Source of the DNA: Desulfomonile tiedjei DSM 6799
Lineage (GTDB): Bacteria; Desulfobacterota; Desulfomonilia; Desulfomonilales; Desulfomonilaceae
Reading direction: 5' to 3'
DNA: 64,000 bases
Assembly (NCBI RefSeq): GCF_000266945.1
Contig: NC_018025.1
Location: 868,001 to 932,000 of the forward strand
Part shown: piece after piece, positions 1 through 64,000 of the stretch
Numbering within the stretch: position 1 is the stretch's first letter
Layout: each line of letters starts with the position of its first letter
Translations under genes and position numbers: made by a program
The notes under the pieces: model-generated
Told to the model about the DNA's origin: nothing
The model's database searches: none
What the model saw: only the letters and a program-made list of their open reading frames with translations

Positions 1-1391
1 CTTGCATCCTCCTTCCAGTATCGTAGCTCGATAGCCGGAAGGAGCCGCTTTCCATTCTTCGAACCAATCCTTTCTGGCGAAACTTCTATCCATTTCTCTT
101 TTTCTTCTATTATCTTCCATACTGCGCCATCGATCTTGTTTCTTACTCTCTCTCCAACTCTCGGAAGCTTCAGGTCTCCTCTCAGCTCTTTGAATCGATA
201 CACCGGACGCTCTTCGTAATCGAGCATTCTGTCTCCGAGAATTTTGATGCCTATTGCTCCTAAAGGAGCAGTAATGAGGATCGAAAGGACTGCCACAGCG
301 AGGATAACATCTCCCGATGCGACGCCCGCAGCCAGAGGAACGGCACCTATAGCAGCCTGGACGGTGGCTTTCGGAATGTAAGCGACAACACAGAAGAGCT
401 TCTCTTTCCAAGTGAGAGGAGTGCCGAGAAGAGAAACGTAGGTTCCAACGCTGCGGAATACCAGCCCTACGAGGATTACCAGAGTCCCGGTTAAACCGGC
501 CTGCCATGCCACATGGATGTTTACCTGAGCGCCCACAAGCACGAAGAGAAGAAGTTCCGCTAGCACCCACACTGTTTTGAGTTTATGCGAAATGATGTGG
601 GCTATGGGTTCCGCTTTCTCAAGGATAATGAATCCTATGGCCATCACTCCGAGAAGCGATGCAATCGGCACAGTCTTTTGAAAAGCATGTTCCAACCAGG
701 TCAGCAGGATAGCCACCGCAACTACGAGAAGAGTACGCTTAGGGGGTTTCCAGTCGTACCGTTGAAACACTCGAACAAGTGCGTAGCCCGGAATTATGCC
801 TACAAGAATTCCGAGCCCGATGGACAGAGGAATCTCGGCCAGTTTTGCAGCAACATTGATCTCACCGCCTCCGTACATTCCCAGAAAAATAGTAAACAGT
901 ACTATTACGAAAACATCGTCAACTGAGGAAGCCCCAAGGAGCAGCGTGGGAATCCCTTTTTTTGTTCCTCGTCCGCGATCCATGAAATCAATCATGAGCG
1001 GAACAACGACTGCCGGAGAAACCGCGGCAAGTATGGAGCCGAGTATGGCTGCTTCAAGATAGGAGATGTGAAGGAGTGAAGGACCTACCAGTACGACTCC
1101 GACGATTTCGAAAACTGCAGGAACAGCGCTCATGGTGAGAGCCGCCCGCCCAACCCGGTTCAAGGTGTCTTTGTGAAGCTCAAAACCCGCTCGAAGCAAG
1201 ATGACGATAAGAGCGATCATCCTGAAATCAGCCGAAACCTGCATCATCTGAGGACTCATGATGTCGAGGATCTGGGGTCCTACGATGAGTCCCACTATGA
1301 GCATGCCAACCAGTCCGGGAAGACTCATGCGACGAAACAGATAATCCCCCATCAGGCCGAGCACAATAATAAGAGCCAAACTGAAAGCCAT
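1..1391 (-). CDS. Cation:proton antiporter, partial (C-terminus off the left edge)
   Basis: The minus-strand frame runs without a stop from an ATG at 1391 to the window edge, so about 463 codons are visible. The translation begins MAFSLALIIVLGLMGDYLF and is a series of hydrophobic helices with polar breaks typical of the CPA-type Na+(K+)/H+ exchanger fold (IVLLRAGFELH, AAVSPAVVVPLMIDF, GASSVDDVFVIVLF, AYIPKATVQAAIGAVPLA). The Asp pair in SSVDDVF fits the ion-binding region of this superfamily. After about residue 390 it becomes hydrophilic, indicating a cytoplasmic tail that continues outside. GGGGG lies about 8 nt before the ATG and an in-frame TGA lies further upstream, which fixes the start region. 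Ion specificity cannot be read. Family is confident; subfamily is not. Confidence 0.85.
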   Translation of the reverse strand, partial: MAFSLALIIVLGLMGDYLFRRMSLPGLVGMLIVGLIVGPQILDIMSPQMMQVSADFRMIALIVILLRAGFELHKDTLNRVGRAALTMSAVPAVFEIVGVVLVGPSLLHISYLEAAILGSILAAVSPAVVVPLMIDFMDRGRGTKKGIPTLLLGASSVDDVFVIVLFTIFLGMYGGGEINVAAKLAEIPLSIGLGILVGIIPGYALVRVFQRYDWKPPKRTLLVVAVAILLTWLEHAFQKTVPIASLLGVMAIGFIILEKAEPIAHIISHKLKTVWVLAELLLFVLVGAQVNIHVAWQAGLTGTLVILVGLVFRSVGTYVSLLGTPLTWKEKLFCVVAYIPKATVQAAIGAVPLAAGVASGDVILAVAVLSILITAPLGAIGIKILGDRMLDYEERPVYRFKELRGDLKLPRVGERVRNKIDGAVWKIIEEKEKWIEVSPERIGSKNGKRLLPAIELRYWKEDA

Positions 1392-1506
1392 GGAGAAGCC
1401 CCCAAATTCGAATGTAAAAAGTTCGTTTCCTGGCGCACAGTTTTTTCAGGACACAAAAAAACCATCCGGTGAATACCAGGATGGGGCATGATTCTTCGTC
1501 TGTGAA

Positions 1507-1533
1507 GACTCCTACCCCTGAACAGTAGGAGTC
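1507..1533. terminator. Perfect 9-bp stem hairpin
   Basis: GACTCCTAC, a 9-nt loop and GTAGGAGTC form a perfect stem. It lies downstream of the small minus-strand gene at 1725-1955 and upstream of the antiporter. No T-tract follows on either strand, so it could be a Rho-dependent or processing hairpin rather than an intrinsic terminator. Confidence 0.4.
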
Positions 1534-1724
1534 ATCAGCCGAATCCGGCTCGGCGGTTAATTAGGCAGACTCCATTGCCTCGTGCGAGAAAATCTAACGA
1601 AAACTTTCCGAATATGCAAGCCTGGACGTTCCGGAAAAATGGGCCTTCCGGAACTCCATTTATTCCTTGCTTCACAAAGTTCGGGAAGGAACTTCTTGTG
1701 AGAAGCTCCTCCCCATAGCTGCAG

Positions 1725-1955
1725 TTATCGGGCGGCATCCGGACAAAAGACTTTGGTGCCGTTAATATCCTTTTTCTTCATCTCGGTGCTTCTTTCAATA
1801 CGCCTCCAGGCCCGATCCTGCTTTTCCTGTTCGTCCTCCATTTGTCTCCATTTCTGATTGATAGTGGCTCGTTGATTTCCACGTGATTGCGCCTGATCGA
1901 CAGAAAACATCAAACCCAGGACAATGGCGATTCCGAAAACGATACACTTCTTCAT
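1725..1955 (-). CDS. Small exported protein, unknown function (76 aa)
   Basis: The N-terminus MKKCIVFGIAIVLGLMFSVDQAQS is a clear Sec signal peptide with likely cleavage after an Ala-rich site near residue 22. The mature part is about 50 residues, highly charged and Gln/Arg/Glu rich (QKWRQMEDEQEKQDRAWRRIER), probably one amphipathic helix or coiled coil, and ends with a single Cys. A strong GAGGAGG lies 5-6 nt before the ATG. I recognise no family. The signal peptide and ribosome-binding site argue that it is real. Confidence 0.6.
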   Translation of the reverse strand: MKKCIVFGIAIVLGLMFSVDQAQSRGNQRATINQKWRQMEDEQEKQDRAWRRIERSTEMKKKDINGTKVFCPDAAR

Positions 1956-2192
1956 AGCATCCTCCTCGAACGCTGATGATTCAGGGACAGAGTCTACGGA
2001 TATCTCCAGAGAAGGGCTGAGGCTTGCTCCGCCCCTCCCGGTTTATTTCCTTTTTTCAGTATTTGATCTGCAAAATCTGCTTGAGAGGGCCTAGTGGCCT
2101 ACGATCATTATCGTGCAGGCATTCTTCAAGAAGAGAATTGCTCCCCAGAAGAATGTCTTCTCACAAGGATTTCGCTTAAGAACGAGGAGGCA

Positions 2193-2624
2193 TCAAATGA
2201 GCAGAACGGTCGCATGTAAGCACTGAAGAACATTGCTCGCAAAGATGTTTGCGGGATGAACGAATCGTTCGTTCACATCATTTTGAAAAGAGTGCGGAGA
2301 TTCGAGCAGAGTTGCTGCACTCGGGGATTTCCAGGGAAGATGGGTGGAAGCTTGCCTGGTCAATGCAGAAGGATGAAAGCTGGGCTGGTGTTCTCCTCCT
2401 ACGCAACAACAGTTCCACGGAGAGTACACACTGTCGTCTGCCAGAAGAAAGAAGTGCTTAAAGGCATGCACTGCCACCTGAGCTTTCGAAACGACATGAC
2501 AATGGGAATCCTCATCCGAAGGAAGACCTGACTCATTATGGCAGCAGCCGGTTTCCACCATGCTTCCACAAAGGTTGATAGCGTATACGATAAGAATGAG
2601 CCAGATTGCTACTCGTTTTCCCAT
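2193..2624 (-). CDS. Cys/His-rich small exported or membrane protein (143 aa)
   Basis: Starting at the ATG at 2624 (a TTG lies two codons upstream), the protein opens MGKRVAIWLILIVYAINLCG, a hydrophobic signal or anchor. The body has several Cys/His clusters (ETGCCHNES, DSHCHVVSK, WNCCCVGGEHQ), which would suit metal binding or disulfides. The hydrophobic C-terminus (NVLQCLHATVLLI) resembles the short C-terminal tails of small exported proteins found near metal-handling genes. I do not recognise a named family and no metal-transport gene is adjacent. The ribosome-binding site is weak. Coding status rests mainly on the N-terminal signal and the cysteine pattern. Confidence 0.5.
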   Translation of the reverse strand: MGKRVAIWLILIVYAINLCGSMVETGCCHNESGLPSDEDSHCHVVSKAQVAVHAFKHFFLLADDSVYSPWNCCCVGGEHQPSFHPSALTRQASTHLPWKSPSAATLLESPHSFQNDVNERFVHPANIFASNVLQCLHATVLLI

Positions 2625-2887
2625 TGTCAATCCAAAGAGTTGTCAGAATTCGAGCGCTGTCGGGCACCCTTTGATAGTCATTTCGTACCTCATAGCAGTC
2701 GGGTTTGTCAAGATTTCTCGAGATGAGTCGCCTGTAAGTGGGATTCAGTCAGAGAAAAAGCGGAGTCGAAGACTACTCCACAGGATCAACGTGATCCATG
2801 ATTTTTGCGGTTCGAGATTTGAGACAGCCTCCTAGTGTCCACTCAAATAACGGCAGGCATCCCGTGTGTTCGCGGGGCCCCTACCTG

Positions 2888-4393
2888 CTATTTCTTCAAG
2901 ATCGATCCCAGAATCCCCCGCACTATCTGCCTGCCGATGGAACTTCCGATACTTCTTGCAGCACTTTTCGCCATAGCCTCCAGCACGCTGTCTCTCTTGC
3001 CCGACCCGGTCAAAATATCAGGCAATCCCCAACCTTGCTGTCTCTGCGGTTCATAGCCGGTCCGAGTCTGTGTCCGAGTCTCTGTCTCGGGTTCCTCTCT
3101 CTGCATAGTTCGGATACTCCGGGACTTGAGCTGTTCGTACGCAGATTCGCGATCGATAGCATCTTCGTATTTACCAAACAATGGGCTGGAGTTGATTTCT
3201 TGTCTCCGTTCCTGGGGGGTGATGGGACCGATCCTGGAAGAGGGCGGGGCAATGAGTGCCCGTTGAACAATACTCGGAGCTCCTGAGGGTTCGAGGGTTG
3301 AAACGAGCGCTTCACCTACTTTCAGTTCAGTGATGACGACAGCAGTATCGATTTTCGGGTTCTGTCTGAACGTCTGGGCCGCGGTTCGAACTGCCTTTTC
3401 GTCCCGGGGCGTGAAAGCTCGCAAAGCATGTTGCACACGATTGCCAAGTTGTCCGAGAATCGTATCGGGAATGTCGAGAGGATTCTGAGAAATAAAGTAA
3501 ATGCCCACGCCTTTGGACCTGACAAGCCGAACCACTTTCTCAATGCGGTCGAGCAGAGCTTTCGGCGCTTCGTCGAACAGAAGATGCGCCTCATCGAAGA
3601 AGAAGACGAGCAATGGTTTTTCCAGATCCCCAACTTCGGGCAATTCCTCGAATAACTCCGACATGAGCCACAACATGAACGTGGCATAGAGACGAGGATT
3701 GTCCATCAGTTTATCTGCTGCGAGCACATTTACCACACCGTACCCTTTGGAATCCGTTCGCATGAGATCTGCAAGTACCAGTGCCGGTTCTCCAAAAAGC
3801 TTTTCGCCTCCCTGTTGCTCTAGAGAGAGAATGCCGCGTAAGATGGCTGCAACAGAAGTCTTGCTGACGTTTCCGTACGTCTCCATGAGCTCCTTGGCAT
3901 TTTCGGAAACGAAATTCAGCAGAGACCGCAAATCTTTGAGATCCAATAAGAGCAAGCCATTATCATCGGCAACTTTGAAGGCTATGTTGAGAACACCTTC
4001 CTGGATCTCATTTAGTTCCAGAAGCTGTGCAGCCAGGAGAGGCCCCATATCCGAGATAGTGGTACGAATCGGGTGCCCCTGTTCACCGAAAATGTCCCAG
4101 AACACTGTCGGAAATGCTTCAGGGCCATAATTCTGCATCCCCAGTTTTTTGGCTCGCTCGACAAGTTTGGGTTTCGATCCCCCCGGTTTGCTGATGCCCG
4201 AAAGGTCGCCTTTCACATCAGCCATAAAGACCGGGACACCGTGCCTGGAAAAACCTTCGGCGAGAACCTGAAGAGTAACGGTTTTCCCCGTGCCTGTCGC
4301 TCCCGCGATGAGACCGTGCCGGTTCGCAAGACCGAGATTCAAAACGATCGGTACAGCACCTTTGCCCACAAATACGCCTGGTTCAGTCCCCAT
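2888..4393 (-). CDS. HerA/FtsK-superfamily ATPase, DUF853 (YjgR-like)
   Basis: 501 aa, the normal length for the DUF853 family of HerA-like bacterial ATPases. Seen: Walker A GATGTGKT at about residues 31-39, the family segment [14 protein letters not shown] just after it, Walker [18 protein letters not shown] near residue 268, and an Arg-finger-like region [35 protein letters not shown]. The C-terminal about 100 residues are low-complexity and charged before a final helix. The family forms hexameric motor ATPases; its cellular role is not established and the gene is commonly a conserved singleton. No partner such as NurA is adjacent. Start ATG at 4393 as the first Met of the conserved N-terminus. 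Confidence 0.85.
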
Positions 4394-4822
4394 GATCGAG
4401 CCTCCCGGAGTTTGCTCGAGAGAATAAAATGCAACTACTGAGAACTATGCTTTGCCCGGGAAACGGAGTCAACCTTGTCATGAGAAGAACTCATTCATAT
4501 GGCCAAAAATGTTATTGAAAGTATCCGGAAATCGGCAATCAACGAGAATCTTTGCCCAATCGGTATAGTGAGATTGGTGAGCGGGCACGTGTCAGAAATC
4601 GATCAAATGGGCTGCAGAACTTCTTCTGCTTGACAGTGACCAGTTCATTGTCCATTATCGATCAAAACGGTAGTCGAATGATGACGCCAAAATGGAGACT
4701 CGGAGAGAGAAATATCATTCGACCTCGCTGATCCCGAAAATGCCGATTGTCCGGTCAGCCGAAATGTCAGGATTGTCTACGCCACTGCCATTTATTTCCA
4801 TAATGTAAGGAACTTTTCTCCG
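4394..4822. other. Intergenic region between divergent genes, no gene seen
   Basis: 429 bp between the divergent DUF853 and ATPase genes. No convincing coding frame, RNA gene or strong inverted repeat was found. It must hold the promoters for both flanking genes, but no confident -35/-10 pair could be picked. Confidence 0.5.
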
Positions 4823-5938
4823 ATGCTCCAAAGACTATATGTTCATAATTTCAGATGCCTGGAAAATTTTGAGCTGCCCACAAAAGAGTTGTCATCTGCT
4901 CTTTTGATTGGAAAAAACGGTACAGGCAAGTCAACTATTGGCATTGTATTGGAGACACTTCAGGGAATTGCGAGGGGCAGGAATAGGGTAGGGGAACTCG
5001 TCGAAGAAAGAGATTTTGCCGGAGGAAGGTCTGATGTTCCGATCCGGTTTGAGTTAGAAGTTATACTTGGCGGGAAATTGTTCACGTATATGCTGGTGTT
5101 GGAATTGCCGGAGAGATTCAGAGAGCTTCGTGTTGCTGAAGAGCAATTACTGGTGTCTGGAGATCCCGTTTATTCGCGCAGAGAAGCTCAAGTCATTCTT
5201 CACGAGACATCCCAAAATATTCGGGCTCAATTTCTCATGGATTGGCATCTCGTTGCCCTTCCTGTAATTCAGGAACAATCAGAGCAAGATCCGCTACATC
5301 ATTTTCGGACTTGGCTTGCTCGCACTGTGATTTTGGCTCCGATCCCTGTCTTTATGACAGGCGATGCTAGTGGCGATACTCTGTTGCCGAAGCGAGATGG
5401 TTCGAATTTTGGGGAATGGTTTTCCGGGCTGCTCGGCCACTACCCTGCGGCCTACACAAAAGTTGAACAATTCCTCAAGGATGTTATGCCTGATATCAGG
5501 GATTTTGAATATGAACGTGTGGGCAAAGATTTCAAGACCATGATCGTTTGGTTTGAGAGGAAAAAGAAACTCGACGTAAAATTTGAGCGCTTATCTGACG
5601 GTGAGAAATGCTTTTTTCTTTGCGCTGCCGCCTTGGCTGCAAACGAATTGTATGGTCCGCTCTTTTGCTTCTGGGATGAACCTGACAACTATCTGTCATT
5701 ATCGGAAATTGGATTTGTTGTTGCGGCTCTCCGGCGTTCATTCGGAAAAAGTGGCCAAATTTTAATCACATCTCATAACCCCGAAGCAATTCGCGGGTTT
5801 TCTGATGATAACACTTTTGTACTCGATCGTAAGAGCCATTTGGAGCCGACTGTTATCAGGCCGCTCAGCGACATACCCGTCAAAGGGGATCTTGTGAATG
5901 CCATAATTCGCGGTGACGTATTCGATGAGCATAAATAA
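4823..5938 (+). CDS. ABC/RecF-like AAA ATPase of a putative two-gene defence pair
   Basis: 371 aa soluble ATPase of the SMC/RecF/OLD type. Seen: N-terminal strand LQRLYVHNFRCLENFELP, Walker A GKNGTGKST (residues 30-38), a signature-like LSDGEKCFF near residue 256, Walker B CFWDEPDNYLS near 283, and a switch His in ITSHNPEAIRGFS near 316. The order and short linker (no long coiled coil) fit compact ATPases of OLD-, PARIS- or retron-associated systems. The next gene overlaps it by 14 bp and encodes a TOPRIM-like protein, so the two are almost certainly co-expressed and probably form one complex. Function as anti-phage or DNA-damage sensing is inferred from this arrangement. GC and codon use do not look strongly foreign. 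Confidence 0.75.
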   Translation: MLQRLYVHNFRCLENFELPTKELSSALLIGKNGTGKSTIGIVLETLQGIARGRNRVGELVEERDFAGGRSDVPIRFELEVILGGKLFTYMLVLELPERFRELRVAEEQLLVSGDPVYSRREAQVILHETSQNIRAQFLMDWHLVALPVIQEQSEQDPLHHFRTWLARTVILAPIPVFMTGDASGDTLLPKRDGSNFGEWFSGLLGHYPAAYTKVEQFLKDVMPDIRDFEYERVGKDFKTMIVWFERKKKLDVKFERLSDGEKCFFLCAAALAANELYGPLFCFWDEPDNYLSLSEIGFVVAALRRSFGKSGQILITSHNPEAIRGFSDDNTFVLDRKSHLEPTVIRPLSDIPVKGDLVNAIIRGDVFDEHK

Positions 5939-6416
5939 GTACGGGCCTCACATTCTTGTAGTGCCCGAAGACGATGCTAACCGTCAGATTGCAAACGGAT
6001 TCATTCTCCACCCCGACATTAACGGCCGTGCTATTCAAGTCCTGCCTCCTGCTGGTGGCTGGATGAGAGTTGTGGAAGATTTCACTGCGGATCATGCCAG
6101 TGGGTTACGGCAGTATGACCAGAGGAGGCTCGTAATGCTCATTGATTTCGATGACGAGCGCGAACGACGATTCGAGTGCATAAAGAGGCAAGTTCCTCAA
6201 GAGCTGGATAATAGGGTGTTTATTCTGGGAGTGTTATCAAATCCCGAGAATTTGAGGAAAAGCATCAATGTAAAATATGAGGGCATCGGAAGGGCTTTGT
6301 CGGAAGATTGCGCTAAGGACAGGCATGAAATGTGGGGCCATGCTCTTCTCGCCCACAACGAAGGTGAATTAGAGCGAATGATATTGGACGTTAAGCCATT
6401 TTTATTTGTTCCATAG
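5925..6416 (+). CDS. TOPRIM-like small protein, partner of the upstream ATPase
   Basis: 163 aa from the ATG at 5925 (GGTGA about 8 nt upstream; a GTG at 5913 is also in frame). It overlaps the ATPase stop. It begins with a strand carrying an acidic cluster, ILVVPEDDANRQIANGF (Glu15), followed about 55 residues later by a hydrophobic strand ending in acids, LVMLIDFDDERERR. A single Glu on strand 1 and DxDD on a later strand is the TOPRIM nuclease metal-site pattern, as in the DUF4276 or DUF4435 partners of small ATPases. I cannot assign it to a named family. The proposed role is an effector nuclease released or activated by the ATPase, which is an inference. Confidence 0.55.
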   Translation: MSINKYGPHILVVPEDDANRQIANGFILHPDINGRAIQVLPPAGGWMRVVEDFTADHASGLRQYDQRRLVMLIDFDDERERRFECIKRQVPQELDNRVFILGVLSNPENLRKSINVKYEGIGRALSEDCAKDRHEMWGHALLAHNEGELERMILDVKPFLFVP

Positions 6417-6436
6417 TGTTCTGCATCGATCTTTTA

Positions 6437-6588
6437 ATACCAATGCGCTTTCATACGAGTAATATCTGAGCCGATCAGTTGCTGGCTCCAGCGGATCTCC
6501 TCCGCTACGGACGGCGCAGCCTGACTTCGCTTCGGAGACCCAGCGGAGCCGGCTTCAGCATTGTCACTTCTTTGATAGCGCATCGGTA
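6437..6588. repeat. MITE-like element, copy 1 (about 152 bp)
   Basis: Left end TACCAATGCGCTTTCA (6438-6453) and right end TGATAGCGCATCGGTA (6573-6588) are inverted repeats matching at 14 of 16 positions. The interior carries TGACTTCGCTTCGGAG, which also occurs inside the related element at 11877-12049. No coding capacity. It lies in the spacer between the TOPRIM-like gene and the ABC transporter. Confidence 0.65.
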
Positions 6589-6648
6589 CAAATTATACCG
6601 ATTCTCGAAAGTAATCACGGATTGTGAAGAGCAGTTCCCAGCAATTGG

Positions 6649-6724
6649 TAGCGCCGGCCTCCGTGCCGGCGAACAATTCACCAAACAAAGCAATAAGTTA
6701 TCGCCGGCAGGGACGCCGGCGCTA
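6649..6724. repeat. Palindromic GCCGGC-rich repeat
   Basis: TAGCGCCGGC at the left and GCCGGCGCTA at the right flank inner GCCGGCGA and TCGCCGGC arms, so the 76 bp form a long imperfect palindrome with an AT-rich centre. This is the form of a dispersed REP-type extragenic palindrome and may also act as a terminator between the convergent genes. Confidence 0.6.
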
Positions 6725-6811
6725 CTGATTCTTCCCATTGCAGGCATTGGATTCCGTCAAGACTTTCGATAACAGCTATAAGCTGATAGCTTTTTTCGGA
6801 GAACAGAAACG

Positions 6812-8533
6812 TTACTGAGCTCGTCCGCCTTCAATCACGATTACTCTGTCTGCGCACTCCACTGCAGATTGTCGATGGGAGATAAAAACCACAGTCATGG
6901 TGCCTCGCAGATCCTGAAGTGCTTGCATGATCCGTTGCTCGTTCTCAACGTCCAGATTGCTCGTTGCTTCGTCCAGCAGCAGCAACGTGGGTTTTCGCAA
7001 CAATGCCCGGGCTAGGGCGATCCTTTGGCGCTGTCCTCCTGAAAGCCGTACTCCCCTGTCTCCTACGACCGTGTTGAGCCCCTCGGGCAGGTTTTTCACA
7101 AATTCATGTGCAGCAGCCAGCCTCAATGCATGCCAGATGTCATCTTCAGAACATTCAGGAGCAGCCCAGCGCATGTTGTCCTGCAAGGTCTCATGAAAGA
7201 GCAGGCTCTCCTGGGGAACGTAGCCCACTGATTTGCGCCATGAATGTATTACGTCTCCCGAAAGCGGTTTGCCATCGATGAGGATCTGACCGGAATCCGG
7301 TGTCAGTAGGCCGATCAGCAAGTCCGCGAACGTGCTTTTGCCACCGCCTGAAGGCCCGAGAATGACGGTGGTCTCTCTGGCAGCCAAGACCAGATCTATT
7401 TCATTGAGAACATAACGCGGATCTTCTTTGATATAGCTGAAAGACACACGCCGAAATTCTACGCCTGTCTTTAATTCAAGAGGATCTATCTTGGCTGGAG
7501 CCAAAGCTTCCTCAGCATCGTGAAACCGATTCCTCATTTCCACTACAGCTTTGTACGCAGGCAGCATATTCAACGTGCCCTGCCATGTCCGCTGCATCCA
7601 CGAAAACAGCGGCACAAGACTGCCAAAGAGAAAAACCATAACCAGTAATTTTGCCGCAGGAACGTGAAGGATCTGAACTCCTACGAAGAAGAATAGTGCC
7701 ACGGCAACTACCCCTCCGATTTCATAGTACATGCTCGTGGATGAGAGAATTGCAGAAAATCGATTGGCTTGCTGCTCAAGGGCTCCGCTCAATCTGCAGA
7801 AACTCCGAATATGCCGTTCTTCAGCTCCGAAGCTCTTGGCGATTTTCATCCCGGACAGGTGATCCATCAAAACCCCGAATAGAGCGGCCATGGTTTGGCG
7901 CCATTCCTCACCTAGGGCATAAGATCTGCGGTTCAGAGGCCTCAAAACGATCAGCAGAATGCCGGAACTGATTATTGCTACGCATGTGAGCGGAACAGAC
8001 AACATCATTGCTATGCCGATGTGCACTATCACCACGAAAATCGTGCTGATCAGGGCAAAGAGCCCGTACGTACCGTTATCGATGGTGGTCAGATTGGCGG
8101 TCATGACGTGGTTAATTTCAGATCCTCTGATCTGCATGAACCTGAGCCATTGAACCCGCGCCATCGCGCTGAACAGGTCATCGCGAAGTTTGCGCGTGAA
8201 TGCGTGTGACAGCTTCGAGTTAAGTATCGTGGACCAGCGTTGCGCTGCTGCATAGAGCGTCACTATTCCAATATAGACGAGAAGCACGGCAGGCAAATTC
8301 AGAGGAAGCCCGGTGAAATTCCAGACGGTTCCGATAGCTGCGACGATCCCTGTGGGTGCGGAATCCCCGATTCCGATCAATTGCAGAAACGGAATGAGCA
8401 TCAGCAATCCAACTCCCTGTGTCAGGCCTCCCGCAACCAACACGAGGATAGCAAAATATGCCCGTATTCCCGCGTGATCGAATAATTCCCATACGTATTC
8501 TCGAAACAGCTCGTTTCTTGAATAATCTTTCAT
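6812..8533 (-). CDS. ABC exporter, fused permease and ATPase (MsbA/lipid-linked oligosaccharide type)
   Basis: 573 aa half-transporter. An N-terminal domain with about six membrane helices (residues about 20-310; e.g. YFAILVLVAGGLTQGVGLLMLIPFLQLIG) is joined to a nucleotide-binding domain with Walker A GPSGGGKST near residue 393, signature LSGGQRQRIALARALL near 496, Walker B TLLLLDEATSNLD near 523 and H-loop FISHRQS. The fusion predicts a homodimer exporting a lipid-like or lipid-linked glycan substrate. It is divergent from a glycosyltransferase and near a Wzx-like flippase, which supports a cell-surface glycan role. Start ATG at 8533 follows GAGAGGA at good spacing and lies 157 bp from the divergent gene's proposed start. 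Confidence 0.88.
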   Translation of the reverse strand: MKDYSRNELFREYVWELFDHAGIRAYFAILVLVAGGLTQGVGLLMLIPFLQLIGIGDSAPTGIVAAIGTVWNFTGLPLNLPAVLLVYIGIVTLYAAAQRWSTILNSKLSHAFTRKLRDDLFSAMARVQWLRFMQIRGSEINHVMTANLTTIDNGTYGLFALISTIFVVIVHIGIAMMLSVPLTCVAIISSGILLIVLRPLNRRSYALGEEWRQTMAALFGVLMDHLSGMKIAKSFGAEERHIRSFCRLSGALEQQANRFSAILSSTSMYYEIGGVVAVALFFFVGVQILHVPAAKLLVMVFLFGSLVPLFSWMQRTWQGTLNMLPAYKAVVEMRNRFHDAEEALAPAKIDPLELKTGVEFRRVSFSYIKEDPRYVLNEIDLVLAARETTVILGPSGGGKSTFADLLIGLLTPDSGQILIDGKPLSGDVIHSWRKSVGYVPQESLLFHETLQDNMRWAAPECSEDDIWHALRLAAAHEFVKNLPEGLNTVVGDRGVRLSGGQRQRIALARALLRKPTLLLLDEATSNLDVENEQRIMQALQDLRGTMTVVFISHRQSAVECADRVIVIEGGRAQ

Positions 8534-8690
8534 GAAAGGGTCCTCTCTCCTGAGCGCAGTATTCTACGGATTCTCATACTTTGCCTGGTTTCACAAGACC
8601 GACCGACAAAACTGTTATGATTATTATTTGGCATTATCGCCCATTGAATCAACTGGCTCACTGGGATATAGTCTCGTATGGGAGAAATGC

Positions 8691-10091
8691 ATGCAGAGAA
8701 TGATATGGAAATTGATGAGGTTTTTGTACGCCCTTGGGACACCTCATCTTGAACAACCTGCGAATCGACATGACGGTACGAATAATGCGTTATACAGATT
8801 GATGGTATGGACGGCGAATCAACTAAAAGTATTAATCCCCTTACACATAAGGACAGAAATATTTAACCGGATCTTGGCGATCACATCTAAAACAACCGGA
8901 AAAACCGAGAATGGTATTCCATCGCATGTTGACAATTTCAAACAATCCTGGGGCGTGAACATTATCGGCTGTTTCAAAGGTGAGCTAGGGATTGGAGAAT
9001 CGGCTCGTTCAAGTCTGCGAGCATTCTCGACCATCCCGGTTGCAGTGAATGCCGTAGACTATCGCTTGGGGTTCAAATCCAGGATGAATGAAGAGGTTTT
9101 TCATGAACTGAAAAATTCCATCAAACCCTACGACATTAATCTTTTCCACGTTAATGGAGATCTCACACTGGCAGCATATAATGAGATGGGCAGCGATCTA
9201 TGCAATGGTGCTTATAACATCGGATATTGGGTATGGGAAACAACGGAAATGCCTAGTCAGTGGCTGTATGCCACACAAGTGCTGGACGAGATTTGGACAG
9301 CGTCAAATTTTTGTCGTGAAGTCATAGGAAAGAAAGTTGCTTTGCCTGTTGTACGCATTCCTCATAACGTTTCCCCCGTTGCGGCTGCGCAAGTCGGTCG
9401 GGAGGAATTTGGAATTCCCAAGGATGGATTCGTATTTCTCAATATGGCCGATTTCTTCAGTACTCCCGAACGAAAGAATCCAATAGGCTGCGTGTCGGCT
9501 TTTTTCAAGGCTTTTGGAAAACGACCCAAGGACATTTATCTTGTGTTGAAGATAAGCAATTCGAAGAATCGGCCGGAAATACTGGAAACCATCAAGAAAC
9601 TTGCTAAGGACAACGAGAGCCTCATCTTGCTGGACGATTATTTGGATCGAGGAAGAGTTAACGCCCTTATTTCATGTTGTGACTGTTATGTATCGCTGCA
9701 CAGAGCAGAAGGATTCGGACTTCCTTTGGCTGAGGCAATGTATTTTGGAAAACCTGTCATTGCAACTGCTTGGTCAGGGAACATGGATTTTATGAATGAG
9801 GACAACTCCTTTCCTGTCAGGTATTCCCTGGTGCCAATTGAGCACGATGTCGATCACTATACTCGCGGTGCCAGTTGGGCGGAACCGGACCTCGATCACG
9901 CAGCCGAACTCATGAAGAAAGTAGTTTCTTGTCCGGAAATGGTTCGACAGATAAGTGAGAATGCCCGGGAAACCATTCACGGTCACTATTCTCCGGAATC
10001 TGTAGGTACAATGATTTTACATAGACTGAATGCAATTCGAGATGAACGAGAATGCAGAAACGGAAGCAAAAAACAACCTCATCAGGTGTAG
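8691..10091 (+). CDS. Glycosyltransferase, GT4-like
   Basis: 466 aa from the ATG at 8691, chosen because GGGAGA precedes it. The open frame extends to 8532, but that stretch lies in the divergent promoter region and has no family character. The C-terminal half shows GT-B/GT4 features: FLNMADFFSTPERKNPIGCVSAF, YLVLKISNS, LISCCDCYVSLHRAEGFGLPLAEAMYFGKPVIATAWSGNMDFM, with the donor-binding E-x7-E pattern in EGFGLPLAE. The N-terminal half contains GCFKGELGIGESARSSLRAF, a glycine-rich acceptor-side motif seen in surface-glycan glycosyltransferases. It probably transfers a sugar to a lipid-linked glycan at the inner membrane. Donor and acceptor cannot be deduced. Confidence 0.85.
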   Translation: MQRMIWKLMRFLYALGTPHLEQPANRHDGTNNALYRLMVWTANQLKVLIPLHIRTEIFNRILAITSKTTGKTENGIPSHVDNFKQSWGVNIIGCFKGELGIGESARSSLRAFSTIPVAVNAVDYRLGFKSRMNEEVFHELKNSIKPYDINLFHVNGDLTLAAYNEMGSDLCNGAYNIGYWVWETTEMPSQWLYATQVLDEIWTASNFCREVIGKKVALPVVRIPHNVSPVAAAQVGREEFGIPKDGFVFLNMADFFSTPERKNPIGCVSAFFKAFGKRPKDIYLVLKISNSKNRPEILETIKKLAKDNESLILLDDYLDRGRVNALISCCDCYVSLHRAEGFGLPLAEAMYFGKPVIATAWSGNMDFMNEDNSFPVRYSLVPIEHDVDHYTRGASWAEPDLDHAAELMKKVVSCPEMVRQISENARETIHGHYSPESVGTMILHRLNAIRDERECRNGSKKQPHQV

Positions 10092-10139
10092 GAACAAACA
10101 AAATGAGAACGCATACAAGAATGACTTCTTATGCCATTT

Positions 10140-10234
10140 CGCAATTATGCATATAAGATGGCGCAGGCTGAGGTGTTCTGAGCGGAGTGATTAGACGGCT
10201 TTGCGTCGTCCGGAGCGAAGGATACCTCCAGCCT
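10140..10234 (+). repeat. 95-bp palindromic element, copy A
   Basis: Nearly the same sequence occurs inverted at 17058-17152. Both contain AGCGGAGTGATTAGACGGCT and GCGTCGTCCGGAGCGAAGG blocks, and the ends (AGGCTGAGGT and ACCTCCAGCCT) are roughly inverted so that a hairpin can form. It sits between two convergent gene 3' ends. Confidence 0.75.
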
Positions 10235-10265
10235 GCCAGGTTACAAAAAGAAAAGCGAATCGGTA

Positions 10266-11813
10266 TTACCTGTGATCGGTGTACGATGATTCACTCAATT
10301 TCTTCCATATATTGTCACGGTGCCGAAATAGATCGAATGCCAAAGATCTTACCCTGCCGGCAGCGAGCAAGGACGTAATTCCCGAAGCAGATAGTACGAA
10401 TAGTGCTGAAGCTGCCAGAACCACCCAGTTTTCCTGTTTGGGCATTAAGAAGAACAGAAGAATAGCAGTAAGAATTGCGGGTAACGCCGGTCGAGCCAAA
10501 TCTTGTATATAGTAAACGATTTTCTCGGCAGGTAAAATCTTGCGATGCATTGCAGGAATTCCGAAGAGCAGGTATGACCCGTTTATCAACAACCATATTG
10601 TGGCAGCGCCCACAATGCCAAAATGCGTTGCGAACAGCCAAAGTAACGGGAGCAGAACCACAATCGCAGCAGAGTTGATCATCAAGTTGAGAGATGTCCA
10701 GCCGTATGCCAACTGTAACGCATATGGAATCTGGTACAGGGCGCTACACATGTTTCCTACGACAAGAAGACTCATTGCCAAAGCCGAGGAATCGGCGATA
10801 GCACGATTGCCTGAAGCAAGTCCCAGAATGCTCTGGGAGTACAAAATGAGCGTGATCGATACGGGAACTACAATGACTGCCATAATTTGGCAACAGGAGT
10901 GATAAAATGCAATTAGCCGGGATCGATCGTCAGAATACGTGATGCGGGCCAATTGAGGAAAAAACGAGGTGTAAAGTGGTGCCGAGCATTTCAAAACGAT
11001 TCCGGAAATAGCCCAGATCAACATATAATTTCCGAACAAATCGAGAGGCAAAATTTTGCTCAAAACGATTTTGTCCATTTGCGTGAGGATAAGAGCTGTA
11101 ACTCCAATTCCTCCCAGGCCTGCTGAAAATTGTCTCAGTCGTAGAAGCTTCCTCCAACTCGGACGTGACTCGAGTTCTTCGGTTCTCGGAAGCGATTTGT
11201 ACAGAGCATAGCGGGCCAACGCAGTCTCGCAACAACTTGCCGCTATCTGCCACAGGAAGAAAGCCTCGATTGTGCCGGAGACTTTCCAAAGTACAATGAA
11301 CGATCCTCCAGTTTTTAATGTGGTATTCCCCACCAACAGCACGTTATAAAGAACCTGCCTCTGAAGCCCGACCAACGAGCTGGAATACAAAAGGAAAGGA
11401 CATCTGACTGTGATGAGCGCTCCCATGAGCACCAGAGCGAAAGAGACGGACTCCGGGGAGATTTTTTGCACCTTCAACCAGTTGTCGGCTATAAACGATG
11501 ATGCGAGTATTATGATAAGCCCAAAGAACAAACCTACGATTATTACCGGATACTCAAGGCTCCGCACAAAACCTCTCGATGTCTCGCTCGAATCCTCCGA
11601 CACGGAAATCCGTGATAGTTCTCTATTCATGGTTCCTGCCAGACTCATGTCCAAGGGCAGTAATAAGGATTCAAAAACAAGATACAATCCCACAATTCCG
11701 TACGCTTCTGCACCGAGGAACCAGTAATACAAGGGAATTGCAAAGAAAGCGATGCCTCCGGCAAACAAGGTGCCTAAATAATTCGCCGTTGCATTCGTGC
11801 CTACTCTAAACAT
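10266..11813 (-). CDS. Polysaccharide flippase, Wzx/PST family
   Basis: 515 aa integral membrane protein with about 12-14 hydrophobic helices. It opens MFRVGTNATANYLGTLFAGGIAFFAIPLYYWFLGAEAYGI, the typical start of the polysaccharide-transport (MATE-fold) family, and later shows YSSSLVGLQRQVLYNVLLVGNTTLK, as in Wzx proteins. The expected function is to flip undecaprenyl-linked oligosaccharide across the inner membrane. Neighbouring glycosyltransferase, FkbM methyltransferase and PaaK-like genes fit a surface glycan locus. No Wzy polymerase was recognised in the window. The start has only a weak ribosome-binding site but matches the family N-terminus. Confidence 0.85.
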   Translation of the reverse strand: MFRVGTNATANYLGTLFAGGIAFFAIPLYYWFLGAEAYGIVGLYLVFESLLLPLDMSLAGTMNRELSRISVSEDSSETSRGFVRSLEYPVIIVGLFFGLIIILASSFIADNWLKVQKISPESVSFALVLMGALITVRCPFLLYSSSLVGLQRQVLYNVLLVGNTTLKTGGSFIVLWKVSGTIEAFFLWQIAASCCETALARYALYKSLPRTEELESRPSWRKLLRLRQFSAGLGGIGVTALILTQMDKIVLSKILPLDLFGNYMLIWAISGIVLKCSAPLYTSFFPQLARITYSDDRSRLIAFYHSCCQIMAVIVVPVSITLILYSQSILGLASGNRAIADSSALAMSLLVVGNMCSALYQIPYALQLAYGWTSLNLMINSAAIVVLLPLLWLFATHFGIVGAATIWLLINGSYLLFGIPAMHRKILPAEKIVYYIQDLARPALPAILTAILLFFLMPKQENWVVLAASALFVLSASGITSLLAAGRVRSLAFDLFRHRDNIWKKLSESSYTDHR

Positions 11814-11876
11814 AGTCTTATCGTCATATCCTGAGAATCATCTCAAACAACCGAGCGGAAGCTTGCCGGCACTTCA

Positions 11877-12049
11877 TACCGATGTGCTTTCATAGAGGGA
11901 ATATTGAGAAACCTGTTACTTGCCGGTCCCGGCAAATCTCCTTCGCTACAAACGCCACGCCTTAGCGTGGCTGACTTCGCTTCGGAGGCATGTGGGACCG
12001 GATTTGCTCCCGCCGGTGGCGGGATTACTTCTTTGAACGCACATCGATA
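11877..12049. repeat. MITE-like element, copy 2 (about 173 bp)
   Basis: Ends TACCGATGTGCTTTCA (11877-11892) and TGAACGCACATCGATA (12034-12049) are inverted repeats matching at 14 of 16 positions and homologous to those of the element at 6437-6588. The interior shares TGACTTCGCTTCGGAG with that copy and adds a short hairpin (ACGCCACGCC / TTAGCGTGGC region). The right end touches the stop codon of the radical SAM gene. Confidence 0.65.
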
Positions 12050-13495
12050 TCACTTGTTGGATACGCCTTGAAGAATTGAGCGAATTTTCCCCCAACGTAT
12101 CTGTATACCGCGGTTGATGAAGGCCATGAATTTTGAAGGTGAACGTAATAACCTGATACAGTATGCCAGAAAAGAGCCGAGTATTCTGTATTTTATCGAT
12201 AAGTACATGATCTTGGGAAGGGCTATCGGATTGACCAGGAGATCGTGCGTTTCCATATTGGCTATCAGCCAGGCCCGAATCAATTCCCGTTTGGGGAATT
12301 CGCGAGAATCGCATATAGGACTGTCGAATTGCGCTCGATCGTTCACCAGAGTTGTAAAATTGCGCTGGTCTTCCACAGTTCCATTTTCTTCATACCATTT
12401 GTACACGGCAGTACCCGGCCAGGGAACAACCATGTTCCAATAGCAATAATCAGGTTCGAGCGATCGAGCGAATCTGACAGAATGATAATGTCTCTCAGGC
12501 GTGTCGCCGGGGAGACCTATAATGAAGCACAGGCCGAGAAGGAGATTATGCTTTTTGACTAATCCTGCTGCCGCGCGGATTTTCTCGAGCGATTCCCCCT
12601 TATGCACTTTCTTGAACACTTCCGGATGTCCGCTTTCCGCACCGAGGCATATATTTTCTCCACCTGCGGCAACATAAAGCTCCAAAAGCTCCTCATCGAC
12701 AATATCCGCTCTCATATTGTCAATGTAGAGCCGAACTCCTTGACATGATTGCGCCATGAGTCGCAGAAATTGCTTGAGCCTGAGTGAGTCGTACCCGGGA
12801 CAGTCGTCGGTAATAACAATGTTACTGATAGCCGGGAACTCCGATCGTGCCGCGATGATTTCCTCGAGACATTCTTCGATCCTACGCGAACGTATCTGTC
12901 TGCCCGCAACGCGGTGAACACTACAAAAGCTGCATTGATAATTGCATCCTCTGCTCAGTTGAATCTGGAAAACAGTCATATGTTGATTTCCATAAACGAC
13001 GCTCAGATCGGCACGAGGTATTCTATCGGGATTTGTAGGTTTGGCATCGATGTACGTAGGATTGCTCGTTAATGTGTTTGGCTGCAAAATATCCAGAATT
13101 ACATTTTCCGCTTCACCGCGAACGACATAGTCGACGTTGGGAAACTCTCGAAAATCCTCAGGGAAAACGGCAAAATGCGGTCCTCCAAGGAGCACTGTTC
13201 CGTTCCAAATCGTCTCCAGTTCCCGCAAGAGAACAACGGTCTCTCTGTGAAGAAACGAAAACACTGAAATGCCTATCACGTCGGGACGAAAGTCCTGAAC
13301 GTGCCACTGAGCATCTTTGATAATCGCGGCATCTGTAACATGCTGGAGGAAGCTCAAGTCCAGCACTCTTGTTTCATGCCCGGCATCGGAAAGAATGCTT
13401 CCCAACAGACAGAACCCGAGATGAACACGGTCGGTTTCGGTTCTTCTCTTTTTTGTAGGGTTAATAAACAGGACGCGTTTGTTTGTCTTCGACAT
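12050..13495 (-). CDS. B12-binding-domain radical SAM protein (BchE/TIGR04295-like class)
   Basis: 481 aa from the ATG at 13495, which has GGGCGAG upstream; another in-frame ATG at 13516 lacks one. Residues about 5-140 form a cobalamin-binding Rossmann domain (VLFINPTKKRR, GFCLLGSILSDAGHETRVLDLSF, GISVFSFLHRETVVLLREL). A radical SAM TIM barrel follows, with its cluster motif C-x3-C-x2-C in SRGCNYQCSFCSV near residue 181 and the later GGENICLGAESGHPEVFKKV. The class performs methylations or carbon rearrangements using SAM plus cobalamin. The substrate is unknown; glycan or lipid modification is suggested by the neighbours. Note the cobalamin link shared with the dehalogenase-like locus at 24-34 kb. 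Confidence 0.85.
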   Translation of the reverse strand: MSKTNKRVLFINPTKKRRTETDRVHLGFCLLGSILSDAGHETRVLDLSFLQHVTDAAIIKDAQWHVQDFRPDVIGISVFSFLHRETVVLLRELETIWNGTVLLGGPHFAVFPEDFREFPNVDYVVRGEAENVILDILQPNTLTSNPTYIDAKPTNPDRIPRADLSVVYGNQHMTVFQIQLSRGCNYQCSFCSVHRVAGRQIRSRRIEECLEEIIAARSEFPAISNIVITDDCPGYDSLRLKQFLRLMAQSCQGVRLYIDNMRADIVDEELLELYVAAGGENICLGAESGHPEVFKKVHKGESLEKIRAAAGLVKKHNLLLGLCFIIGLPGDTPERHYHSVRFARSLEPDYCYWNMVVPWPGTAVYKWYEENGTVEDQRNFTTLVNDRAQFDSPICDSREFPKRELIRAWLIANMETHDLLVNPIALPKIMYLSIKYRILGSFLAYCIRLLRSPSKFMAFINRGIQIRWGKIRSILQGVSNK

Positions 13496-13550
13496 TTCTA
13501 TACTCGCCCAAAACATCCGAGGAGATTAGTTTTGTTTCAAAAATGCTTCT

Positions 13551-14531
13551 TCATTGAATTGCCGGCTCAGAATTAGGCGGCAAGAGCGTGAGCGACTTAG
13601 GAACTCGAAGCCCTCTACTCAAGAAAAGATTGGTGTACTGACCTTCCGTTTCATAAACCTTCTTCATAAACCTTGTATAATCTGACATGGTCACCAGGTC
13701 GTGTCGAGGATTCTTCAGATCGAGAAATATCTCAGGTTTGAGATCCGAAAGTGATTGCAGTAAATCGATTGGTCGCTCACCCTGAAGCTCCAGAGCAGGC
13801 GGATTAAATTCCAGCAGCATCTGAAAACCGGCCGATTCTGCTAGAGTTCTTGCCATACCTCGCAAAGCTGCCGGCTCAGATCCTTCCACATCCATCTTCA
13901 TGATGAATTTGTCGGTCCTGGAGATGTGTCGTTCCTCCAAAATACTATCCAGGGTTAATCCCTTCACCTCCAATCCGGAAGATCTACGAGATGGACTGGC
14001 AGAGATGTAACTACTTCCGGATGAAGGGGTGACTGCAAGGTACATCTTCTTATTGAGAGTGTCCGTAACCGCTGCATTCACGAGCATGACCTTATCCAGT
14101 TTGTTATAAGCAACAGACTTGGCCAGAAATTTAAAAATTCTTGGATTAGGTTCCACAGCGATGATTGTAGGTCCTGGCCTGTCAGAAGAACAGCACGATG
14201 CCTCAAGCGTATAAGCGCCGTAATTGGCTCCCAAGTCTATGACAGTGCTCTCGGGATTCAGTCGGATACACTCTTTGAAAAGCTCCATCTCACGCGGTTC
14301 CAGGAGCCAGGAGCCTGTCCTGAAATGCTCGAAAAAAATTCCGCGCCCCCCCATATCGGTAACGTCGAGGAATGCAGTATAGGTCTCCGTATCTATTCTG
14401 CCTCTGCATAAAACCATGAGAACCGGTACGAGATGGGGTCCAATCCATGTTCGCGCACTTTCCGGAATCAGGGTACGGTAGAAGTTCACAATCGAAAAAA
14501 GTAATCCATGCGGATGTGTCGTAATAGGCAT
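13551..14531 (-). CDS. FkbM-family SAM-dependent methyltransferase
   Basis: 326 aa. The SAM-binding glycine motif is TVIDLGANYGAYTLEASCC, followed by IIAVEPNPRIFKFLAKSVAYN (acidic residue contacting ribose), and the FkbM signature appears as KFIMKMDVEGSEPAALRGM. FkbM proteins methylate hydroxyl groups, often on sugars of surface glycans or on polyketides. AAGGATTTTT precedes the ATG at 14531. It is co-directional with the radical SAM gene, 55 bp upstream of it, so the two may share a transcript and modify the same glycan. Confidence 0.85.
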   Translation of the reverse strand: MPITTHPHGLLFSIVNFYRTLIPESARTWIGPHLVPVLMVLCRGRIDTETYTAFLDVTDMGGRGIFFEHFRTGSWLLEPREMELFKECIRLNPESTVIDLGANYGAYTLEASCCSSDRPGPTIIAVEPNPRIFKFLAKSVAYNKLDKVMLVNAAVTDTLNKKMYLAVTPSSGSSYISASPSRRSSGLEVKGLTLDSILEERHISRTDKFIMKMDVEGSEPAALRGMARTLAESAGFQMLLEFNPPALELQGERPIDLLQSLSDLKPEIFLDLKNPRHDLVTMSDYTRFMKKVYETEGQYTNLFLSRGLRVPKSLTLLPPNSEPAIQ

Positions 14532-14572
14532 AAAAATCCTTACTCAAAGCACGAGCCTGACAATTCGTTCCG

Positions 14573-15064
14573 TCAAACGATCTCTTCGATCATAACGAGG
14601 GCAAATCGTTGTCTCTGCATTCTGACCGATCGCAAATGCATTCGGCCGCAAAACGTATGGCCGGCAGTTCCAAGAACTCCCTCGCTCACGAGAGGCATTC
14701 TGTGCGAGAGAACATCTTTGACAAGCGATGCCGCCCGTTCTTTGGCCTTGGGATCGGGAAATAAATCGGGAAAATGCTTCCCGATCTGATGGGAAGGATC
14801 GATTCTCCTGCATGCCTGATTGGCAAAGATAATCTCACTTTCGGCATTCACAAGAAACGTCGGGATGGGGAACGCTTCGAGTAATTTGACCGTAGTTTTC
14901 AAGCGGAACTCGGTCAGATCGAAACTCCCGGACTCGGAAACGCCTTCTGAAAACATTCCAGTCAGATCGATAGTGCCTTCGGTCAAGCCACCGGTTCTGG
15001 AGCAGTCATCAGAGCGTTCTTTCGCCGCACCTTTGCATAATTTCATAGCCTCATCCTGCTTCAT
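14573..15064 (-). CDS. Stand-alone PAS-domain protein (163 aa)
   Basis: Residues about 55-155 form a PAS fold: LKTTVKLLEAFPIPTFLVNAESEIIFANQACRRI, then GKHFPDLFP and a C-terminal sheet GVLGTAGHTFCGRMHLRSVRMQRQRFALVMIEEI. The first 50 residues are polar and probably disordered. No kinase, EAL/GGDEF or DNA-binding domain is present, so it must act by protein contact or ligand binding. GGAGGAGCC precedes the ATG. It lies 42 bp upstream of the FkbM gene in the same direction. The true partner is unknown. Confidence 0.7.
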   Translation of the reverse strand: MKQDEAMKLCKGAAKERSDDCSRTGGLTEGTIDLTGMFSEGVSESGSFDLTEFRLKTTVKLLEAFPIPTFLVNAESEIIFANQACRRIDPSHQIGKHFPDLFPDPKAKERAASLVKDVLSHRMPLVSEGVLGTAGHTFCGRMHLRSVRMQRQRFALVMIEEIV

Positions 15065-15215
15065 GGCTCCTCCAGGTAACTTTTCGGCAGCTCACTCGGG
15101 TAGGATCCCTCTCCATAATCGATGAGCGAATGTGGCCGAAGAATAGTGTTTCCGACTTCTTACCGGGAACAGACCGGTACTTCCGGATCGTTTCCGATCG
15201 ACCGGATTCGTCGAA

Positions 15216-16493
15216 TCATTTTAGCACAATAGCGTACAGATTCCCGTCATTGCTCCCTACATACAAAACATTGTTCCAGACCCGCGGCGAGGAGAACACC
15301 TGGCCACCTGTTTCAAACGACCACGCCACCGAGCCCGTTTTTGCATCCAAAGCATAAATCCGGTGATCCGTACACCCCGTATAGAGTCTGCCATCCAGAA
15401 CCACGGGAGAAGAAAACAGATTGCGTAATCGCTGAAAGCTCCACTGGATCGCTCCGGTCTGCGCATCCAGGGCATGGAGAGAACCATCCAAACTGCAGGC
15501 AAACACAGTCCCATCCGCCACGGCCGGGCGGGATGCCACCGCTCTCTTTAACGAAGATCGCCATTTTTCAGTCCCAGAAATCGGGTCCAGTGCATAGAGA
15601 TTACCATCATCCGCTCCAAAGTAGATCAAACCGTCGAAAAATGTGGGAGAGGAATTTACCGGCCCGCTTGCTTTGAATTCCCATACAATACCACCGCTGC
15701 GAATATCTGCCGAGTAGAGAATTCCCCTGTGGCTTCCGCACATAAGCATGGAACCGATGATGGTGGGTGCCGATTCCGTCCAACTGAAGAACGGGCTGTC
15801 CACTCGAAGTCTCCATGCCGGCCGGCCATTGTTAATGTCCAGAGCATAGATCATCCCATCGGAACTCAGAAAGATTACTCGGTCTTCGCCAATTGCAGGG
15901 GAACACCAGATCTCACGTCCGGCTTTAAACTTCCATTTCAGCGTTCCCGTTTCCACATCGATTGCGTAGAGATGGTGATCCCAGCTCCCGATATAAGCTG
16001 TCCGGCCGCTTATCAATGCTGAAGACCTGATCACATTACCGGTCCTGAATTTCCAGTTGAGCTGACCCGTTTCACGAGCCACCGAATAGAGGTTCCAATC
16101 CCAACTCCCGAACACTATGGCTTTGTCCGAGACTGCAGGCGATGAGAAGATCCACCCTCCGCATTTGAAAGTCCACATCGAAAAAGGGACCGACACCGGA
16201 GCAATTGTTTGAACATCGTTCAGTTCAATCCTGGCAGATTCCGAATCGATTCGATCCTGAGTCAACTGTGCGGGATCGAGAAGCCCCGCTCGTTGCAGTC
16301 TATCGTATACCGACAACAGGCCTTTGGCGGAAAGACCGTACTTCTTCATAAGTTCGATGTCCGGAAGTCCCTTTTGAATATCGGCCAGGATTTCACGGGC
16401 ATTTAGCCGTTTGGTGGTGTCGGGCACGGAAAGATCCTTTACTGATCCACTTCTATCGCGCACATCTAATATATCATGCCTTTTCCTGTGCAT
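15216..16493 (-). CDS. PQQ-like beta-propeller repeat protein with N-terminal helical domain
   Basis: 425 aa. Residues about 30-75 (NAREILADIQKGLPDIELMKKYGLSAKG and onward) form a small helical module of a kind I associate with deltaproteobacterial regulatory proteins. From about residue 105 there are eight or so repeats of the PQQ/quinoprotein type, each with W.F....I.SSP...G...VGS.D..LYA.D..TG...W. No signal peptide is seen, so it is probably cytoplasmic. The propeller repeats look like BamB or Trp-docking blades, but no PQQ dehydrogenase domain is present. Its role may be as a scaffold. The start ATG at 16493 has a poor ribosome-binding site. Confidence 0.75.
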   Translation of the reverse strand: MHRKRHDILDVRDRSGSVKDLSVPDTTKRLNAREILADIQKGLPDIELMKKYGLSAKGLLSVYDRLQRAGLLDPAQLTQDRIDSESARIELNDVQTIAPVSVPFSMWTFKCGGWIFSSPAVSDKAIVFGSWDWNLYSVARETGQLNWKFRTGNVIRSSALISGRTAYIGSWDHHLYAIDVETGTLKWKFKAGREIWCSPAIGEDRVIFLSSDGMIYALDINNGRPAWRLRVDSPFFSWTESAPTIIGSMLMCGSHRGILYSADIRSGGIVWEFKASGPVNSSPTFFDGLIYFGADDGNLYALDPISGTEKWRSSLKRAVASRPAVADGTVFACSLDGSLHALDAQTGAIQWSFQRLRNLFSSPVVLDGRLYTGCTDHRIYALDAKTGSVAWSFETGGQVFSSPRVWNNVLYVGSNDGNLYAIVLK

Positions 16494-16517
16494 CAAAAGT
16501 GGATGGATCCTGAACCG

Positions 16518-16844
16518 CTACCGCGGAGCAGAATGTCGAAGTTGCCCGGAGTACGGACTAACCGAAACAGAAACCGGTGGAGGCCCGTAAGGGACAACAG
16601 CGGGAGCACACACAGGTCCCAGAATCACAGGCGCTACAATTGGCGGAGGTGGCGGGAACAAGGGAGATGGCTCGCAACAGGGAACGATAGGCACAATGGG
16701 AGGCGAACAGACCGGAACCGTCGGACAACCGAGAATCGGACCGCCAACGCATGGAAAATTTTCTGCCGGGCAGGGAAGAGCAACCGCTAGCCCCATGAGA
16801 AGAGCAATGACACAGATAAGCACGTTTTGTCCCTGGATTCGCAT
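16518..16844 (-). CDS. Pro/Cys-rich exported small protein (108 aa)
   Basis: A signal peptide (MRIQGQNVLICVIALLMGLAVALPCPA) is followed by a mature chain rich in Pro, Val, Ile and Cys: short turns such as GCPTVPVCSPPIVPIVPCCEPSPLFPPPPP and a Ser/Val tail. Seven Cys in about 85 residues suggest disulfides or metal binding on the cell surface. No family recognised. AAAGG lies upstream of the ATG. The AT-rich region at 16845-16960 probably holds its promoter. Confidence 0.55.
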   Translation of the reverse strand: MRIQGQNVLICVIALLMGLAVALPCPAENFPCVGGPILGCPTVPVCSPPIVPIVPCCEPSPLFPPPPPIVAPVILGPVCAPAVVPYGPPPVSVSVSPYSGQLRHSAPR

Positions 16845-16920
16845 GAGAAAACCTTTTGCTAAAAGAACAAAGTTATGAAAATAAGCTAAGGTATTGTATC
16901 ATTTAAGTGCGATATGGTCA

Positions 16921-16940
16921 AGATATATCAGAGTATATCT
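16921..16940. promoter_or_regulatory. Palindrome in an AT-rich upstream region
   Basis: AGATATA, six bases, then TATATCT is a perfect inverted repeat 77 bp upstream of the Pro/Cys-rich protein start. It could be an operator. No regulator can be named. Confidence 0.3.
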
Positions 16941-17057
16941 GATTCAATGAAGTAGTTTAGGGATAACCCCGCATCCCCATAAGAATCCAGAGATATGAGG
17001 TGAGAGAATCAGGGAAAAAGGTTTTTCAATCGATTCGCTTTCTTTTCATAATCTGAG

Positions 17058-17152
17058 AGGCTGGAGGTATCCTTCGCTCCGGACGACGCAGAGCCGTCTA
17101 ATCACTCCGCTCAGGACACTCCAGCCTTCGTCATCTTATGTGCATAACTGCG
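17058..17152 (-). repeat. 95-bp palindromic element, copy B (inverted relative to copy A)
   Basis: The reverse complement matches 10140-10234 over about 95 bp with few differences. It sits immediately 3' of the PaaK-like gene. Copies A and B bracket 10.1-17.2 kb as inverted repeats, so recombination between them would invert that segment. Confidence 0.75.
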
Positions 17153-17159
17153 AAGTGTA

Positions 17160-18578
17160 TCAATTCTGCTGACCCGATGCTGTTGGAATTACCTGCATGA
17201 CAGCGGAATCATGCAATTGCACGTGAGACAAGAAGAAAGGCCTTTTACCGCCCGCATTTCGGGGAATGTGATCGACTTGCTCCACGCGTATGTCCATAGC
17301 GTCCCACTGCATGTGTTCGCGTACCCGTTTTTCGAGTGTTTTCAGAGTGTGAGTCCCGAGTTTGTTCCATGGCACGACCTTAATATGTAGACTATTTAGA
17401 CTCTCTTGAACAATCTGGCTTTCTTTGACTTCATCCAGGTGGTGAAAGACAAAATTCAAACCGAGGGATGACACTACAGTGTTTCCGGGTGTTACGATGA
17501 GATCCGATTCCCTGCCAATGATCCCTGAAAGAGTAGGGTGTTGTCTTCCACAGGTGCAGGTTCCAAAACTTCCGGTCACAAGATCGCCCGTGCGATAGCG
17601 AAGGAACGGCATAACGAAATTGTGGAGATTCGTACCCACGATTTCAAAATATCCGCCGTGTCTGGGGACCAATTCTACGTATCCGGCTTCCATCTGAATG
17701 TGATATCCCCGGGCTTCCGCACATTGCATCGCGACTGCCACGGATTCCTCTTGACCGTACCAGTCGATGACAGGAGCTCCAATAGCGACTTCTATGGTTT
17801 CACGCATGTGCGGGTAAAGGTTTTCCGAAGAGGTAATGATATATCGCGGTGAGTGGATTTTTCTCCTATTTGTTTTCAGCCATCGTGCCAATACGTACAA
17901 ACAGGAAGGCCAGGCGCTGATGAAATCAGGCTTGAAGGAATTCAGCGCATCCGCTGTCTGGGCCAATTCGCGTTCATCACCTCTGTCAAGTGTGAGCCTC
18001 AATTCTCGCCCGACCCGATCGTATTCAAGCAATTTGTTAGGATTGGAGAATCGAAACACGCGAAAACGAGCTACGGAGTCGCTTTTTCTGTAACCTAACC
18101 AGAACATATGGCGTAAAGCCAGAGCGCGATCCATGGAAAGAGTTGCATCATCCACATAGAAATCGAAAGGTGAACCGGTGCTCCCGCTGGTATGCGCAGG
18201 ATCTCTCCTCCACGATCCCATATTCCTGGCTATGAGGTTGTTTCTTTCTCTAGTGATGATTCTCTTGGTCAAATAAGGAAGTTTTTTCAGGTCCTCGGAG
18301 GACTGAAAATCCTGGGGCTTCAGCCCGCGTTCGTCGAAAAGTCTCCTGTAATACGGTACGTTGGCAAAACAATGATGTATGAGAGGTTCGAGCTTTTTTT
18401 CCTGATAAGCAGTCAATTCTCTGTGATTCCAATGTTCGCTCTGTTCGAGCAAATGCAAAGCATCCCGAAATCCTTTACCATAACGCAGTTTCGGGGGTAT
18501 CAACCGATATATGAACTCAGCCCCCGCTACAAAGGGAGTAGGCGCTTTTCTTACATATGATTTGAGCCATTCGAGCAT
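17160..18578 (-). CDS. PaaK/CapK-like adenylate-forming enzyme (phenylacetate-CoA ligase family)
   Basis: 472 aa. It has the AMP-binding signature of the PaaK/F390-synthetase-like branch: HTSGSTGSPFDFYVDD (P-loop-like), later SSENLYPHMRETIEVAIGAPVIDWYGQEESVAVAMQC (Y-G-x-E motif) and RYRTGDLVTG. CTCGRQHPTLSGIIGRESD carries the C..C pair common in this family. Members occur in capsule and exopolysaccharide loci (CapK), where the acyl or aryl substrate is unknown. AGGAGA precedes the ATG. It is isolated on its strand, with the 95-bp element directly downstream. Confidence 0.85.
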   Translation of the reverse strand: MLEWLKSYVRKAPTPFVAGAEFIYRLIPPKLRYGKGFRDALHLLEQSEHWNHRELTAYQEKKLEPLIHHCFANVPYYRRLFDERGLKPQDFQSSEDLKKLPYLTKRIITRERNNLIARNMGSWRRDPAHTSGSTGSPFDFYVDDATLSMDRALALRHMFWLGYRKSDSVARFRVFRFSNPNKLLEYDRVGRELRLTLDRGDERELAQTADALNSFKPDFISAWPSCLYVLARWLKTNRRKIHSPRYIITSSENLYPHMRETIEVAIGAPVIDWYGQEESVAVAMQCAEARGYHIQMEAGYVELVPRHGGYFEIVGTNLHNFVMPFLRYRTGDLVTGSFGTCTCGRQHPTLSGIIGRESDLIVTPGNTVVSSLGLNFVFHHLDEVKESQIVQESLNSLHIKVVPWNKLGTHTLKTLEKRVREHMQWDAMDIRVEQVDHIPRNAGGKRPFFLSHVQLHDSAVMQVIPTASGQQN

Positions 18579-18957
18579 TGAAGATATTCTCCTGCCGGAA
18601 TAATTGACCTGAAACTCGCCTACAAATTCTCTGATTTCTCGATTACCAGATCTCTATACGAAAGCCCTCGTCCGCAATCTCTTTTGCATTAATTCCTGTT
18701 GCGTACTACAAACCTTTTTATACAGAAAAAGACACTTTAGATGAAAATGTAATTCTTTTTGCATATAAATCCTGCACAAGCAAATTACGGAGCTTCTTCT
18801 GTATCGAAATCTCGAGAAGCGTAACATTTTGATCTGAATTACGAGGTAGAGAGGTAAAGGTAGGCAAGGGGGGCTTTTGGGTGAAAAAAGCAAGGCGCCG
18901 GAACATGCTGGAATATTCCGACGCCGTACACCCACACTCCATTCGGGACAACTTCAG
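18579..18957. other. Intergenic spacer with one terminator, otherwise nothing clear
   Basis: 379 bp. Apart from the terminator-like hairpin listed separately no gene or repeat is supported. Two open frames of 77 and 93 codons on the minus strand lack a signal, ribosome-binding site or family features. Confidence 0.5.
18884..18925 (-). terminator. Rho-independent terminator of the outer-membrane protein gene
   Basis: Read on the minus strand, a stem GGCGTCGGAA / TTCCGGCGCC (10 bp, one mismatch) with a 12-nt loop is followed by TTGCTTTTTT. It lies 33 bp past the stop of the broken outer-membrane protein gene. Confidence 0.75.
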
Positions 18958-20127
18958 TTAATATCCCAACTCCAACTGAAGTCCCAGGGCGATGAAGGAC
19001 TTTGAATAACTGGAATCCGCAACTGAACTGGTTCCCGCCTGCCCCAGGAAATCGTCGGATTGCAGGACAAGTGCGTTGACCTGACCGTTACCTTCGATTT
19101 CATACCAACTACCGGTAAGCCAAAAGCCGGCCCGCAAACTCGGTGTTAGACCGATGGTGGCTTCCACAGATCCTTCCACAAATCGGCCGTTGTTCCCATC
19201 GAGTTCGTACTCTGTGCGCGTCACTTCGATGACCGGCGGGGCTACGTTATTTCTGCAGTTGATATCGAATGCATTGCGCCACTTGTTCCAGGCGAGGGGA
19301 CTTCCTATAATTCTCCATCGGTATTCCGGGTCCCAAATACTGGGGCACGGCTTCTTACAGTTTCTTCCTCTCAAACCGACATAGGGAATCCAGGTTTTTC
19401 CCATGGGATCACCGGCCAACTGACCGGTACCACCCGGTCATATACGTGCACAACTGATCCCTAAGCCTGGTGCCAGGCCGGCTGCAATTCCCACATCAGA
19501 AGCTTGAGCAAAGTTCCTCGGGTCTGCCATGGCGTAATCTATGTGCTCGGCCCGGAAGCCAAAATCAACTCCGAGACACGGCGTTACCATGATGGCCAGG
19601 CCACCTTCCATCATCCACCAGTGGACGTTCTTGGCAGTCCAAACCCAGGGAGACACCAGGTTTTGAGCATTATCAGGGGCCGGCAAGAGTGCCCGGCCGG
19701 TTGCATTCATGGTAATCGTGCCATCCTTCGGAACATTCGCACCAATCTGGTAATAGAGAATAAGACTGCGAACCGGCTCCAATTCGAACCCCAGAAAGCC
19801 GACCCAGAACCGCTCGTCCGTCATGCCCAGTGACATCTGCTCGAAATTGAACTGGGGATTTGCAGGATCGACATTCCTGAAGGGAAAATCCGCCTTCTCG
19901 GTTAACCACATCGGGCCTATCTTCCCAAATGCTCTCAATCCACATCCAGGGTCATTCAGGAGAACCGGACCCGGCTGGCAATTCGGAACCTGACCATGAC
20001 CCGGAGGGGTGCACTTGGAAGGCTGCGCCACACCCGGCATGGGCATGGGAGGAATTTGATAGGCTAGGCCGATACATGGTAACAGGGCGATAAACAAGGT
20101 GCAGAACAACAACCTCAATTTCAGCAT
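18958..20127 (-). pseudogene. Outer-membrane beta-barrel-like protein gene interrupted by an in-frame TGA
   Basis: From the ATG at 20127 (AGGAGG upstream) the frame encodes a signal peptide (MLKLRLLFCTLFIALLPCIGLAYQ), a Pro/Cys-rich segment, then alternating aromatic/hydrophobic strands typical of an outer-membrane barrel (MWLTEKADFPF, ERFWVGFLGFELEPVRSLILYYQIG, VHWWMMEGGLAIMVTPCLGVDFGFRAEHIDYAM). At 19440-19438 the same frame meets TGA after ISCARI, yet continues with barrel-like sequence to 18958, ending in the classic final strand SFIALGLQLELGY with C-terminal aromatic. The halves are 229 and 159 codons. A single nonsense change is the simplest reading; sequencing error, recoding, or independent expression of the first half are alternatives. 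The terminator follows the second half, so the full frame was once one gene. Confidence 0.7.
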
Positions 20128-20558
20128 AACCAGCCTCCTGATTCGGACAAAAGCCCGCACATAGATAATTTTTACCGTCTGCTCATGACGACATTCGGGT
20201 GAGTTCTTATATCATAAAATATATAGAAAAGTCCAGTTAATAAGCTGATTATCTAATTATTCAATTTAATAAAAAGTAAAAATATATTGATATAAAAGAT
20301 TATTAATTTGGATGTCAGGCGCTATTCGCTGCAAATGCCGGATTTGTTCGTGAAACGGGGTGCCAAAATTCATATTCTGTGTCATCTACACAATGGTTTG
20401 AGGTTTTTGTTTGACCCATAGTGTAATGAACGATAAGCTCGGTGAATGTTTGGACTATCCTTGATGGCAATGCCGCCAATACCGGGCAGACCGATTATTC
20501 GGCAGGAGCCGGCCTGGAGTGGGCATTGAGATACTCGATTGAATCCCAATGGTGACGC
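20128..20558. other. AT-rich divergent spacer
   Basis: About 430 bp between the divergent outer-membrane protein and deacetylase genes. The stretch 20215-20310 is strongly AT-rich with many TATA/TTAA steps and probably holds promoters for the outer-membrane protein gene. No coding frame or palindrome stands out. Confidence 0.5.
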
Positions 20559-21437
20559 ATGAATGCACGCTGGATTCTGAAGAGAGCAGCGAAATGGATT
20601 CTTGAATTTGGTATGACCCTGTCCGGAGCCGGGATGCTCTACAGGGCGAGCGCTGCATACCGGAACGGATTTAGAATCTTGACATATCATGGGGTGGAGG
20701 ACGATCCGACCGATTCTTACAGTATTAAGTCAGATCATTTTCGCTATCACATGGCTTATCTATCCGACCACTATCGCGTTATCGATATGTCGGAATATGT
20801 TGAGTGCCTGAACACCGGTCACGATTCCGGGCCGAACACGATTGCCGTAACCTTCGACGATGGGTACAGAGAATCCTGCACTACAGTGGCCGAGATTCTT
20901 CAACGACATAACATTCCTGCCACATTCTTTCTTGTCACGGACATCCTGGACAACGGTCCTCCGAATCCCGGACGGGAGTTCCTTTCCTGGTCTGAAGCCA
21001 GAGCCATGGTTTCAGCCGGTTTCTCATTCGGCTCGCATACCGTGAGTCACCGCAGTCTGGCGACTTTGACTTCCGACCAGGTGGTTGAAGAATTGGTGAC
21101 GTCGGGCAAGAGAATCGAGGAAGAACTGGGAGTCAGGCCAATCGGGATCTCCTATCCGTATGGGACTGTTCGAGATATTCCCTCTGATATCGCGGCTCAG
21201 GCTTCACGAGCCGGGTATTCCTATGGAGTAACCGCATTGCATGGACTGAATCGGATCGGGCTGAATCCGTTCTTGCTGCGCCGAACGAGTATTACGGCTG
21301 GCGATGGACCTCGCACATTCAGGATGATTCTCAAAGGAAATCTCGATCCGTGGTGTGTGGTGGACAAATGGGGATATCGTTTGCAGAGGCAGTATGACAG
21401 CCGGTTCAGCCCGGAAAAATACGAAGGCTCTCGTTGA
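20559..21437 (+). CDS. Polysaccharide deacetylase (NodB/CE4 family)
   Basis: 292 aa. CE4 motifs are in order: motif 1 TFDDGY near residue 98 (catalytic base and metal Asp), motif 2 SFGSHTVSHRSL (metal His pair H-x3-H), motif 3 ISYPYGTVRD, and a late RTSITAGDG region. An N-terminal segment of about 45 residues precedes RILTYHGVEDD, the usual start of the fold. It is expected to remove N-acetyl groups from a surface polysaccharide or peptidoglycan. GGTGACGC precedes the ATG. The glycan region upstream is its likely context, though it stands alone on its strand. Confidence 0.88.
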   Translation: MNARWILKRAAKWILEFGMTLSGAGMLYRASAAYRNGFRILTYHGVEDDPTDSYSIKSDHFRYHMAYLSDHYRVIDMSEYVECLNTGHDSGPNTIAVTFDDGYRESCTTVAEILQRHNIPATFFLVTDILDNGPPNPGREFLSWSEARAMVSAGFSFGSHTVSHRSLATLTSDQVVEELVTSGKRIEEELGVRPIGISYPYGTVRDIPSDIAAQASRAGYSYGVTALHGLNRIGLNPFLLRRTSITAGDGPRTFRMILKGNLDPWCVVDKWGYRLQRQYDSRFSPEKYEGSR

Positions 21438-21498
21438 CTCGGTTCGGAGAAGAACTTCTAAAAAGCTCCTCTCCCATCCTCCTTACTGCATGGCGTTC

Positions 21499-21593
21499 GA
21501 TTCAAATCCCCCCAGCCCCCTTTACGAAAGGGGGGATAAGAGGCAAGATCTTAATTCCTCCCTCATTAAAGGGAGGTTAGGGGGATTTGAATC
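21499..21593. repeat. CCCCCTTT/AAAGGGGG dispersed repeat, copy 1
   Basis: Terminal inverted repeats GATTCAAATCCCCC (left) and GGGGGATTTGAATC (right, 21580-21593) are perfect over 14 bp. Inside are two CCCTTTA..AAAGGGG hairpins. Related copies lie at 23399-23706 (interrupted) and 61563-61652. Confidence 0.7.
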
Positions 21594-21840
21594 CCCGACG
21601 TTACGTGAAAGTCCCATTTCCCTTTTGAATGGAAAGGGACGGCTCTACGATTTCTCTGATGATATTTTTCCAAGATTCGATCCGAGTCCGTTTGGGCGTT
21701 CACGGATATTTCAACTCGAAAAAAAAATTGACACACAATTCGGCTTCCAATGATATAATATCGCTGCTGATGCCATTCCCGATGTGGTACGGGAATTGCT
21801 ATCGTTGCTGGTTTGAAGAATTGGATTTCCGAGAACGTCA

Positions 21841-23256
21841 ATGAATACTCAACGGGCAGACGATATTTCGACCATTTTCACCCACTCTTCCGACGGGTTG
21901 GTTCTCTCGGACAGAGAGGGACGGATGTTGAGACTAAATCCTGCGTTTCGCCGCGTCAGTGGCCTCCCGAATAAACTGGCAATCGGTTACAGGGCAAATG
22001 AGCTCGTAGAAAGCGGTCTTCTGAGCGATTCTGCCATCGCCAGAGTTGCCGATACAGCCAAAGAAAGCACGGTCACCCTAATAACAGCAGCAAAGAAAGA
22101 AGTGCTGGCAACGGCTCGCCCCATTCTGGACGACGCGGGTGGCATGGTTGGAATAGTATGCAATCTCAGGAATCTTGGATTTTTCCACAGGAAAAATCGC
22201 TCGAAACCAGCGACCGACCCCCTGCAATCGGAAGAACACCAGGGTATCGTTGCCCAAAGTCCCAAGATGCTTCAAACTCTCGAACTGGCGACCGATCTGG
22301 CCAAACTCGACTGCAACATTCTTATTTTTGGTGAAACAGGCGTTGGCAAAGGCTTGTTGGCTCATTATGTGTATAGCAAGAGTACACGGGCTCAGACTGG
22401 CTCCTTCCTCAAAATCAACTGCTCTGCCATACCTGCATCTCTTTTCGAATCCGAACTCTTCGGATATGAGCGAGGCGCTTTCAGCGGGGCGCTTGAAACG
22501 GGTAAACCAGGACTTGTCGAGATGGCGGACAAAGGAGTCCTCTTTCTCGATGAAATCGGAGACATGCCGCCCGAACAGCAGGCAAAGCTACTCACTGTTA
22601 TCGAGGACGGCAGTTACGTCCGAGTCGGTGGAACATCGCAGCGACAGGTCGATGTGAGGATAATTGCTGCGACTAACCGGGATCTGACCAAGTTAGTCTC
22701 TAAGGGTCATTTCAGAGAAGATCTGTATTATCGCATTGCCGTCGTGCCGATCCATATCCCGCCACTTAGAGATCGACAAGAAGATATTAAACGGCTTCTA
22801 CTTCATTTTCAGGGAGTTTTTTCAGAGAAACACAGCCGCAAGCGGGTCTTGAGTCCACAGCTTTGTGACTGTCTTTGCCGTTATTCTTGGCCCGGCAATG
22901 TGAGAGAGTTGGCCAATCTTGTTGAGTGTCTCATTGTGACTGGAAAAGAAGAGGTGCTCAGCGAGCGCGATCTCTCTCGTTCCTTTCCCTTTGCCAGCCT
23001 TTGCTCGACTCCGGAGAAGCCTTTTCTTGCTTGCAGTGAATCGGAATCTCTCAAAGATCTTTTGGCAAATTACGAGCTTGAATTAGTAAAACGTGCCATA
23101 GAACAAAGTTCCTCGTACACCGAAGCTGCCCGCCTGCTCAAAACGAGTCTCTCAACCATCAACAGACATGCCAGACGTTTGAAGGGGGCTAACAAGAGCG
23201 TGGCCATATTCGCTTTTGCCCTACAGAGTGTCTGCTCCATTGTTTCCAGCGTGTAG
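21841..23256 (+). CDS. Sigma-54 activator with N-terminal PAS sensor (candidate regulator of the dehalogenase-like operon)
   Basis: 471 aa. An N-terminal PAS domain (residues about 8-110: FTHSSDGLVLSDREGRMLRLNPAFRRVSG) is followed by a sigma-54 AAA+ domain with Walker A GETGVGKG near residue 164, the sigma-54 contact loop ELFGYERGAFSGA (GAFSGA instead of GAFTGA), Walker B GVLFLDEIGD near 238 and FREDLYYRI. A C-terminal Fis-type helix-turn-helix is seen in YTEAARLLKTSLSTINRHARRL. No receiver domain is present, so it senses its signal directly through PAS. It ends 700 bp before an operon with a palindromic site and a strong -24/-12 promoter match, making it the obvious local activator. Confidence 0.9.
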   Translation: MNTQRADDISTIFTHSSDGLVLSDREGRMLRLNPAFRRVSGLPNKLAIGYRANELVESGLLSDSAIARVADTAKESTVTLITAAKKEVLATARPILDDAGGMVGIVCNLRNLGFFHRKNRSKPATDPLQSEEHQGIVAQSPKMLQTLELATDLAKLDCNILIFGETGVGKGLLAHYVYSKSTRAQTGSFLKINCSAIPASLFESELFGYERGAFSGALETGKPGLVEMADKGVLFLDEIGDMPPEQQAKLLTVIEDGSYVRVGGTSQRQVDVRIIAATNRDLTKLVSKGHFREDLYYRIAVVPIHIPPLRDRQEDIKRLLLHFQGVFSEKHSRKRVLSPQLCDCLCRYSWPGNVRELANLVECLIVTGKEEVLSERDLSRSFPFASLCSTPEKPFLACSESESLKDLLANYELELVKRAIEQSSSYTEAARLLKTSLSTINRHARRLKGANKSVAIFAFALQSVCSIVSSV

Positions 23257-23398
23257 TTTCCAATCGACACAATGCTGACCGGCAAACCGGTTACAATTCG
23301 TCTGGACAGCTCTTCTTTTTTGCACCAGCACCTTTTTCAGTATCCGCAAGAATTTTTCTCTCCAAAACGATTATAGTGTCTGCCCAAAAGTTTTGTCC

Positions 23399-23706
23399 GA
23401 TTCAAATCTCCCCAGCCCCCCTTTAAGGGGGGTAAGAGGCAACATCTTAATTCCCCCCTTATTAAAAGGGGGCAGGGAGCATAGGCGCTAACTTTTCTGC
23501 AATTCTTTGTCCCGCAGGGACTGAAGAAAATAGCCCGGTAATTCATTGCCGGGATTTTATGTATCCGCCGTCCCTCTGGACTCTAAAATCATTAGGTTTT
23601 TTCCTTATCCGGCGATGAATCGCCGACCTATTGTCAGTTGTTCCTCCGGAACAAACGACCAAAAACGCCATAAGTTAGCGCCTATGGGGGGCTGGGGGGA
23701 TTTTTC
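23399..23706. repeat. CCCCCTTT/AAAGGGGG dispersed repeat, copy 2, interrupted
   Basis: Left part GATTCAAATCTCCCCAGCCC onward (from 23399) matches copy 1, including AAGAGGCAA and CTTAATTCC blocks. The expected right end appears only after a 207-bp insertion, as GGGGGCTGGGGGGATTTTT. Confidence 0.6.
23480..23686. mobile_element. MITE-like element with perfect 15-bp terminal inverted repeats
   Basis: CATAGGCGCTAACTT (23480-23494) and AAGTTAGCGCCTATG (23672-23686) are exact inverted repeats. The interior has several short complementary blocks (CCGGTAATTCATTGCCGG; CGGCGATGAATCGCCG; GTTCCTCCGGAAC). No coding capacity. It interrupts copy 2 of the CCCCCTTT repeat, so it arrived later. Confidence 0.7.
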
Positions 23707-23792
23707 GACTAGCATCTGCACGAGTTTCAGTCATCTCTTTTGGCAATGACTATAACTGAACTGTTCATTGCCGATTTGCCAGCGTCATCCAT

Positions 23793-23822
23793 GAAACAGT
23801 AGGTCATCGATGACACTGTTTC
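23793..23822. promoter_or_regulatory. Nested palindrome, candidate enhancer (UAS) for the sigma-54 activator
   Basis: GAAACAGT (23793-23800) and ACTGTTTC (23815-23822) are perfect inverted repeats enclosing the 12-bp palindrome GTCATCGATGAC. It lies about 75-100 bp upstream of the -24 element, the usual place for an activator site. Confidence 0.6.
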
Positions 23823-23893
23823 GCTCCACCGACTGCTGAAGACAAATCAGTGAAATGGTCTTTTTCCGCGCCCGATCCAAATTCGCTCTAAAT

Positions 23894-23909
23894 CGGCACC
23901 GCTTTTGCA
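23894..23909 (+). promoter_or_regulatory. Sigma-54 (-24/-12) promoter of the dehalogenase-like operon
   Basis: CGGCACCGCTTTTGCA matches the consensus TGGCACGN4TTGCA at all but two fixed positions, with the required GG-to-GC spacing (GG 23895-23896, GC 23907-23908). The first gene of the operon starts 52 bp after it. Confidence 0.7.
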
Positions 23910-23960
23910 CCATGCCATTTCCGAGTTCGATGGAAATTTTGGAAAGACAGGCAGGAACGT

Positions 23961-24434
23961 ATGAAAAGCGGATTTCGAGACAAAAAGCTTGTATCGCGGT
24001 TGCTTCTGATCGTGGTCGGTTTTGTAGTCGCTACAGCTATAATCTTCGGCCTTTCTTCAAGAAAGATAAGACATGAATACTGCTGGGCAAAAGAGACCAC
24101 ATCAGGAGAGATGAACGAGACGCACATACAGCCCAGCGAGATCATGAACTCCCTCCGGAATGTCCGGGATCCCGAGATTGACATCAATATTGTGGATCTC
24201 GGGCTGGTGTACGAAGTCCGAACAGAAGGTACTGCCGTATTCATAACGATGACACTTACCACGCCTGCCTGCCCCTATGGCCTCGAATTAATACGAGACG
24301 TCAAAAAAGAAGTGATGAAAGAGAATGTGCGGTCGTTGCGGCTTATCGTCACCTTCGATCCTCCTTGGACAGTGGAGAAGATGGCTCCTGATATCGGGCT
24401 GAAGAGATTCAGTCAAGAGAGGAGCATGCAATGA
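23961..24434 (+). CDS. Membrane-anchored MIP18/DUF59 (SufT/PaaD-like) Fe-S assembly protein
   Basis: 157 aa. An N-terminal membrane helix (LVSRLLLIVVGFVVATAIIFGL) precedes a complete DUF59 domain at about residues 55-140: SLRNVRDPEIDINIVDLGLVYEV, MTLTTPACPYGLEL (the reactive Cys of the family) and IVTFDPPWTVEKMAP. DUF59 proteins help mature Fe-S clusters; most are soluble, so the anchor is unusual. As first gene of an operon that encodes many Fe-S proteins, it probably aids cluster insertion in them. AGGAACGT precedes the ATG. The next gene overlaps by 4 bp. Confidence 0.85.
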   Translation: MKSGFRDKKLVSRLLLIVVGFVVATAIIFGLSSRKIRHEYCWAKETTSGEMNETHIQPSEIMNSLRNVRDPEIDINIVDLGLVYEVRTEGTAVFITMTLTTPACPYGLELIRDVKKEVMKENVRSLRLIVTFDPPWTVEKMAPDIGLKRFSQERSMQ

Positions 24435-25066
24435 CTCTTCAGTCTTTGGGGTCTCATCTTTTGAGCGGGTTTGGTTTGGGATTGACTACCGGGCCGTTTT
24501 GCTTTGCTGCTTGCTTCCCGGTACTTCTCTCCTTTGTGCTCGGTGACAAGCCCGATGCCACAAAAGAGACGTGGCATTTCGTGGGACGTTTCATAGCCGG
24601 TCGTTTTGCCGCGTACATGATAGTCGGGTTCATATCGGCAACTCTCGGCGCGATGTTGGGGGCAGCGACCCACAAGATTTGCGGTATTGCATGGGTAATC
24701 TTGTCTCTCTCTCTCATCGCTCACGGGCTGGGCCTAAAACTTCCTCATGGCGGACTTTGTGAATGGATAGCCCGGCAACCTGATAGGAAGCTATTCCCCT
24801 ATCTTGTTGGGGGACTCACTGCACTCAATGTGTGCCCGCCAGTTCTCCTCGCCATAACGTATTCCCTTAAATCAGGAAATTCCACAGCGGGCATAGCGGT
24901 GTTTGGAGCGTTTTTCGTTGCGACAAGTCTTTTCATTCTTCCAGCGGGTTTCGCCGGATATCTGCAGCGACTTGGATTTGTTTCGTGGCTCGGTCGTCTT
25001 CTAGCCGTTGTGGTGGGAATTGTATTCCTTTGGGAAGGTTTTTCCCTCTTGCGAGGGTACATATGA
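24431..25066 (+). CDS. CcdA/DsbD-like (sulfite exporter TauE/SafE family) membrane protein
   Basis: 211 aa with six predicted membrane helices. Two Cys-containing motifs, GLTTGPFCFAACFPVLLSF and ALNVCPPVLLAITY, match the paired Cys of the DsbD/CcdA transmembrane domain. These proteins pass reducing equivalents across the inner membrane for cytochrome maturation or disulfide reduction. The ATGA overlap with the upstream gene indicates translational coupling. It may keep periplasmic Cys ligands of the operon's Fe-S proteins reduced, which is an inference. Confidence 0.8.
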   Translation: MTLQSLGSHLLSGFGLGLTTGPFCFAACFPVLLSFVLGDKPDATKETWHFVGRFIAGRFAAYMIVGFISATLGAMLGAATHKICGIAWVILSLSLIAHGLGLKLPHGGLCEWIARQPDRKLFPYLVGGLTALNVCPPVLLAITYSLKSGNSTAGIAVFGAFFVATSLFILPAGFAGYLQRLGFVSWLGRLLAVVVGIVFLWEGFSLLRGYI

Positions 25067-25497
25067 AAACCACTGCTTTTCCAGGGTCATTACCATACGG
25101 AAAAAAGAAGGTTACGTCTATGTACATGCTCCTCTTTTACGTGCTTGCTTGCGTCCTTATGGCATTATCCACAGTGTTAGCCGGTATACAATGGACCGAA
25201 GCCAATGGGGTTGGGCCGTACATTCGGCTTTTGCTCAACAAACCTTTCATAATCATCATTACCGTTACCATCTTTGTTTTGAGCGGCATTCTGACGCAAA
25301 TCGGAAAATTTCATTTCGATTTGTCCTACTACAAGATTTCAATCATCTGGTTTGCCACTTCTTGGGTAAGCTTGATCGTTTTGTGGCTTTGTCATGGCAT
25401 CAAACCCTGTCGAGCCGAATTGCTGGGACTGGCTCTCTGCCATCTGGGTCTCGCTGTGTCCATAGTAGGTCGAACTGAACAGGGTTTTTTGCCTTGA
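25063..25497 (+). CDS. Four-helix membrane protein, unknown function
   Basis: 144 aa from the ATG at 25063, which overlaps the upstream stop as ATGA and follows GAGGG. An alternative ATG at 25120 follows AAGAAGG and removes a 19-residue polar leader. The core has four hydrophobic segments (MLLFYVLACVLMALSTVLAG; PFIIIITVTIFVLSGILTQIG; ISIIWFATSWVSLIVLWLCHG; AELLGLALCHLGLAVSIVG), with an outline like half of an EamA/SMR transporter but no clear family match. Position in the operon suggests a membrane role with its neighbours. Confidence 0.65.
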   Translation: MKTTAFPGSLPYGKKKVTSMYMLLFYVLACVLMALSTVLAGIQWTEANGVGPYIRLLLNKPFIIIITVTIFVLSGILTQIGKFHFDLSYYKISIIWFATSWVSLIVLWLCHGIKPCRAELLGLALCHLGLAVSIVGRTEQGFLP

Positions 25498-25580
25498 GAC
25501 CACAAACGGATCGGCAACGGCCGAAGTGCTTGCGGTCGTTGTGAAAATAAGAAAGGCACGGAATCGAAAGGAGGTAAGCA

Positions 25581-25943
25581 ATGGAATCAGTAGTCAGTCA
25601 ACCGAGACCGATTCCGAACTGGGCATCCCGGTTATTCGCCCTACGGTGGTACGAGTGGCTCGGCTGGCTTCTAGAGGTAGGTCTCGTGTCCACGTTTATC
25701 CTGGTCACGGTCACCCAGTTTCTCGAAGACGAAGCACGAGGTGGATGGGTGATGATCGTGTTGACCATTCTCTTCTGCGCTCCGGGAGTGTGGATCTTGC
25801 TGGGGTATAGGCCTGCATTAGGGAGCAAACTTGGCAAACAAGATATTGGGTTGGCAATCGCTTTCGCGATTTGGGCCATACTTTTCATCTACTTGATCGG
25901 ATTTCTGCCACAACACGAACAGGGTCCTTTCGGGAGCCCCTAG
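25581..25943 (+). CDS. Membrane anchor-like protein (RdhB-like role), RWYEW motif
   Basis: 120 aa with three hydrophobic segments, directly 5' of the larger RdhA-like gene (28 bp). A striking LRWYEWLGWLLE motif at the start of the first helix recurs as RWYEWIGWTVE in the 61-aa protein at 28968-29153, next to the second RdhA-like gene. Dehalogenase catalytic subunits are normally paired with a small membrane protein, RdhB. This protein fills that position, but it has no sequence pattern I recognise from canonical RdhB. AAAGGAGG precedes the ATG. Confidence 0.65.
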   Translation: MESVVSQPRPIPNWASRLFALRWYEWLGWLLEVGLVSTFILVTVTQFLEDEARGGWVMIVLTILFCAPGVWILLGYRPALGSKLGKQDIGLAIAFAIWAILFIYLIGFLPQHEQGPFGSP

Positions 25944-25971
25944 CCGGAAGATTGGACAGGAGAACGTACCA

Positions 25972-27651
25972 ATGAAAGACAGGCGTATGTTAGGCGTGCT
26001 GGCATTCCTCGTGTGGTGGGGCATCTGGGGAGCGCTGCTCACGGGGACCCCATTCAAAATCGGTGAACGAAAAATCTATCCCCCCGAGCAAGGCCTGGGG
26101 ACAATTCCTTACGTTGGGAATGACATCAAAAATCTTCAAAGACTTAGCATCAAAGATTTTGCGTCATTTATTTACGGTAATCAGCCTTCACGAGGCCCGA
26201 AAGGGACCACGTTCGATATGGTCAATCACAGAAAGGAAATACCTCAACTTGCGTCGATAATTCACAATACGACCCGATTCGGCGCTCCTGAAATGGTTGA
26301 AGGGTTTTGGGGACCGGTTAATCCGAAGAAAGTAGACCTGCCGGACCCGGTTACGCTCACGAAGTTCGTTAAGGAGATGGCACTGTACCTGGGAGCGGTT
26401 GATGTCGGAATCGCGGATTTGGGGCCGAATCCTGAAGTCTGGTTCTTCCAAGACGACTCATTCGGTTATCCATTGCAGGTCAAACCTGCAGAGCATCGGT
26501 ACGCCATCGTAACCGTTAACGAAGAGAAACAGTCCTTGCATCCCTACCCCACGGGATGGAATGTCGACTCCATACGATACTATAGCAAGGTATCGAAGAA
26601 CTACTGGGATGACGACTTCGTTGCCGGTCACATCGCGGAAATGGTTCGCATGATGGGCTATCACGCGTGGGGACACAATAACGCCTACGTAAAGAGCGTT
26701 CCCTTAGCCATTATGGCAGGTCTCGGAGAATACGGGCGTTTTGGAAATTTGATCACCCTCAACTGGGGAAGCAACGTGCGTATCAATGCGGTAACGACCG
26801 ATCTGCCTCTCATTCCGGATAAGCCGATACATATCGGCGTTGCAGACATTTGTGAGAAATGCACGAGATGCATCGATTACTGTCCCATGAAAGCGATACC
26901 CATAGAAGAGATGGAATTCATGGGAGTTCGTACCTGGAAACCGAATTTCTGGAAATGTAGGCGTGCGACAGTAGTCGGACTGAACAATGTGACCGATGCT
27001 AGCACGTGCACTCTGTGCAGGGACGTCTGTCCCTTTGTCAAGGATACTACTACTCCAGCTCATAAATTGGGCCGGTATATGGTGAGTCGTTCCAGCATAG
27101 GAAGGAGATTTATCTTAAATCTTGATTATCTTTTGTATTCACGTTGGAACAGGCACGGCCTGCAACAAGTGATGACCGACAGACGTACGCGGCTGCGTGA
27201 GGCGAATGCAAAGTATCCTGAAGGAGACTGGTGCAAAGAATGGTTTACTACAGGAACCAAAGATGAAAAAGGCCGCCGTATTTATCGCGAAAAGAATCCT
27301 GATGGCATCATGGCCGTTGCCAAAGGAGGGATCGGCATAACCAATCCTTTCTACTCTTCAAAAGACTTGGCGGAACCAACCTTCGGCAAATGGCCGACCT
27401 GGGAAGATCCTTGGGGAAGAAAGATCCTGGGATATGAGGATGGCAAAGAGGGTGCTCCAAGACTCAACCTGAGGCCAACTGTGAGAATGATAGGAAGTAC
27501 CGTCCTGTCAGGGGTGGCTGGAAGTCCGATGGTAGCTTATGCCCTCAAGAAGATGCTTCCGGAGGAAGCTAGAAACCAAGAACCTGAAACTTGGTGCGGT
27601 GCCGGGTTCGACACTGCATGCAATCCGCGCTCGAACAGCTACGCTTGGTAG
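25972..27651 (+). CDS. Reductive dehalogenase-like protein (RdhA), large
   Basis: 559 aa (about 63 kDa). An N-terminal hydrophobic anchor (MLGVLAFLVWWGIWGALLTG) follows MKDRR; a canonical Tat motif RRxFLK is not present, only RRMLG. The C-terminal half has the RdhA fingerprint: IMAGLGEYGRFGNLI...VTTDLPLIPDKP, then two [4Fe-4S] sites, CEKCTRCIDYCP and C-x15-CTLCRDVCP. RdhA proteins bind a corrinoid and two Fe-S clusters and take electrons to remove halogen from organic substrates. A C-terminal extension adds CGAGFDTAC. AGGAGA precedes the ATG. A second RdhA-like protein follows in the same operon. The substrate cannot be told from sequence. Confidence 0.85.
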   Translation: MKDRRMLGVLAFLVWWGIWGALLTGTPFKIGERKIYPPEQGLGTIPYVGNDIKNLQRLSIKDFASFIYGNQPSRGPKGTTFDMVNHRKEIPQLASIIHNTTRFGAPEMVEGFWGPVNPKKVDLPDPVTLTKFVKEMALYLGAVDVGIADLGPNPEVWFFQDDSFGYPLQVKPAEHRYAIVTVNEEKQSLHPYPTGWNVDSIRYYSKVSKNYWDDDFVAGHIAEMVRMMGYHAWGHNNAYVKSVPLAIMAGLGEYGRFGNLITLNWGSNVRINAVTTDLPLIPDKPIHIGVADICEKCTRCIDYCPMKAIPIEEMEFMGVRTWKPNFWKCRRATVVGLNNVTDASTCTLCRDVCPFVKDTTTPAHKLGRYMVSRSSIGRRFILNLDYLLYSRWNRHGLQQVMTDRRTRLREANAKYPEGDWCKEWFTTGTKDEKGRRIYREKNPDGIMAVAKGGIGITNPFYSSKDLAEPTFGKWPTWEDPWGRKILGYEDGKEGAPRLNLRPTVRMIGSTVLSGVAGSPMVAYALKKMLPEEARNQEPETWCGAGFDTACNPRSNSYAW

Positions 27652-27706
27652 CTCCTGCAATACTCCAGGGCCGGTTCCTTCAAGGACCTGCCCTGAGGAC
27701 AGCAAA

Positions 27707-27871
27707 ATGGCAAATGATAATAAAGATAACGACCTAGGTTTCCTGGTAATGATGATTGCCGGAGGAATCGCAGGTGCATGTTTTAACGTCGCTCTCGGCT
27801 CGTTTGTCTGGAATCTTGAGGGCATACTCGGCGGGCTGATAAGCGGGCTTCTCGTTCACTTTGTCTCCTAG
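27707..27871 (+). CDS. 54-aa two-helix membrane protein between the RdhA-like genes
   Basis: The ATG at 27707 follows GAGGA by 7 nt and the frame ends 14 bp before the second RdhA-like gene. After a short charged N-terminus (MANDNKDND) come two hydrophobic segments, LGFLVMMIAGGIAGACFNVALG and ILGGLISGLLVHFVS. Size and place suggest a membrane anchor or assembly partner of one of the RdhA-like proteins. It is easily missed because it is so short. Confidence 0.65.
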   Translation: MANDNKDNDLGFLVMMIAGGIAGACFNVALGSFVWNLEGILGGLISGLLVHFVS

Positions 27872-27885
27872 GAAGAAGGAACAGG

Positions 27886-28971
27886 ATGTTATCACGAGAA
27901 CATACGAGGAAAACCGTGATCCTTGCCGGGAGCTTTGCGTTCTTTGCTTTTTGGGTAGCGCTCCTGCTTCCCATGGATACAAATCTCCGGGGAGGTTACC
28001 TGGTTGCCGGAGAGGTGAAGCAAGCAAACGATCCGAAACTTGTTTTTGCCGCCCTAATGGCGCCGGAATATAACGGACCGAAGGATAGAACATTTTCGTT
28101 TCAGGGTATCTGCAACGAGTCCATCAGCGTTCCTCTCGAGGCGCCCGTCAGCGCCATAAAGACTGTCGTAACGGACCGATCGGCCAAATCCCTTGAGATC
28201 AAGGATGTGGCTAAATCACTGGGAGCGGACCTCGTGGGGATATGCGAATTGGATCCGCGATGGAAATTCAAAGGCGTGCCGCTCGATCACAAGTACGCCG
28301 TTGTAATAGCTGAAGCTCTCCCTTATTACTTGTGCAAGGAGCAGGAAGACAACATTAAGGCAATGCTTGCGACCAGAGCCACGCTGGATTTCTACCGTGC
28401 CGGGGGAAAAGTGGCTCTATTCCTGGCAAAAGCCATTTGGGAGCAAGGTTATCCGGCTCGCGCCCACTATGAGAGCTGGAGCCAGGTGATGACCATTCCA
28501 ATAGCGATAGATGCCGGTCTAGGGGAATTGGGGAGAAACGGCATGCTCATAACCCCGGAATTCGGACCTCGCTGCCGCATCTCCATTGTCACTACGGACC
28601 TTCCGCTCGAACCGGACAAACCGAAAGCTCTCGGCATAACTGAGACGTGTCAACTCTGTGACAAATGTGCTCTCGCCTGCCCTGCTAAAGCCATACCCAA
28701 AGGTAGTGAGACTCTGTCGGGAGGTGTCTCAAAATGGCCGGTAGACATGGAGAAATGTTTCAACTACTGGTACAAGGGCGAAAACTCCTGGATCAGATGC
28801 CTTACGTGCATGACGAGTTGTCCTTGGAACAAGCCTGATAATCTGCTCCACAGAATCGGAATCTTCCTCGCATCACGCTCCTCCTTCAGTCGTTGGCTCC
28901 TGGTCAAAGTCGACGATGTGATGGGATATGGTCAATGGGTGGACACCTTACCGAAGGAGACTCCTCAATGA
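27886..28971 (+). CDS. Reductive dehalogenase-like protein (RdhA), small
   Basis: 361 aa (about 40 kDa). An N-terminal hydrophobic segment TVILAGSFAFFAFWVALLLP serves as anchor or Sec signal; no Tat motif. The body shows the RdhA core IAIDAGLGELGRNGMLITPEFGPRCRISIVTTDLPLEPDKP and two Fe-S sites, CQLCDKCALACP and C-x15-CLTCMTSCP. It is shorter than typical RdhA because the N-terminal region is reduced. It resembles epoxyqueuosine reductase only through the shared corrinoid/Fe-S fold; the anchor and locus favour the dehalogenase family. AAGGAACAGG precedes the ATG. The following small gene overlaps it (ATGA). Confidence 0.82.
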   Translation: MLSREHTRKTVILAGSFAFFAFWVALLLPMDTNLRGGYLVAGEVKQANDPKLVFAALMAPEYNGPKDRTFSFQGICNESISVPLEAPVSAIKTVVTDRSAKSLEIKDVAKSLGADLVGICELDPRWKFKGVPLDHKYAVVIAEALPYYLCKEQEDNIKAMLATRATLDFYRAGGKVALFLAKAIWEQGYPARAHYESWSQVMTIPIAIDAGLGELGRNGMLITPEFGPRCRISIVTTDLPLEPDKPKALGITETCQLCDKCALACPAKAIPKGSETLSGGVSKWPVDMEKCFNYWYKGENSWIRCLTCMTSCPWNKPDNLLHRIGIFLASRSSFSRWLLVKVDDVMGYGQWVDTLPKETPQ

Positions 28972-29153
28972 TGGGCATTAGATGGTACGAATGGATAGGA
29001 TGGACTGTCGAGGCCCTCGTCATAGCGCTTGCAATCGTTTTCATCGGCTCGACGATTTCGGAGGGAGAAATTCGTCCGATTCTCGTCAGCACGATCGGAT
29101 TCGGAATCGTCATCGGCGCATGGACCTGGGTAATGCTCAAGTGCGGAAGATAG
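28968..29153 (+). CDS. 61-aa two-helix membrane protein, RWYEW motif
   Basis: AAGGAG lies 8 nt before an ATG at 28968 that overlaps the upstream stop. The sequence opens MMGIRWYEWIGWTVEALVIALAIVFIG, then IRPILVSTIGFGIVIGAWTWVML. The RWYEWxGWxxE motif is shared with the 120-aa protein at 25581, so each RdhA-like gene has its own related anchor. This is a likely RdhB functional analogue. Confidence 0.7.
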   Translation: MMGIRWYEWIGWTVEALVIALAIVFIGSTISEGEIRPILVSTIGFGIVIGAWTWVMLKCGR

Positions 29154-29164
29154 GAGCACTAGCG

Positions 29165-29488
29165 ATGGTCTATTCTGTGATTCATGATGTAACCCAGTGG
29201 TTGCTCATGTTTATCGGCTTTTGCGTAGTTCTGTGGAGCATAGGAAACTCATACTTCTCCAGAGAGCGCGGGAGAGTGATGGAGGTTGGAATGCCGGCCG
29301 ATTGCAGTGCCTATAACAGGGCTGCCGTAATCCTCCTGCTCATCGAACTGGAAGACGGTAAGATTGAGAAAGCGGAAATGAGTCCTTGTGCAGCGTGCAT
29401 GGAAAAAATAAAGACGGGTGATGTCGTGACGCTCATCAGGAGTGCCGACCGAGTTATTGCGCAAAAAGGGGTGTCGTGGTGTCTCTAA
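29165..29488 (+). CDS. Single-span membrane protein with Cys motif, unknown (107 aa)
   Basis: The ATG at 29165 follows AGGAG. One membrane helix (WLLMFIGFCVVLWSIG) is followed by a small beta-rich domain with MPADCSAYNRAAVILLLIELEDGKIEKAEMSPCAACMEKIKTGDVVTLIRSADRVIAQKGVSWCL. The CxxC and two further Cys could bind a metal or carry out thiol chemistry. No family recognised. Its 3' end overlaps the GTG start of the transporter gene by 13 bp. Confidence 0.6.
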   Translation: MVYSVIHDVTQWLLMFIGFCVVLWSIGNSYFSRERGRVMEVGMPADCSAYNRAAVILLLIELEDGKIEKAEMSPCAACMEKIKTGDVVTLIRSADRVIAQKGVSWCL

Positions 29489-30942
29489 GTCTGGTCGGCG
29501 CGCTTTCTTTGGGATGGTTTTTCATGCTGATGTTGGCGTCTGTTCGTCTGTGGATACCCCAAAGAATCTTGACACTCCAGTCGTTATTACTGGGAGGAGC
29601 CTTGCTGCTCCTGGTACTGGCGAAGGTATTCGGCACGGATGTTCATCTACCTGCTCTTCTCACCACGACAACACTGAATCCGATTACTGCTACAATTGGC
29701 GGTTTTCTCTTGGCCGGCGCAGTCGAAGCTGCTGGTGGCTTTGCTGCCGCTGGCGCTATTCTGGTCCGCTTATCCAAAGGTTTTTTCGGTTTGTCCGGAA
29801 CCGTCATCCTGTTGGTAAACAGCCCGACCATTTTTGCCATGCCGTGCGGACGCATCTGGGCCGCAGCACTTATGCCGGCAGCACTCATTTTCGGAGTCGA
29901 CCTTGCTCGAAGACATGCAAATCCCGTACTGCTACCCGTTATAGTCTTCGGTCTTATCGCTAATGCAGCGGCTTCCTGCGGGCCATCCCCTCTTGGAGGC
30001 ATTGGAATGATGGGAGAAGGGCTGGGAGGATTTCTCCAGGGAAGCTTCATCAAGCCTCAGCAATTGGCAATCATGGGCATCACGATGGTTACAATGGTGG
30101 CTGTCGGTTTGTGGCAAAAGATAGGAATCAGGCCTGAGACATTGAAAAAAACCGTTATTCACCAACGAAAACTGCCGAGTACTGCTTATTATGTTTTCTT
30201 CTTTTACGTCGTCTGTCTTATTGCTGTCTTTATGTTGAAACCTTCCATCCCAATTCAGACTATTCTACTCGGAATGACAGTGGTGATTGTGTTTTTAGGA
30301 AAGGTATCCCTTCATGACCTGATTGCGGGCATAATTCTTCATCCTATCACTGCGATGATAGCGGGATTCATCATGGCCGGCGCCCTTGTTGTCACCGGCG
30401 CATTCGATACGCTTGTTTTCATTCTCCGGTACCTTGCTTTACATACACCCCTTGGTTTTCTGGGAGTATCGATACTCCTCGTTTATCTTCCCATTATATT
30501 CCCTATGCCTTGCGGCCGAGTCATGGTAGCAGCGCTTTTGCCGGGAGTCGTCATGTTCGGCAAGGAAGTCGCTGAGATCACGAATCATCCAGAAGCATTC
30601 AGTGGCCTATTGATCGCCTTTATTCTCAGTTGTGCAGCTTCTTGCTCCTCCTCACCTCTAGGAGGAATAGGGGGCATAGCGGAAGGAAACCTTGGGATTA
30701 AACCGGGAATAGCAGGAAAACCCTTGCAACTTGGTATTCTAGTTGGTGTGCCCGTGGCATCTCTGATCGCCACTTCTTTAGGGTTTTCGTTCCAGATGTC
30801 GTGGGCAGACGAGCTGTTTGTGTTTGCGGGATTTGGCCTGGTGTTCGGCGCTGCAGCGAACCTCATCCTGGGACAATCATTTTACAGACCCGGAGGTTTG
30901 TTGAGTGGGCTCCTTTCGGCTGTGCTGATGTGGATAATGTAA
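29476..30942 (+). CDS. Internally duplicated 12-helix transporter of ion-transporter type
   Basis: 488 aa from a GTG at 29476 with AAGGGG upstream. The two halves are clear repeats: half 1 has PTIFAMPCGRIWAAALMPAALIFG and AASCGPSPLGGIGMMGEG; half 2 has PIIFPMPCGRVMVAALLPGVVMFG and AASCSSSPLGGIGGIAEG. Such inverted or direct repeats with a Ser/Gly-rich re-entrant loop are typical of the IT superfamily of anion/dicarboxylate carriers. The substrate is not evident. Within a reductive-respiration operon it may move an organic acid substrate or a halide product; this is an inference. Confidence 0.65.
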   Translation: MVSLSLVGALSLGWFFMLMLASVRLWIPQRILTLQSLLLGGALLLLVLAKVFGTDVHLPALLTTTTLNPITATIGGFLLAGAVEAAGGFAAAGAILVRLSKGFFGLSGTVILLVNSPTIFAMPCGRIWAAALMPAALIFGVDLARRHANPVLLPVIVFGLIANAAASCGPSPLGGIGMMGEGLGGFLQGSFIKPQQLAIMGITMVTMVAVGLWQKIGIRPETLKKTVIHQRKLPSTAYYVFFFYVVCLIAVFMLKPSIPIQTILLGMTVVIVFLGKVSLHDLIAGIILHPITAMIAGFIMAGALVVTGAFDTLVFILRYLALHTPLGFLGVSILLVYLPIIFPMPCGRVMVAALLPGVVMFGKEVAEITNHPEAFSGLLIAFILSCAASCSSSPLGGIGGIAEGNLGIKPGIAGKPLQLGILVGVPVASLIATSLGFSFQMSWADELFVFAGFGLVFGAAANLILGQSFYRPGGLLSGLLSAVLMWIM

Positions 30943-30943
30943 A

Positions 30944-31420
30944 ATGAAACGGGTATTTTTTTATTTCAATGTAGGCTCTAGCTGTGCGGCAATTCTCTTC
31001 TTGGGCCTCTTTCCCATGAATGCTCTTCTCTCCGGGTACCCGTGGACGATTACGTGTTACAACTGCAATATTTGCAGACTAGCGTGTCCCGCAGGGATAG
31101 ATCCTTATGGTTTTGTAATCGCCGCTCTTGTCAACGACCCCGATCACTATATGTCCGCAACACGCCTTCGGCTCAGGCTCGCTCAAGCAGAAGCCCTAGA
31201 TCCGGAGATGCTCGTCTCGGTGAATAAGACGAAGATGAAAGCCCGAGAAGCTCGAATTACGGGTATTCCTGAGGAAACCGAGGTAACGATAATAGCCATG
31301 AAAGCGAAACACGCGGCAAAGTATTGCTTCTTGTGCGCAAATTGTTCGAAACAGTGCCCCATCAGTCTTCCTATAAAGGATATCGCCCAGGAATTGTCCG
31401 AGAAGGGAGGATTTCGGTGA
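30944..31420 (+). CDS. Membrane-anchored ferredoxin-like protein 1 (HdrC/GlpC type)
   Basis: 158 aa. One N-terminal helix (FNVGSSCAAILFLGLFPMNALL) is followed by CYNCNICRLACPAGIDPYGF and, after a helical insert of about 75 residues, CFLCANCSKQCPISLP. Both are [4Fe-4S] C-x2-C-x2-C-x3-CP sites with the long helical spacer seen in HdrC/SdhB-like electron carriers. It starts 1 nt after the transporter stop and overlaps the next gene (GTGA). Role: electron transfer at the membrane to or from the RdhA-like proteins (inferred). Confidence 0.8.
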   Translation: MKRVFFYFNVGSSCAAILFLGLFPMNALLSGYPWTITCYNCNICRLACPAGIDPYGFVIAALVNDPDHYMSATRLRLRLAQAEALDPEMLVSVNKTKMKAREARITGIPEETEVTIIAMKAKHAAKYCFLCANCSKQCPISLPIKDIAQELSEKGGFR

Positions 31421-32061
31421 ACAGAGCGCTCATCTTGGTTATAGCTTTTGCGGTGCTGACGGGCTTCTGTTACATCTTCCAGAAATCCCCCGAGATTATT
31501 ACGGAAGGATTGTACCCAGTCGTAAGGGCAACCGAATCGTCTTTCGAATTTGATTCGGATTCCATAAATATCACGTTACATGAGAAAGCAGCGACCGACA
31601 GGATTGCAGTTTTTGGTTACGATACCCAAAATCGGCAGGTAGTCATGATAAAGCCTGTGCGAAACTGTACGAAGATAGTCATTAGACCGGGAGATTTTGC
31701 CGATTACCGGGTGTCATTAGAACAGGACGAGGTGAAGGGGTCTGAAATACTTCGAGAAGTTCCCGGTATCAGTAAGAGTGTCGATTTCTTCAAACTTCTC
31801 GTGGAAGCCAAAGCAGCTTCTCGGCGCTATGGTGTGCAGGACTGTTTGTATCCCTTTTGTACCCGCTGCATGGATGTATGCCCTGTCATCAAGCATGGAG
31901 TTATCAAAATGAAAATTGACAAGCAGGGCGCTTTCTATCCGGCAATCCACCTCACAGGCTGTCCCAGAAGTGGAAAATGCTTTGCGGTATGTAGAGTCGG
32001 TGCAATCTTGAGTGTGAGCAAAGCTGCAGGAGAGAAAATATCTACAAGACCTGCTGAGTAG
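31417..32061 (+). CDS. Membrane-anchored ferredoxin-like protein 2
   Basis: 214 aa from a GTG at 31417 (AAGGGAGG upstream) overlapping the previous stop. An N-terminal anchor (ALILVIAFAVLTGFCYIF) precedes a beta-rich domain of about 90 residues (SFEFDSDSINITLHEKAATDRIAVFGYD) with no recognised family, then a ferredoxin part: CLYPFCTRCMDVCPVIKHGVIKMKID and CPRSGKCFAVCRVGAI. The Cys spacing allows two [4Fe-4S] clusters. The beta domain outside the membrane is unusual for a ferredoxin and may be the docking part. Confidence 0.75.
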   Translation: MNRALILVIAFAVLTGFCYIFQKSPEIITEGLYPVVRATESSFEFDSDSINITLHEKAATDRIAVFGYDTQNRQVVMIKPVRNCTKIVIRPGDFADYRVSLEQDEVKGSEILREVPGISKSVDFFKLLVEAKAASRRYGVQDCLYPFCTRCMDVCPVIKHGVIKMKIDKQGAFYPAIHLTGCPRSGKCFAVCRVGAILSVSKAAGEKISTRPAE

Positions 32062-32078
32062 ATATGTAGGAGGAATCT

Positions 32079-32387
32079 ATGTTGCTTGCAGCATATACTG
32101 CCGGCACCGTACTCTTGATAAGCACGGTCATCCTGCTGGTGGTCTATCTTTGCTTAACTAGACATGTCCAGGTACTTCTGTGCACCGAATGCCAACAGTG
32201 TAAATCCTTTTGCCCGATGCTTTCGCGCGGCTGCGATCCCGTTGCCATTATGAAAGCAGCGAAAAGCGGCCGTGGTGACATGATTACATCCTGCACCGGA
32301 TGTCGAGCTTGCACGAGAGGATGCCCCCAGGGCCTTGAGCCCTATCTGGAAGCAAAAAAAATGGAAAGTCGCCGAGCTTTCTCGTGA
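32079..32387 (+). CDS. Membrane-anchored ferredoxin-like protein 3
   Basis: 102 aa. An N-terminal helix (AYTAGTVLLISTVILLVVYLCL) is followed by two sites, CTECQQCKSFCPMLSRGCDP and CTGCRACTRGCPQGLEP, each a C-x2-C-x2-C-x3-C. GTAGGAGG precedes the ATG. Three consecutive single-span ferredoxins suggest a chain of clusters on one face of the membrane. Confidence 0.8.
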   Translation: MLLAAYTAGTVLLISTVILLVVYLCLTRHVQVLLCTECQQCKSFCPMLSRGCDPVAIMKAAKSGRGDMITSCTGCRACTRGCPQGLEPYLEAKKMESRRAFS

Positions 32388-32411
32388 AACAGAGGAATGG
32401 AAGGTGGGCGC

Positions 32412-34241
32412 ATGAAGAAGTTTGTGGTTCTCATCGTCATCATCATCTCCCTTACTTCCTTCGCCAGTTTTGGAAAAGCTCTGGACGCAGGTTCCCCGGA
32501 AATCATTGCCGCTCTAAACTACTTCAAGTCAGCGCAGTTGGATGATGGCGGTTTCGGTCCGGGCGGTCTTACTGAATGGGTAATGATGGCCATAGCTGCT
32601 GCAGGGCAGGATCCTCGCTATTGGCGTAAGAACGGTAAGACTCCCATGGATTATCTCCGAAAGCGGAACCTGACAAACACACCTTCTGATTGGATCAGGA
32701 TGGTTCTGGTGCTCGTCTCGGTTGGCGAGAATCCTCGGAATTGGCAGGGAACCGATTTAGTTGAGAAAATCAAATCGAATTACAGGAACGATCAGTTTGG
32801 CGACGAACTCTCTCTACGTGACGATTTCTGGGCGACTATCGCCTTAATTGCAGCAGAGGAATCGGACTCTCCATACGTAGCCGCTTCGGTTCGCTTCATA
32901 CTTGAACACCAGAATCCGGACGGTAGCTGGGGCGCATCAACCACGGGCATCGAAATAGGTCCTGATAATACTGCTACCGCTGTCATTTCCCTTCTGGCAG
33001 CCGGACACCCCAAAGATTCCGCAGCCATAAAGAGGGCGATTCATTATCTGAAGACTATTCAGAATTCTGACGGAGGATTTCCCTATCTGTTTGTCCCCTC
33101 CAATGCTGCGACGGATTCCCTGGTCATGCAAGCTTGTTCGGCTTATTCGACGGATATTCTTTCCGAGAAGATGCATGACCGTGTGGTAGCACATTTGCTG
33201 CAACTTCAGGAGACGGACGGGTCCTTCAAATGGACGGAGACTTCTTGGGACGGCAAGCTGATGATGACCGCTCACGCTGTAACCGGTCTTCTCGGAAAAT
33301 ACTATCCCATTCATCCCGCTCTCTCGGATTGGATTACGGTCGATGTGCGAATCGAAGGAAAGGATCACACGCTGGTTCACTGCCCCATTACCACTCCATC
33401 ATCATCTGCCACGCCGCTCTCAGTCCTTGTGGAAGCGTGCATGCAGGCCGGGATTGAACATGAAATTACGCAAGTGAAAGATTCATCTTATTTGAAATCC
33501 ATCCAGGGCGATAGAGATGTCTGGCAATTCAGAATAAACGATGTTCTTCCCATGTCTGCCGCTGATTCCCTCAAACTTGCCAGCGGAGACGAGCTTGTTT
33601 GGTTCTACGATCCTGAGGGCTGCAGAAGTACTCTGAAACTGGAACTGTGTACTCTTTCTCTCTGCCCCGGGGAAGAAGCACATGTACGAGTGACACAGTT
33701 CGACGATGAAACAGGCTCCTGGAAGGATTGCCCCAATTACGCTCTTGTTGTGGATCAGGGCATACAAAGTTCAAGCAATGGGGTGAGTACAATTCACTTC
33801 TCCAAAGAGGGAACATATTCTCTGCATGCGGAAAAATCCAACGGCATAAGATCGGTTAAGAAAATTGTCACTGTAGAGCAATGCCACCCGATTACAGTTC
33901 GTGTTCGCATAGAAGATGAAAAGCTTGTGCCTTGGGAAGGATTGGTAACGTGTTCCGGAGCAGAAATTATTGACTTGAAAGGACAGAGAATTCAACTCCG
34001 TAAACCGGTGCTCGTTTCCGCCCTTGAAGGAGCCCGAAGAAGTGGTGCGATAGAGTATACAACAGTCAAGACTGCTCAAGGACTAATTCTGGTATCTATA
34101 AACGGCCAAAGTGAGGACAACACGAACGGCTCCTGGTGGTACGAAGTCAATGACAAAAGGGTTCATAGCAACATTGACGAATACGTCCTGAACGATGGAG
34201 ACAAACTCCTCTTCTACCGGAGTCCTCAGCACCGAAAGTAG
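32412..34241 (+). CDS. Exported transcobalamin/intrinsic-factor-like protein (alpha/alpha toroid + two DUF4430 domains)
   Basis: 609 aa from the ATG at 32412 (GGAAGGTGG upstream). Signal peptide MKKFVVLIVIIISLTSFASFGKALDA. Residues about 30-315 are an alpha/alpha toroid of the squalene-cyclase/prenyltransferase repeat class, with QW-like turns QLDDGGFGPG, QNPDGSWGAS, QNSDGGFPYL and QETDGSFKWT. A DUF4430 domain follows (about 317-405: LSVLVEACMQAGI, SIQGDRDVWQFRIND, LASGDELVWFY), then an Ig-like segment, then a second DUF4430 (about 500-609: NTNGSWWYEVNDK, LNDGDKLLFY). Toroid plus DUF4430 is the fold order of animal transcobalamin and intrinsic factor. In an operon of corrinoid enzymes this suggests cobalamin binding outside the cytoplasm. 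The function is inferred. Confidence 0.75.
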   Translation: MKKFVVLIVIIISLTSFASFGKALDAGSPEIIAALNYFKSAQLDDGGFGPGGLTEWVMMAIAAAGQDPRYWRKNGKTPMDYLRKRNLTNTPSDWIRMVLVLVSVGENPRNWQGTDLVEKIKSNYRNDQFGDELSLRDDFWATIALIAAEESDSPYVAASVRFILEHQNPDGSWGASTTGIEIGPDNTATAVISLLAAGHPKDSAAIKRAIHYLKTIQNSDGGFPYLFVPSNAATDSLVMQACSAYSTDILSEKMHDRVVAHLLQLQETDGSFKWTETSWDGKLMMTAHAVTGLLGKYYPIHPALSDWITVDVRIEGKDHTLVHCPITTPSSSATPLSVLVEACMQAGIEHEITQVKDSSYLKSIQGDRDVWQFRINDVLPMSAADSLKLASGDELVWFYDPEGCRSTLKLELCTLSLCPGEEAHVRVTQFDDETGSWKDCPNYALVVDQGIQSSSNGVSTIHFSKEGTYSLHAEKSNGIRSVKKIVTVEQCHPITVRVRIEDEKLVPWEGLVTCSGAEIIDLKGQRIQLRKPVLVSALEGARRSGAIEYTTVKTAQGLILVSINGQSEDNTNGSWWYEVNDKRVHSNIDEYVLNDGDKLLFYRSPQHRK

Positions 34242-34284
34242 CCTCCTCCTCCACAGAGATTGAATTTTCGACTTACTTTTTTAT

Positions 34285-34312
34285 TTGCCTCACTTCATAA
34301 AAACAGTATAAA
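34285..34312 (+). promoter_or_regulatory. Sigma-70-type promoter of the WYL regulator gene
   Basis: TTGCCT (34285-34290) and TATAAA (34307-34312) are 16 bp apart, about 50 bp before the start. The spacer contains CTTCATAAAA, which also occurs at 35441-35450 upstream of cas3. Confidence 0.5.
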
Positions 34313-34360
34313 TAAAGGGTCCTGATCGTTCATGAAACGTGTTGTCCGGGGGGTTTTGTG

Positions 34361-35389
34361 ATGAGAGGAACCCAATTGGCTCGTCAGTGGAGAATCATTA
34401 GGCTAATAGAGAACTATAAAAGAGGCCTCAGCGGAAACGAACTTTCTCATGAACTAGGAATCCCACTTAGAACTATTTACCGCGATCTTGAAGCAATCCA
34501 AGAGGCCGGTTTTCCTATTTACACTGAAAAAGTGGGGAAGAGTTCTTATTGGAAGCTCGTAGACACCTTTAGAAAAGATTTCCCACTGCCCTTGACAGCC
34601 ACCGAACTCATGAGTCTCCACATGAGTCGAGACATATTGAGCATTTTTGAAGGAACCATATTCCAGGAGAGTATTGAAAGCTTGTTCAACAAAGTGAAGA
34701 CAGTGCTATCCCCTGAAACTCTTCGGTATTTGGAAAACATCTCCGGCCGGTTGAAAATCGGTTTTGCTTCATGCAAGGATTTCACCTCATGCAGGGAAGC
34801 GATCACAGAGATAAGTGAGGCTACTGCCAAGAAGAGGTGTGTAGAAATCCTGTATAAAGCCGTCTCTGCACGCAATGAAACCCGCAGAAAGATAGATCCT
34901 TATCAAATTTGGGTCATGAACGGAGGGTTCTATCTTATAGGTTTTTGCCATCTGAGAAAAACTGTTCGCACCTTTGCTATGGATCGGATCAAGGATTTCA
35001 ATGTTCTGGATGAGCAGTTTCATCTTCCGAGAGACTTCAACCTGGAAAACTATCTCCGCACCGCATTCAACGTAATGCGAGGAGAACCTGAGAAAATAAG
35101 AATTAGTGTGTCCTCGGCTGCTGCTCACGTCATTCGTGAACGAATATTTCACCCAACGCAGGAAGTCAGGGAACTCCCGGATGGAGGAGCTGAGATTTTT
35201 CTCAATGTACCCATCAACTATGAAATCATCTCATGGATTCTCGGGTTTGGCTCAGCCGCTAGAGTTATTGAACCGGACTCTCTGAAAAACCGCATAAGAG
35301 ACGAGCTCCGGGCTGCGGCGGCAAATTATGACAAACCACTCGCTGCAGGAGAGGCATTCACGAAAAAAATGCCTGCACGTTTGTCCTGA
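34361..35389 (+). CDS. WYL-domain transcriptional regulator next to the cas operon
   Basis: 342 aa from the ATG at 34361 (GGGGGG upstream). An N-terminal winged helix-turn-helix (LSGNELSHELGIPLRTIYRDLEAIQEAGFPIYTE) is followed by a WYL ligand-binding domain: KRCVEILYKAVSARNETRRKIDPYQIWVMNGGFYLIGFCHLRKTVRTFAMDRI, then a C-terminal beta domain. WYL regulators often sit beside CRISPR-cas loci and repress or activate them, with nucleic-acid or nucleotide ligands. It lies 128 bp upstream of cas3, in the same direction. A shared CTTCATAAAA sequence precedes both genes. Confidence 0.85.
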   Translation: MRGTQLARQWRIIRLIENYKRGLSGNELSHELGIPLRTIYRDLEAIQEAGFPIYTEKVGKSSYWKLVDTFRKDFPLPLTATELMSLHMSRDILSIFEGTIFQESIESLFNKVKTVLSPETLRYLENISGRLKIGFASCKDFTSCREAITEISEATAKKRCVEILYKAVSARNETRRKIDPYQIWVMNGGFYLIGFCHLRKTVRTFAMDRIKDFNVLDEQFHLPRDFNLENYLRTAFNVMRGEPEKIRISVSSAAAHVIRERIFHPTQEVRELPDGGAEIFLNVPINYEIISWILGFGSAARVIEPDSLKNRIRDELRAAAANYDKPLAAGEAFTKKMPARLS

Positions 35390-35459
35390 TGTGACAAACA
35401 TGTCTGGTACTAATGGGGGGATCATGATGAAAAATGACTCCTTCATAAAACGAAGCACG

Positions 35460-35476
35460 GTGTGGACAATCTACAC
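35460..35476. promoter_or_regulatory. Imperfect palindrome upstream of cas3
   Basis: GTGTGGA, CAA, TCTACAC: an inverted repeat with 6 of 7 pairs, 42 bp before the cas3 ATG. Together with CTTCATAAAA at 35441 it is a candidate operator for the WYL protein. Confidence 0.35.
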
Positions 35477-35517
35477 TCCCTTTGAAGTTTTCTAGTATCC
35501 ATCAACGGAGAACATAA

Positions 35518-37839
35518 ATGTCCGACGTCTACCTTGCACACTCAGCCAATCGATTTAACAGAGTCGATTATTTGCGGGAACACCTTAAAGACGTAGCAGC
35601 TCTTGCCCAAGAATTCGCCTCTGTGTTCGGCGCGTCAGCCGAAGCCAATGTTGTTGGCCTGCTTCACGACATCGGGAAGTACGGCAGTCTTTTTCAGAAG
35701 CGTCTGGAAAATCCACGCCAAGAGAAAGGCATTGACCATTGGTCAGCAGGCGCCTGGATTGCTCTGATGAAATTTAAGCAGCAGGGCATTGCTGCAGCAT
35801 TGGCAATTCAAGGTCACCATGTGGGCTTGCAACAACTCGATAATGACACTCTGAGGACATTGAACCTTGGGGAATTGCAGAAGAACCATCCTTTGGAATT
35901 GCGAATCTCCGAGGCCGATTGGGAAGAACTGCTCACTAGATTTCATGACGATAGCCTGCAACTGCCTGAGCCGCAGGAAATTCACACTTCCCTATTGGAG
36001 AACCACGATTTAAATGTGGCAGCAATGCTGGACATTCGCATGTTATTTTCGGCGCTGGTTGATGCCGACTTCCTGGCAACAGAGGCGCATTTTCAACCGG
36101 CAGTCACGGGGGAAAGATGCTTTCGCAAACGTGGCCTTGCTCTAAATGCAGAGAGAGATTGGAACATTCTGTCACTCTTTTTGGACGACCTTTCAGCAAA
36201 ATCAGATGCTTCTCTGGTCGTGAAAAGGCTCAGAGCAGACTTGTTGCAGGCATGTATCGTGGAAGCGTCTCGCCCTCCAGGGCTATTTACTCTAACGGCT
36301 CCGACTGGGACTGGCAAGACACTGAGCATGCTCGCTTTTGCACTGAAACATGCGCTTGTGCACGGCCTCCGGAGAATCGTCGTGGTGGTCCCGTACTTGA
36401 GTATTATTGAGCAGACCGTTAGCGCATATCGAACGGTCTTTCAATTTGCCCAAGATGGCAGCAATACGGAGCATTACATTCTGGAGCACCACAGTCTGGC
36501 CGGAACGAAACAAGTTGGGGAAGACTCTCGAGGTCGCGATGATGATATGGAGGATGAGAGCCGCCGTATGCGTCGATTGCTCGCCGAGAATTGGGATGCG
36601 CCTATTGTTGTCACTACCAACGTCCAATTCTTGGAGTCTCTCTTTGCAAATCGTTCTGCCGCTTGTCGCAAGTTGCACCGATTGGCCAGAAGCGTCATCC
36701 TCTTCGACGAGGTTCAAACGTTTTCAGTTGACAAAGCAATCCCCACATTGGCGGCCCTTTCCAGACTCGTGGAAAGGTACGATTCCACCGTCGTGTTATC
36801 CACAGCCACACAACCTGCTTTCCGTCATCTGCATTTGGCTGTTCAGAAAAGTTGTAAAGCGGGATGGCAGCCCAAAGAAATAGTCTCCGCGGAACTAAGG
36901 CTGTTTGAGCGCGCGAAAAGAACCACCGTCGAATGGTCTAATCACCCAATATCGTGGAGCGATCTGGCAGATCGTTTAGCACAGGAACGTCAGTTGTTAT
37001 GCATCGTGAATCTCAAACGGCACGCGCTGACCGTATATCGAGAACTCAAAAAGAAAAGCCTGGAAGGCTTGTTTCATATGTCCACGGATATGTGCCCTGC
37101 TCATCGAACTGAAGTACTAAAAAAGATAAACATGCGTCTAAACGAAGATAAATCATGCCGTCTCATTTCCACCCAATGTGTAGAAGCTGGCGTCGACATA
37201 GATTTTCCTACAGTTTTCAGAGCATTGGGGCCGTTTGATGCCATTGCGCAGGCAGCGGGACGATGCAACCGCAAAGGAAACTTCGGGCTCCGTACGGTGC
37301 ACGTATTTCTGCCCGACGACGAAGCGTATCCCCAAGATGGGGCTTACTCCCGGGCAGCTCAGGTAACCCGAATGTTCCTCAATGAATTAGAGAACTCGGA
37401 CGTGGACATACACTCACCCGGAATGTTCCACGAGTACTATTGCCGATTATATGATTTGTTGGACATGGAAAGCCAGAATAGGCCTCTGAAAGATGCTCTT
37501 AACCTGAGAGATTTCACAAAAGTGGCCGACCTATATCGAATCATCGACAGTGATACCATCAACGTGTTAGTCCCATATGATCATCAAACCTTTCAGAAGC
37601 TTCGGAATGAAGCATTGGCAAGCGGTATCACGAGGCACTGGATTGCCAAGGCGCGGCCATATACCATAGGGATGTTTCGGCCAAAGCCCGATCACCCTCT
37701 CTGGCTATATCTGGAAGCTGTTCCGCTAAAGAGCAGAAAGCCTTCTGGGGATTGGTTCGTCTATTTTGAGGCTCGTCACTACAGTTCAGAGACGGGGTTA
37801 GTCGTCCCCTCTGAATTGAGCGACTGCCTGATAGCCTAA
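35518..37839 (+). CDS. cas3: Cas3 nuclease-helicase, type I-C
   Basis: 773 aa, HD nuclease fused to SF2 helicase. The HD domain has GLLHDIGKYG near residue 52, DHWSAGA and GHHVG. The helicase has Walker A APTGTGKT near residue 260, a DEAD-box variant LFDEVQTF near 396, STATQPAF (motif III), and QAAGRCNRKG (motif VI). It is recruited by Cascade to nick and degrade target DNA. First gene of a seven-gene operon; GGAGA precedes the ATG. All catalytic motifs are intact, so interference is likely active. Confidence 0.95.
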   Translation: MSDVYLAHSANRFNRVDYLREHLKDVAALAQEFASVFGASAEANVVGLLHDIGKYGSLFQKRLENPRQEKGIDHWSAGAWIALMKFKQQGIAAALAIQGHHVGLQQLDNDTLRTLNLGELQKNHPLELRISEADWEELLTRFHDDSLQLPEPQEIHTSLLENHDLNVAAMLDIRMLFSALVDADFLATEAHFQPAVTGERCFRKRGLALNAERDWNILSLFLDDLSAKSDASLVVKRLRADLLQACIVEASRPPGLFTLTAPTGTGKTLSMLAFALKHALVHGLRRIVVVVPYLSIIEQTVSAYRTVFQFAQDGSNTEHYILEHHSLAGTKQVGEDSRGRDDDMEDESRRMRRLLAENWDAPIVVTTNVQFLESLFANRSAACRKLHRLARSVILFDEVQTFSVDKAIPTLAALSRLVERYDSTVVLSTATQPAFRHLHLAVQKSCKAGWQPKEIVSAELRLFERAKRTTVEWSNHPISWSDLADRLAQERQLLCIVNLKRHALTVYRELKKKSLEGLFHMSTDMCPAHRTEVLKKINMRLNEDKSCRLISTQCVEAGVDIDFPTVFRALGPFDAIAQAAGRCNRKGNFGLRTVHVFLPDDEAYPQDGAYSRAAQVTRMFLNELENSDVDIHSPGMFHEYYCRLYDLLDMESQNRPLKDALNLRDFTKVADLYRIIDSDTINVLVPYDHQTFQKLRNEALASGITRHWIAKARPYTIGMFRPKPDHPLWLYLEAVPLKSRKPSGDWFVYFEARHYSSETGLVVPSELSDCLIA

Positions 37840-37861
37840 ATAAGTTCACAAAGGAGGTCAT

Positions 37862-38605
37862 ATGCGTCCGAACGATCAAGTTCTGGAGGTGTGGGGCGAG
37901 TTCGCCTGTTTTTCCAGACCGGAATTTAAAGTGGAACGTTTCAGCTACCCCATTATCACCCCATCGGCTGCTCGCGGGATATTTGATGCAATCTACTGCA
38001 AACCTAATAAAGATCCAACACGAGCCGAATTTAGATGGCAGGTGACCAAAATAGAAATTCTAAATCCTCCGAAGTACATCGCTTTGCGCAGGAATGAAGT
38101 AAAAGAAAAAGTCTCCGTCAAACCTGCATGGATTACGGGAAAGGAAAATCCCAAACCCATTTTGGCTGATGCGACGAAGGATGCTGTGGGAGGAAACGAC
38201 GAGAAAGGGCGCACTCAGCGGCAGACGATGGCGCTAAAAGACGTTCGATATCGTCTGCATGCTCAGATTCGTCCCTGGAAAGGCTTTGAAAGCAGCCTCC
38301 CTGCGCTCGAAGCTCAGTTCAGAAGACGCTCCCGAAACGGTAAGTGTATATACCAGCCCTATTTTGGTTGTCGTGAATTCCCCGCCTATTTTGAATTAGT
38401 AGAAGTCCTTTCGGACGCTGCCAAGCCAGTCTCGATTGATATCGATATCGGCCTAATGCTCTATGATGTCTTTGATCTGTCAAAGCCTGGGACAAGTGAC
38501 GATCAGCCCAATATAAGTCTGTTCCAATGCAAGGTTCGTCAAGGCATTGTCGAGATTCCGGATTATGACAACGATGAGGTGCTTAAACCACACCTAGGGG
38601 GATGA
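37862..38605 (+). CDS. cas5c: Cas5d (Cas5c), crRNA-processing Cascade subunit
   Basis: 247 aa. The N-terminus VLEVWGEFACFSRPEFKVERFSYPIITPSAARGIFDAIYCKP is the type I-C Cas5 signature. In this subtype, which has no Cas6, Cas5d cleaves the pre-crRNA at the repeat and stays on the crRNA 5' handle. AAAGGAGG precedes the ATG at 37862. Its stop overlaps the cas8c start (ATGA), showing translational coupling. Confidence 0.95.
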   Translation: MRPNDQVLEVWGEFACFSRPEFKVERFSYPIITPSAARGIFDAIYCKPNKDPTRAEFRWQVTKIEILNPPKYIALRRNEVKEKVSVKPAWITGKENPKPILADATKDAVGGNDEKGRTQRQTMALKDVRYRLHAQIRPWKGFESSLPALEAQFRRRSRNGKCIYQPYFGCREFPAYFELVEVLSDAAKPVSIDIDIGLMLYDVFDLSKPGTSDDQPNISLFQCKVRQGIVEIPDYDNDEVLKPHLGG

Positions 38606-40461
38606 TAATGCTTCAGTTGTTGCTGAAATACGCCGCGGAAAACCTTGAACCCGAGCCCGGCTTCGCGTCTAAAGACGTTCGTTGGGCAGTCATCTGCGGC
38701 CAAGACGGAAAATACCAAGGGGTCATTGAGCTCGGTGACGTAAACACAGAGAAGAACCTGGGGACAACGTTCCCCAAATGCCCGGATCTCAGCCAGCCCG
38801 AACTCGTTTTAGGGAGCACCACCAAATGCCATTTTTTGGTAGAAACCGCTAAAGTGGTGATGCTGTTCGATCCCGCGAAGAAGGATTCCGATTACATCAC
38901 CCCTGATGAAGGCTCTCATGCTAAACATGAGTTTTTTGTGAGTTTGCTTCGTCAGGCAGCCTTAGAAATGAGCCAATTGATGACTGTCGCTGACTGCATT
39001 TCGAATCAAGATGTGATCAAACAAGCTTGCAGAGACCTGAAAAGGCAAAAAGCACAGGCGAATGACAAGGTTACTTTCCGTATTGGAAATGCATTTCCTG
39101 TCGAATCCCATCAATGGCACGAGTGGTGGCGGAATTTCAGAAAGAACCTGGCTGATACCAAATCTGAAAAGAGAATCAAAAAGGCAGGACCAAAGAAGAC
39201 TGCCACCGGGGTGATGCGATGTTTTGCGAGCGGTGAACTGGTCGAGCCTCTGCTCACGCATCCCAAAATTAAAGGTCTCGAAAAAGTCGGCGGCCTGCAA
39301 TCCGGAGATGCTCTCATAGGCTTTGATAAAGACGCTTTCTGCTCGTACGACTTGCAACAATCTGCTAATGCCGCGGTTTCTGAGCAAGCTGCCACAGCTT
39401 ACCGGGATGCTCTCAATCATCTCATTAAGAAAAATGGTCACGTTTTGGCTGGCATGAAAATCGTTCATTGGTTTAAGGAGAAGATCGAGCCGCCCGATGA
39501 TCCTCTATCATGGCTTCAAGATGATCCGAATCTGCAAAAAGCTTCTGCTGAGGAAAGAGCACGAGAACTTCTTGACAGCATCCGCACAGGTAAACGTATC
39601 GACCTCCTAAATAATCGTTATTATGCTCTCACGCTTTCTGGAGCAGCGGGGAGAGTTATGGTGCGGGATTGGATGGAAGGCGCTTTCGAAGAGTTGGTGG
39701 AGAATGTGAGTTGCTGGTTCGATGATCTTGCCATTGTCGACTGTTTTGGAAATCCGCCGACAAAATCGCCGAAACTTGAAACAGTGTTGACAAGTCTCCT
39801 CCTTCCACGAAAACACAAACAAGAATATCGGGATTGGGTAGCGTCCATTGGGCCTGCACGGATGGGGCTCTGGCAGGCTGCTATCCGCGGCACCGGTATA
39901 CCTCATGTGGTGGTCTCACGTCTCGTTCCACTCCACAATGCGTTCGTGAGTAACGGAACGCTTGAAGCGGCGTTGAATGCCAATGAGAACGTAGGATTGT
40001 TCATTTCTTTGCTTCAGACGCGAATGGGTTTGTTGAAAGCATACCACACAAGAAAGCATAGGATTAATGGAGGAAATCTCATGAGTGGAACTCTAAAACC
40101 TGGATTGAATGAGGATCATCCGAGTTCGGCCTACCACTGTGGGCGACTCATGGCAGTCCTCGCCGATGTACAACGTGCTGCATTGCCTGATGTGGGAGCG
40201 GGAATTGTGCAGCGGTACTACGCGGCGGCCAGTGCCACGCCTGCTCTCATTCTCGGCCGTTTGACACGTTTGAGTCAATTCCATTTGAGTAAACTGAAGA
40301 CGCCTCTGGCCAGATGGTATGAGAAAAGGCTATCCAGCATATGGGCACTACTTGGAGATGGCCCTCCACGCACGCTTGATCTGGAGAAACAGAGCCTCTT
40401 TGCTCTAGGGTATTACCAACAAATGGCCTTTCGTGAAGATAAAGGAGGACAAGATGAGTAA
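38602..40461 (+). CDS. cas8c: Cas8c (Csd1), large Cascade subunit
   Basis: 619 aa, the usual Csd1 length. Features of the family include the opening LQLLLKYAAENLEPEPGFASKDVRWAVICGQDGKYQGVIEL, GLQSGDALIGFDKDAFCSYDLQQSANAAVSEQAATAYRDALNHLI, and the C-terminal SSAYHCGRLMAVLADVQRAALPDVGAGIVQRYYAAASATPALILGRLTRL, which in I-C also gives an internal Cas11c product. The protein recognises the PAM and holds the non-target strand. Overlaps cas5 (4 bp) and cas7 (8 bp). Confidence 0.95.
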   Translation: MIMLQLLLKYAAENLEPEPGFASKDVRWAVICGQDGKYQGVIELGDVNTEKNLGTTFPKCPDLSQPELVLGSTTKCHFLVETAKVVMLFDPAKKDSDYITPDEGSHAKHEFFVSLLRQAALEMSQLMTVADCISNQDVIKQACRDLKRQKAQANDKVTFRIGNAFPVESHQWHEWWRNFRKNLADTKSEKRIKKAGPKKTATGVMRCFASGELVEPLLTHPKIKGLEKVGGLQSGDALIGFDKDAFCSYDLQQSANAAVSEQAATAYRDALNHLIKKNGHVLAGMKIVHWFKEKIEPPDDPLSWLQDDPNLQKASAEERARELLDSIRTGKRIDLLNNRYYALTLSGAAGRVMVRDWMEGAFEELVENVSCWFDDLAIVDCFGNPPTKSPKLETVLTSLLLPRKHKQEYRDWVASIGPARMGLWQAAIRGTGIPHVVVSRLVPLHNAFVSNGTLEAALNANENVGLFISLLQTRMGLLKAYHTRKHRINGGNLMSGTLKPGLNEDHPSSAYHCGRLMAVLADVQRAALPDVGAGIVQRYYAAASATPALILGRLTRLSQFHLSKLKTPLARWYEKRLSSIWALLGDGPPRTLDLEKQSLFALGYYQQMAFREDKGGQDE

Positions 40462-41488
40462 TACAATCGGGAACCGTTATGAGTTCATGTACATGTTTGA
40501 TTGTGAAAACGGAAATCCCAATGGCGATCCTGACGCAGGCAATTCCCCGCGCATCGATCCTGAGGACATGCGTGGATTAGTATCTGATGTCGCTCAAAAA
40601 CGTAGAATTCGGAATTATGTTCAAATCGCCAAACAAAATATTCTCCCATATGGGATTTTTGTGCAGCATGGGACAAACCTCAACACCAAAATTGCACTAG
40701 CTCACGAGAAAAGCGGCGGTATGCCGCCTTTCGACGAAAAGAAAAAGAAATGGAAAACCAACGGCGAGAAGGCCGCGGCAGCCGGAAAATGGCTATGCTC
40801 AAATTTCTATGACGTGCGGACTTTTGGCGCAGTGCTGAGCACTGGACCCAATGCCGGACAAATCCGCGGTGCAGTTCAGCTTTCGTTTGCCCGCTCTGTT
40901 GATCCCATTTTACCGCTGGATTTGTCTATCACGCGCATGGCCGTGACCGACAACGAGATAAAAGGGCCAGATGTAGGATCAAAAGATTTCGAACAATGGG
41001 AGAAAATTCAGCCAGAGGATCAACTTCGCACGATGGGGCGCAAAAACTTGATTCCATATGGCCTTTACGTTGCCAAGGGCTTCATCAGTGCGCACTTGGC
41101 CGAGGGAACTGGTTTCAGCGAACAAGACCTGAGCATCTTCTGGGACGCCCTGCTGAACATGTTCGAGCACGACCGTTCGGCGAGCAAAGGAATCATGTCC
41201 GTTCGGGAGCCCATTGTTGTTTTCAAACATATTGGTACTGACACCAACTCCGATCAACGCAAGCAACAGGCCAAGCTGGGTTGCGCACCTGCTCATAAGT
41301 TGTTCGATCTAATAGATGTTAGGAAACGGGACGAGGTCGAGGTTCCTAGGTCTTTCTCTGATTACAGAGTCCTTTTTGACAAGAGCAAATTACCAAAGGG
41401 CGTTCAGGTGGGGTTTGTTCTTTCAGGCGAAAACGGAAAGGCTCATATCCAATGGGATGTCGTTCCAGAGATGGTGATTGCACACTGA
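40454..41488 (+). CDS. cas7: Cas7c (Csd2), Cascade backbone subunit
   Basis: 344 aa from the ATG at 40454, preceded by AAAGGAGG. The family signature NRYEFMYMFDCENGNPNGDPDAGNSPRIDPED is at the N-terminus, followed by VSDVAQKRRIRNYV and TFGAVLSTG. Multiple copies polymerise along the crRNA spacer. Fully intact. Confidence 0.95.
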   Translation: MSNTIGNRYEFMYMFDCENGNPNGDPDAGNSPRIDPEDMRGLVSDVAQKRRIRNYVQIAKQNILPYGIFVQHGTNLNTKIALAHEKSGGMPPFDEKKKKWKTNGEKAAAAGKWLCSNFYDVRTFGAVLSTGPNAGQIRGAVQLSFARSVDPILPLDLSITRMAVTDNEIKGPDVGSKDFEQWEKIQPEDQLRTMGRKNLIPYGLYVAKGFISAHLAEGTGFSEQDLSIFWDALLNMFEHDRSASKGIMSVREPIVVFKHIGTDTNSDQRKQQAKLGCAPAHKLFDLIDVRKRDEVEVPRSFSDYRVLFDKSKLPKGVQVGFVLSGENGKAHIQWDVVPEMVIAH

Positions 41489-41508
41489 CATGAGGCTTGG
41501 GGGGCGTG

Positions 41509-42219
41509 ATGTACGAAGATGACAAGCTACTTCCACTGTCCGCGTTGCAGCACGTGCAGTTCTGCGAGCGACGGGCTGCATTGGTACATCTTGAATGCAT
41601 ATGGCAAGACAACGTGTTTACTGCCGAAGGCACGGTCGGGCACGAGCGGGTCCACAGCCTCACAAAGACTGAAGTTCGTGGAGATCTTCGCATAGCCCGG
41701 GGGTTGTTGATTCGCTCTTTGCAGCTCGGCTTGTCCGGGAAAGCAGATGTGGTGGAGTTCCATCGTGTGGAAGTCCATCCAGGGGAAAAAGCAAAAGACA
41801 GCGAATCCACAAGCGTCCGTTTGCCTGGCGTAAGCGGATTGTGGCGTCCGTATCCGGTGGAGTACAAACGGGGTCGACTGCGGTCGAACCGGAGCTTTGA
41901 GGTTCAAGTCTGTGCACAGGCGATGTGCCTGGAGGAAATGCTCCAAACCACGATTGAGCGCGGAGCCATCTTTTTCGGAGAGACTGCCAGGAGACTAGAA
42001 TTGAAGTTCGACACCGATCTCAGATCTGAAACAGTTGCTACTGCTTTTCGGCTCCATGAGATCATGAATTCTGGGATAACGCCTCCGGCCAAATTTGAGA
42101 ATAAATGCAAGAAGTGCTCTCTGTTGGATGTGTGCATGCCCAAAATCACAGGCCATCGGAGTAAGGTTGAAACCTATCTTCGACGGACAATCCGTGAAGC
42201 GATGGAGACAAATCGATGA
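41509..42219 (+). CDS. cas4: Cas4 exonuclease, spacer-selection factor
   Basis: 236 aa from the ATG at 41509. RecB-like nuclease motifs GKADVVEF and YPVEYKRGR are present, together with the Fe-S Cys set: LQHVQFCERRAALVH at the N-terminus and CKKCSLLDVCMP at the C-terminus. In type I-C, Cas4 works with Cas1 to trim pre-spacers and fix PAM orientation. The stop overlaps cas1 (ATGA). Confidence 0.93.
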   Translation: MYEDDKLLPLSALQHVQFCERRAALVHLECIWQDNVFTAEGTVGHERVHSLTKTEVRGDLRIARGLLIRSLQLGLSGKADVVEFHRVEVHPGEKAKDSESTSVRLPGVSGLWRPYPVEYKRGRLRSNRSFEVQVCAQAMCLEEMLQTTIERGAIFFGETARRLELKFDTDLRSETVATAFRLHEIMNSGITPPAKFENKCKKCSLLDVCMPKITGHRSKVETYLRRTIREAMETNR

Positions 42220-43247
42220 AGCGTGTGCTCAACACATTGTATGTCATGACCGAAGGATCGTATCTTTCCCGAGACGGCGACACAGTAAAAGTGCAGGTGG
42301 AAGAGGAGACCAGGCTTCGAGTGCCGATCCACACGCTTGACGGGATCGTGTGTTTTGGGCGCGTGACCTGCAGCCAACCTCTGATGGATCTTTGCTGCGC
42401 CCATCAGGTCAATATATCGTTCATGAGCATGACCGGGCGCTTTTGGGCACGAGTGCAAGGCCCTGTCCACGGTAACGTGTTGTTGCGAAGGGAGCATTAC
42501 CGGAGAGCCGATGACCAAAATACACGTCAGTCTGTGGCATGCCCGATTGTTACCGCAAAGGTCCTCAATTGTAGGCACGTGCTTCTTCGGGCGGTGAGAG
42601 ACCATGCTGATAAAATCGATGAAACACGTATCAGAGATGCTGCTGCAAAATTAGCAGAAGTCGCAGAGTCGCTCCAGCACGGGCCAACTCTGGAAACAGT
42701 CAGAGCACTGGAGGGAGAAGCAGCGCGACATTACTTCCAGGTCTTTGATCACCTGATTACAGTTCAAAAGGAGGATTTTTTCTTCAGGGGAAGGAGCAGA
42801 CGCCCGCCTCTGGACAGCATGAACGCTTTGCTTTCATTTCTCTATTCGGTGCTAACTCATGATGCGGTCTCGTCTCTGGAGGCCGTTGGTTTAGATCCCT
42901 GCGTGGGATTTCTTCATGAAGACCGGCCAGGCCGACCGAGTCTCGCTCTAGATCTCATGGAGGAATTCAGGCCGGTGCTCGTGGACCGTTTGGCATTATC
43001 GCTAGTAAACCGGCAGCAAGTCCGCTCTAAAGGTTTCAAGCAAACTGAAAGCGGGGCAGTGCTCATGGATGATGAAACGAGGAAGAGAGTCCTCACAGCT
43101 TATCAGGATCGCAAGAAAGAGGAAATTACGCATCCATTTCTGGGAGAGAAAATGCGGACCGGGCTTCTTGTGCATTCCCAGGCACTTTTGTTTGCTCGAT
43201 ATCTGAGGGGAGACCTTGATGCATATCCCCCGTTTTTTTGGAGGTAA
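42216..43247 (+). CDS. cas1: Cas1 integrase
   Basis: 343 aa. Metal-binding residues are in the expected places: Glu in VRALEGEAARHYFQVF, His in CVGFLHEDRPGRPSLALDLMEEFRP and Asp in the same motif. The start ATG overlaps the cas4 stop. With Cas2 it integrates new spacers at the leader end. Intact. Confidence 0.95.
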   Translation: MKRVLNTLYVMTEGSYLSRDGDTVKVQVEEETRLRVPIHTLDGIVCFGRVTCSQPLMDLCCAHQVNISFMSMTGRFWARVQGPVHGNVLLRREHYRRADDQNTRQSVACPIVTAKVLNCRHVLLRAVRDHADKIDETRIRDAAAKLAEVAESLQHGPTLETVRALEGEAARHYFQVFDHLITVQKEDFFFRGRSRRPPLDSMNALLSFLYSVLTHDAVSSLEAVGLDPCVGFLHEDRPGRPSLALDLMEEFRPVLVDRLALSLVNRQQVRSKGFKQTESGAVLMDDETRKRVLTAYQDRKKEEITHPFLGEKMRTGLLVHSQALLFARYLRGDLDAYPPFFWR

Positions 43248-43255
43248 GTATAGCC

Positions 43256-43546
43256 ATGCTGGTGCTCGTGACCTATGACGTGAACGTGCAGACTCCGGAA
43301 GGTAGGAAACGACTTCGTCTGGTAGCAAAGACCTGCAAGAACATGTGTCAGCGAGTTCAGAAATCGGTGTTCGAATGTCTGGTCGATCCGGCGGAGTGGG
43401 TCATTCTGAAAAACAAGTTGGAGGGGACAATCGACCCGGAGATTGACAGTCTTCGATTCTATTATCTTGGAAAGAACTGGAAGCGACGAGTGGATCATAT
43501 GGGTGCCAAAGAGCCGTACGATCCAGAGGGACCACTTTTGGTATAG
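43256..43546 (+). CDS. cas2: Cas2
   Basis: 96 aa from the ATG at 43256 with GGAGGT upstream. The ferredoxin-like fold begins MLVLVTYDVNVQTPEGRKRLR, with the conserved Asp in TYDV, and ends RVDHMGAKEPYDPEGPLLV, as in I-C Cas2. Structural partner of Cas1 in spacer acquisition. Last gene of the operon, 188 bp before the first repeat. Confidence 0.94.
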   Translation: MLVLVTYDVNVQTPEGRKRLRLVAKTCKNMCQRVQKSVFECLVDPAEWVILKNKLEGTIDPEIDSLRFYYLGKNWKRRVDHMGAKEPYDPEGPLLV

Positions 43547-43734
43547 AGGCGATAATTGCGAACCTGAAGCTCACATGAAAAGGCCCCAGGTTTCGCAGAA
43601 GATGCAACATTCTGTAATTATGAGAGAATATTATTGTCTTTCTGTGGAGGGATGGTCGGCATGCGAATGCCAAGATCAGGATCGCAGAACAGATGATTGT
43701 AAACACTCATTGATGCGGGTCTCAGAGCTCCGCA
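43547..43734 (+). promoter_or_regulatory. CRISPR leader
   Basis: 188 bp between the cas2 stop and the first repeat, with AT-rich patches (GAGAATATTATTGTC). It must contain the array promoter and the Cas1-Cas2 recognition region. Its end was placed at the leader side because the opposite end of the array degenerates. No exact promoter could be picked. Confidence 0.65.
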
Positions 43735-51030
<7,296 letters not shown>

Positions 51031-51066
51031 AACTGGAATGTGAGGGTTTCAGAAACCGGGCAGGTA

Positions 51067-51098
51067 GTCGTCCCTCACGCAGAGGTACTTCGTTTCAC
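51067..51098 (+). repeat. Degenerate terminal CRISPR repeat
   Basis: GTCGTCCCTCACGCAGAGGT matches the repeat start with two changes, then diverges to end GTTTCAC. It lies one 36-bp spacer after the last good repeat. It marks the oldest end of the array. Confidence 0.75.
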
Positions 51099-51260
51099 AC
51101 GGACGCAATCATCTTTCGGAAGAAGAAACCAAGAATGATTTTCCCATTATTCAGATAGCAAGCGGAGGCTGAGAGAGTTGCATCCGTCTATCTGCTGCGC
51201 AAAATAACAAACGGTTAGAGTCGACTCCTTGATGTTTTTGCAGCACCGGTTCCCCAGAGA

Positions 51261-51285
51261 TGAGACATGTTTCATCTCTGTCTCA
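51261..51285. promoter_or_regulatory. TGAGACA/TGTCTCA palindromes upstream of hemB (candidate activator site)
   Basis: TGAGACA (51261-51267) and TGTCTCA (51279-51285) are inverted, and an inner TGAGACATGTTTCA is itself a near-palindrome. It lies about 125-150 bp upstream of the sigma-54 promoter match at 51409. The 12-mer TGAGACATGTYT recurs at 56487-56498. Confidence 0.5.
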
Positions 51286-51408
51286 CGGCAGAGCAGGCAT
51301 GTCCCATAATAGGACGGGATAGTGAGGACGCAATCAAAGACAAAGTTAATGCGCTCCCCAACAGTGCGTATTCACGGAGTTAATTATGTTTACTCAAGTT
51401 CCGCTCAG

Positions 51409-51425
51409 GTGGCATACCAAATGCA
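51409..51425 (+). promoter_or_regulatory. Sigma-54 promoter of hemB
   Basis: GTGGCATACCAAATGCA has GG (51411-51412) and GC (51423-51424) at exact -24/-12 spacing. It is 67 bp before the hemB ATG. It closely resembles the TTGGCATACTAAGTGCT match at 54784-54800. Confidence 0.6.
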
Positions 51426-51491
51426 TAATTCGGGTTGGAACCAAAGGCACTATCCTTGTAACGACATACCTCACCATCCAAGGAGTCGCAA

Positions 51492-52469
51492 ATGCACTAC
51501 CCTCTTTATAGACCGAGAAGATTGAGGAAAAGTGAAGAATTTAGAAGGATGATCAGAGAAACGAGGCTGTCAGTAGACGATCTCGTTTCTCCTCTCTTTG
51601 TTGTGCCTGGCAAGAATGTCAAGAAGCCAATTTCGTCCATGCCGGGCAATTTCCAGATGTCCACCGACTTCATAGTGGAAGAAGTGCGAAAGATAAAAGG
51701 TTTGGGCATCCCGGCCGTCTTACTTTTCGGAATACCTGACAGCAAAGACGAATCTGCTTCGGGAGCTTTTGCCAAGGACGGAATCATCCAAACAGCAGTA
51801 GCAGAGATCAAGAATGCGGTTCCTGATATCATCGTCATTACCGATGTGTGTCTCTGCGAATACACCAGCCATGGTCACTGTGGTATGATCCGAGGCACGG
51901 AAGTCGACAACGACCCGAGTATCGACATCCTCGCCGAAACCGGTTTGTCCCATGCCGTTGCCGGAGCTGACATGGTGGCTCCTTCCGCTATGATGGACGG
52001 ACAGGTGTTCGCAATAAGAAAAGCCCTTGACCAAAATGGTTATGCGGGCACCCCCATCATGGCCTACTCAGCCAAGTATGCGTCATGTTTCTACGGTCCA
52101 TTCAGAGAAGCCGCTGAAAGCGCTCCACAATTCGGCGATAGAAAAACATACCAGATGGACCCGCCCAACAGCAACGAAGCCATGAGAGAAATTGCCCTGG
52201 ACATTGAAGAGGGTGCAGACATTATCATGGTGAAACCGGCTCTTCCATATCTCGACGTCATTCAAAGAGCTAAAGACATGTTTGATTTGCCGGTTGCAGC
52301 TTATAACGTCAGTGGCGAGTTTTCCATGATTAAGGCGGCAGCCAAACTAGGATGGATTGACGGAGATCGAGCCATGATGGAAGCGGTAACCGCGATTAAG
52401 AGGGCAGGAGCAGATATCATCATTACCTATTTTGCACCGGAGATAGCCAGGTTTCTTCAAGACCAGTAG
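51492..52469 (+). CDS. hemB: Porphobilinogen synthase (delta-aminolevulinate dehydratase)
   Basis: 325 aa, full length. It condenses two 5-aminolevulinate molecules to porphobilinogen, the common precursor of haem, sirohaem and cobalamin. Zn-type Cys cluster TDVCLCEYTSHGHC is present; the active-site Lys residues are in MAYSAKYAS and IMVKPALPYLD. AAGGAG precedes the ATG at 51492. No other haem gene is nearby. Its sigma-54 promoter match and dyad suggest control with the CoA-metabolism genes to the right, which is unusual for a housekeeping enzyme. Confidence 0.95.
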   Translation: MHYPLYRPRRLRKSEEFRRMIRETRLSVDDLVSPLFVVPGKNVKKPISSMPGNFQMSTDFIVEEVRKIKGLGIPAVLLFGIPDSKDESASGAFAKDGIIQTAVAEIKNAVPDIIVITDVCLCEYTSHGHCGMIRGTEVDNDPSIDILAETGLSHAVAGADMVAPSAMMDGQVFAIRKALDQNGYAGTPIMAYSAKYASCFYGPFREAAESAPQFGDRKTYQMDPPNSNEAMREIALDIEEGADIIMVKPALPYLDVIQRAKDMFDLPVAAYNVSGEFSMIKAAAKLGWIDGDRAMMEAVTAIKRAGADIIITYFAPEIARFLQDQ

Positions 52470-52614
52470 ACAAAGATTGCATATATAGCCAGCCGGTCCT
52501 CATATTATCTTAACGGTCAGGATGGCGTGGTCGTCACCGAAATGACGGTTGAAATCTGAGGGTTCCCATTTGCGGCCACGCTGTTGGCGAAGGAGAAATC
52601 TTCTCGATCGGCTG

Positions 52615-54576
52615 CTACCGGTCATGACCGTATTTTTCCAGCTTGCGATACAAGGTACTCCTGGAAATGCCCAATTTCTTGGCGATTTCATTCTTACTGA
52701 GCGTCGATTTGAGAAGTCTCAGTACCAGCTCACGTTCAACCGAGTCAATTCGTTCAGTCGCGTAGTCGCTATCATTACTCAATCGCTCATCAACAATTTC
52801 GGATGGCAGGAGACAACTGGTAAGTCGGTTAGTGGGAGCTATATTCATCATTCGTTCCAGCACGTTCTGCAACTCCCGCACATTTCCGGGCCAGTGATAC
52901 TGCATGAATTTTTCGAGGACATCATTGTCGACAGCGATAATTTCTTTGCCCATTGACATGCTGATTCTTCTAAGAAAGGAATCGACCAGGAAGGGAATGT
53001 CCGTCTTTCTTTTCCTGAGAGGTATCATCTGAAGCGTAAAAGCATTCAAGCGATAATACAAATCCTCCCTGAATGTGCCTTTTCTGACTTCCTCCTTCAA
53101 GTTTCTGTTGGTGGCGGCTATGATCCTGACATTTATCTTGGTCACTCTCGTCCCACCGACTCTTATTATGGATTTGTCCTCAATAATCCTTAATAGGGCC
53201 GTCTGTAATTCCAGCGGTGCATCGCCAATCTCGTCCAAGAAAATCGTGCCACCCTCGGCAAGCTCGAATTTCCCAGGGCATCCTCCTTTTCGGGAGCCTG
53301 TGAACGCACCGTCAGAATATCCGAAAAGCTCGCTGGAAATCAGATCCCGTGGAATGGTAACGCAGTTTACGGCAACATATGGACCATCACTCCGGCGGCT
53401 ACCATTATGAATCGCCTGAGCGAAGATATCTTTTCCGGTCCCGCTTTCCCCCAAGAGAAGAACGTTGGAATCAATCTGGGTCGCGATTCTAGCCAATTCT
53501 ACCGTTGCTAAGAAATCCGGATGATTTCCGATCACGTCCTCAAACTGGAAGTTGGCCTGAGCTCCCATCATTCTGGTAGCCAGAGTCCTTGCCCTCTTGA
53601 TCTCGTTGAGAATAATGAGCTTACCTATCACCTTATTCATGGAAACGATGGGGTTGCAGGTCAGCGTAAAATCGGCGAAAGAATTCTTGAATTGTATTCT
53701 TACCTCGATGTCCGTTAATGAATCATTATTGTTGATATGGTCTAATAGCTTGCTGTTGTTCCTTTGCCAAAGGGAGTTAATGTTCATAGCCGGGTGTCCG
53801 TCAGGGTGGGATCCAAAGAGTTTCTTGGCATTGTTGTTCATCAGCGAGATAGTCCCATCGGTATCAATGGCTATGATTATTTCCGGAATAGAGGAGATGA
53901 CTGTCCTTTGAAAACTGTCAGCAATCTGGCACTCGGCAAGCGCTTTTCTGAAGCGGTATTCGTTTTGGATCGCGGTGGCTGAGGCTACAACCATCCCCAG
54001 GGTATGCGGATGAGCCAGCTCGTGGTGGCCGGTCATATCTATGACGCCTACCAGATGACCCTCAGAATTGCGAATTGGCGCTCCGGAACATGTCCATCTC
54101 CGTGAGTTAATGCAGTAGTGTTCACAGCCACAAATCTGGAGAGGCTTTCGCAATGCCAGGACCGTACCCACCCCGTTCGATCCGGCAATCTCTTCTCTCC
54201 AACAGGCCCCGACGACGAATTGTCCCTGTTTGATGCTTTGCAGAATGTGATCGTCTCCCACAAGCTGTATCAGGAATCCGTCCGCATCTGCCAGCGCAAC
54301 GACGAAGCTCGATCCTTTGACAAACTCGTAGAGATGTTCCATGAAAGGGCGGCTGATTTCGATCAACTCGCTATTAGTTTCCAATAGATCGTCCAGCGCC
54401 TTTCCCTCAAGCACCAAAGGGATTGACACAAGGTACGGGTCGACTCCCTTTGATTTACATCTTTCCCATGCATCCAAAACCAGGGCTGAGATGATTGAGC
54501 GGTCAACTTCCCCCCCGCGCACGAACTTACGCCACTCACTGTAGATACTGTTAAACCGTTCGACAGTATCCAACAT
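52615..54576 (-). CDS. Sigma-54 activator, AcoR-like (GAF-PAS-AAA-Fis)
   Basis: 653 aa from the ATG at 54576, which has AAAGGAGG upstream (the frame is open further, to 54630, but without support). N-terminal GAF-type sensor (about 60-190: FMEHLYEFVKGSSFVVALADADGFLIQLVGDDHI, GSNGVGTVLALRKPLQICGCEHY), then PAS (about 205-305: VISSIPEIIIAIDTDGTISLMNNNAKKLFG), a sigma-54 AAA domain (GESGTGKD, SELFGYSDGAFTGS with Ser in the loop, GGTIFLDEIGD) and a Fis helix-turn-helix (LSKNEIAKKLGISRSTLYRKL). The AcoR class responds to acetoin- or acyl-type metabolites. It is divergent from the DUF362/CoA-transferase genes and convergent with hemB. Confidence 0.9.
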   Translation of the reverse strand: MLDTVERFNSIYSEWRKFVRGGEVDRSIISALVLDAWERCKSKGVDPYLVSIPLVLEGKALDDLLETNSELIEISRPFMEHLYEFVKGSSFVVALADADGFLIQLVGDDHILQSIKQGQFVVGACWREEIAGSNGVGTVLALRKPLQICGCEHYCINSRRWTCSGAPIRNSEGHLVGVIDMTGHHELAHPHTLGMVVASATAIQNEYRFRKALAECQIADSFQRTVISSIPEIIIAIDTDGTISLMNNNAKKLFGSHPDGHPAMNINSLWQRNNSKLLDHINNNDSLTDIEVRIQFKNSFADFTLTCNPIVSMNKVIGKLIILNEIKRARTLATRMMGAQANFQFEDVIGNHPDFLATVELARIATQIDSNVLLLGESGTGKDIFAQAIHNGSRRSDGPYVAVNCVTIPRDLISSELFGYSDGAFTGSRKGGCPGKFELAEGGTIFLDEIGDAPLELQTALLRIIEDKSIIRVGGTRVTKINVRIIAATNRNLKEEVRKGTFREDLYYRLNAFTLQMIPLRKRKTDIPFLVDSFLRRISMSMGKEIIAVDNDVLEKFMQYHWPGNVRELQNVLERMMNIAPTNRLTSCLLPSEIVDERLSNDSDYATERIDSVERELVLRLLKSTLSKNEIAKKLGISRSTLYRKLEKYGHDR

Positions 54577-54662
54577 AGCTTTCCTCCTTTGCACCGGCCG
54601 ATTATTCCGGTCCAAGAACGGAGCGTACACGGGAATCTTATGGAGAGGTCACGTAGCATTTT

Positions 54663-54701
54663 TGTCCCAACTTGAGACAACGTGTGTCTCGCAACGGGAC
54701 A
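54663..54701. promoter_or_regulatory. Nested palindrome, candidate activator site
   Basis: TGTCCC (54663-54668) and GGGACA (54696-54701) enclose TTGAGACA (54672-54679) and TGTCTCGCAA (54685-54694). It lies between the divergent regulator and DUF362 genes, 83-120 bp upstream of the sigma-54 match. Confidence 0.55.
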
Positions 54702-54783
54702 GTTATACTTCACCACAAACTGAGACGGAAAGCAAGCGCATTCCCAGTTTGTTGTAATCACTGACAAAAGCAGGATCTTCTAA

Positions 54784-54800
54784 TTGGCATACTAAGTGCT
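54784..54800 (+). promoter_or_regulatory. Sigma-54 promoter of the DUF362/CoA-transferase operon
   Basis: TTGGCATACTAAGTGCT has GG (54786-54787) and GC (54798-54799) at the required spacing. The DUF362 gene starts 224 bp downstream, leaving a long leader. Confidence 0.6.
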
Positions 54801-55023
54801 AATTGAATCTGCATAGCCCACTGACGATTCGGTTCAGATGTGAAGCATGCGTTTGAATATGTAGGTCCGTTTCAACTGAAGCAAAGCCATGAACCGTATC
54901 CGTCGTGGTTCAGGTTGCATCCCGGTCCGCAGTGACTACGGGTCGGGATGCCAGACAGAATAACAGCGTAACAGATACCCAGAGATTCCCGACGATAATT
55001 CCCTCCACAGGAGTAAGCGTGAC

Positions 55024-56346
55024 ATGAACAAATCAAAGGTAGCGATAGTTCGTTACGAGACCCCGCTTGCGTCCGTTCGCAGAGCCATTGACCTGTGCCA
55101 CGGACTCGATCATCTTCCCGCTTCAGCAAAGGTCTTCATCAAACCAAACATTGTCTATTGGAGTAAGACTGCTCCTTTTCCCAAGTGGGGAGTCGTTACC
55201 ACTTCTCGTGTGGTGCACGACATGGTCGTCTTGCTTAAGGAGCGAGGAATCGACGACATCTCAATCGGCGAAGGAACCGTAGTTTATTTCCCCAAGGACC
55301 GCGAGACAGCGCAGCATGCGTTTGAAACCCTTGGCTACAATGTCCTCAAGAAACGTTACGGCGTTAAAACGGTAGATATTTTCGCGGGCGCATTCGAAAA
55401 AGTAGACCTTGGAGACGGTGTCGAGTTCAACTTCAATGCCGACATTCTCCATAGCGACTTTGTTGTGGACATTCCCGTTCTTAAGACGCATGCCCAGACG
55501 GTAGTCAGTCTTGGGATCAAAAACATAAAAGGCGTGATCGACATGAAATCCCGCAGGAAGTGCCATTCTGCGGATCCTGAGAGAAATCTGCACTTCCTGG
55601 TGTCGAAGCTGGCCAATAAGATACCGCCGTCCGTCACTGTTTTGGACGGAATCTTCACCAACGAACGGGGCCCCGGATTCGATGGGAGGATGAGAAGAAG
55701 CAATATCCTGGTCGCCTCGGCGGATATGTTTGCAGCGGACAAGGTCGGCGCCAAGATACTCGGTTATGAGCCTTCCGACGTGCCGCATTTGGTCTACGCA
55801 GCCGCGGAAAGAGGAAGATGCCTGGACTTGTCGGATGTCGAGGTGATGGGAGAAACGATAGAGGACGTGGGCCTCAAACTCGAATATTCTTTCGCGTATA
55901 ACGCGTCCGACACTTTACCGGCTCCTATGGAAAAAATGGGGCTTAAGGGGGTGGCTTATCCAAAATACGATCTCAGTATGTGCACGTACTGCTCCTATAT
56001 CACCGGTGTGAATCTCACCGCTATTGCCCGCGCTTGGAAAGGAGAACCTTGGGACGATGTAGAAATCCTTACCGGAAAGGTTATGAAGCCGACTCCGGGA
56101 AAGAAGACAATTCTCCTTGGAAGATGCTTGTACGAGGCCAACAAAAATCATCCCGATATAGACAAAATGATCGTAATAAAGTCATGCCCTCCTTCACCGG
56201 ATGCTGTTGTCAAAGCACTGCATCAAGTCGGAATACAGGTGGATCCGGCTCTGTTCGAGAACGTTGATGCGGCACCGGGGATGTACATGAAGAGGTACGA
56301 GGGAAAGCCCGAGTTTGATGAATCTCTCTTCAAGGTTGATGCCTGA
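55024..56346 (+). CDS. DUF362 protein
   Basis: 440 aa. The DUF362 core is visible: VFIKPNIVYWSKTAPFPKWGVVTTSRVVHDMVVLLKERGIDDISIGEG, DFVVDIPVLKTHAQTVVSLGIKNIKGVIDMKSRRKCH and DGIFTNERGPGFDGRMRRSNILVASADMFAADKVGAKILGYEP. DUF362 proteins occur in many anaerobes, often with Fe-S domains; the biochemical role is not known. This copy lacks a ferredoxin extension but has a Cys pair in MCTYCSYITGV. AGGAG lies upstream. First gene after the sigma-54 promoter and separated by 303 bp from the CoA-transferase. Confidence 0.8.
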   Translation: MNKSKVAIVRYETPLASVRRAIDLCHGLDHLPASAKVFIKPNIVYWSKTAPFPKWGVVTTSRVVHDMVVLLKERGIDDISIGEGTVVYFPKDRETAQHAFETLGYNVLKKRYGVKTVDIFAGAFEKVDLGDGVEFNFNADILHSDFVVDIPVLKTHAQTVVSLGIKNIKGVIDMKSRRKCHSADPERNLHFLVSKLANKIPPSVTVLDGIFTNERGPGFDGRMRRSNILVASADMFAADKVGAKILGYEPSDVPHLVYAAAERGRCLDLSDVEVMGETIEDVGLKLEYSFAYNASDTLPAPMEKMGLKGVAYPKYDLSMCTYCSYITGVNLTAIARAWKGEPWDDVEILTGKVMKPTPGKKTILLGRCLYEANKNHPDIDKMIVIKSCPPSPDAVVKALHQVGIQVDPALFENVDAAPGMYMKRYEGKPEFDESLFKVDA

Positions 56347-56649
56347 CCGGGCACGGAGGTGAACCTGAAGGCGATTACGAGAGTTCTATCGTCATAGATG
56401 ACTCTTACAGGGGCCGATTTCGCTTGAGGTTACAGCATGTCGTACGCCAATGTTTAGGGAAGCAAATTTTCCCGCGTAGTGGCATCTGAGACATGTCTGG
56501 AGGAAATGAATTCGAAGAGTCCGCTTCCTTGGCACATGCGGATGTTAATGCCAACTGAGTGCCTCAAAAGCGCAGTCCCGTACGATTGTCACTATAAAGG
56601 CAAGCAGTTGCGAATCTACAGACCTTAATAAACAGGGAGACTGGAAACA
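56347..56649. other. Spacer between DUF362 and CoA-transferase genes with a TGAGACA palindrome
   Basis: 303 bp without a gene. It contains TGAGACATGTCTGG (56487-56500), the third occurrence of the dyad. TTGGCAC at 56529-56535 is a good -24 element but no correctly spaced -12 follows, so a separate promoter is only possible. Confidence 0.4.
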
Positions 56650-57579
56650 ATGAGTACCGAAGATACCAAGAAGTCTTTGGACAAGAGGATGAGCCTCAAA
56701 GAGGCAATTTCCCGTTTCGTTTTCGACGGTTGTTCCATCGTCTTTAGCGGCATGGGTGGCCAGCAGGTCGTAGCGCCAACCTATGAGATATTGAGGCAAG
56801 GACAGAAGAACCTGACATTGATAGGCGATAGCCCCTGTGAGTGTGGGGATTATCTCATCGGCACGGGACAAGTAAAGCGAATCGAAGTGGCCTGGCTAGC
56901 GTTTGCCGTGGCAGGGGTCAGTCCCAACTACCGGCGAGCTGTCGAACGGGGCATACCGGGAAAAATAGAAGTTTACGAGTTTTCGAACTACACCATGGGA
57001 CTCCGGTTAATGGCGGGGGCTCTTAACATTCCCTTCATGCCTACCAGGTCTCTCATAGGTTCATCTATCGCAGAGTACAACGAGATGATCAAGATTATCG
57101 ACGATCCTTACGGGAATGGGAAAGTGGCTTTGGTTCCGGCAGCAACTCCCGATGTTGCGATCGTACACGTCAACAGGGCTGACAAACTGGGAAATTCGCA
57201 GTTCCTGGGCTTCTCTTCCAACGCGGAGAATATGGCCAGGGCGGCGAAATCAACCATAGTCACTTGCGAAGAAGTTGTCTCAACCGATGAAATACGAAAA
57301 GCGCCAGGACTCACAGGCATCCCTCAGTACGTGGTCGATGCGGTAGTAGAGGTCCCTTACTGCTGCCACCCCTGGAACATGCCTTATGCATATGCCTACG
57401 ATATTCCGTTTCATATGGAGATGATGGCGGAAATAGAAACGGAGGAAGGGTTCAAGGCCCGTATGGATGAATGGGTAATGGGCTGCAAAGATCATGAAGA
57501 TTACTGCGAGAAGGTTGGTTGGAACCGCTTGAGAAAGCTTACACAGATTGAGAGGAAATTCTGTAAGTGCGCTTCCTAA
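56650..57579 (+). CDS. CoA-transferase subunit A (family I, glutaconate/IpdA-like)
   Basis: 309 aa. The alpha-type fold begins MSLKEAISRFVFDGCSIVFSGMGGQQVVAPTYEIL, with the glycine-rich CoA loop SGMGG, and later ALVPAATPDVAIVHVNRADKLGNSQFLGFSSNAENMARAAK. Subunit A forms the CoA-binding half; the catalytic Glu is in subunit B, encoded 50 bp downstream. Together they transfer CoA from acetyl- or succinyl-CoA to a carboxylic acid. The AbfD and thiolase genes suggest a C4 hydroxyacid substrate. Confidence 0.85.
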   Translation: MSTEDTKKSLDKRMSLKEAISRFVFDGCSIVFSGMGGQQVVAPTYEILRQGQKNLTLIGDSPCECGDYLIGTGQVKRIEVAWLAFAVAGVSPNYRRAVERGIPGKIEVYEFSNYTMGLRLMAGALNIPFMPTRSLIGSSIAEYNEMIKIIDDPYGNGKVALVPAATPDVAIVHVNRADKLGNSQFLGFSSNAENMARAAKSTIVTCEEVVSTDEIRKAPGLTGIPQYVVDAVVEVPYCCHPWNMPYAYAYDIPFHMEMMAEIETEEGFKARMDEWVMGCKDHEDYCEKVGWNRLRKLTQIERKFCKCAS

Positions 57580-57629
57580 CATCAATCAAAGAGTAGCTGC
57601 AACGAAGAAGAATCTTGAAGGAGTGAGTC

Positions 57630-58505
57630 GTGAGCACAAATAACAAAGAATATGCCGAGGATTATACGCTTCAAGAGTTACTGGTCGTATCTGCGGCCAG
57701 AGAAATCAAGGACAACGAAGTCGTGTTTGTGGGCGTCGGCATTCCGTGTCTGGGTGCGCTGGTTGCCAAACTAACCCATGCGCCGAATGTTACCATGGTG
57801 ATGGAGGCTGGATGCATTGGACCCACGCCGTACAGACTGATCCTTGGTATAGGGGACAACTCGTGCATAGAAAACGCCATATGCGTCACCTCCCTTTGGA
57901 GGGCGTTCGCGGACCAACAGCGGGGCTACTTCGATCTGGGGATGCTAGGTGGCGCTCAAGTAGACAAATACGGCAATCTCAACAGCACCGCGATCTTTGG
58001 TGACGGAGACTACAACCGCCCCAGAACGAGATTGCCGGGAAGCGGCGGAGCTAACGATATTGCCGTTTCCGCGCAAAGAACTCTGATTATGATGAATCAA
58101 CAAAAACGGCGATTCTTGGAGAAGGTCGATTATGTGACCTCTCCAGGATATCTCGATGGCCCAGGCTCACGGGAGAAATGCAGCTATCCCGGAAAGGGGC
58201 CATCGGTCATCATCTCGAACATGGCCATTTTTCGGTTCGATCCTGAGACAAAAGAGGCGTACCTCGATTCAGTCCATCCCAAGGTCACGGCTGACGATGT
58301 CAAGAAGGAAGTCTCCTGGGATCTTAAAATTTCCCCCGACTTGAAAACCACTGAGCCTCCTACCAAGAACGAAGTGGATCTCATCCGACTTCTTGACTCG
58401 GAAAAGATCTATACCGGTGGTGGACTGAAGAGTCTTACTTTCGACAACTATCTCAAGATGCTGGACTCCTCGTATGAAAAGCTGAAATCGATGTTTGTTT
58501 GCTAA
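57630..58505 (+). CDS. CoA-transferase subunit B (glutaconate/IpdB-like)
   Basis: 291 aa from a GTG at 57630 with AAGGAG upstream. NEVVFVGVGIPCLGALVAKLTHAPNVTMVMEAGCIGP contains the Glu expected at the active site in the subunit B position. Later LGGAQVDKYGNLNSTAIFGD and RLPGSGGANDIAVSAQRTLIMM match the family. It forms a heteromer with the upstream subunit. Confidence 0.87.
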   Translation: MSTNNKEYAEDYTLQELLVVSAAREIKDNEVVFVGVGIPCLGALVAKLTHAPNVTMVMEAGCIGPTPYRLILGIGDNSCIENAICVTSLWRAFADQQRGYFDLGMLGGAQVDKYGNLNSTAIFGDGDYNRPRTRLPGSGGANDIAVSAQRTLIMMNQQKRRFLEKVDYVTSPGYLDGPGSREKCSYPGKGPSVIISNMAIFRFDPETKEAYLDSVHPKVTADDVKKEVSWDLKISPDLKTTEPPTKNEVDLIRLLDSEKIYTGGGLKSLTFDNYLKMLDSSYEKLKSMFVC

Positions 58506-58592
58506 GGCGCGGCCTTTATGAGGGAATCCGACGAGGTTACACGATTATATCAGTGCTGCGACTTGAGCTTGCAAAAACAGGGGTATCAAACG

Positions 58593-59798
58593 GTGAATAT
58601 AAAAGAAGTTGTTGTTGTCAGCGCATGCCGGACGGCAATCGGCGACTTTCTCGGTGGATTGAAGGATGTACCGGCAAGAGACCTTGCTATCGTCGTAGGG
58701 AAGGGCGCAGTGGAGAGAGCCGGAATCTTGCCTGAGATGATTGATGAAATATGCATGGGACAGATCTACAGCGCTATGCAAGGCTCACTGCCGGCCAGAC
58801 AGGTTGCTATGCAAATCGGTCTGCCGTTCAGGAGCGCGGCTGTCACGGTGAATCAGAATTGCTCTTCCGGTATGAGGGCTGTTGAGATCGCCAGCCACAA
58901 TATCATGCTGGGAGAAACCGAAATTGCTTTGGCAGTGGGAGTGGAGAGCATGAGCAGCGCTCCGTATCTGATTCCAAAAGCCAGAAGCGGCTATCGAATG
59001 GGTCCTGGGAGCATAGAGGATCACATGCTTCATGACGGGTTGGTAGATGAGCTGGTCCCCGGGCACATGGGTGTGACTGCCGAAAATGTCGCTGAAAAGT
59101 ATGGCATCAGTAGGAAGGAATGCGATGATCTCGCTTTTATCAGCCACACCCGGGCAGTCGGCGCCATCGATAAAGGGCTCTTCGACCGTGAGATCGTACC
59201 AGTCGAAATCCGGACAAGAAAAGGCGTCACGGTTTTTTCCGTCGACGAGCATCCGATTCGGGACGTTAGCCTTGAGAAGATGAGTCAACTGCCCACAGTC
59301 TTTAAAAAGGACGGGGTTGTCACGGCAGCCAATGCATCAGGCATCAACGATGGAGCATCCGCAGTAGTGCTCATGTCCAAGGATAAGGCAAGAGATCTCG
59401 GCATCAAGCCTCTTATGAAGTTGCTCAGTATCTGCAGTGAGGGTTGCGACCCCAAGCTGATGGGGATCGGTCCAGCCTTTGCCATTCCTAAATGTCTCGG
59501 ACAAGCGGGTCTGCGATTTGACGACATTGAGTACTGGGAAATTAATGAAGCATTTGCAGCCCAGTGGCTCGGCGTCGGAAGGGTTCTCAAGTCCGATCAT
59601 GGCATAGAGCTGGATATGGAGAAAGTAAATCATCACGGCTCAGGCATAGCATTGGGGCATCCTGTGGGTAACACGGGGGTGCGAATTATCGTGACCCTTT
59701 ATTACGAAATGGCGAGATTGGGGCTCACAACGGGTGGAGCTTCTCTGTGCGTGGGCGGAGGACCGGCTATGGCGTCTCTCTGGACAACAGACGTGTGA
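58593..59798 (+). CDS. Thiolase (acetyl-CoA acetyltransferase family)
   Basis: 401 aa from a GTG at 58593 (AGGGG upstream), where the family N-terminus VVVVSACRTAIGDFLGGLKD starts; an in-frame ATG at 58518 would add 25 unlikely residues. The nucleophile Cys is in VNQNCSSGMRAVE, the His in GIALGHPVGNTGVRI and the second Cys in ASLCVGGGPAMASLW. It cleaves acetoacetyl-CoA (or the reverse). Expected last step after 4-hydroxybutyryl-CoA to crotonyl-CoA conversion. Confidence 0.93.
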   Translation: MNIKEVVVVSACRTAIGDFLGGLKDVPARDLAIVVGKGAVERAGILPEMIDEICMGQIYSAMQGSLPARQVAMQIGLPFRSAAVTVNQNCSSGMRAVEIASHNIMLGETEIALAVGVESMSSAPYLIPKARSGYRMGPGSIEDHMLHDGLVDELVPGHMGVTAENVAEKYGISRKECDDLAFISHTRAVGAIDKGLFDREIVPVEIRTRKGVTVFSVDEHPIRDVSLEKMSQLPTVFKKDGVVTAANASGINDGASAVVLMSKDKARDLGIKPLMKLLSICSEGCDPKLMGIGPAFAIPKCLGQAGLRFDDIEYWEINEAFAAQWLGVGRVLKSDHGIELDMEKVNHHGSGIALGHPVGNTGVRIIVTLYYEMARLGLTTGGASLCVGGGPAMASLWTTDV

Positions 59799-60079
59799 AC
59801 CACCGTATGGCGCCGAAGAGGGTGGCATTGAAGTACTGTGGCGGCTGCGATCCAGGTTTTGACCGCGTCGAGTATTTCAATCGTGTTCGATCTGCTGCCG
59901 GAGAGGCTATTGAGTGGGTCACGCTGGAGGATTCCGACTTCGGAGCCATTCTGGTGATCTCCGGATGTGAGACCGCCTGTCCCGGAGTAAGCATCGATCC
60001 TTCAGCCTATCACTGCATTGTGTCCGTCAAGGACGACAGATTCGATCCTCAAGAAGTCGTTGACACTCTCTTGAAGTGA
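59795..60079 (+). CDS. Small Cys-motif protein between thiolase and AbfD
   Basis: 94 aa if started at a GTG (59795) overlapping the thiolase stop as GTGA; 90 aa if from the ATG at 59807. It contains ALKYCGGCDPGFDRVEYFNRVRSAAG and VISGCETACPG. CGGC..DR and CxxxCPG suggest an Fe-S or thiol site, but no cluster family is certain. I recall small proteins of this CGGCNP form in anaerobe loci without a known function. Location makes it a candidate accessory to AbfD, such as cluster delivery or activation. Confidence 0.65.
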   Translation: MNHRMAPKRVALKYCGGCDPGFDRVEYFNRVRSAAGEAIEWVTLEDSDFGAILVISGCETACPGVSIDPSAYHCIVSVKDDRFDPQEVVDTLLK

Positions 60080-60089
60080 AGGAAAAGCT

Positions 60090-61532
60090 ATGAAGGTCAA
60101 AACGAAGAAAGATTACATCGCGAGTCTGAAAGACCAGGAAGTGGTCATTTATTATAAAGGCGAGAGAGTTGGAGATCGGACAACACATCCGGCCTTTGTT
60201 CCACATATAAATTCCGCGGCCAAGACCTACGAGCTGGCCCTGCAGCCTGAACACGAAGACCTGCTGACTGCTACCAGCCACATCACGGGTAACAAAATCA
60301 ACCGCTTCACTCACATTCATCAATCAGTGGACGACCTCATAAAAAAAGTCCAAATGCTCAGGGTAATCGCCCATGAAACGGCAAGCTGCTTCCAACGCTG
60401 CGTGGGATTTGACGCGCTCAATTCTCTTTATATCACCACCTTCGAGATAGACGAGAAGCACGGAACCGACTATTTCACTCGTTTCCGGAACTATCTCGAG
60501 AAAATCCAGGAAGAGAATTTCATGCTGGTCGGCGGCATGACCGACCCTAAAGGGGATCGCTCCAAGCGCCCGAGTCAACAGGTCGATCCCGATCTTTTCA
60601 CCCACGTAGTCGAGAAGAGAGATGAGGGGATTGTCATTCGAGGTGCAAAAGCCCATCAAACAGGGGCCGTAAATAGCCACGAAATCATGATTGTGCCAAC
60701 ACAGAACATGATGGAGGGTGACGAAGAATACGCCGTTGCAGCCGCAATCCCCTTGAGTGCAAAAGGCGTTACGATGATTTTCGGCCGCCAGACCAACGAA
60801 GAGAGAAAGCTCGAGTGCGGAATTGATGCCGGTAACAGCGAGTTCGGCATGGTCGGAGGCGAAGCCCTTGTTGTATTTGATGACGTCTTCGTTCCGTGGG
60901 AAAGAGTTTTCATGTGTGGCGAGATTGATTTTACGGGCGTCCTCGTCGAAAGATTCGCTACCCTCCACCGTCAAAACTATGGAGGATGCAAGGGAGGAGT
61001 TTCGGACATCGTCATCGGTGCCAGCGCTCTTGCAGCACAGTACCAGGGCACCTTGAACGCATCTCATATCAAGGACAAACTGGTGGAGATGCTCCATCTT
61101 GCGGAAACCGTCTATGCAGGGTCCGTGGCATGTTCGGCCATGGGTTCCAAGACAAAGAGCGGGGCCTACTACCCGGACCCACTTCTTGCAAACTGTACCA
61201 AGCAGAATATCACCCGGTTCATATACGAAATATCAAGGCTTGCGCACGACATCGGCGGGGGCATCCTGGCTACGCTCCCGTTCGACACAGATCTGAAGCA
61301 TCCTGAAATCGGGAAGTACGTAGAAAAGTATCTGAAAGGGGTTGAAGGCGTCTCGACGGAGACTCGGATAAAGGTTCTGCGGCTGCTGGAGAATATGACA
61401 GGCGGGACAGCGCTCATAGAAAGCATGCACGGTGCGGGATCCCCGCAGAGCCAGCGGGTCATGTACCAGAGGCTCGGGAAACTGGGTGAAAAGATGAAGA
61501 TGGCTAAGAAGGTCGCCAAAGCTGATGAATAA
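60090..61532 (+). CDS. abfD: 4-hydroxybutyryl-CoA dehydratase/vinylacetyl-CoA isomerase
   Basis: 480 aa. The flavin and [4Fe-4S] enzyme converts 4-hydroxybutyryl-CoA to crotonyl-CoA by radical chemistry. Cluster ligands are at the expected sites: Cys100 and Cys104 in HETASCFQRCVG, His293 and Cys300 in LHRQNYGGCKGG. Family blocks MTDPKGDRSKRPSQ, VVEKRDEGIVIRGAKAHQTGAVNSHE and ESMHGAGSPQSQR are intact. The 30-residue C-terminal end is slightly shorter than the Clostridium enzyme as I remember it. With CoA-transferase and thiolase it would route 4-hydroxybutyrate to acetyl-CoA. Confidence 0.93.
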   Translation: MKVKTKKDYIASLKDQEVVIYYKGERVGDRTTHPAFVPHINSAAKTYELALQPEHEDLLTATSHITGNKINRFTHIHQSVDDLIKKVQMLRVIAHETASCFQRCVGFDALNSLYITTFEIDEKHGTDYFTRFRNYLEKIQEENFMLVGGMTDPKGDRSKRPSQQVDPDLFTHVVEKRDEGIVIRGAKAHQTGAVNSHEIMIVPTQNMMEGDEEYAVAAAIPLSAKGVTMIFGRQTNEERKLECGIDAGNSEFGMVGGEALVVFDDVFVPWERVFMCGEIDFTGVLVERFATLHRQNYGGCKGGVSDIVIGASALAAQYQGTLNASHIKDKLVEMLHLAETVYAGSVACSAMGSKTKSGAYYPDPLLANCTKQNITRFIYEISRLAHDIGGGILATLPFDTDLKHPEIGKYVEKYLKGVEGVSTETRIKVLRLLENMTGGTALIESMHGAGSPQSQRVMYQRLGKLGEKMKMAKKVAKADE

Positions 61533-61562
61533 GATCAGGGTATTCATTCAGTTATGCGTGGG

Positions 61563-61652
61563 AAAAATCCCCCCTTCCCTCCTTTATAAAAGGGGGGAAA
61601 AGAAGGCACGTGGCAATTCCCCCCTTAATAAAGGGGGGTTAGAGGGGATTTT
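61563..61652. repeat. CCCCCTTT/AAAGGGGG dispersed repeat, copy 3
   Basis: AAAAATCCCCCCTTCCC at the left and AGGGGATTTT at the right are inverted, with inner hairpins TTTATAAAAGG and AATAAAGGGG. It is diverged from copy 1 and lies 31 bp past the abfD stop, where it may end transcription. Confidence 0.6.
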
Positions 61653-62020
61653 GAAAGTCAGTGGTATCATGATCATACGAGAAGATCCCTACTCTGCGTA
61701 ACTGAACGATTACAGATCAGGCAATGGCCTTTGATTCTCATAACCGAGGAGGTTTGATAGACGCTGCAAACCGGTCTCCCCACGGCCGGAAATCCTTACG
61801 GCCTTACTTGGAGACGACTTTCGGCTGGGGACAGAGCAGCAACCGGCGGCTTCCGCCCCTTTAACACCGTGACCGGGAGTCGACTTGGTCCAGGAAGAAT
61901 CCTTCACTGCGCGGAAGCGACTTCCGTTTCACACGGTAGAAACATGAGGAGCATCAATGAGTGGACATCATTGCAGGACCATCGGACCAATAGCGAACAC
62001 TACAGCGGAGGTACGGGACA
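61653..62020. other. Spacer before the MFS gene
   Basis: No gene supported. A short hairpin CGGAAGCGACTTCCG (61912-61926) lies about 95 bp before the MFS start. No convincing -24/-12 element was found. Confidence 0.45.
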
Positions 62021-63343
62021 ATGAATGAGAGCATCAAAGGTGCTTGGGGATATCGTCACGTAATCTTGGCGATTGTGTGGCTACTCTATCTTATCAACTA
62101 CTTTGACCGGATCAGCGTCCTGACCTTCTTGCCGTACATCCAGAAGGACTTATCACTAAACGCTATCCAGCTTGGCTGGCTGGCCTCGATCTTTTTCTTC
62201 GGTTATTCTCTTGCCCAGTTCTTGGCTGGATATCTTGCCGACAGAATCGGTCCTAAGAAAACGATGAACATAGCCATATGGGTTTTCACTATCATTACCG
62301 GCTTGACCGGACTCGTTCGAAACTATTGGCAGTTCATTTTCCTTCGTCTTGGTCTTGCTGTCGGCGAGGGACAGCATTTCGCTCCCGCCATCCGCATGAT
62401 CGCAAATTGGTTTCCAAGGGCTGAAAAGGGCCGGGCCAACGGCTTCTTTTCCACGACCTGGGCCGTAGCGCCTGCCGTCGTTCCGATAGCCGTCACTCAA
62501 ATAGCAGCAGTCTTCTTTGACGGGGCATGGAGACCGGTGTTTTTCGCGCTCGCAGTGCCGGGCTTTATAGGAGCCTTTTTGCTTTGGAGATATGTCAACG
62601 ATTCTCCCAAGGTCATGTATGAGCGAGGAAAGGTAACCAAAGAAGAATACGACTTGATTGTCTCCTCGGTCGATGTTGAAGCTACTGAACATGGAAAAAC
62701 GTACAGCGCTAAGGTCTTTCTCACCGATATCCAGTTCTACCTCTACACTGCAGGGTTGGTCATGGTGTTGATGATCTATTGGGGGATGACCACCTGGATC
62801 AGTACGTTTCTGGTCAAGCAGCACGGTATGAATCTCAAAACCATGGGCTTCTATGCATCGCTGCCTTACATCGTGGCTTTTTTCTCGATGTTTATCGGCG
62901 GCTGGGCCGCGGACAAATGGTTTGAGGGGAAGCCGAAGGTGGTAACCGTTATCTCCTTCCTCGGCTGCATCCCGACCCTCTACTTCATCGGGCAGGTTCC
63001 CAAGGGCGACACCAATATGCTGCTTCTATGGCTGGCGGTTGGCGGTTTCTTTGTAAATCTGTCCTGGGGCATGATGTACTCGTTTCCCGGCTGGCGGTAT
63101 CCCAAGGAACTGGTGGGACGAGCGGTTGGCGTCTCCAATGGAGTCGGTCAATTCGGGGCCTTCCTTTCTCCTTTAGTTGCGGCCTATCTGGTCGTTGAAC
63201 TTCCCGACAAGTCATTCGATTTCGGTGGCGTCTTTATTTTCTGGTCGTTGTTGGCCATTGTAGGCGCTGTCGCCATTTCCTTCCTCAAGGAAGAGTCAAT
63301 TCTGGCACAGACCGCCGGAGCAAAAGAGGCAACGGCCGCGTGA
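62021..63343 (+). CDS. MFS transporter, anion:cation symporter-like
   Basis: 440 aa, 12 membrane helices. The MFS loop 2-3 motif appears as GYLADRIGPKKTMNIAIW, and the second half has GGWAADKWFEGKPKVV. NYFDRISVLTFLPYIQKDLSL after helix 1 and LRLGLAVGEGQHFAPAIRMIANWFPRAEKGRANG match the sugar-acid/organic-anion branch (ACS family). AGCGGAGGT lies upstream. It probably imports the acid used by the CoA-transferase pathway, inferred from context. Confidence 0.88.
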   Translation: MNESIKGAWGYRHVILAIVWLLYLINYFDRISVLTFLPYIQKDLSLNAIQLGWLASIFFFGYSLAQFLAGYLADRIGPKKTMNIAIWVFTIITGLTGLVRNYWQFIFLRLGLAVGEGQHFAPAIRMIANWFPRAEKGRANGFFSTTWAVAPAVVPIAVTQIAAVFFDGAWRPVFFALAVPGFIGAFLLWRYVNDSPKVMYERGKVTKEEYDLIVSSVDVEATEHGKTYSAKVFLTDIQFYLYTAGLVMVLMIYWGMTTWISTFLVKQHGMNLKTMGFYASLPYIVAFFSMFIGGWAADKWFEGKPKVVTVISFLGCIPTLYFIGQVPKGDTNMLLLWLAVGGFFVNLSWGMMYSFPGWRYPKELVGRAVGVSNGVGQFGAFLSPLVAAYLVVELPDKSFDFGGVFIFWSLLAIVGAVAISFLKEESILAQTAGAKEATAA

Positions 63344-63349
63344 CACTGG

Positions 63350-63432
63350 CATTGCGAGCGAAGCGAAGCAATCGCCTGACATTAAGCGCTTGAGTCCCAG
63401 GCGATTGCCACGTCGCTCCGCTCCTCGCAATG
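63350..63432. repeat. Palindromic extragenic repeat
   Basis: CATTGCGAG (63350-63358) and CTCGCAATG (63424-63432) are perfect inverted ends, with inner GCAATCGCCTG and CAGGCGATTGC. It lies directly after the MFS stop between convergent genes. Confidence 0.65.
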
Positions 63433-63500
63433 ACATGTCCCCCAACGTCTCACCTCCGTGGGTAACTGAAGGAACCCTTTCGCCGCATTTGCGGGGTAGA

Positions 63501-64000
63501 TTATCTCTCCGTCCACATCTGCTCTAGACACTTGCGGAAATTATCGGCAAAGCGTTTTGCGTCCATAAGAGGTGACTGAGACACTTTTTGTCGCATGGAG
63601 TGCCTGATCTTGGATAGTTTATCCAGGTCGGAAGCCAGTTGGATAGCCTTGTGAATATAGCCTTCAATGTCATGCGCAACAAGATCTTCGTGTCCTGAGT
63701 TGATTATGTGACTCGCGGAATGCCTGTGACAGAAGCGGTCTCCTGTAAAGGTTACTACCGGAACTCCCATCCACAAACTGTCACACGTGGTTGTGCCTCC
63801 TGCAAAGGGAAAGGTGTCCAGGGCAATGTCTACATCGTTATACGTGCGGAGATAATCGTGGAACGTTGTCTTGGGAAGCAAATCCATACGATCGCGTGAA
63901 ATGCCTAATGAAGACAGTTTTTCTGCGAAGCTGTCTCGGATAGTTGCATCGTTCAAAGCTTTTCCCCTCATGACGAGCCTTGATCTCGGGAGTTGGCCCA
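63501..64000 (-). CDS. O-GlcNAc-transferase-like glycosyltransferase, partial (N-terminus off the right edge)
   Basis: The frame is open to the window edge. The visible C-terminal about 166 residues carry the GT41 (OGT) signature: SRLVMRGKALNDATIRDSFAEKLSSLGISRDRMDLLP, then YNDVDIALDTFPFAGGTTTCDSLWMGVPVVTFTGDRFCHRHSASHI. Bacterial versions usually have N-terminal TPR repeats and modify proteins or glycans. No TPR is visible because the start is missing. Confidence 0.85.
   Translation of the reverse strand, partial: GQLPRSRLVMRGKALNDATIRDSFAEKLSSLGISRDRMDLLPKTTFHDYLRTYNDVDIALDTFPFAGGTTTCDSLWMGVPVVTFTGDRFCHRHSASHIINSGHEDLVAHDIEGYIHKAIQLASDLDKLSKIRHSMRQKVSQSPLMDAKRFADNFRKCLEQMWTER

Follow-up and report, generated by a model that had tools for sequence, protein, structure and literature searches.

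Organisation and distribution of the operon

Positions 23961-34241 of the analysed window (64,000 nucleotides of the Desulfomonile tiedjei genome) hold a single run of 14 same-strand genes, located downstream of a clearly identified sigma-54 activator gene (Table 1). Every gene named in the original prediction was recovered in place, including two RdhA-family proteins in one operon, accompanied by dedicated electron-transfer and Fe-S-type accessory genes. The DUF59 and CcdA-like assignments are borne out by Pfam matches, and the three predicted single-span ferredoxins are indeed small 4Fe-4S proteins (158, 245 and 102 aa), each containing a single hydrophobic segment. The prediction did not describe the genes at 27707-27871, 29165-29488 and 25126-25497 or the 488-aa permease, nor what the last gene encodes. 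The permease has no Pfam family match, and its predicted structure (pLDDT 41) is too poor for a fold search. Base composition does not mark the operon as a genomic island, with a GC content of 0.500 versus 0.503 for the window.

Table 1. Features of the operon and its upstream region (window coordinates)
Feature	Position	Strand	Evidence
Sigma-54-dependent activator, PAS + AAA+ + HTH, 471 aa	21841..23256	+	47% identity over 239 aa to activator upstream of orthologous operon
Possible -24/-12 promoter TCGGCACCGCTTTTGCA	23893..23909	+	2 mismatches; CGGCAC-N5-TTGC also in leader of orthologous operon
DUF59/MIP18-type Fe-S assembly protein, 157 aa	23961..24434	+	PF01883 E 1.7e-15; N-terminal anchor 14-32, N-in/C-out by charge
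CcdA/DsbD-like membrane protein, 211 aa	24431..25066	+	PF13386 DsbD_2 E 2.6e-18; orthologue 36%
Small polytopic membrane protein, 123 aa	25126..25497	+	Sequence; orthologous locus without homologue
RdhB1 membrane anchor, 120 aa	25581..25943	+	WYEW + EDE loop
RdhA1, 559 aa, 63.3 kDa	25972..27651	+	N-terminal anchor, Tyr211, Arg270, two 4Fe-4S motifs; orthologue 37-40%
Hydrophobic protein, 54 aa	27707..27871	+	Kept in orthologous operon, 38%, E 1e-6
RdhA2, 361 aa, 40.0 kDa	27886..28971	+	N-terminal anchor, Tyr170, Arg231, two 4Fe-4S motifs; orthologue 51%
RdhB2 membrane anchor, 60 aa	28971..29153	+	RWYEW + EGE loop
Single-span protein, 107 aa, conserved SPCxxC motif	29165..29488	+	Orthologue 37%
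Polytopic permease, 488 aa, two similar halves	29476..30942	+	Orthologue 45-47%
Anchored dicluster ferredoxin, 158 aa, N-in/C-out	30944..31420	+	Orthologue 43%
Anchored ferredoxin, <=245 aa, N-in/C-out	31324..32061	+	Start uncertain, probably 3' of listed TTG; orthologue 39%
Anchored dicluster ferredoxin, 102 aa, N-out/C-in	32079..32387	+	Orthologue 34%
Secreted transcobalamin-like protein, 614 aa	32397..34241	+	Signal peptide, alpha/alpha barrel, two DUF4430 (Pfam); orthologue 40%

Sigma-54 activators are usual beside rdh genes in Deltaproteobacteria (PMC6299228). The possible promoter TCGGCACCGCTTTTGCA counts for little by itself, because it carries two mismatches and about five sites of the same quality are expected per window by chance. 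The matching leader of the orthologous operon contains CGGCACACCCCTTGC; every other site in that leader has four mismatches or more.

This orthologous operon lies on one contig of a metagenome-assembled genome (MAG) from a sludge digester, belonging to another class. Relatives of 12 of the 14 operon proteins are encoded there in rearranged order, along with a sigma-54 activator gene. RdhB1 and RdhB2 both match the same single MAG gene, the MAG operon having one rdhB, and the counterpart of the DUF59 protein is a DUF1858 protein. RdhA1 is absent from the sampled genome of the same genus and from the rest of the family. Of two scans of genome contigs for further orthologues, one was empty, and the other brought up the MAG again and, apart from it, just a distant Verrucomicrobia protein. 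There were none beyond the known two in the family or in the order and class of the MAG, and a plasmid search yielded ordinary RdhAs and QueG only. In one other genome (G122), two RdhAs are encoded close together within a cluster of aromatic-acid-type CoA ligase and transporter genes, without the other operon parts.

Two divergent RdhA homologues and their membrane anchors

Sequence comparison places both proteins in the RdhA family. Against NpRdhA and PceA, RdhA1 reaches E 8e-32 and 1e-24, versus 2e-5 for QueG; the corresponding values for RdhA2 are 2e-48, 3e-33 and 1e-8. NCBIfam RDH (TIGR02486) is the best family for both, at 143.7 and 153.5 bits (QueG 49 and 50), and neither reaches its cut-off of 160.35 bits, which serves automatic naming and is not a functional feature. 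PF13486 is matched by RdhA2 only at E 0.05 and by RdhA1 not at all. Together with the scores below the NCBIfam cut-off, these poor matches indicate divergent RdhA homologues. Both retain the motifs CxxCxxCxxxCP and CxxCxxxCP (from residues 294 and 346 in RdhA1, 255 and 305 in RdhA2) and a catalytic pair, Y211/R270 and Y170/R231 respectively, that is the same in both orthologues and aligns with Y426/K488 of NpRdhA.

The nearest other family is QueG, and a grouping of both proteins with these epoxyqueuosine reductases had been named as the outcome that would overturn the original prediction. In our tree, RdhA1 and RdhA2 each form a monophyletic group with their orthologue at 100, as deep, divergent branches within RdhA, while QueG splits off at 93. 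The second catalytic site in two annotated QueG proteins is Tyr/Phe, and a separate QueG-like gene is located elsewhere in the genome (C1:5230920). With scores, tree and second catalytic residue all pointing to RdhA, the probability that both proteins are QueG or QueG-like is practically nil; tree and residue test rule such membership out. RdhA1 and RdhA2 are true RdhA homologues.

Membership of the family could still be combined with a different reaction. The deep branching, the scores under the family cut-off and a C-terminal extension of about 170 residues in RdhA1, kept in its orthologue, would suit corrinoid/Fe-S reductases of some other substrate, with one or both proteins perhaps acting as electron-transfer subunits. 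We regard this as decidedly unlikely, as both proteins keep the Tyr/Arg pair and cognate RdhB anchors, which are traits of dehalogenases, and both known bearers of the operon come from sludge (PMC7031245 for the origin of D. tiedjei; the other is the sludge MAG).

The original prediction had viewed the small RWYEW proteins next to the RdhAs as a departure from the usual layout. They turn out to be RdhB homologues: RdhB1 and RdhB2 have WYEW and an E-x-E loop at the same spacing as in a D. mccartyi RdhB. RWYEW as the mark of an unusual anchor is hence ruled out, WYEW being an RdhB trait, and each RdhA has its own RdhB. The orthologous RdhB has LDE instead of E-x-E. A profile search of RdhB against the PDB gave no match at E 10, a failure of the short alignment, so that the assignment was made by motifs.

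The predicted lack of a clear Tat motif and the N-terminal anchoring both hold. RRxFxK is absent from RdhA1 and RdhA2, no Tat motif occurs in either orthologue, and each RdhA has one N-terminal hydrophobic segment (residues 6-24 and 10-28), so neither is classed as a classical Tat-exported respiratory RdhA. A 'DRR' is present at residues 3-5 of RdhA1; its RR pair is not kept in the orthologue. Charges flanking the anchors favor an N-in/C-out orientation in RdhA1, RdhA2 and both orthologues (+2/+1, +2/-1, +4/+1 and +4/-1), which would put the catalytic domains outside the cytoplasm.

The reverse orientation, with N-out/C-in anchors, cytoplasm-facing RdhAs, a permease that imports a halogenated acid and a DUF59 protein that is cytoplasmic as usual, appears rather unlikely to us. 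It would agree with the missing Tat motifs in RdhAs and orthologues and with the permease gene within the operon. Contrary to the P-side topology predicted here, Louie and Mohn reportedly found in 1999 that the D. tiedjei dehalogenase apparently faced the cytoplasm. Some hybrid RDases are likewise predicted to have cytoplasmic C-termini (PMC6797604). Against a cytoplasmic location speak the flanking charges in all four proteins, the Sec-type signal peptide of the transcobalamin-like partner and the P-side position of the RdhB E-x-E loop in PceB (PMC10624902).

The transcobalamin-like protein

The most unusual part of the operon is its last gene product, overlooked in the original prediction. 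In a fold search with the 614-aa protein, the 15 best PDB matches were all transcobalamin, haptocorrin or intrinsic factor (E 1.6e-9 to 3e-7). The protein is exported and consists of an alpha/alpha barrel followed by a DUF4430 beta domain, the architecture of a transcobalamin-like carrier; its fold model is of medium confidence (pLDDT 59). In the VIA-align ranking of the alpha domain, squalene-hopene cyclases score slightly above the B12 carriers (Z 19.6 vs 17.4). This domain alone is non-discriminating, and the two-domain architecture is what discriminates. With its Sec-type signal peptide, the protein must work outside the cytoplasm.

With the vertebrate B12 carriers the protein thus shares barrel, beta domain, secretion and best fold matches. 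It differs in being bacterial, in having two DUF4430 domains and in an identity of about 15%. A shared fold does not prove corrinoid binding, and we describe the protein as a putative carrier. Among its relatives, one partial strong match was found at a contig end (G239), with no rdh gene on the 2.2 kb analysed. PF07685, tried as a sign of de novo corrinoid synthesis, matches nearly every control genome and is uninformative.

Possible relation to the 3-chlorobenzoate dehalogenase and proposed function

Dehalorespiration was first established in D. tiedjei, probably the first bacterium shown to respire a chlorinated benzoate. Ni et al. are said to have purified the 3-chlorobenzoate enzyme of strain DCB-1 in 1995, and it reportedly appeared haem-like. 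The operon offers no explanation for such properties, and no CxxCH haem motif occurs in any operon protein. Our literature searches gave no report of the gene of this two-subunit enzyme, nor any match by locus tag. Enzyme and operon share the organism and would share the membrane location and two subunits near 64 and 37 kDa (figures quoted in PMC4771760), which makes for a putative link. The sizes of about 63 and 40 kDa given in the original prediction agree with the computed masses, and RdhA2 without its anchor would amount to about 36-37 kDa.

A second, canonical rdhAB locus is present in the genome. It encodes a Tat RdhA (C1:1666771-1668186, RRDFGK, 47.6 kDa mature), a 74-aa RdhB containing EHE and ferredoxin proteins that resemble NapG/NapH, and has a sigma-54 activator of its own. 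In the tree, this RdhA clusters at 95 with one from Sulfurospirillum, and it gave the genome's only match to PF13486. All these features would befit the 3-chlorobenzoate enzyme, in which case RdhB and the NapG/NapH-like carriers would serve this RdhA and the operon would encode a real anchored dehalogenase for another natural organohalide. We consider this fairly unlikely; a single mature RdhA of 47.6 kDa leaves the 64 and 37 kDa subunits unexplained. The predicted masses of RdhA1 and RdhA2 fit these subunits better, although masses alone are not identifying. With its two putative membrane-tethered dehalogenases and a B12-carrier-like protein, the RdhA1-RdhA2 operon appears to be the best sequence candidate for the two-subunit enzyme.

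On balance, the product of the locus is probably an organohalide reductase that is inducible, anchored at the membrane, dependent on corrinoid and Fe-S clusters, composed of two different catalytic subunits and provided with a cofactor supply of its own; it is a candidate for the 64/37 kDa enzyme. What the sequences show is the homology and motifs, the conserved gene set, the two-domain architecture of the fold and the missing Tat motifs. Counting against this reading are the divergence of both RdhAs, the single rdhB of the orthologous operon, the missing haem motif, the reported cytoplasm-facing enzyme and the canonical Tat locus. The sigma-54 activator would sense a halogenated substrate and turn on one transcript. 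RdhB1 and RdhB2, together with the N-terminal helix of each RdhA, would tether RdhA1 and RdhA2, and the catalytic domains would lie on the outer (P) face. The two 4Fe-4S clusters in each RdhA may be supplied with electrons by a quinol where RdhA meets RdhB, as happens in PceA2B2, or via the anchored ferredoxins; the electrons would then reduce the corrinoid, whose removal of the halogen would rely on the conserved Tyr/Arg pair. Outside the cytoplasm, corrinoid may be bound by the secreted transcobalamin-like protein, whose most likely role is to deliver it to both RdhAs or to protect it for them; the anchored DUF59 and CcdA-like proteins could provide Fe-S or thiol upkeep. We infer the P-side topology, the RdhA1-RdhA2 pairing, the electron route, corrinoid delivery and the substrate.

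A more far-reaching version, which we hold to be quite unlikely, is that export of the RdhAs takes place in the unfolded state, without Tat, and that they mature outside, receiving corrinoid from the transcobalamin-like protein and having their Fe-S clusters built or maintained with the help of the anchored DUF59 and CcdA-like proteins. If true, a corrinoid/Fe-S respiratory enzyme would be matured by a route outside the cytoplasm. The operon offers a testable candidate, in a complete genome, for the gene of the two-subunit enzyme of D. tiedjei. Should it prove to encode a dehalogenase that has two non-identical catalytic subunits, lacks a Tat signal and is accompanied by a transcobalamin-like protein, the known range of RdhA architectures would widen.

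With PceAB of Desulfitobacterium hafniense (menaquinol:organohalide oxidoreductase PceA2B2, 8q4h), the operon shares the RdhA fold family, the Tyr/Arg pair, two 4Fe-4S motifs, membrane anchoring and a small RdhB with an E-x-E loop (WYEW as in D. mccartyi). Unlike PceAB, it encodes two RdhAs that differ from each other and a pair of RdhBs, and its RdhAs carry N-terminal anchors and lack a Tat signal. Its further proteins include anchored ferredoxins and those of the transcobalamin-like, DUF59 and CcdA-like types, but neither RdhC nor RdhT. Hybrid RDases (Atashgahi 2019, PMC6797604) similarly have an RdhA domain without Tat, tethered by its own N-terminus. These mostly possess three helices and a built-in RdhB E-x-E motif with no rdhB gene, whereas the operon has one helix per RdhA and separate rdhB genes and falls outside the hybrid definition; D. 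tiedjei is not in the published hybrid RDase table (PMC6797604). The catabolic RdhAs (NpRdhA, Comamonas BhbA) are the best sequence match of RdhA1 and RdhA2 and likewise lack a Tat signal. These enzymes, in contrast, are soluble and self-sufficient, are fused to a reductase domain and carry Lys as second catalytic residue where the operon RdhAs have Arg.

Layout and regulation of the operon

The operon is real and uncommon, comprising fourteen genes on a single strand with small gaps or overlaps, in a genome of 6,527,027 bases (two contigs, the larger 6,500,104; window at C1:868001-932000). A -24/-12-like site lies 52 bp 5' of the first operon start codon, and such matches are no rarer across the window than chance. 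We think, short of proof, that the site is real, because the same CGGCAC-N5-TTGC recurs in the leader of the orthologous operon, a rearranged relative on one MAG contig, where it is the sole site with fewer than four mismatches. Short C/T-rich repeats on both sides of the activator gene are perhaps remnants of a mobile repeat.

Coordinates and gene content of the operon and other loci (plain coordinates refer to the window)
Feature	Location	Strand	Description
C/T-rich repeats	21480-21620; 23400-23700		CCCCCTTTAAGGGGGG-like, intergenic
Sigma-54 activator	21841-23256		PAS/AAA+/HTH; upstream of operon
Operon	23961-34241
Genes 1-3			anchored DUF59 protein; DsbD_2/CcdA-like protein; small membrane protein
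Genes 4-8			RdhB1; RdhA1; 54-aa hydrophobic protein; RdhA2; RdhB2
Genes 9-10			small anchored Cys-containing protein; 488-aa permease
Genes 11-14			three anchored ferredoxins; 614-aa secreted protein
CRISPR-Cas-like region	35518-51000
Tat RdhA	G000:C1:1666771-1668186 (L010 11772-13187)	minus	canonical; Tat motif RRDFGK
Anchored DUF1858 protein	L031 2958-3419		orthologous operon
RdhA-like protein	L017 (G198:C61:7290-8066)
Two neighbouring RdhAs	L049 6735-10657 (G122:C13)

Two RdhA proteins and their anchors

That two RdhA-family proteins share one operon, as originally predicted, is borne out by database matches, active-site residues and phylogeny. RdhA1 and RdhA2 match solved RdhAs far better than epoxyqueuosine reductase (QueG), and in NCBIfam, RDH scores far above QueG for both, each falling slightly below the RDH cut-off. 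Aligned on NpRdhA, RdhA1 Y211/R270 and RdhA2 Y170/R231 occupy the positions of Y426/K488, with the same Tyr and Arg in both orthologues. At the K488 position, sampled Tat RdhAs carry Arg, catabolic RdhAs Lys, and two annotated QueG Tyr/Phe. In a maximum-likelihood tree (235 core columns), each orthologous pair groups at 100, and neither protein falls with QueG, which stands apart at 93; the refuting outcome set for the original prediction, placement of both proteins with epoxyqueuosine reductases, thus did not occur. This tree does not settle the deep branching order within RdhA, and the two proteins are therefore not necessarily sisters. An RdhA-like protein from another genome (L017), with Asn for the catalytic Tyr and His for the Arg, is probably not a dehalogenase.

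The RWYEW membrane proteins predicted beside the RdhAs are present, but they are ordinary RdhBs rather than unusual anchors. They align with a Dehalococcoides mccartyi RdhB through WYEW, one helix, E-x-E and a second helix, the E-x-E variants of the three proteins being EDE, EGE and EIE. In PceB, E61 and E63 sit in the P-side loop (PMC10624902). The layout is therefore rdhB1-rdhA1-x-rdhA2-rdhB2, with two RdhA/RdhB sets in one operon. With the anchors thus corrected, the main proposal of the original prediction survives the tests at hand. The analysis adds to it the transcobalamin-like protein, a rival Tat rdhAB locus, a second genome in which the gene set is conserved, and a check of RdhA type at the level of single residues.

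RdhA1 and RdhA2 had also been described as lacking a clear Tat motif and having an N-terminal hydrophobic anchor. Motif search and hydrophobic segments agree on this, and no Tat motif was found in either protein or in either orthologue. Simple hydropathy and flanking charges, used in place of a trained predictor, suggest an N-in/C-out topology for both RdhAs, the DUF59 protein and two ferredoxins, whereas the 102-aa ferredoxin would be N-out/C-in. Hybrid RDases are a known class of RdhA with N-terminal helices (PMC6797604), a trait that RdhA1 and RdhA2 share. However, the hybrids mostly have three RdhB-like helices and no rdhB, whereas the operon has separate rdhB genes. C-terminal His, Asp and Tyr have been tied to quinol oxidation (PMC10624902), and by eye, counterparts appear in both RdhAs (e.g., H322, D343 and Y348 in RdhA2). 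At G122:C13, one of two neighbouring RdhAs is a hybrid with N-terminal helices; both lie in a cluster with genes for a CoA ligase of the aromatic-acid type and for transporters of the branched-chain amino-acid type, so anchored RdhAs may also serve in catabolism.

Conservation and the transcobalamin-like protein

Among 395 genomes sampled across the phylum, one other contains an RdhA2 relative (51% identical), on a contig that also bears an RdhA1 relative (37-40%), one RdhB, a sigma-54 activator and relatives of the DsbD-like, 54-aa, small Cys-containing and 614-aa proteins, the permease and all three ferredoxins. It belongs to MAG Go_SlDig_bin_103, whose name points to a sludge digester. Gene order differs from that in D. 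tiedjei, and the anchored DUF1858 protein adjoins the DsbD-like gene in the DUF59 slot, DUF59 and DUF1858 being unrelated domains. Retention of the gene set despite rearrangement argues for one working unit. RdhA1 was absent from the other sampled genus member and the rest of the D. tiedjei family, and Candidatus Desulfomonile palmitatoxidans has no rdh genes (PMC7773648); these absences, with a single orthologous operon found, mark the operon as accessory and rare.

The N-terminus of the 614-aa protein resembles a signal peptide, and the protein also carries alpha/alpha repeats like those of squalene cyclases as well as two DUF4430 domains. When its AlphaFold model (two-sequence input, pLDDT 59) was compared with the PDB by Foldseek, all top 15 matches were transcobalamin, haptocorrin or intrinsic factor (E 1.6e-9 to 3e-7, for a predicted model), and the isolated transcobalamin beta domain matched too. 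The alpha domain by itself resembles cyclases at least as well as B12 carriers, and therefore the two-domain architecture is the evidence. Since RdhAs require corrinoid, a secreted corrinoid binder would fit the operon. A limited search of the open literature found no transcobalamin-like proteins linked to reductive dehalogenases.

The purified dehalogenase and neighbouring genes

The 3-chlorobenzoate reductive dehalogenase purified from D. tiedjei has subunits of 64 and 37 kDa (PMC4771760). Predicted masses are 63.3 kDa for RdhA1 and 40.0 kDa for RdhA2 (36-37 kDa after anchor loss), a resemblance that is suggestive, not proof. The genome holds a second, ordinary rdh locus as a rival to the operon: its Tat RdhA, the only other RdhA of the genome (mature mass 47.6 kDa), neighbours a 74-aa RdhB (EHE) and ferredoxin proteins like NapG/NapH, along with a sigma-54 activator gene that is divergently oriented. 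The purified enzyme reportedly displays haem-like spectra, which the operon leaves unexplained, and it is said to face the cytoplasm, in conflict with the predicted operon topology.

Elsewhere in the window, genes resembling, by eye, a type I-C CRISPR-Cas system accompany an array of ~111 repeats (GTCGCCCCTCACGCAGGGGCGTGGATTGAAAC) at ~66 bp spacing, in which the spacer TCATTATCAACCGATACAAGTTCCTTAAGTTCA is present twice.
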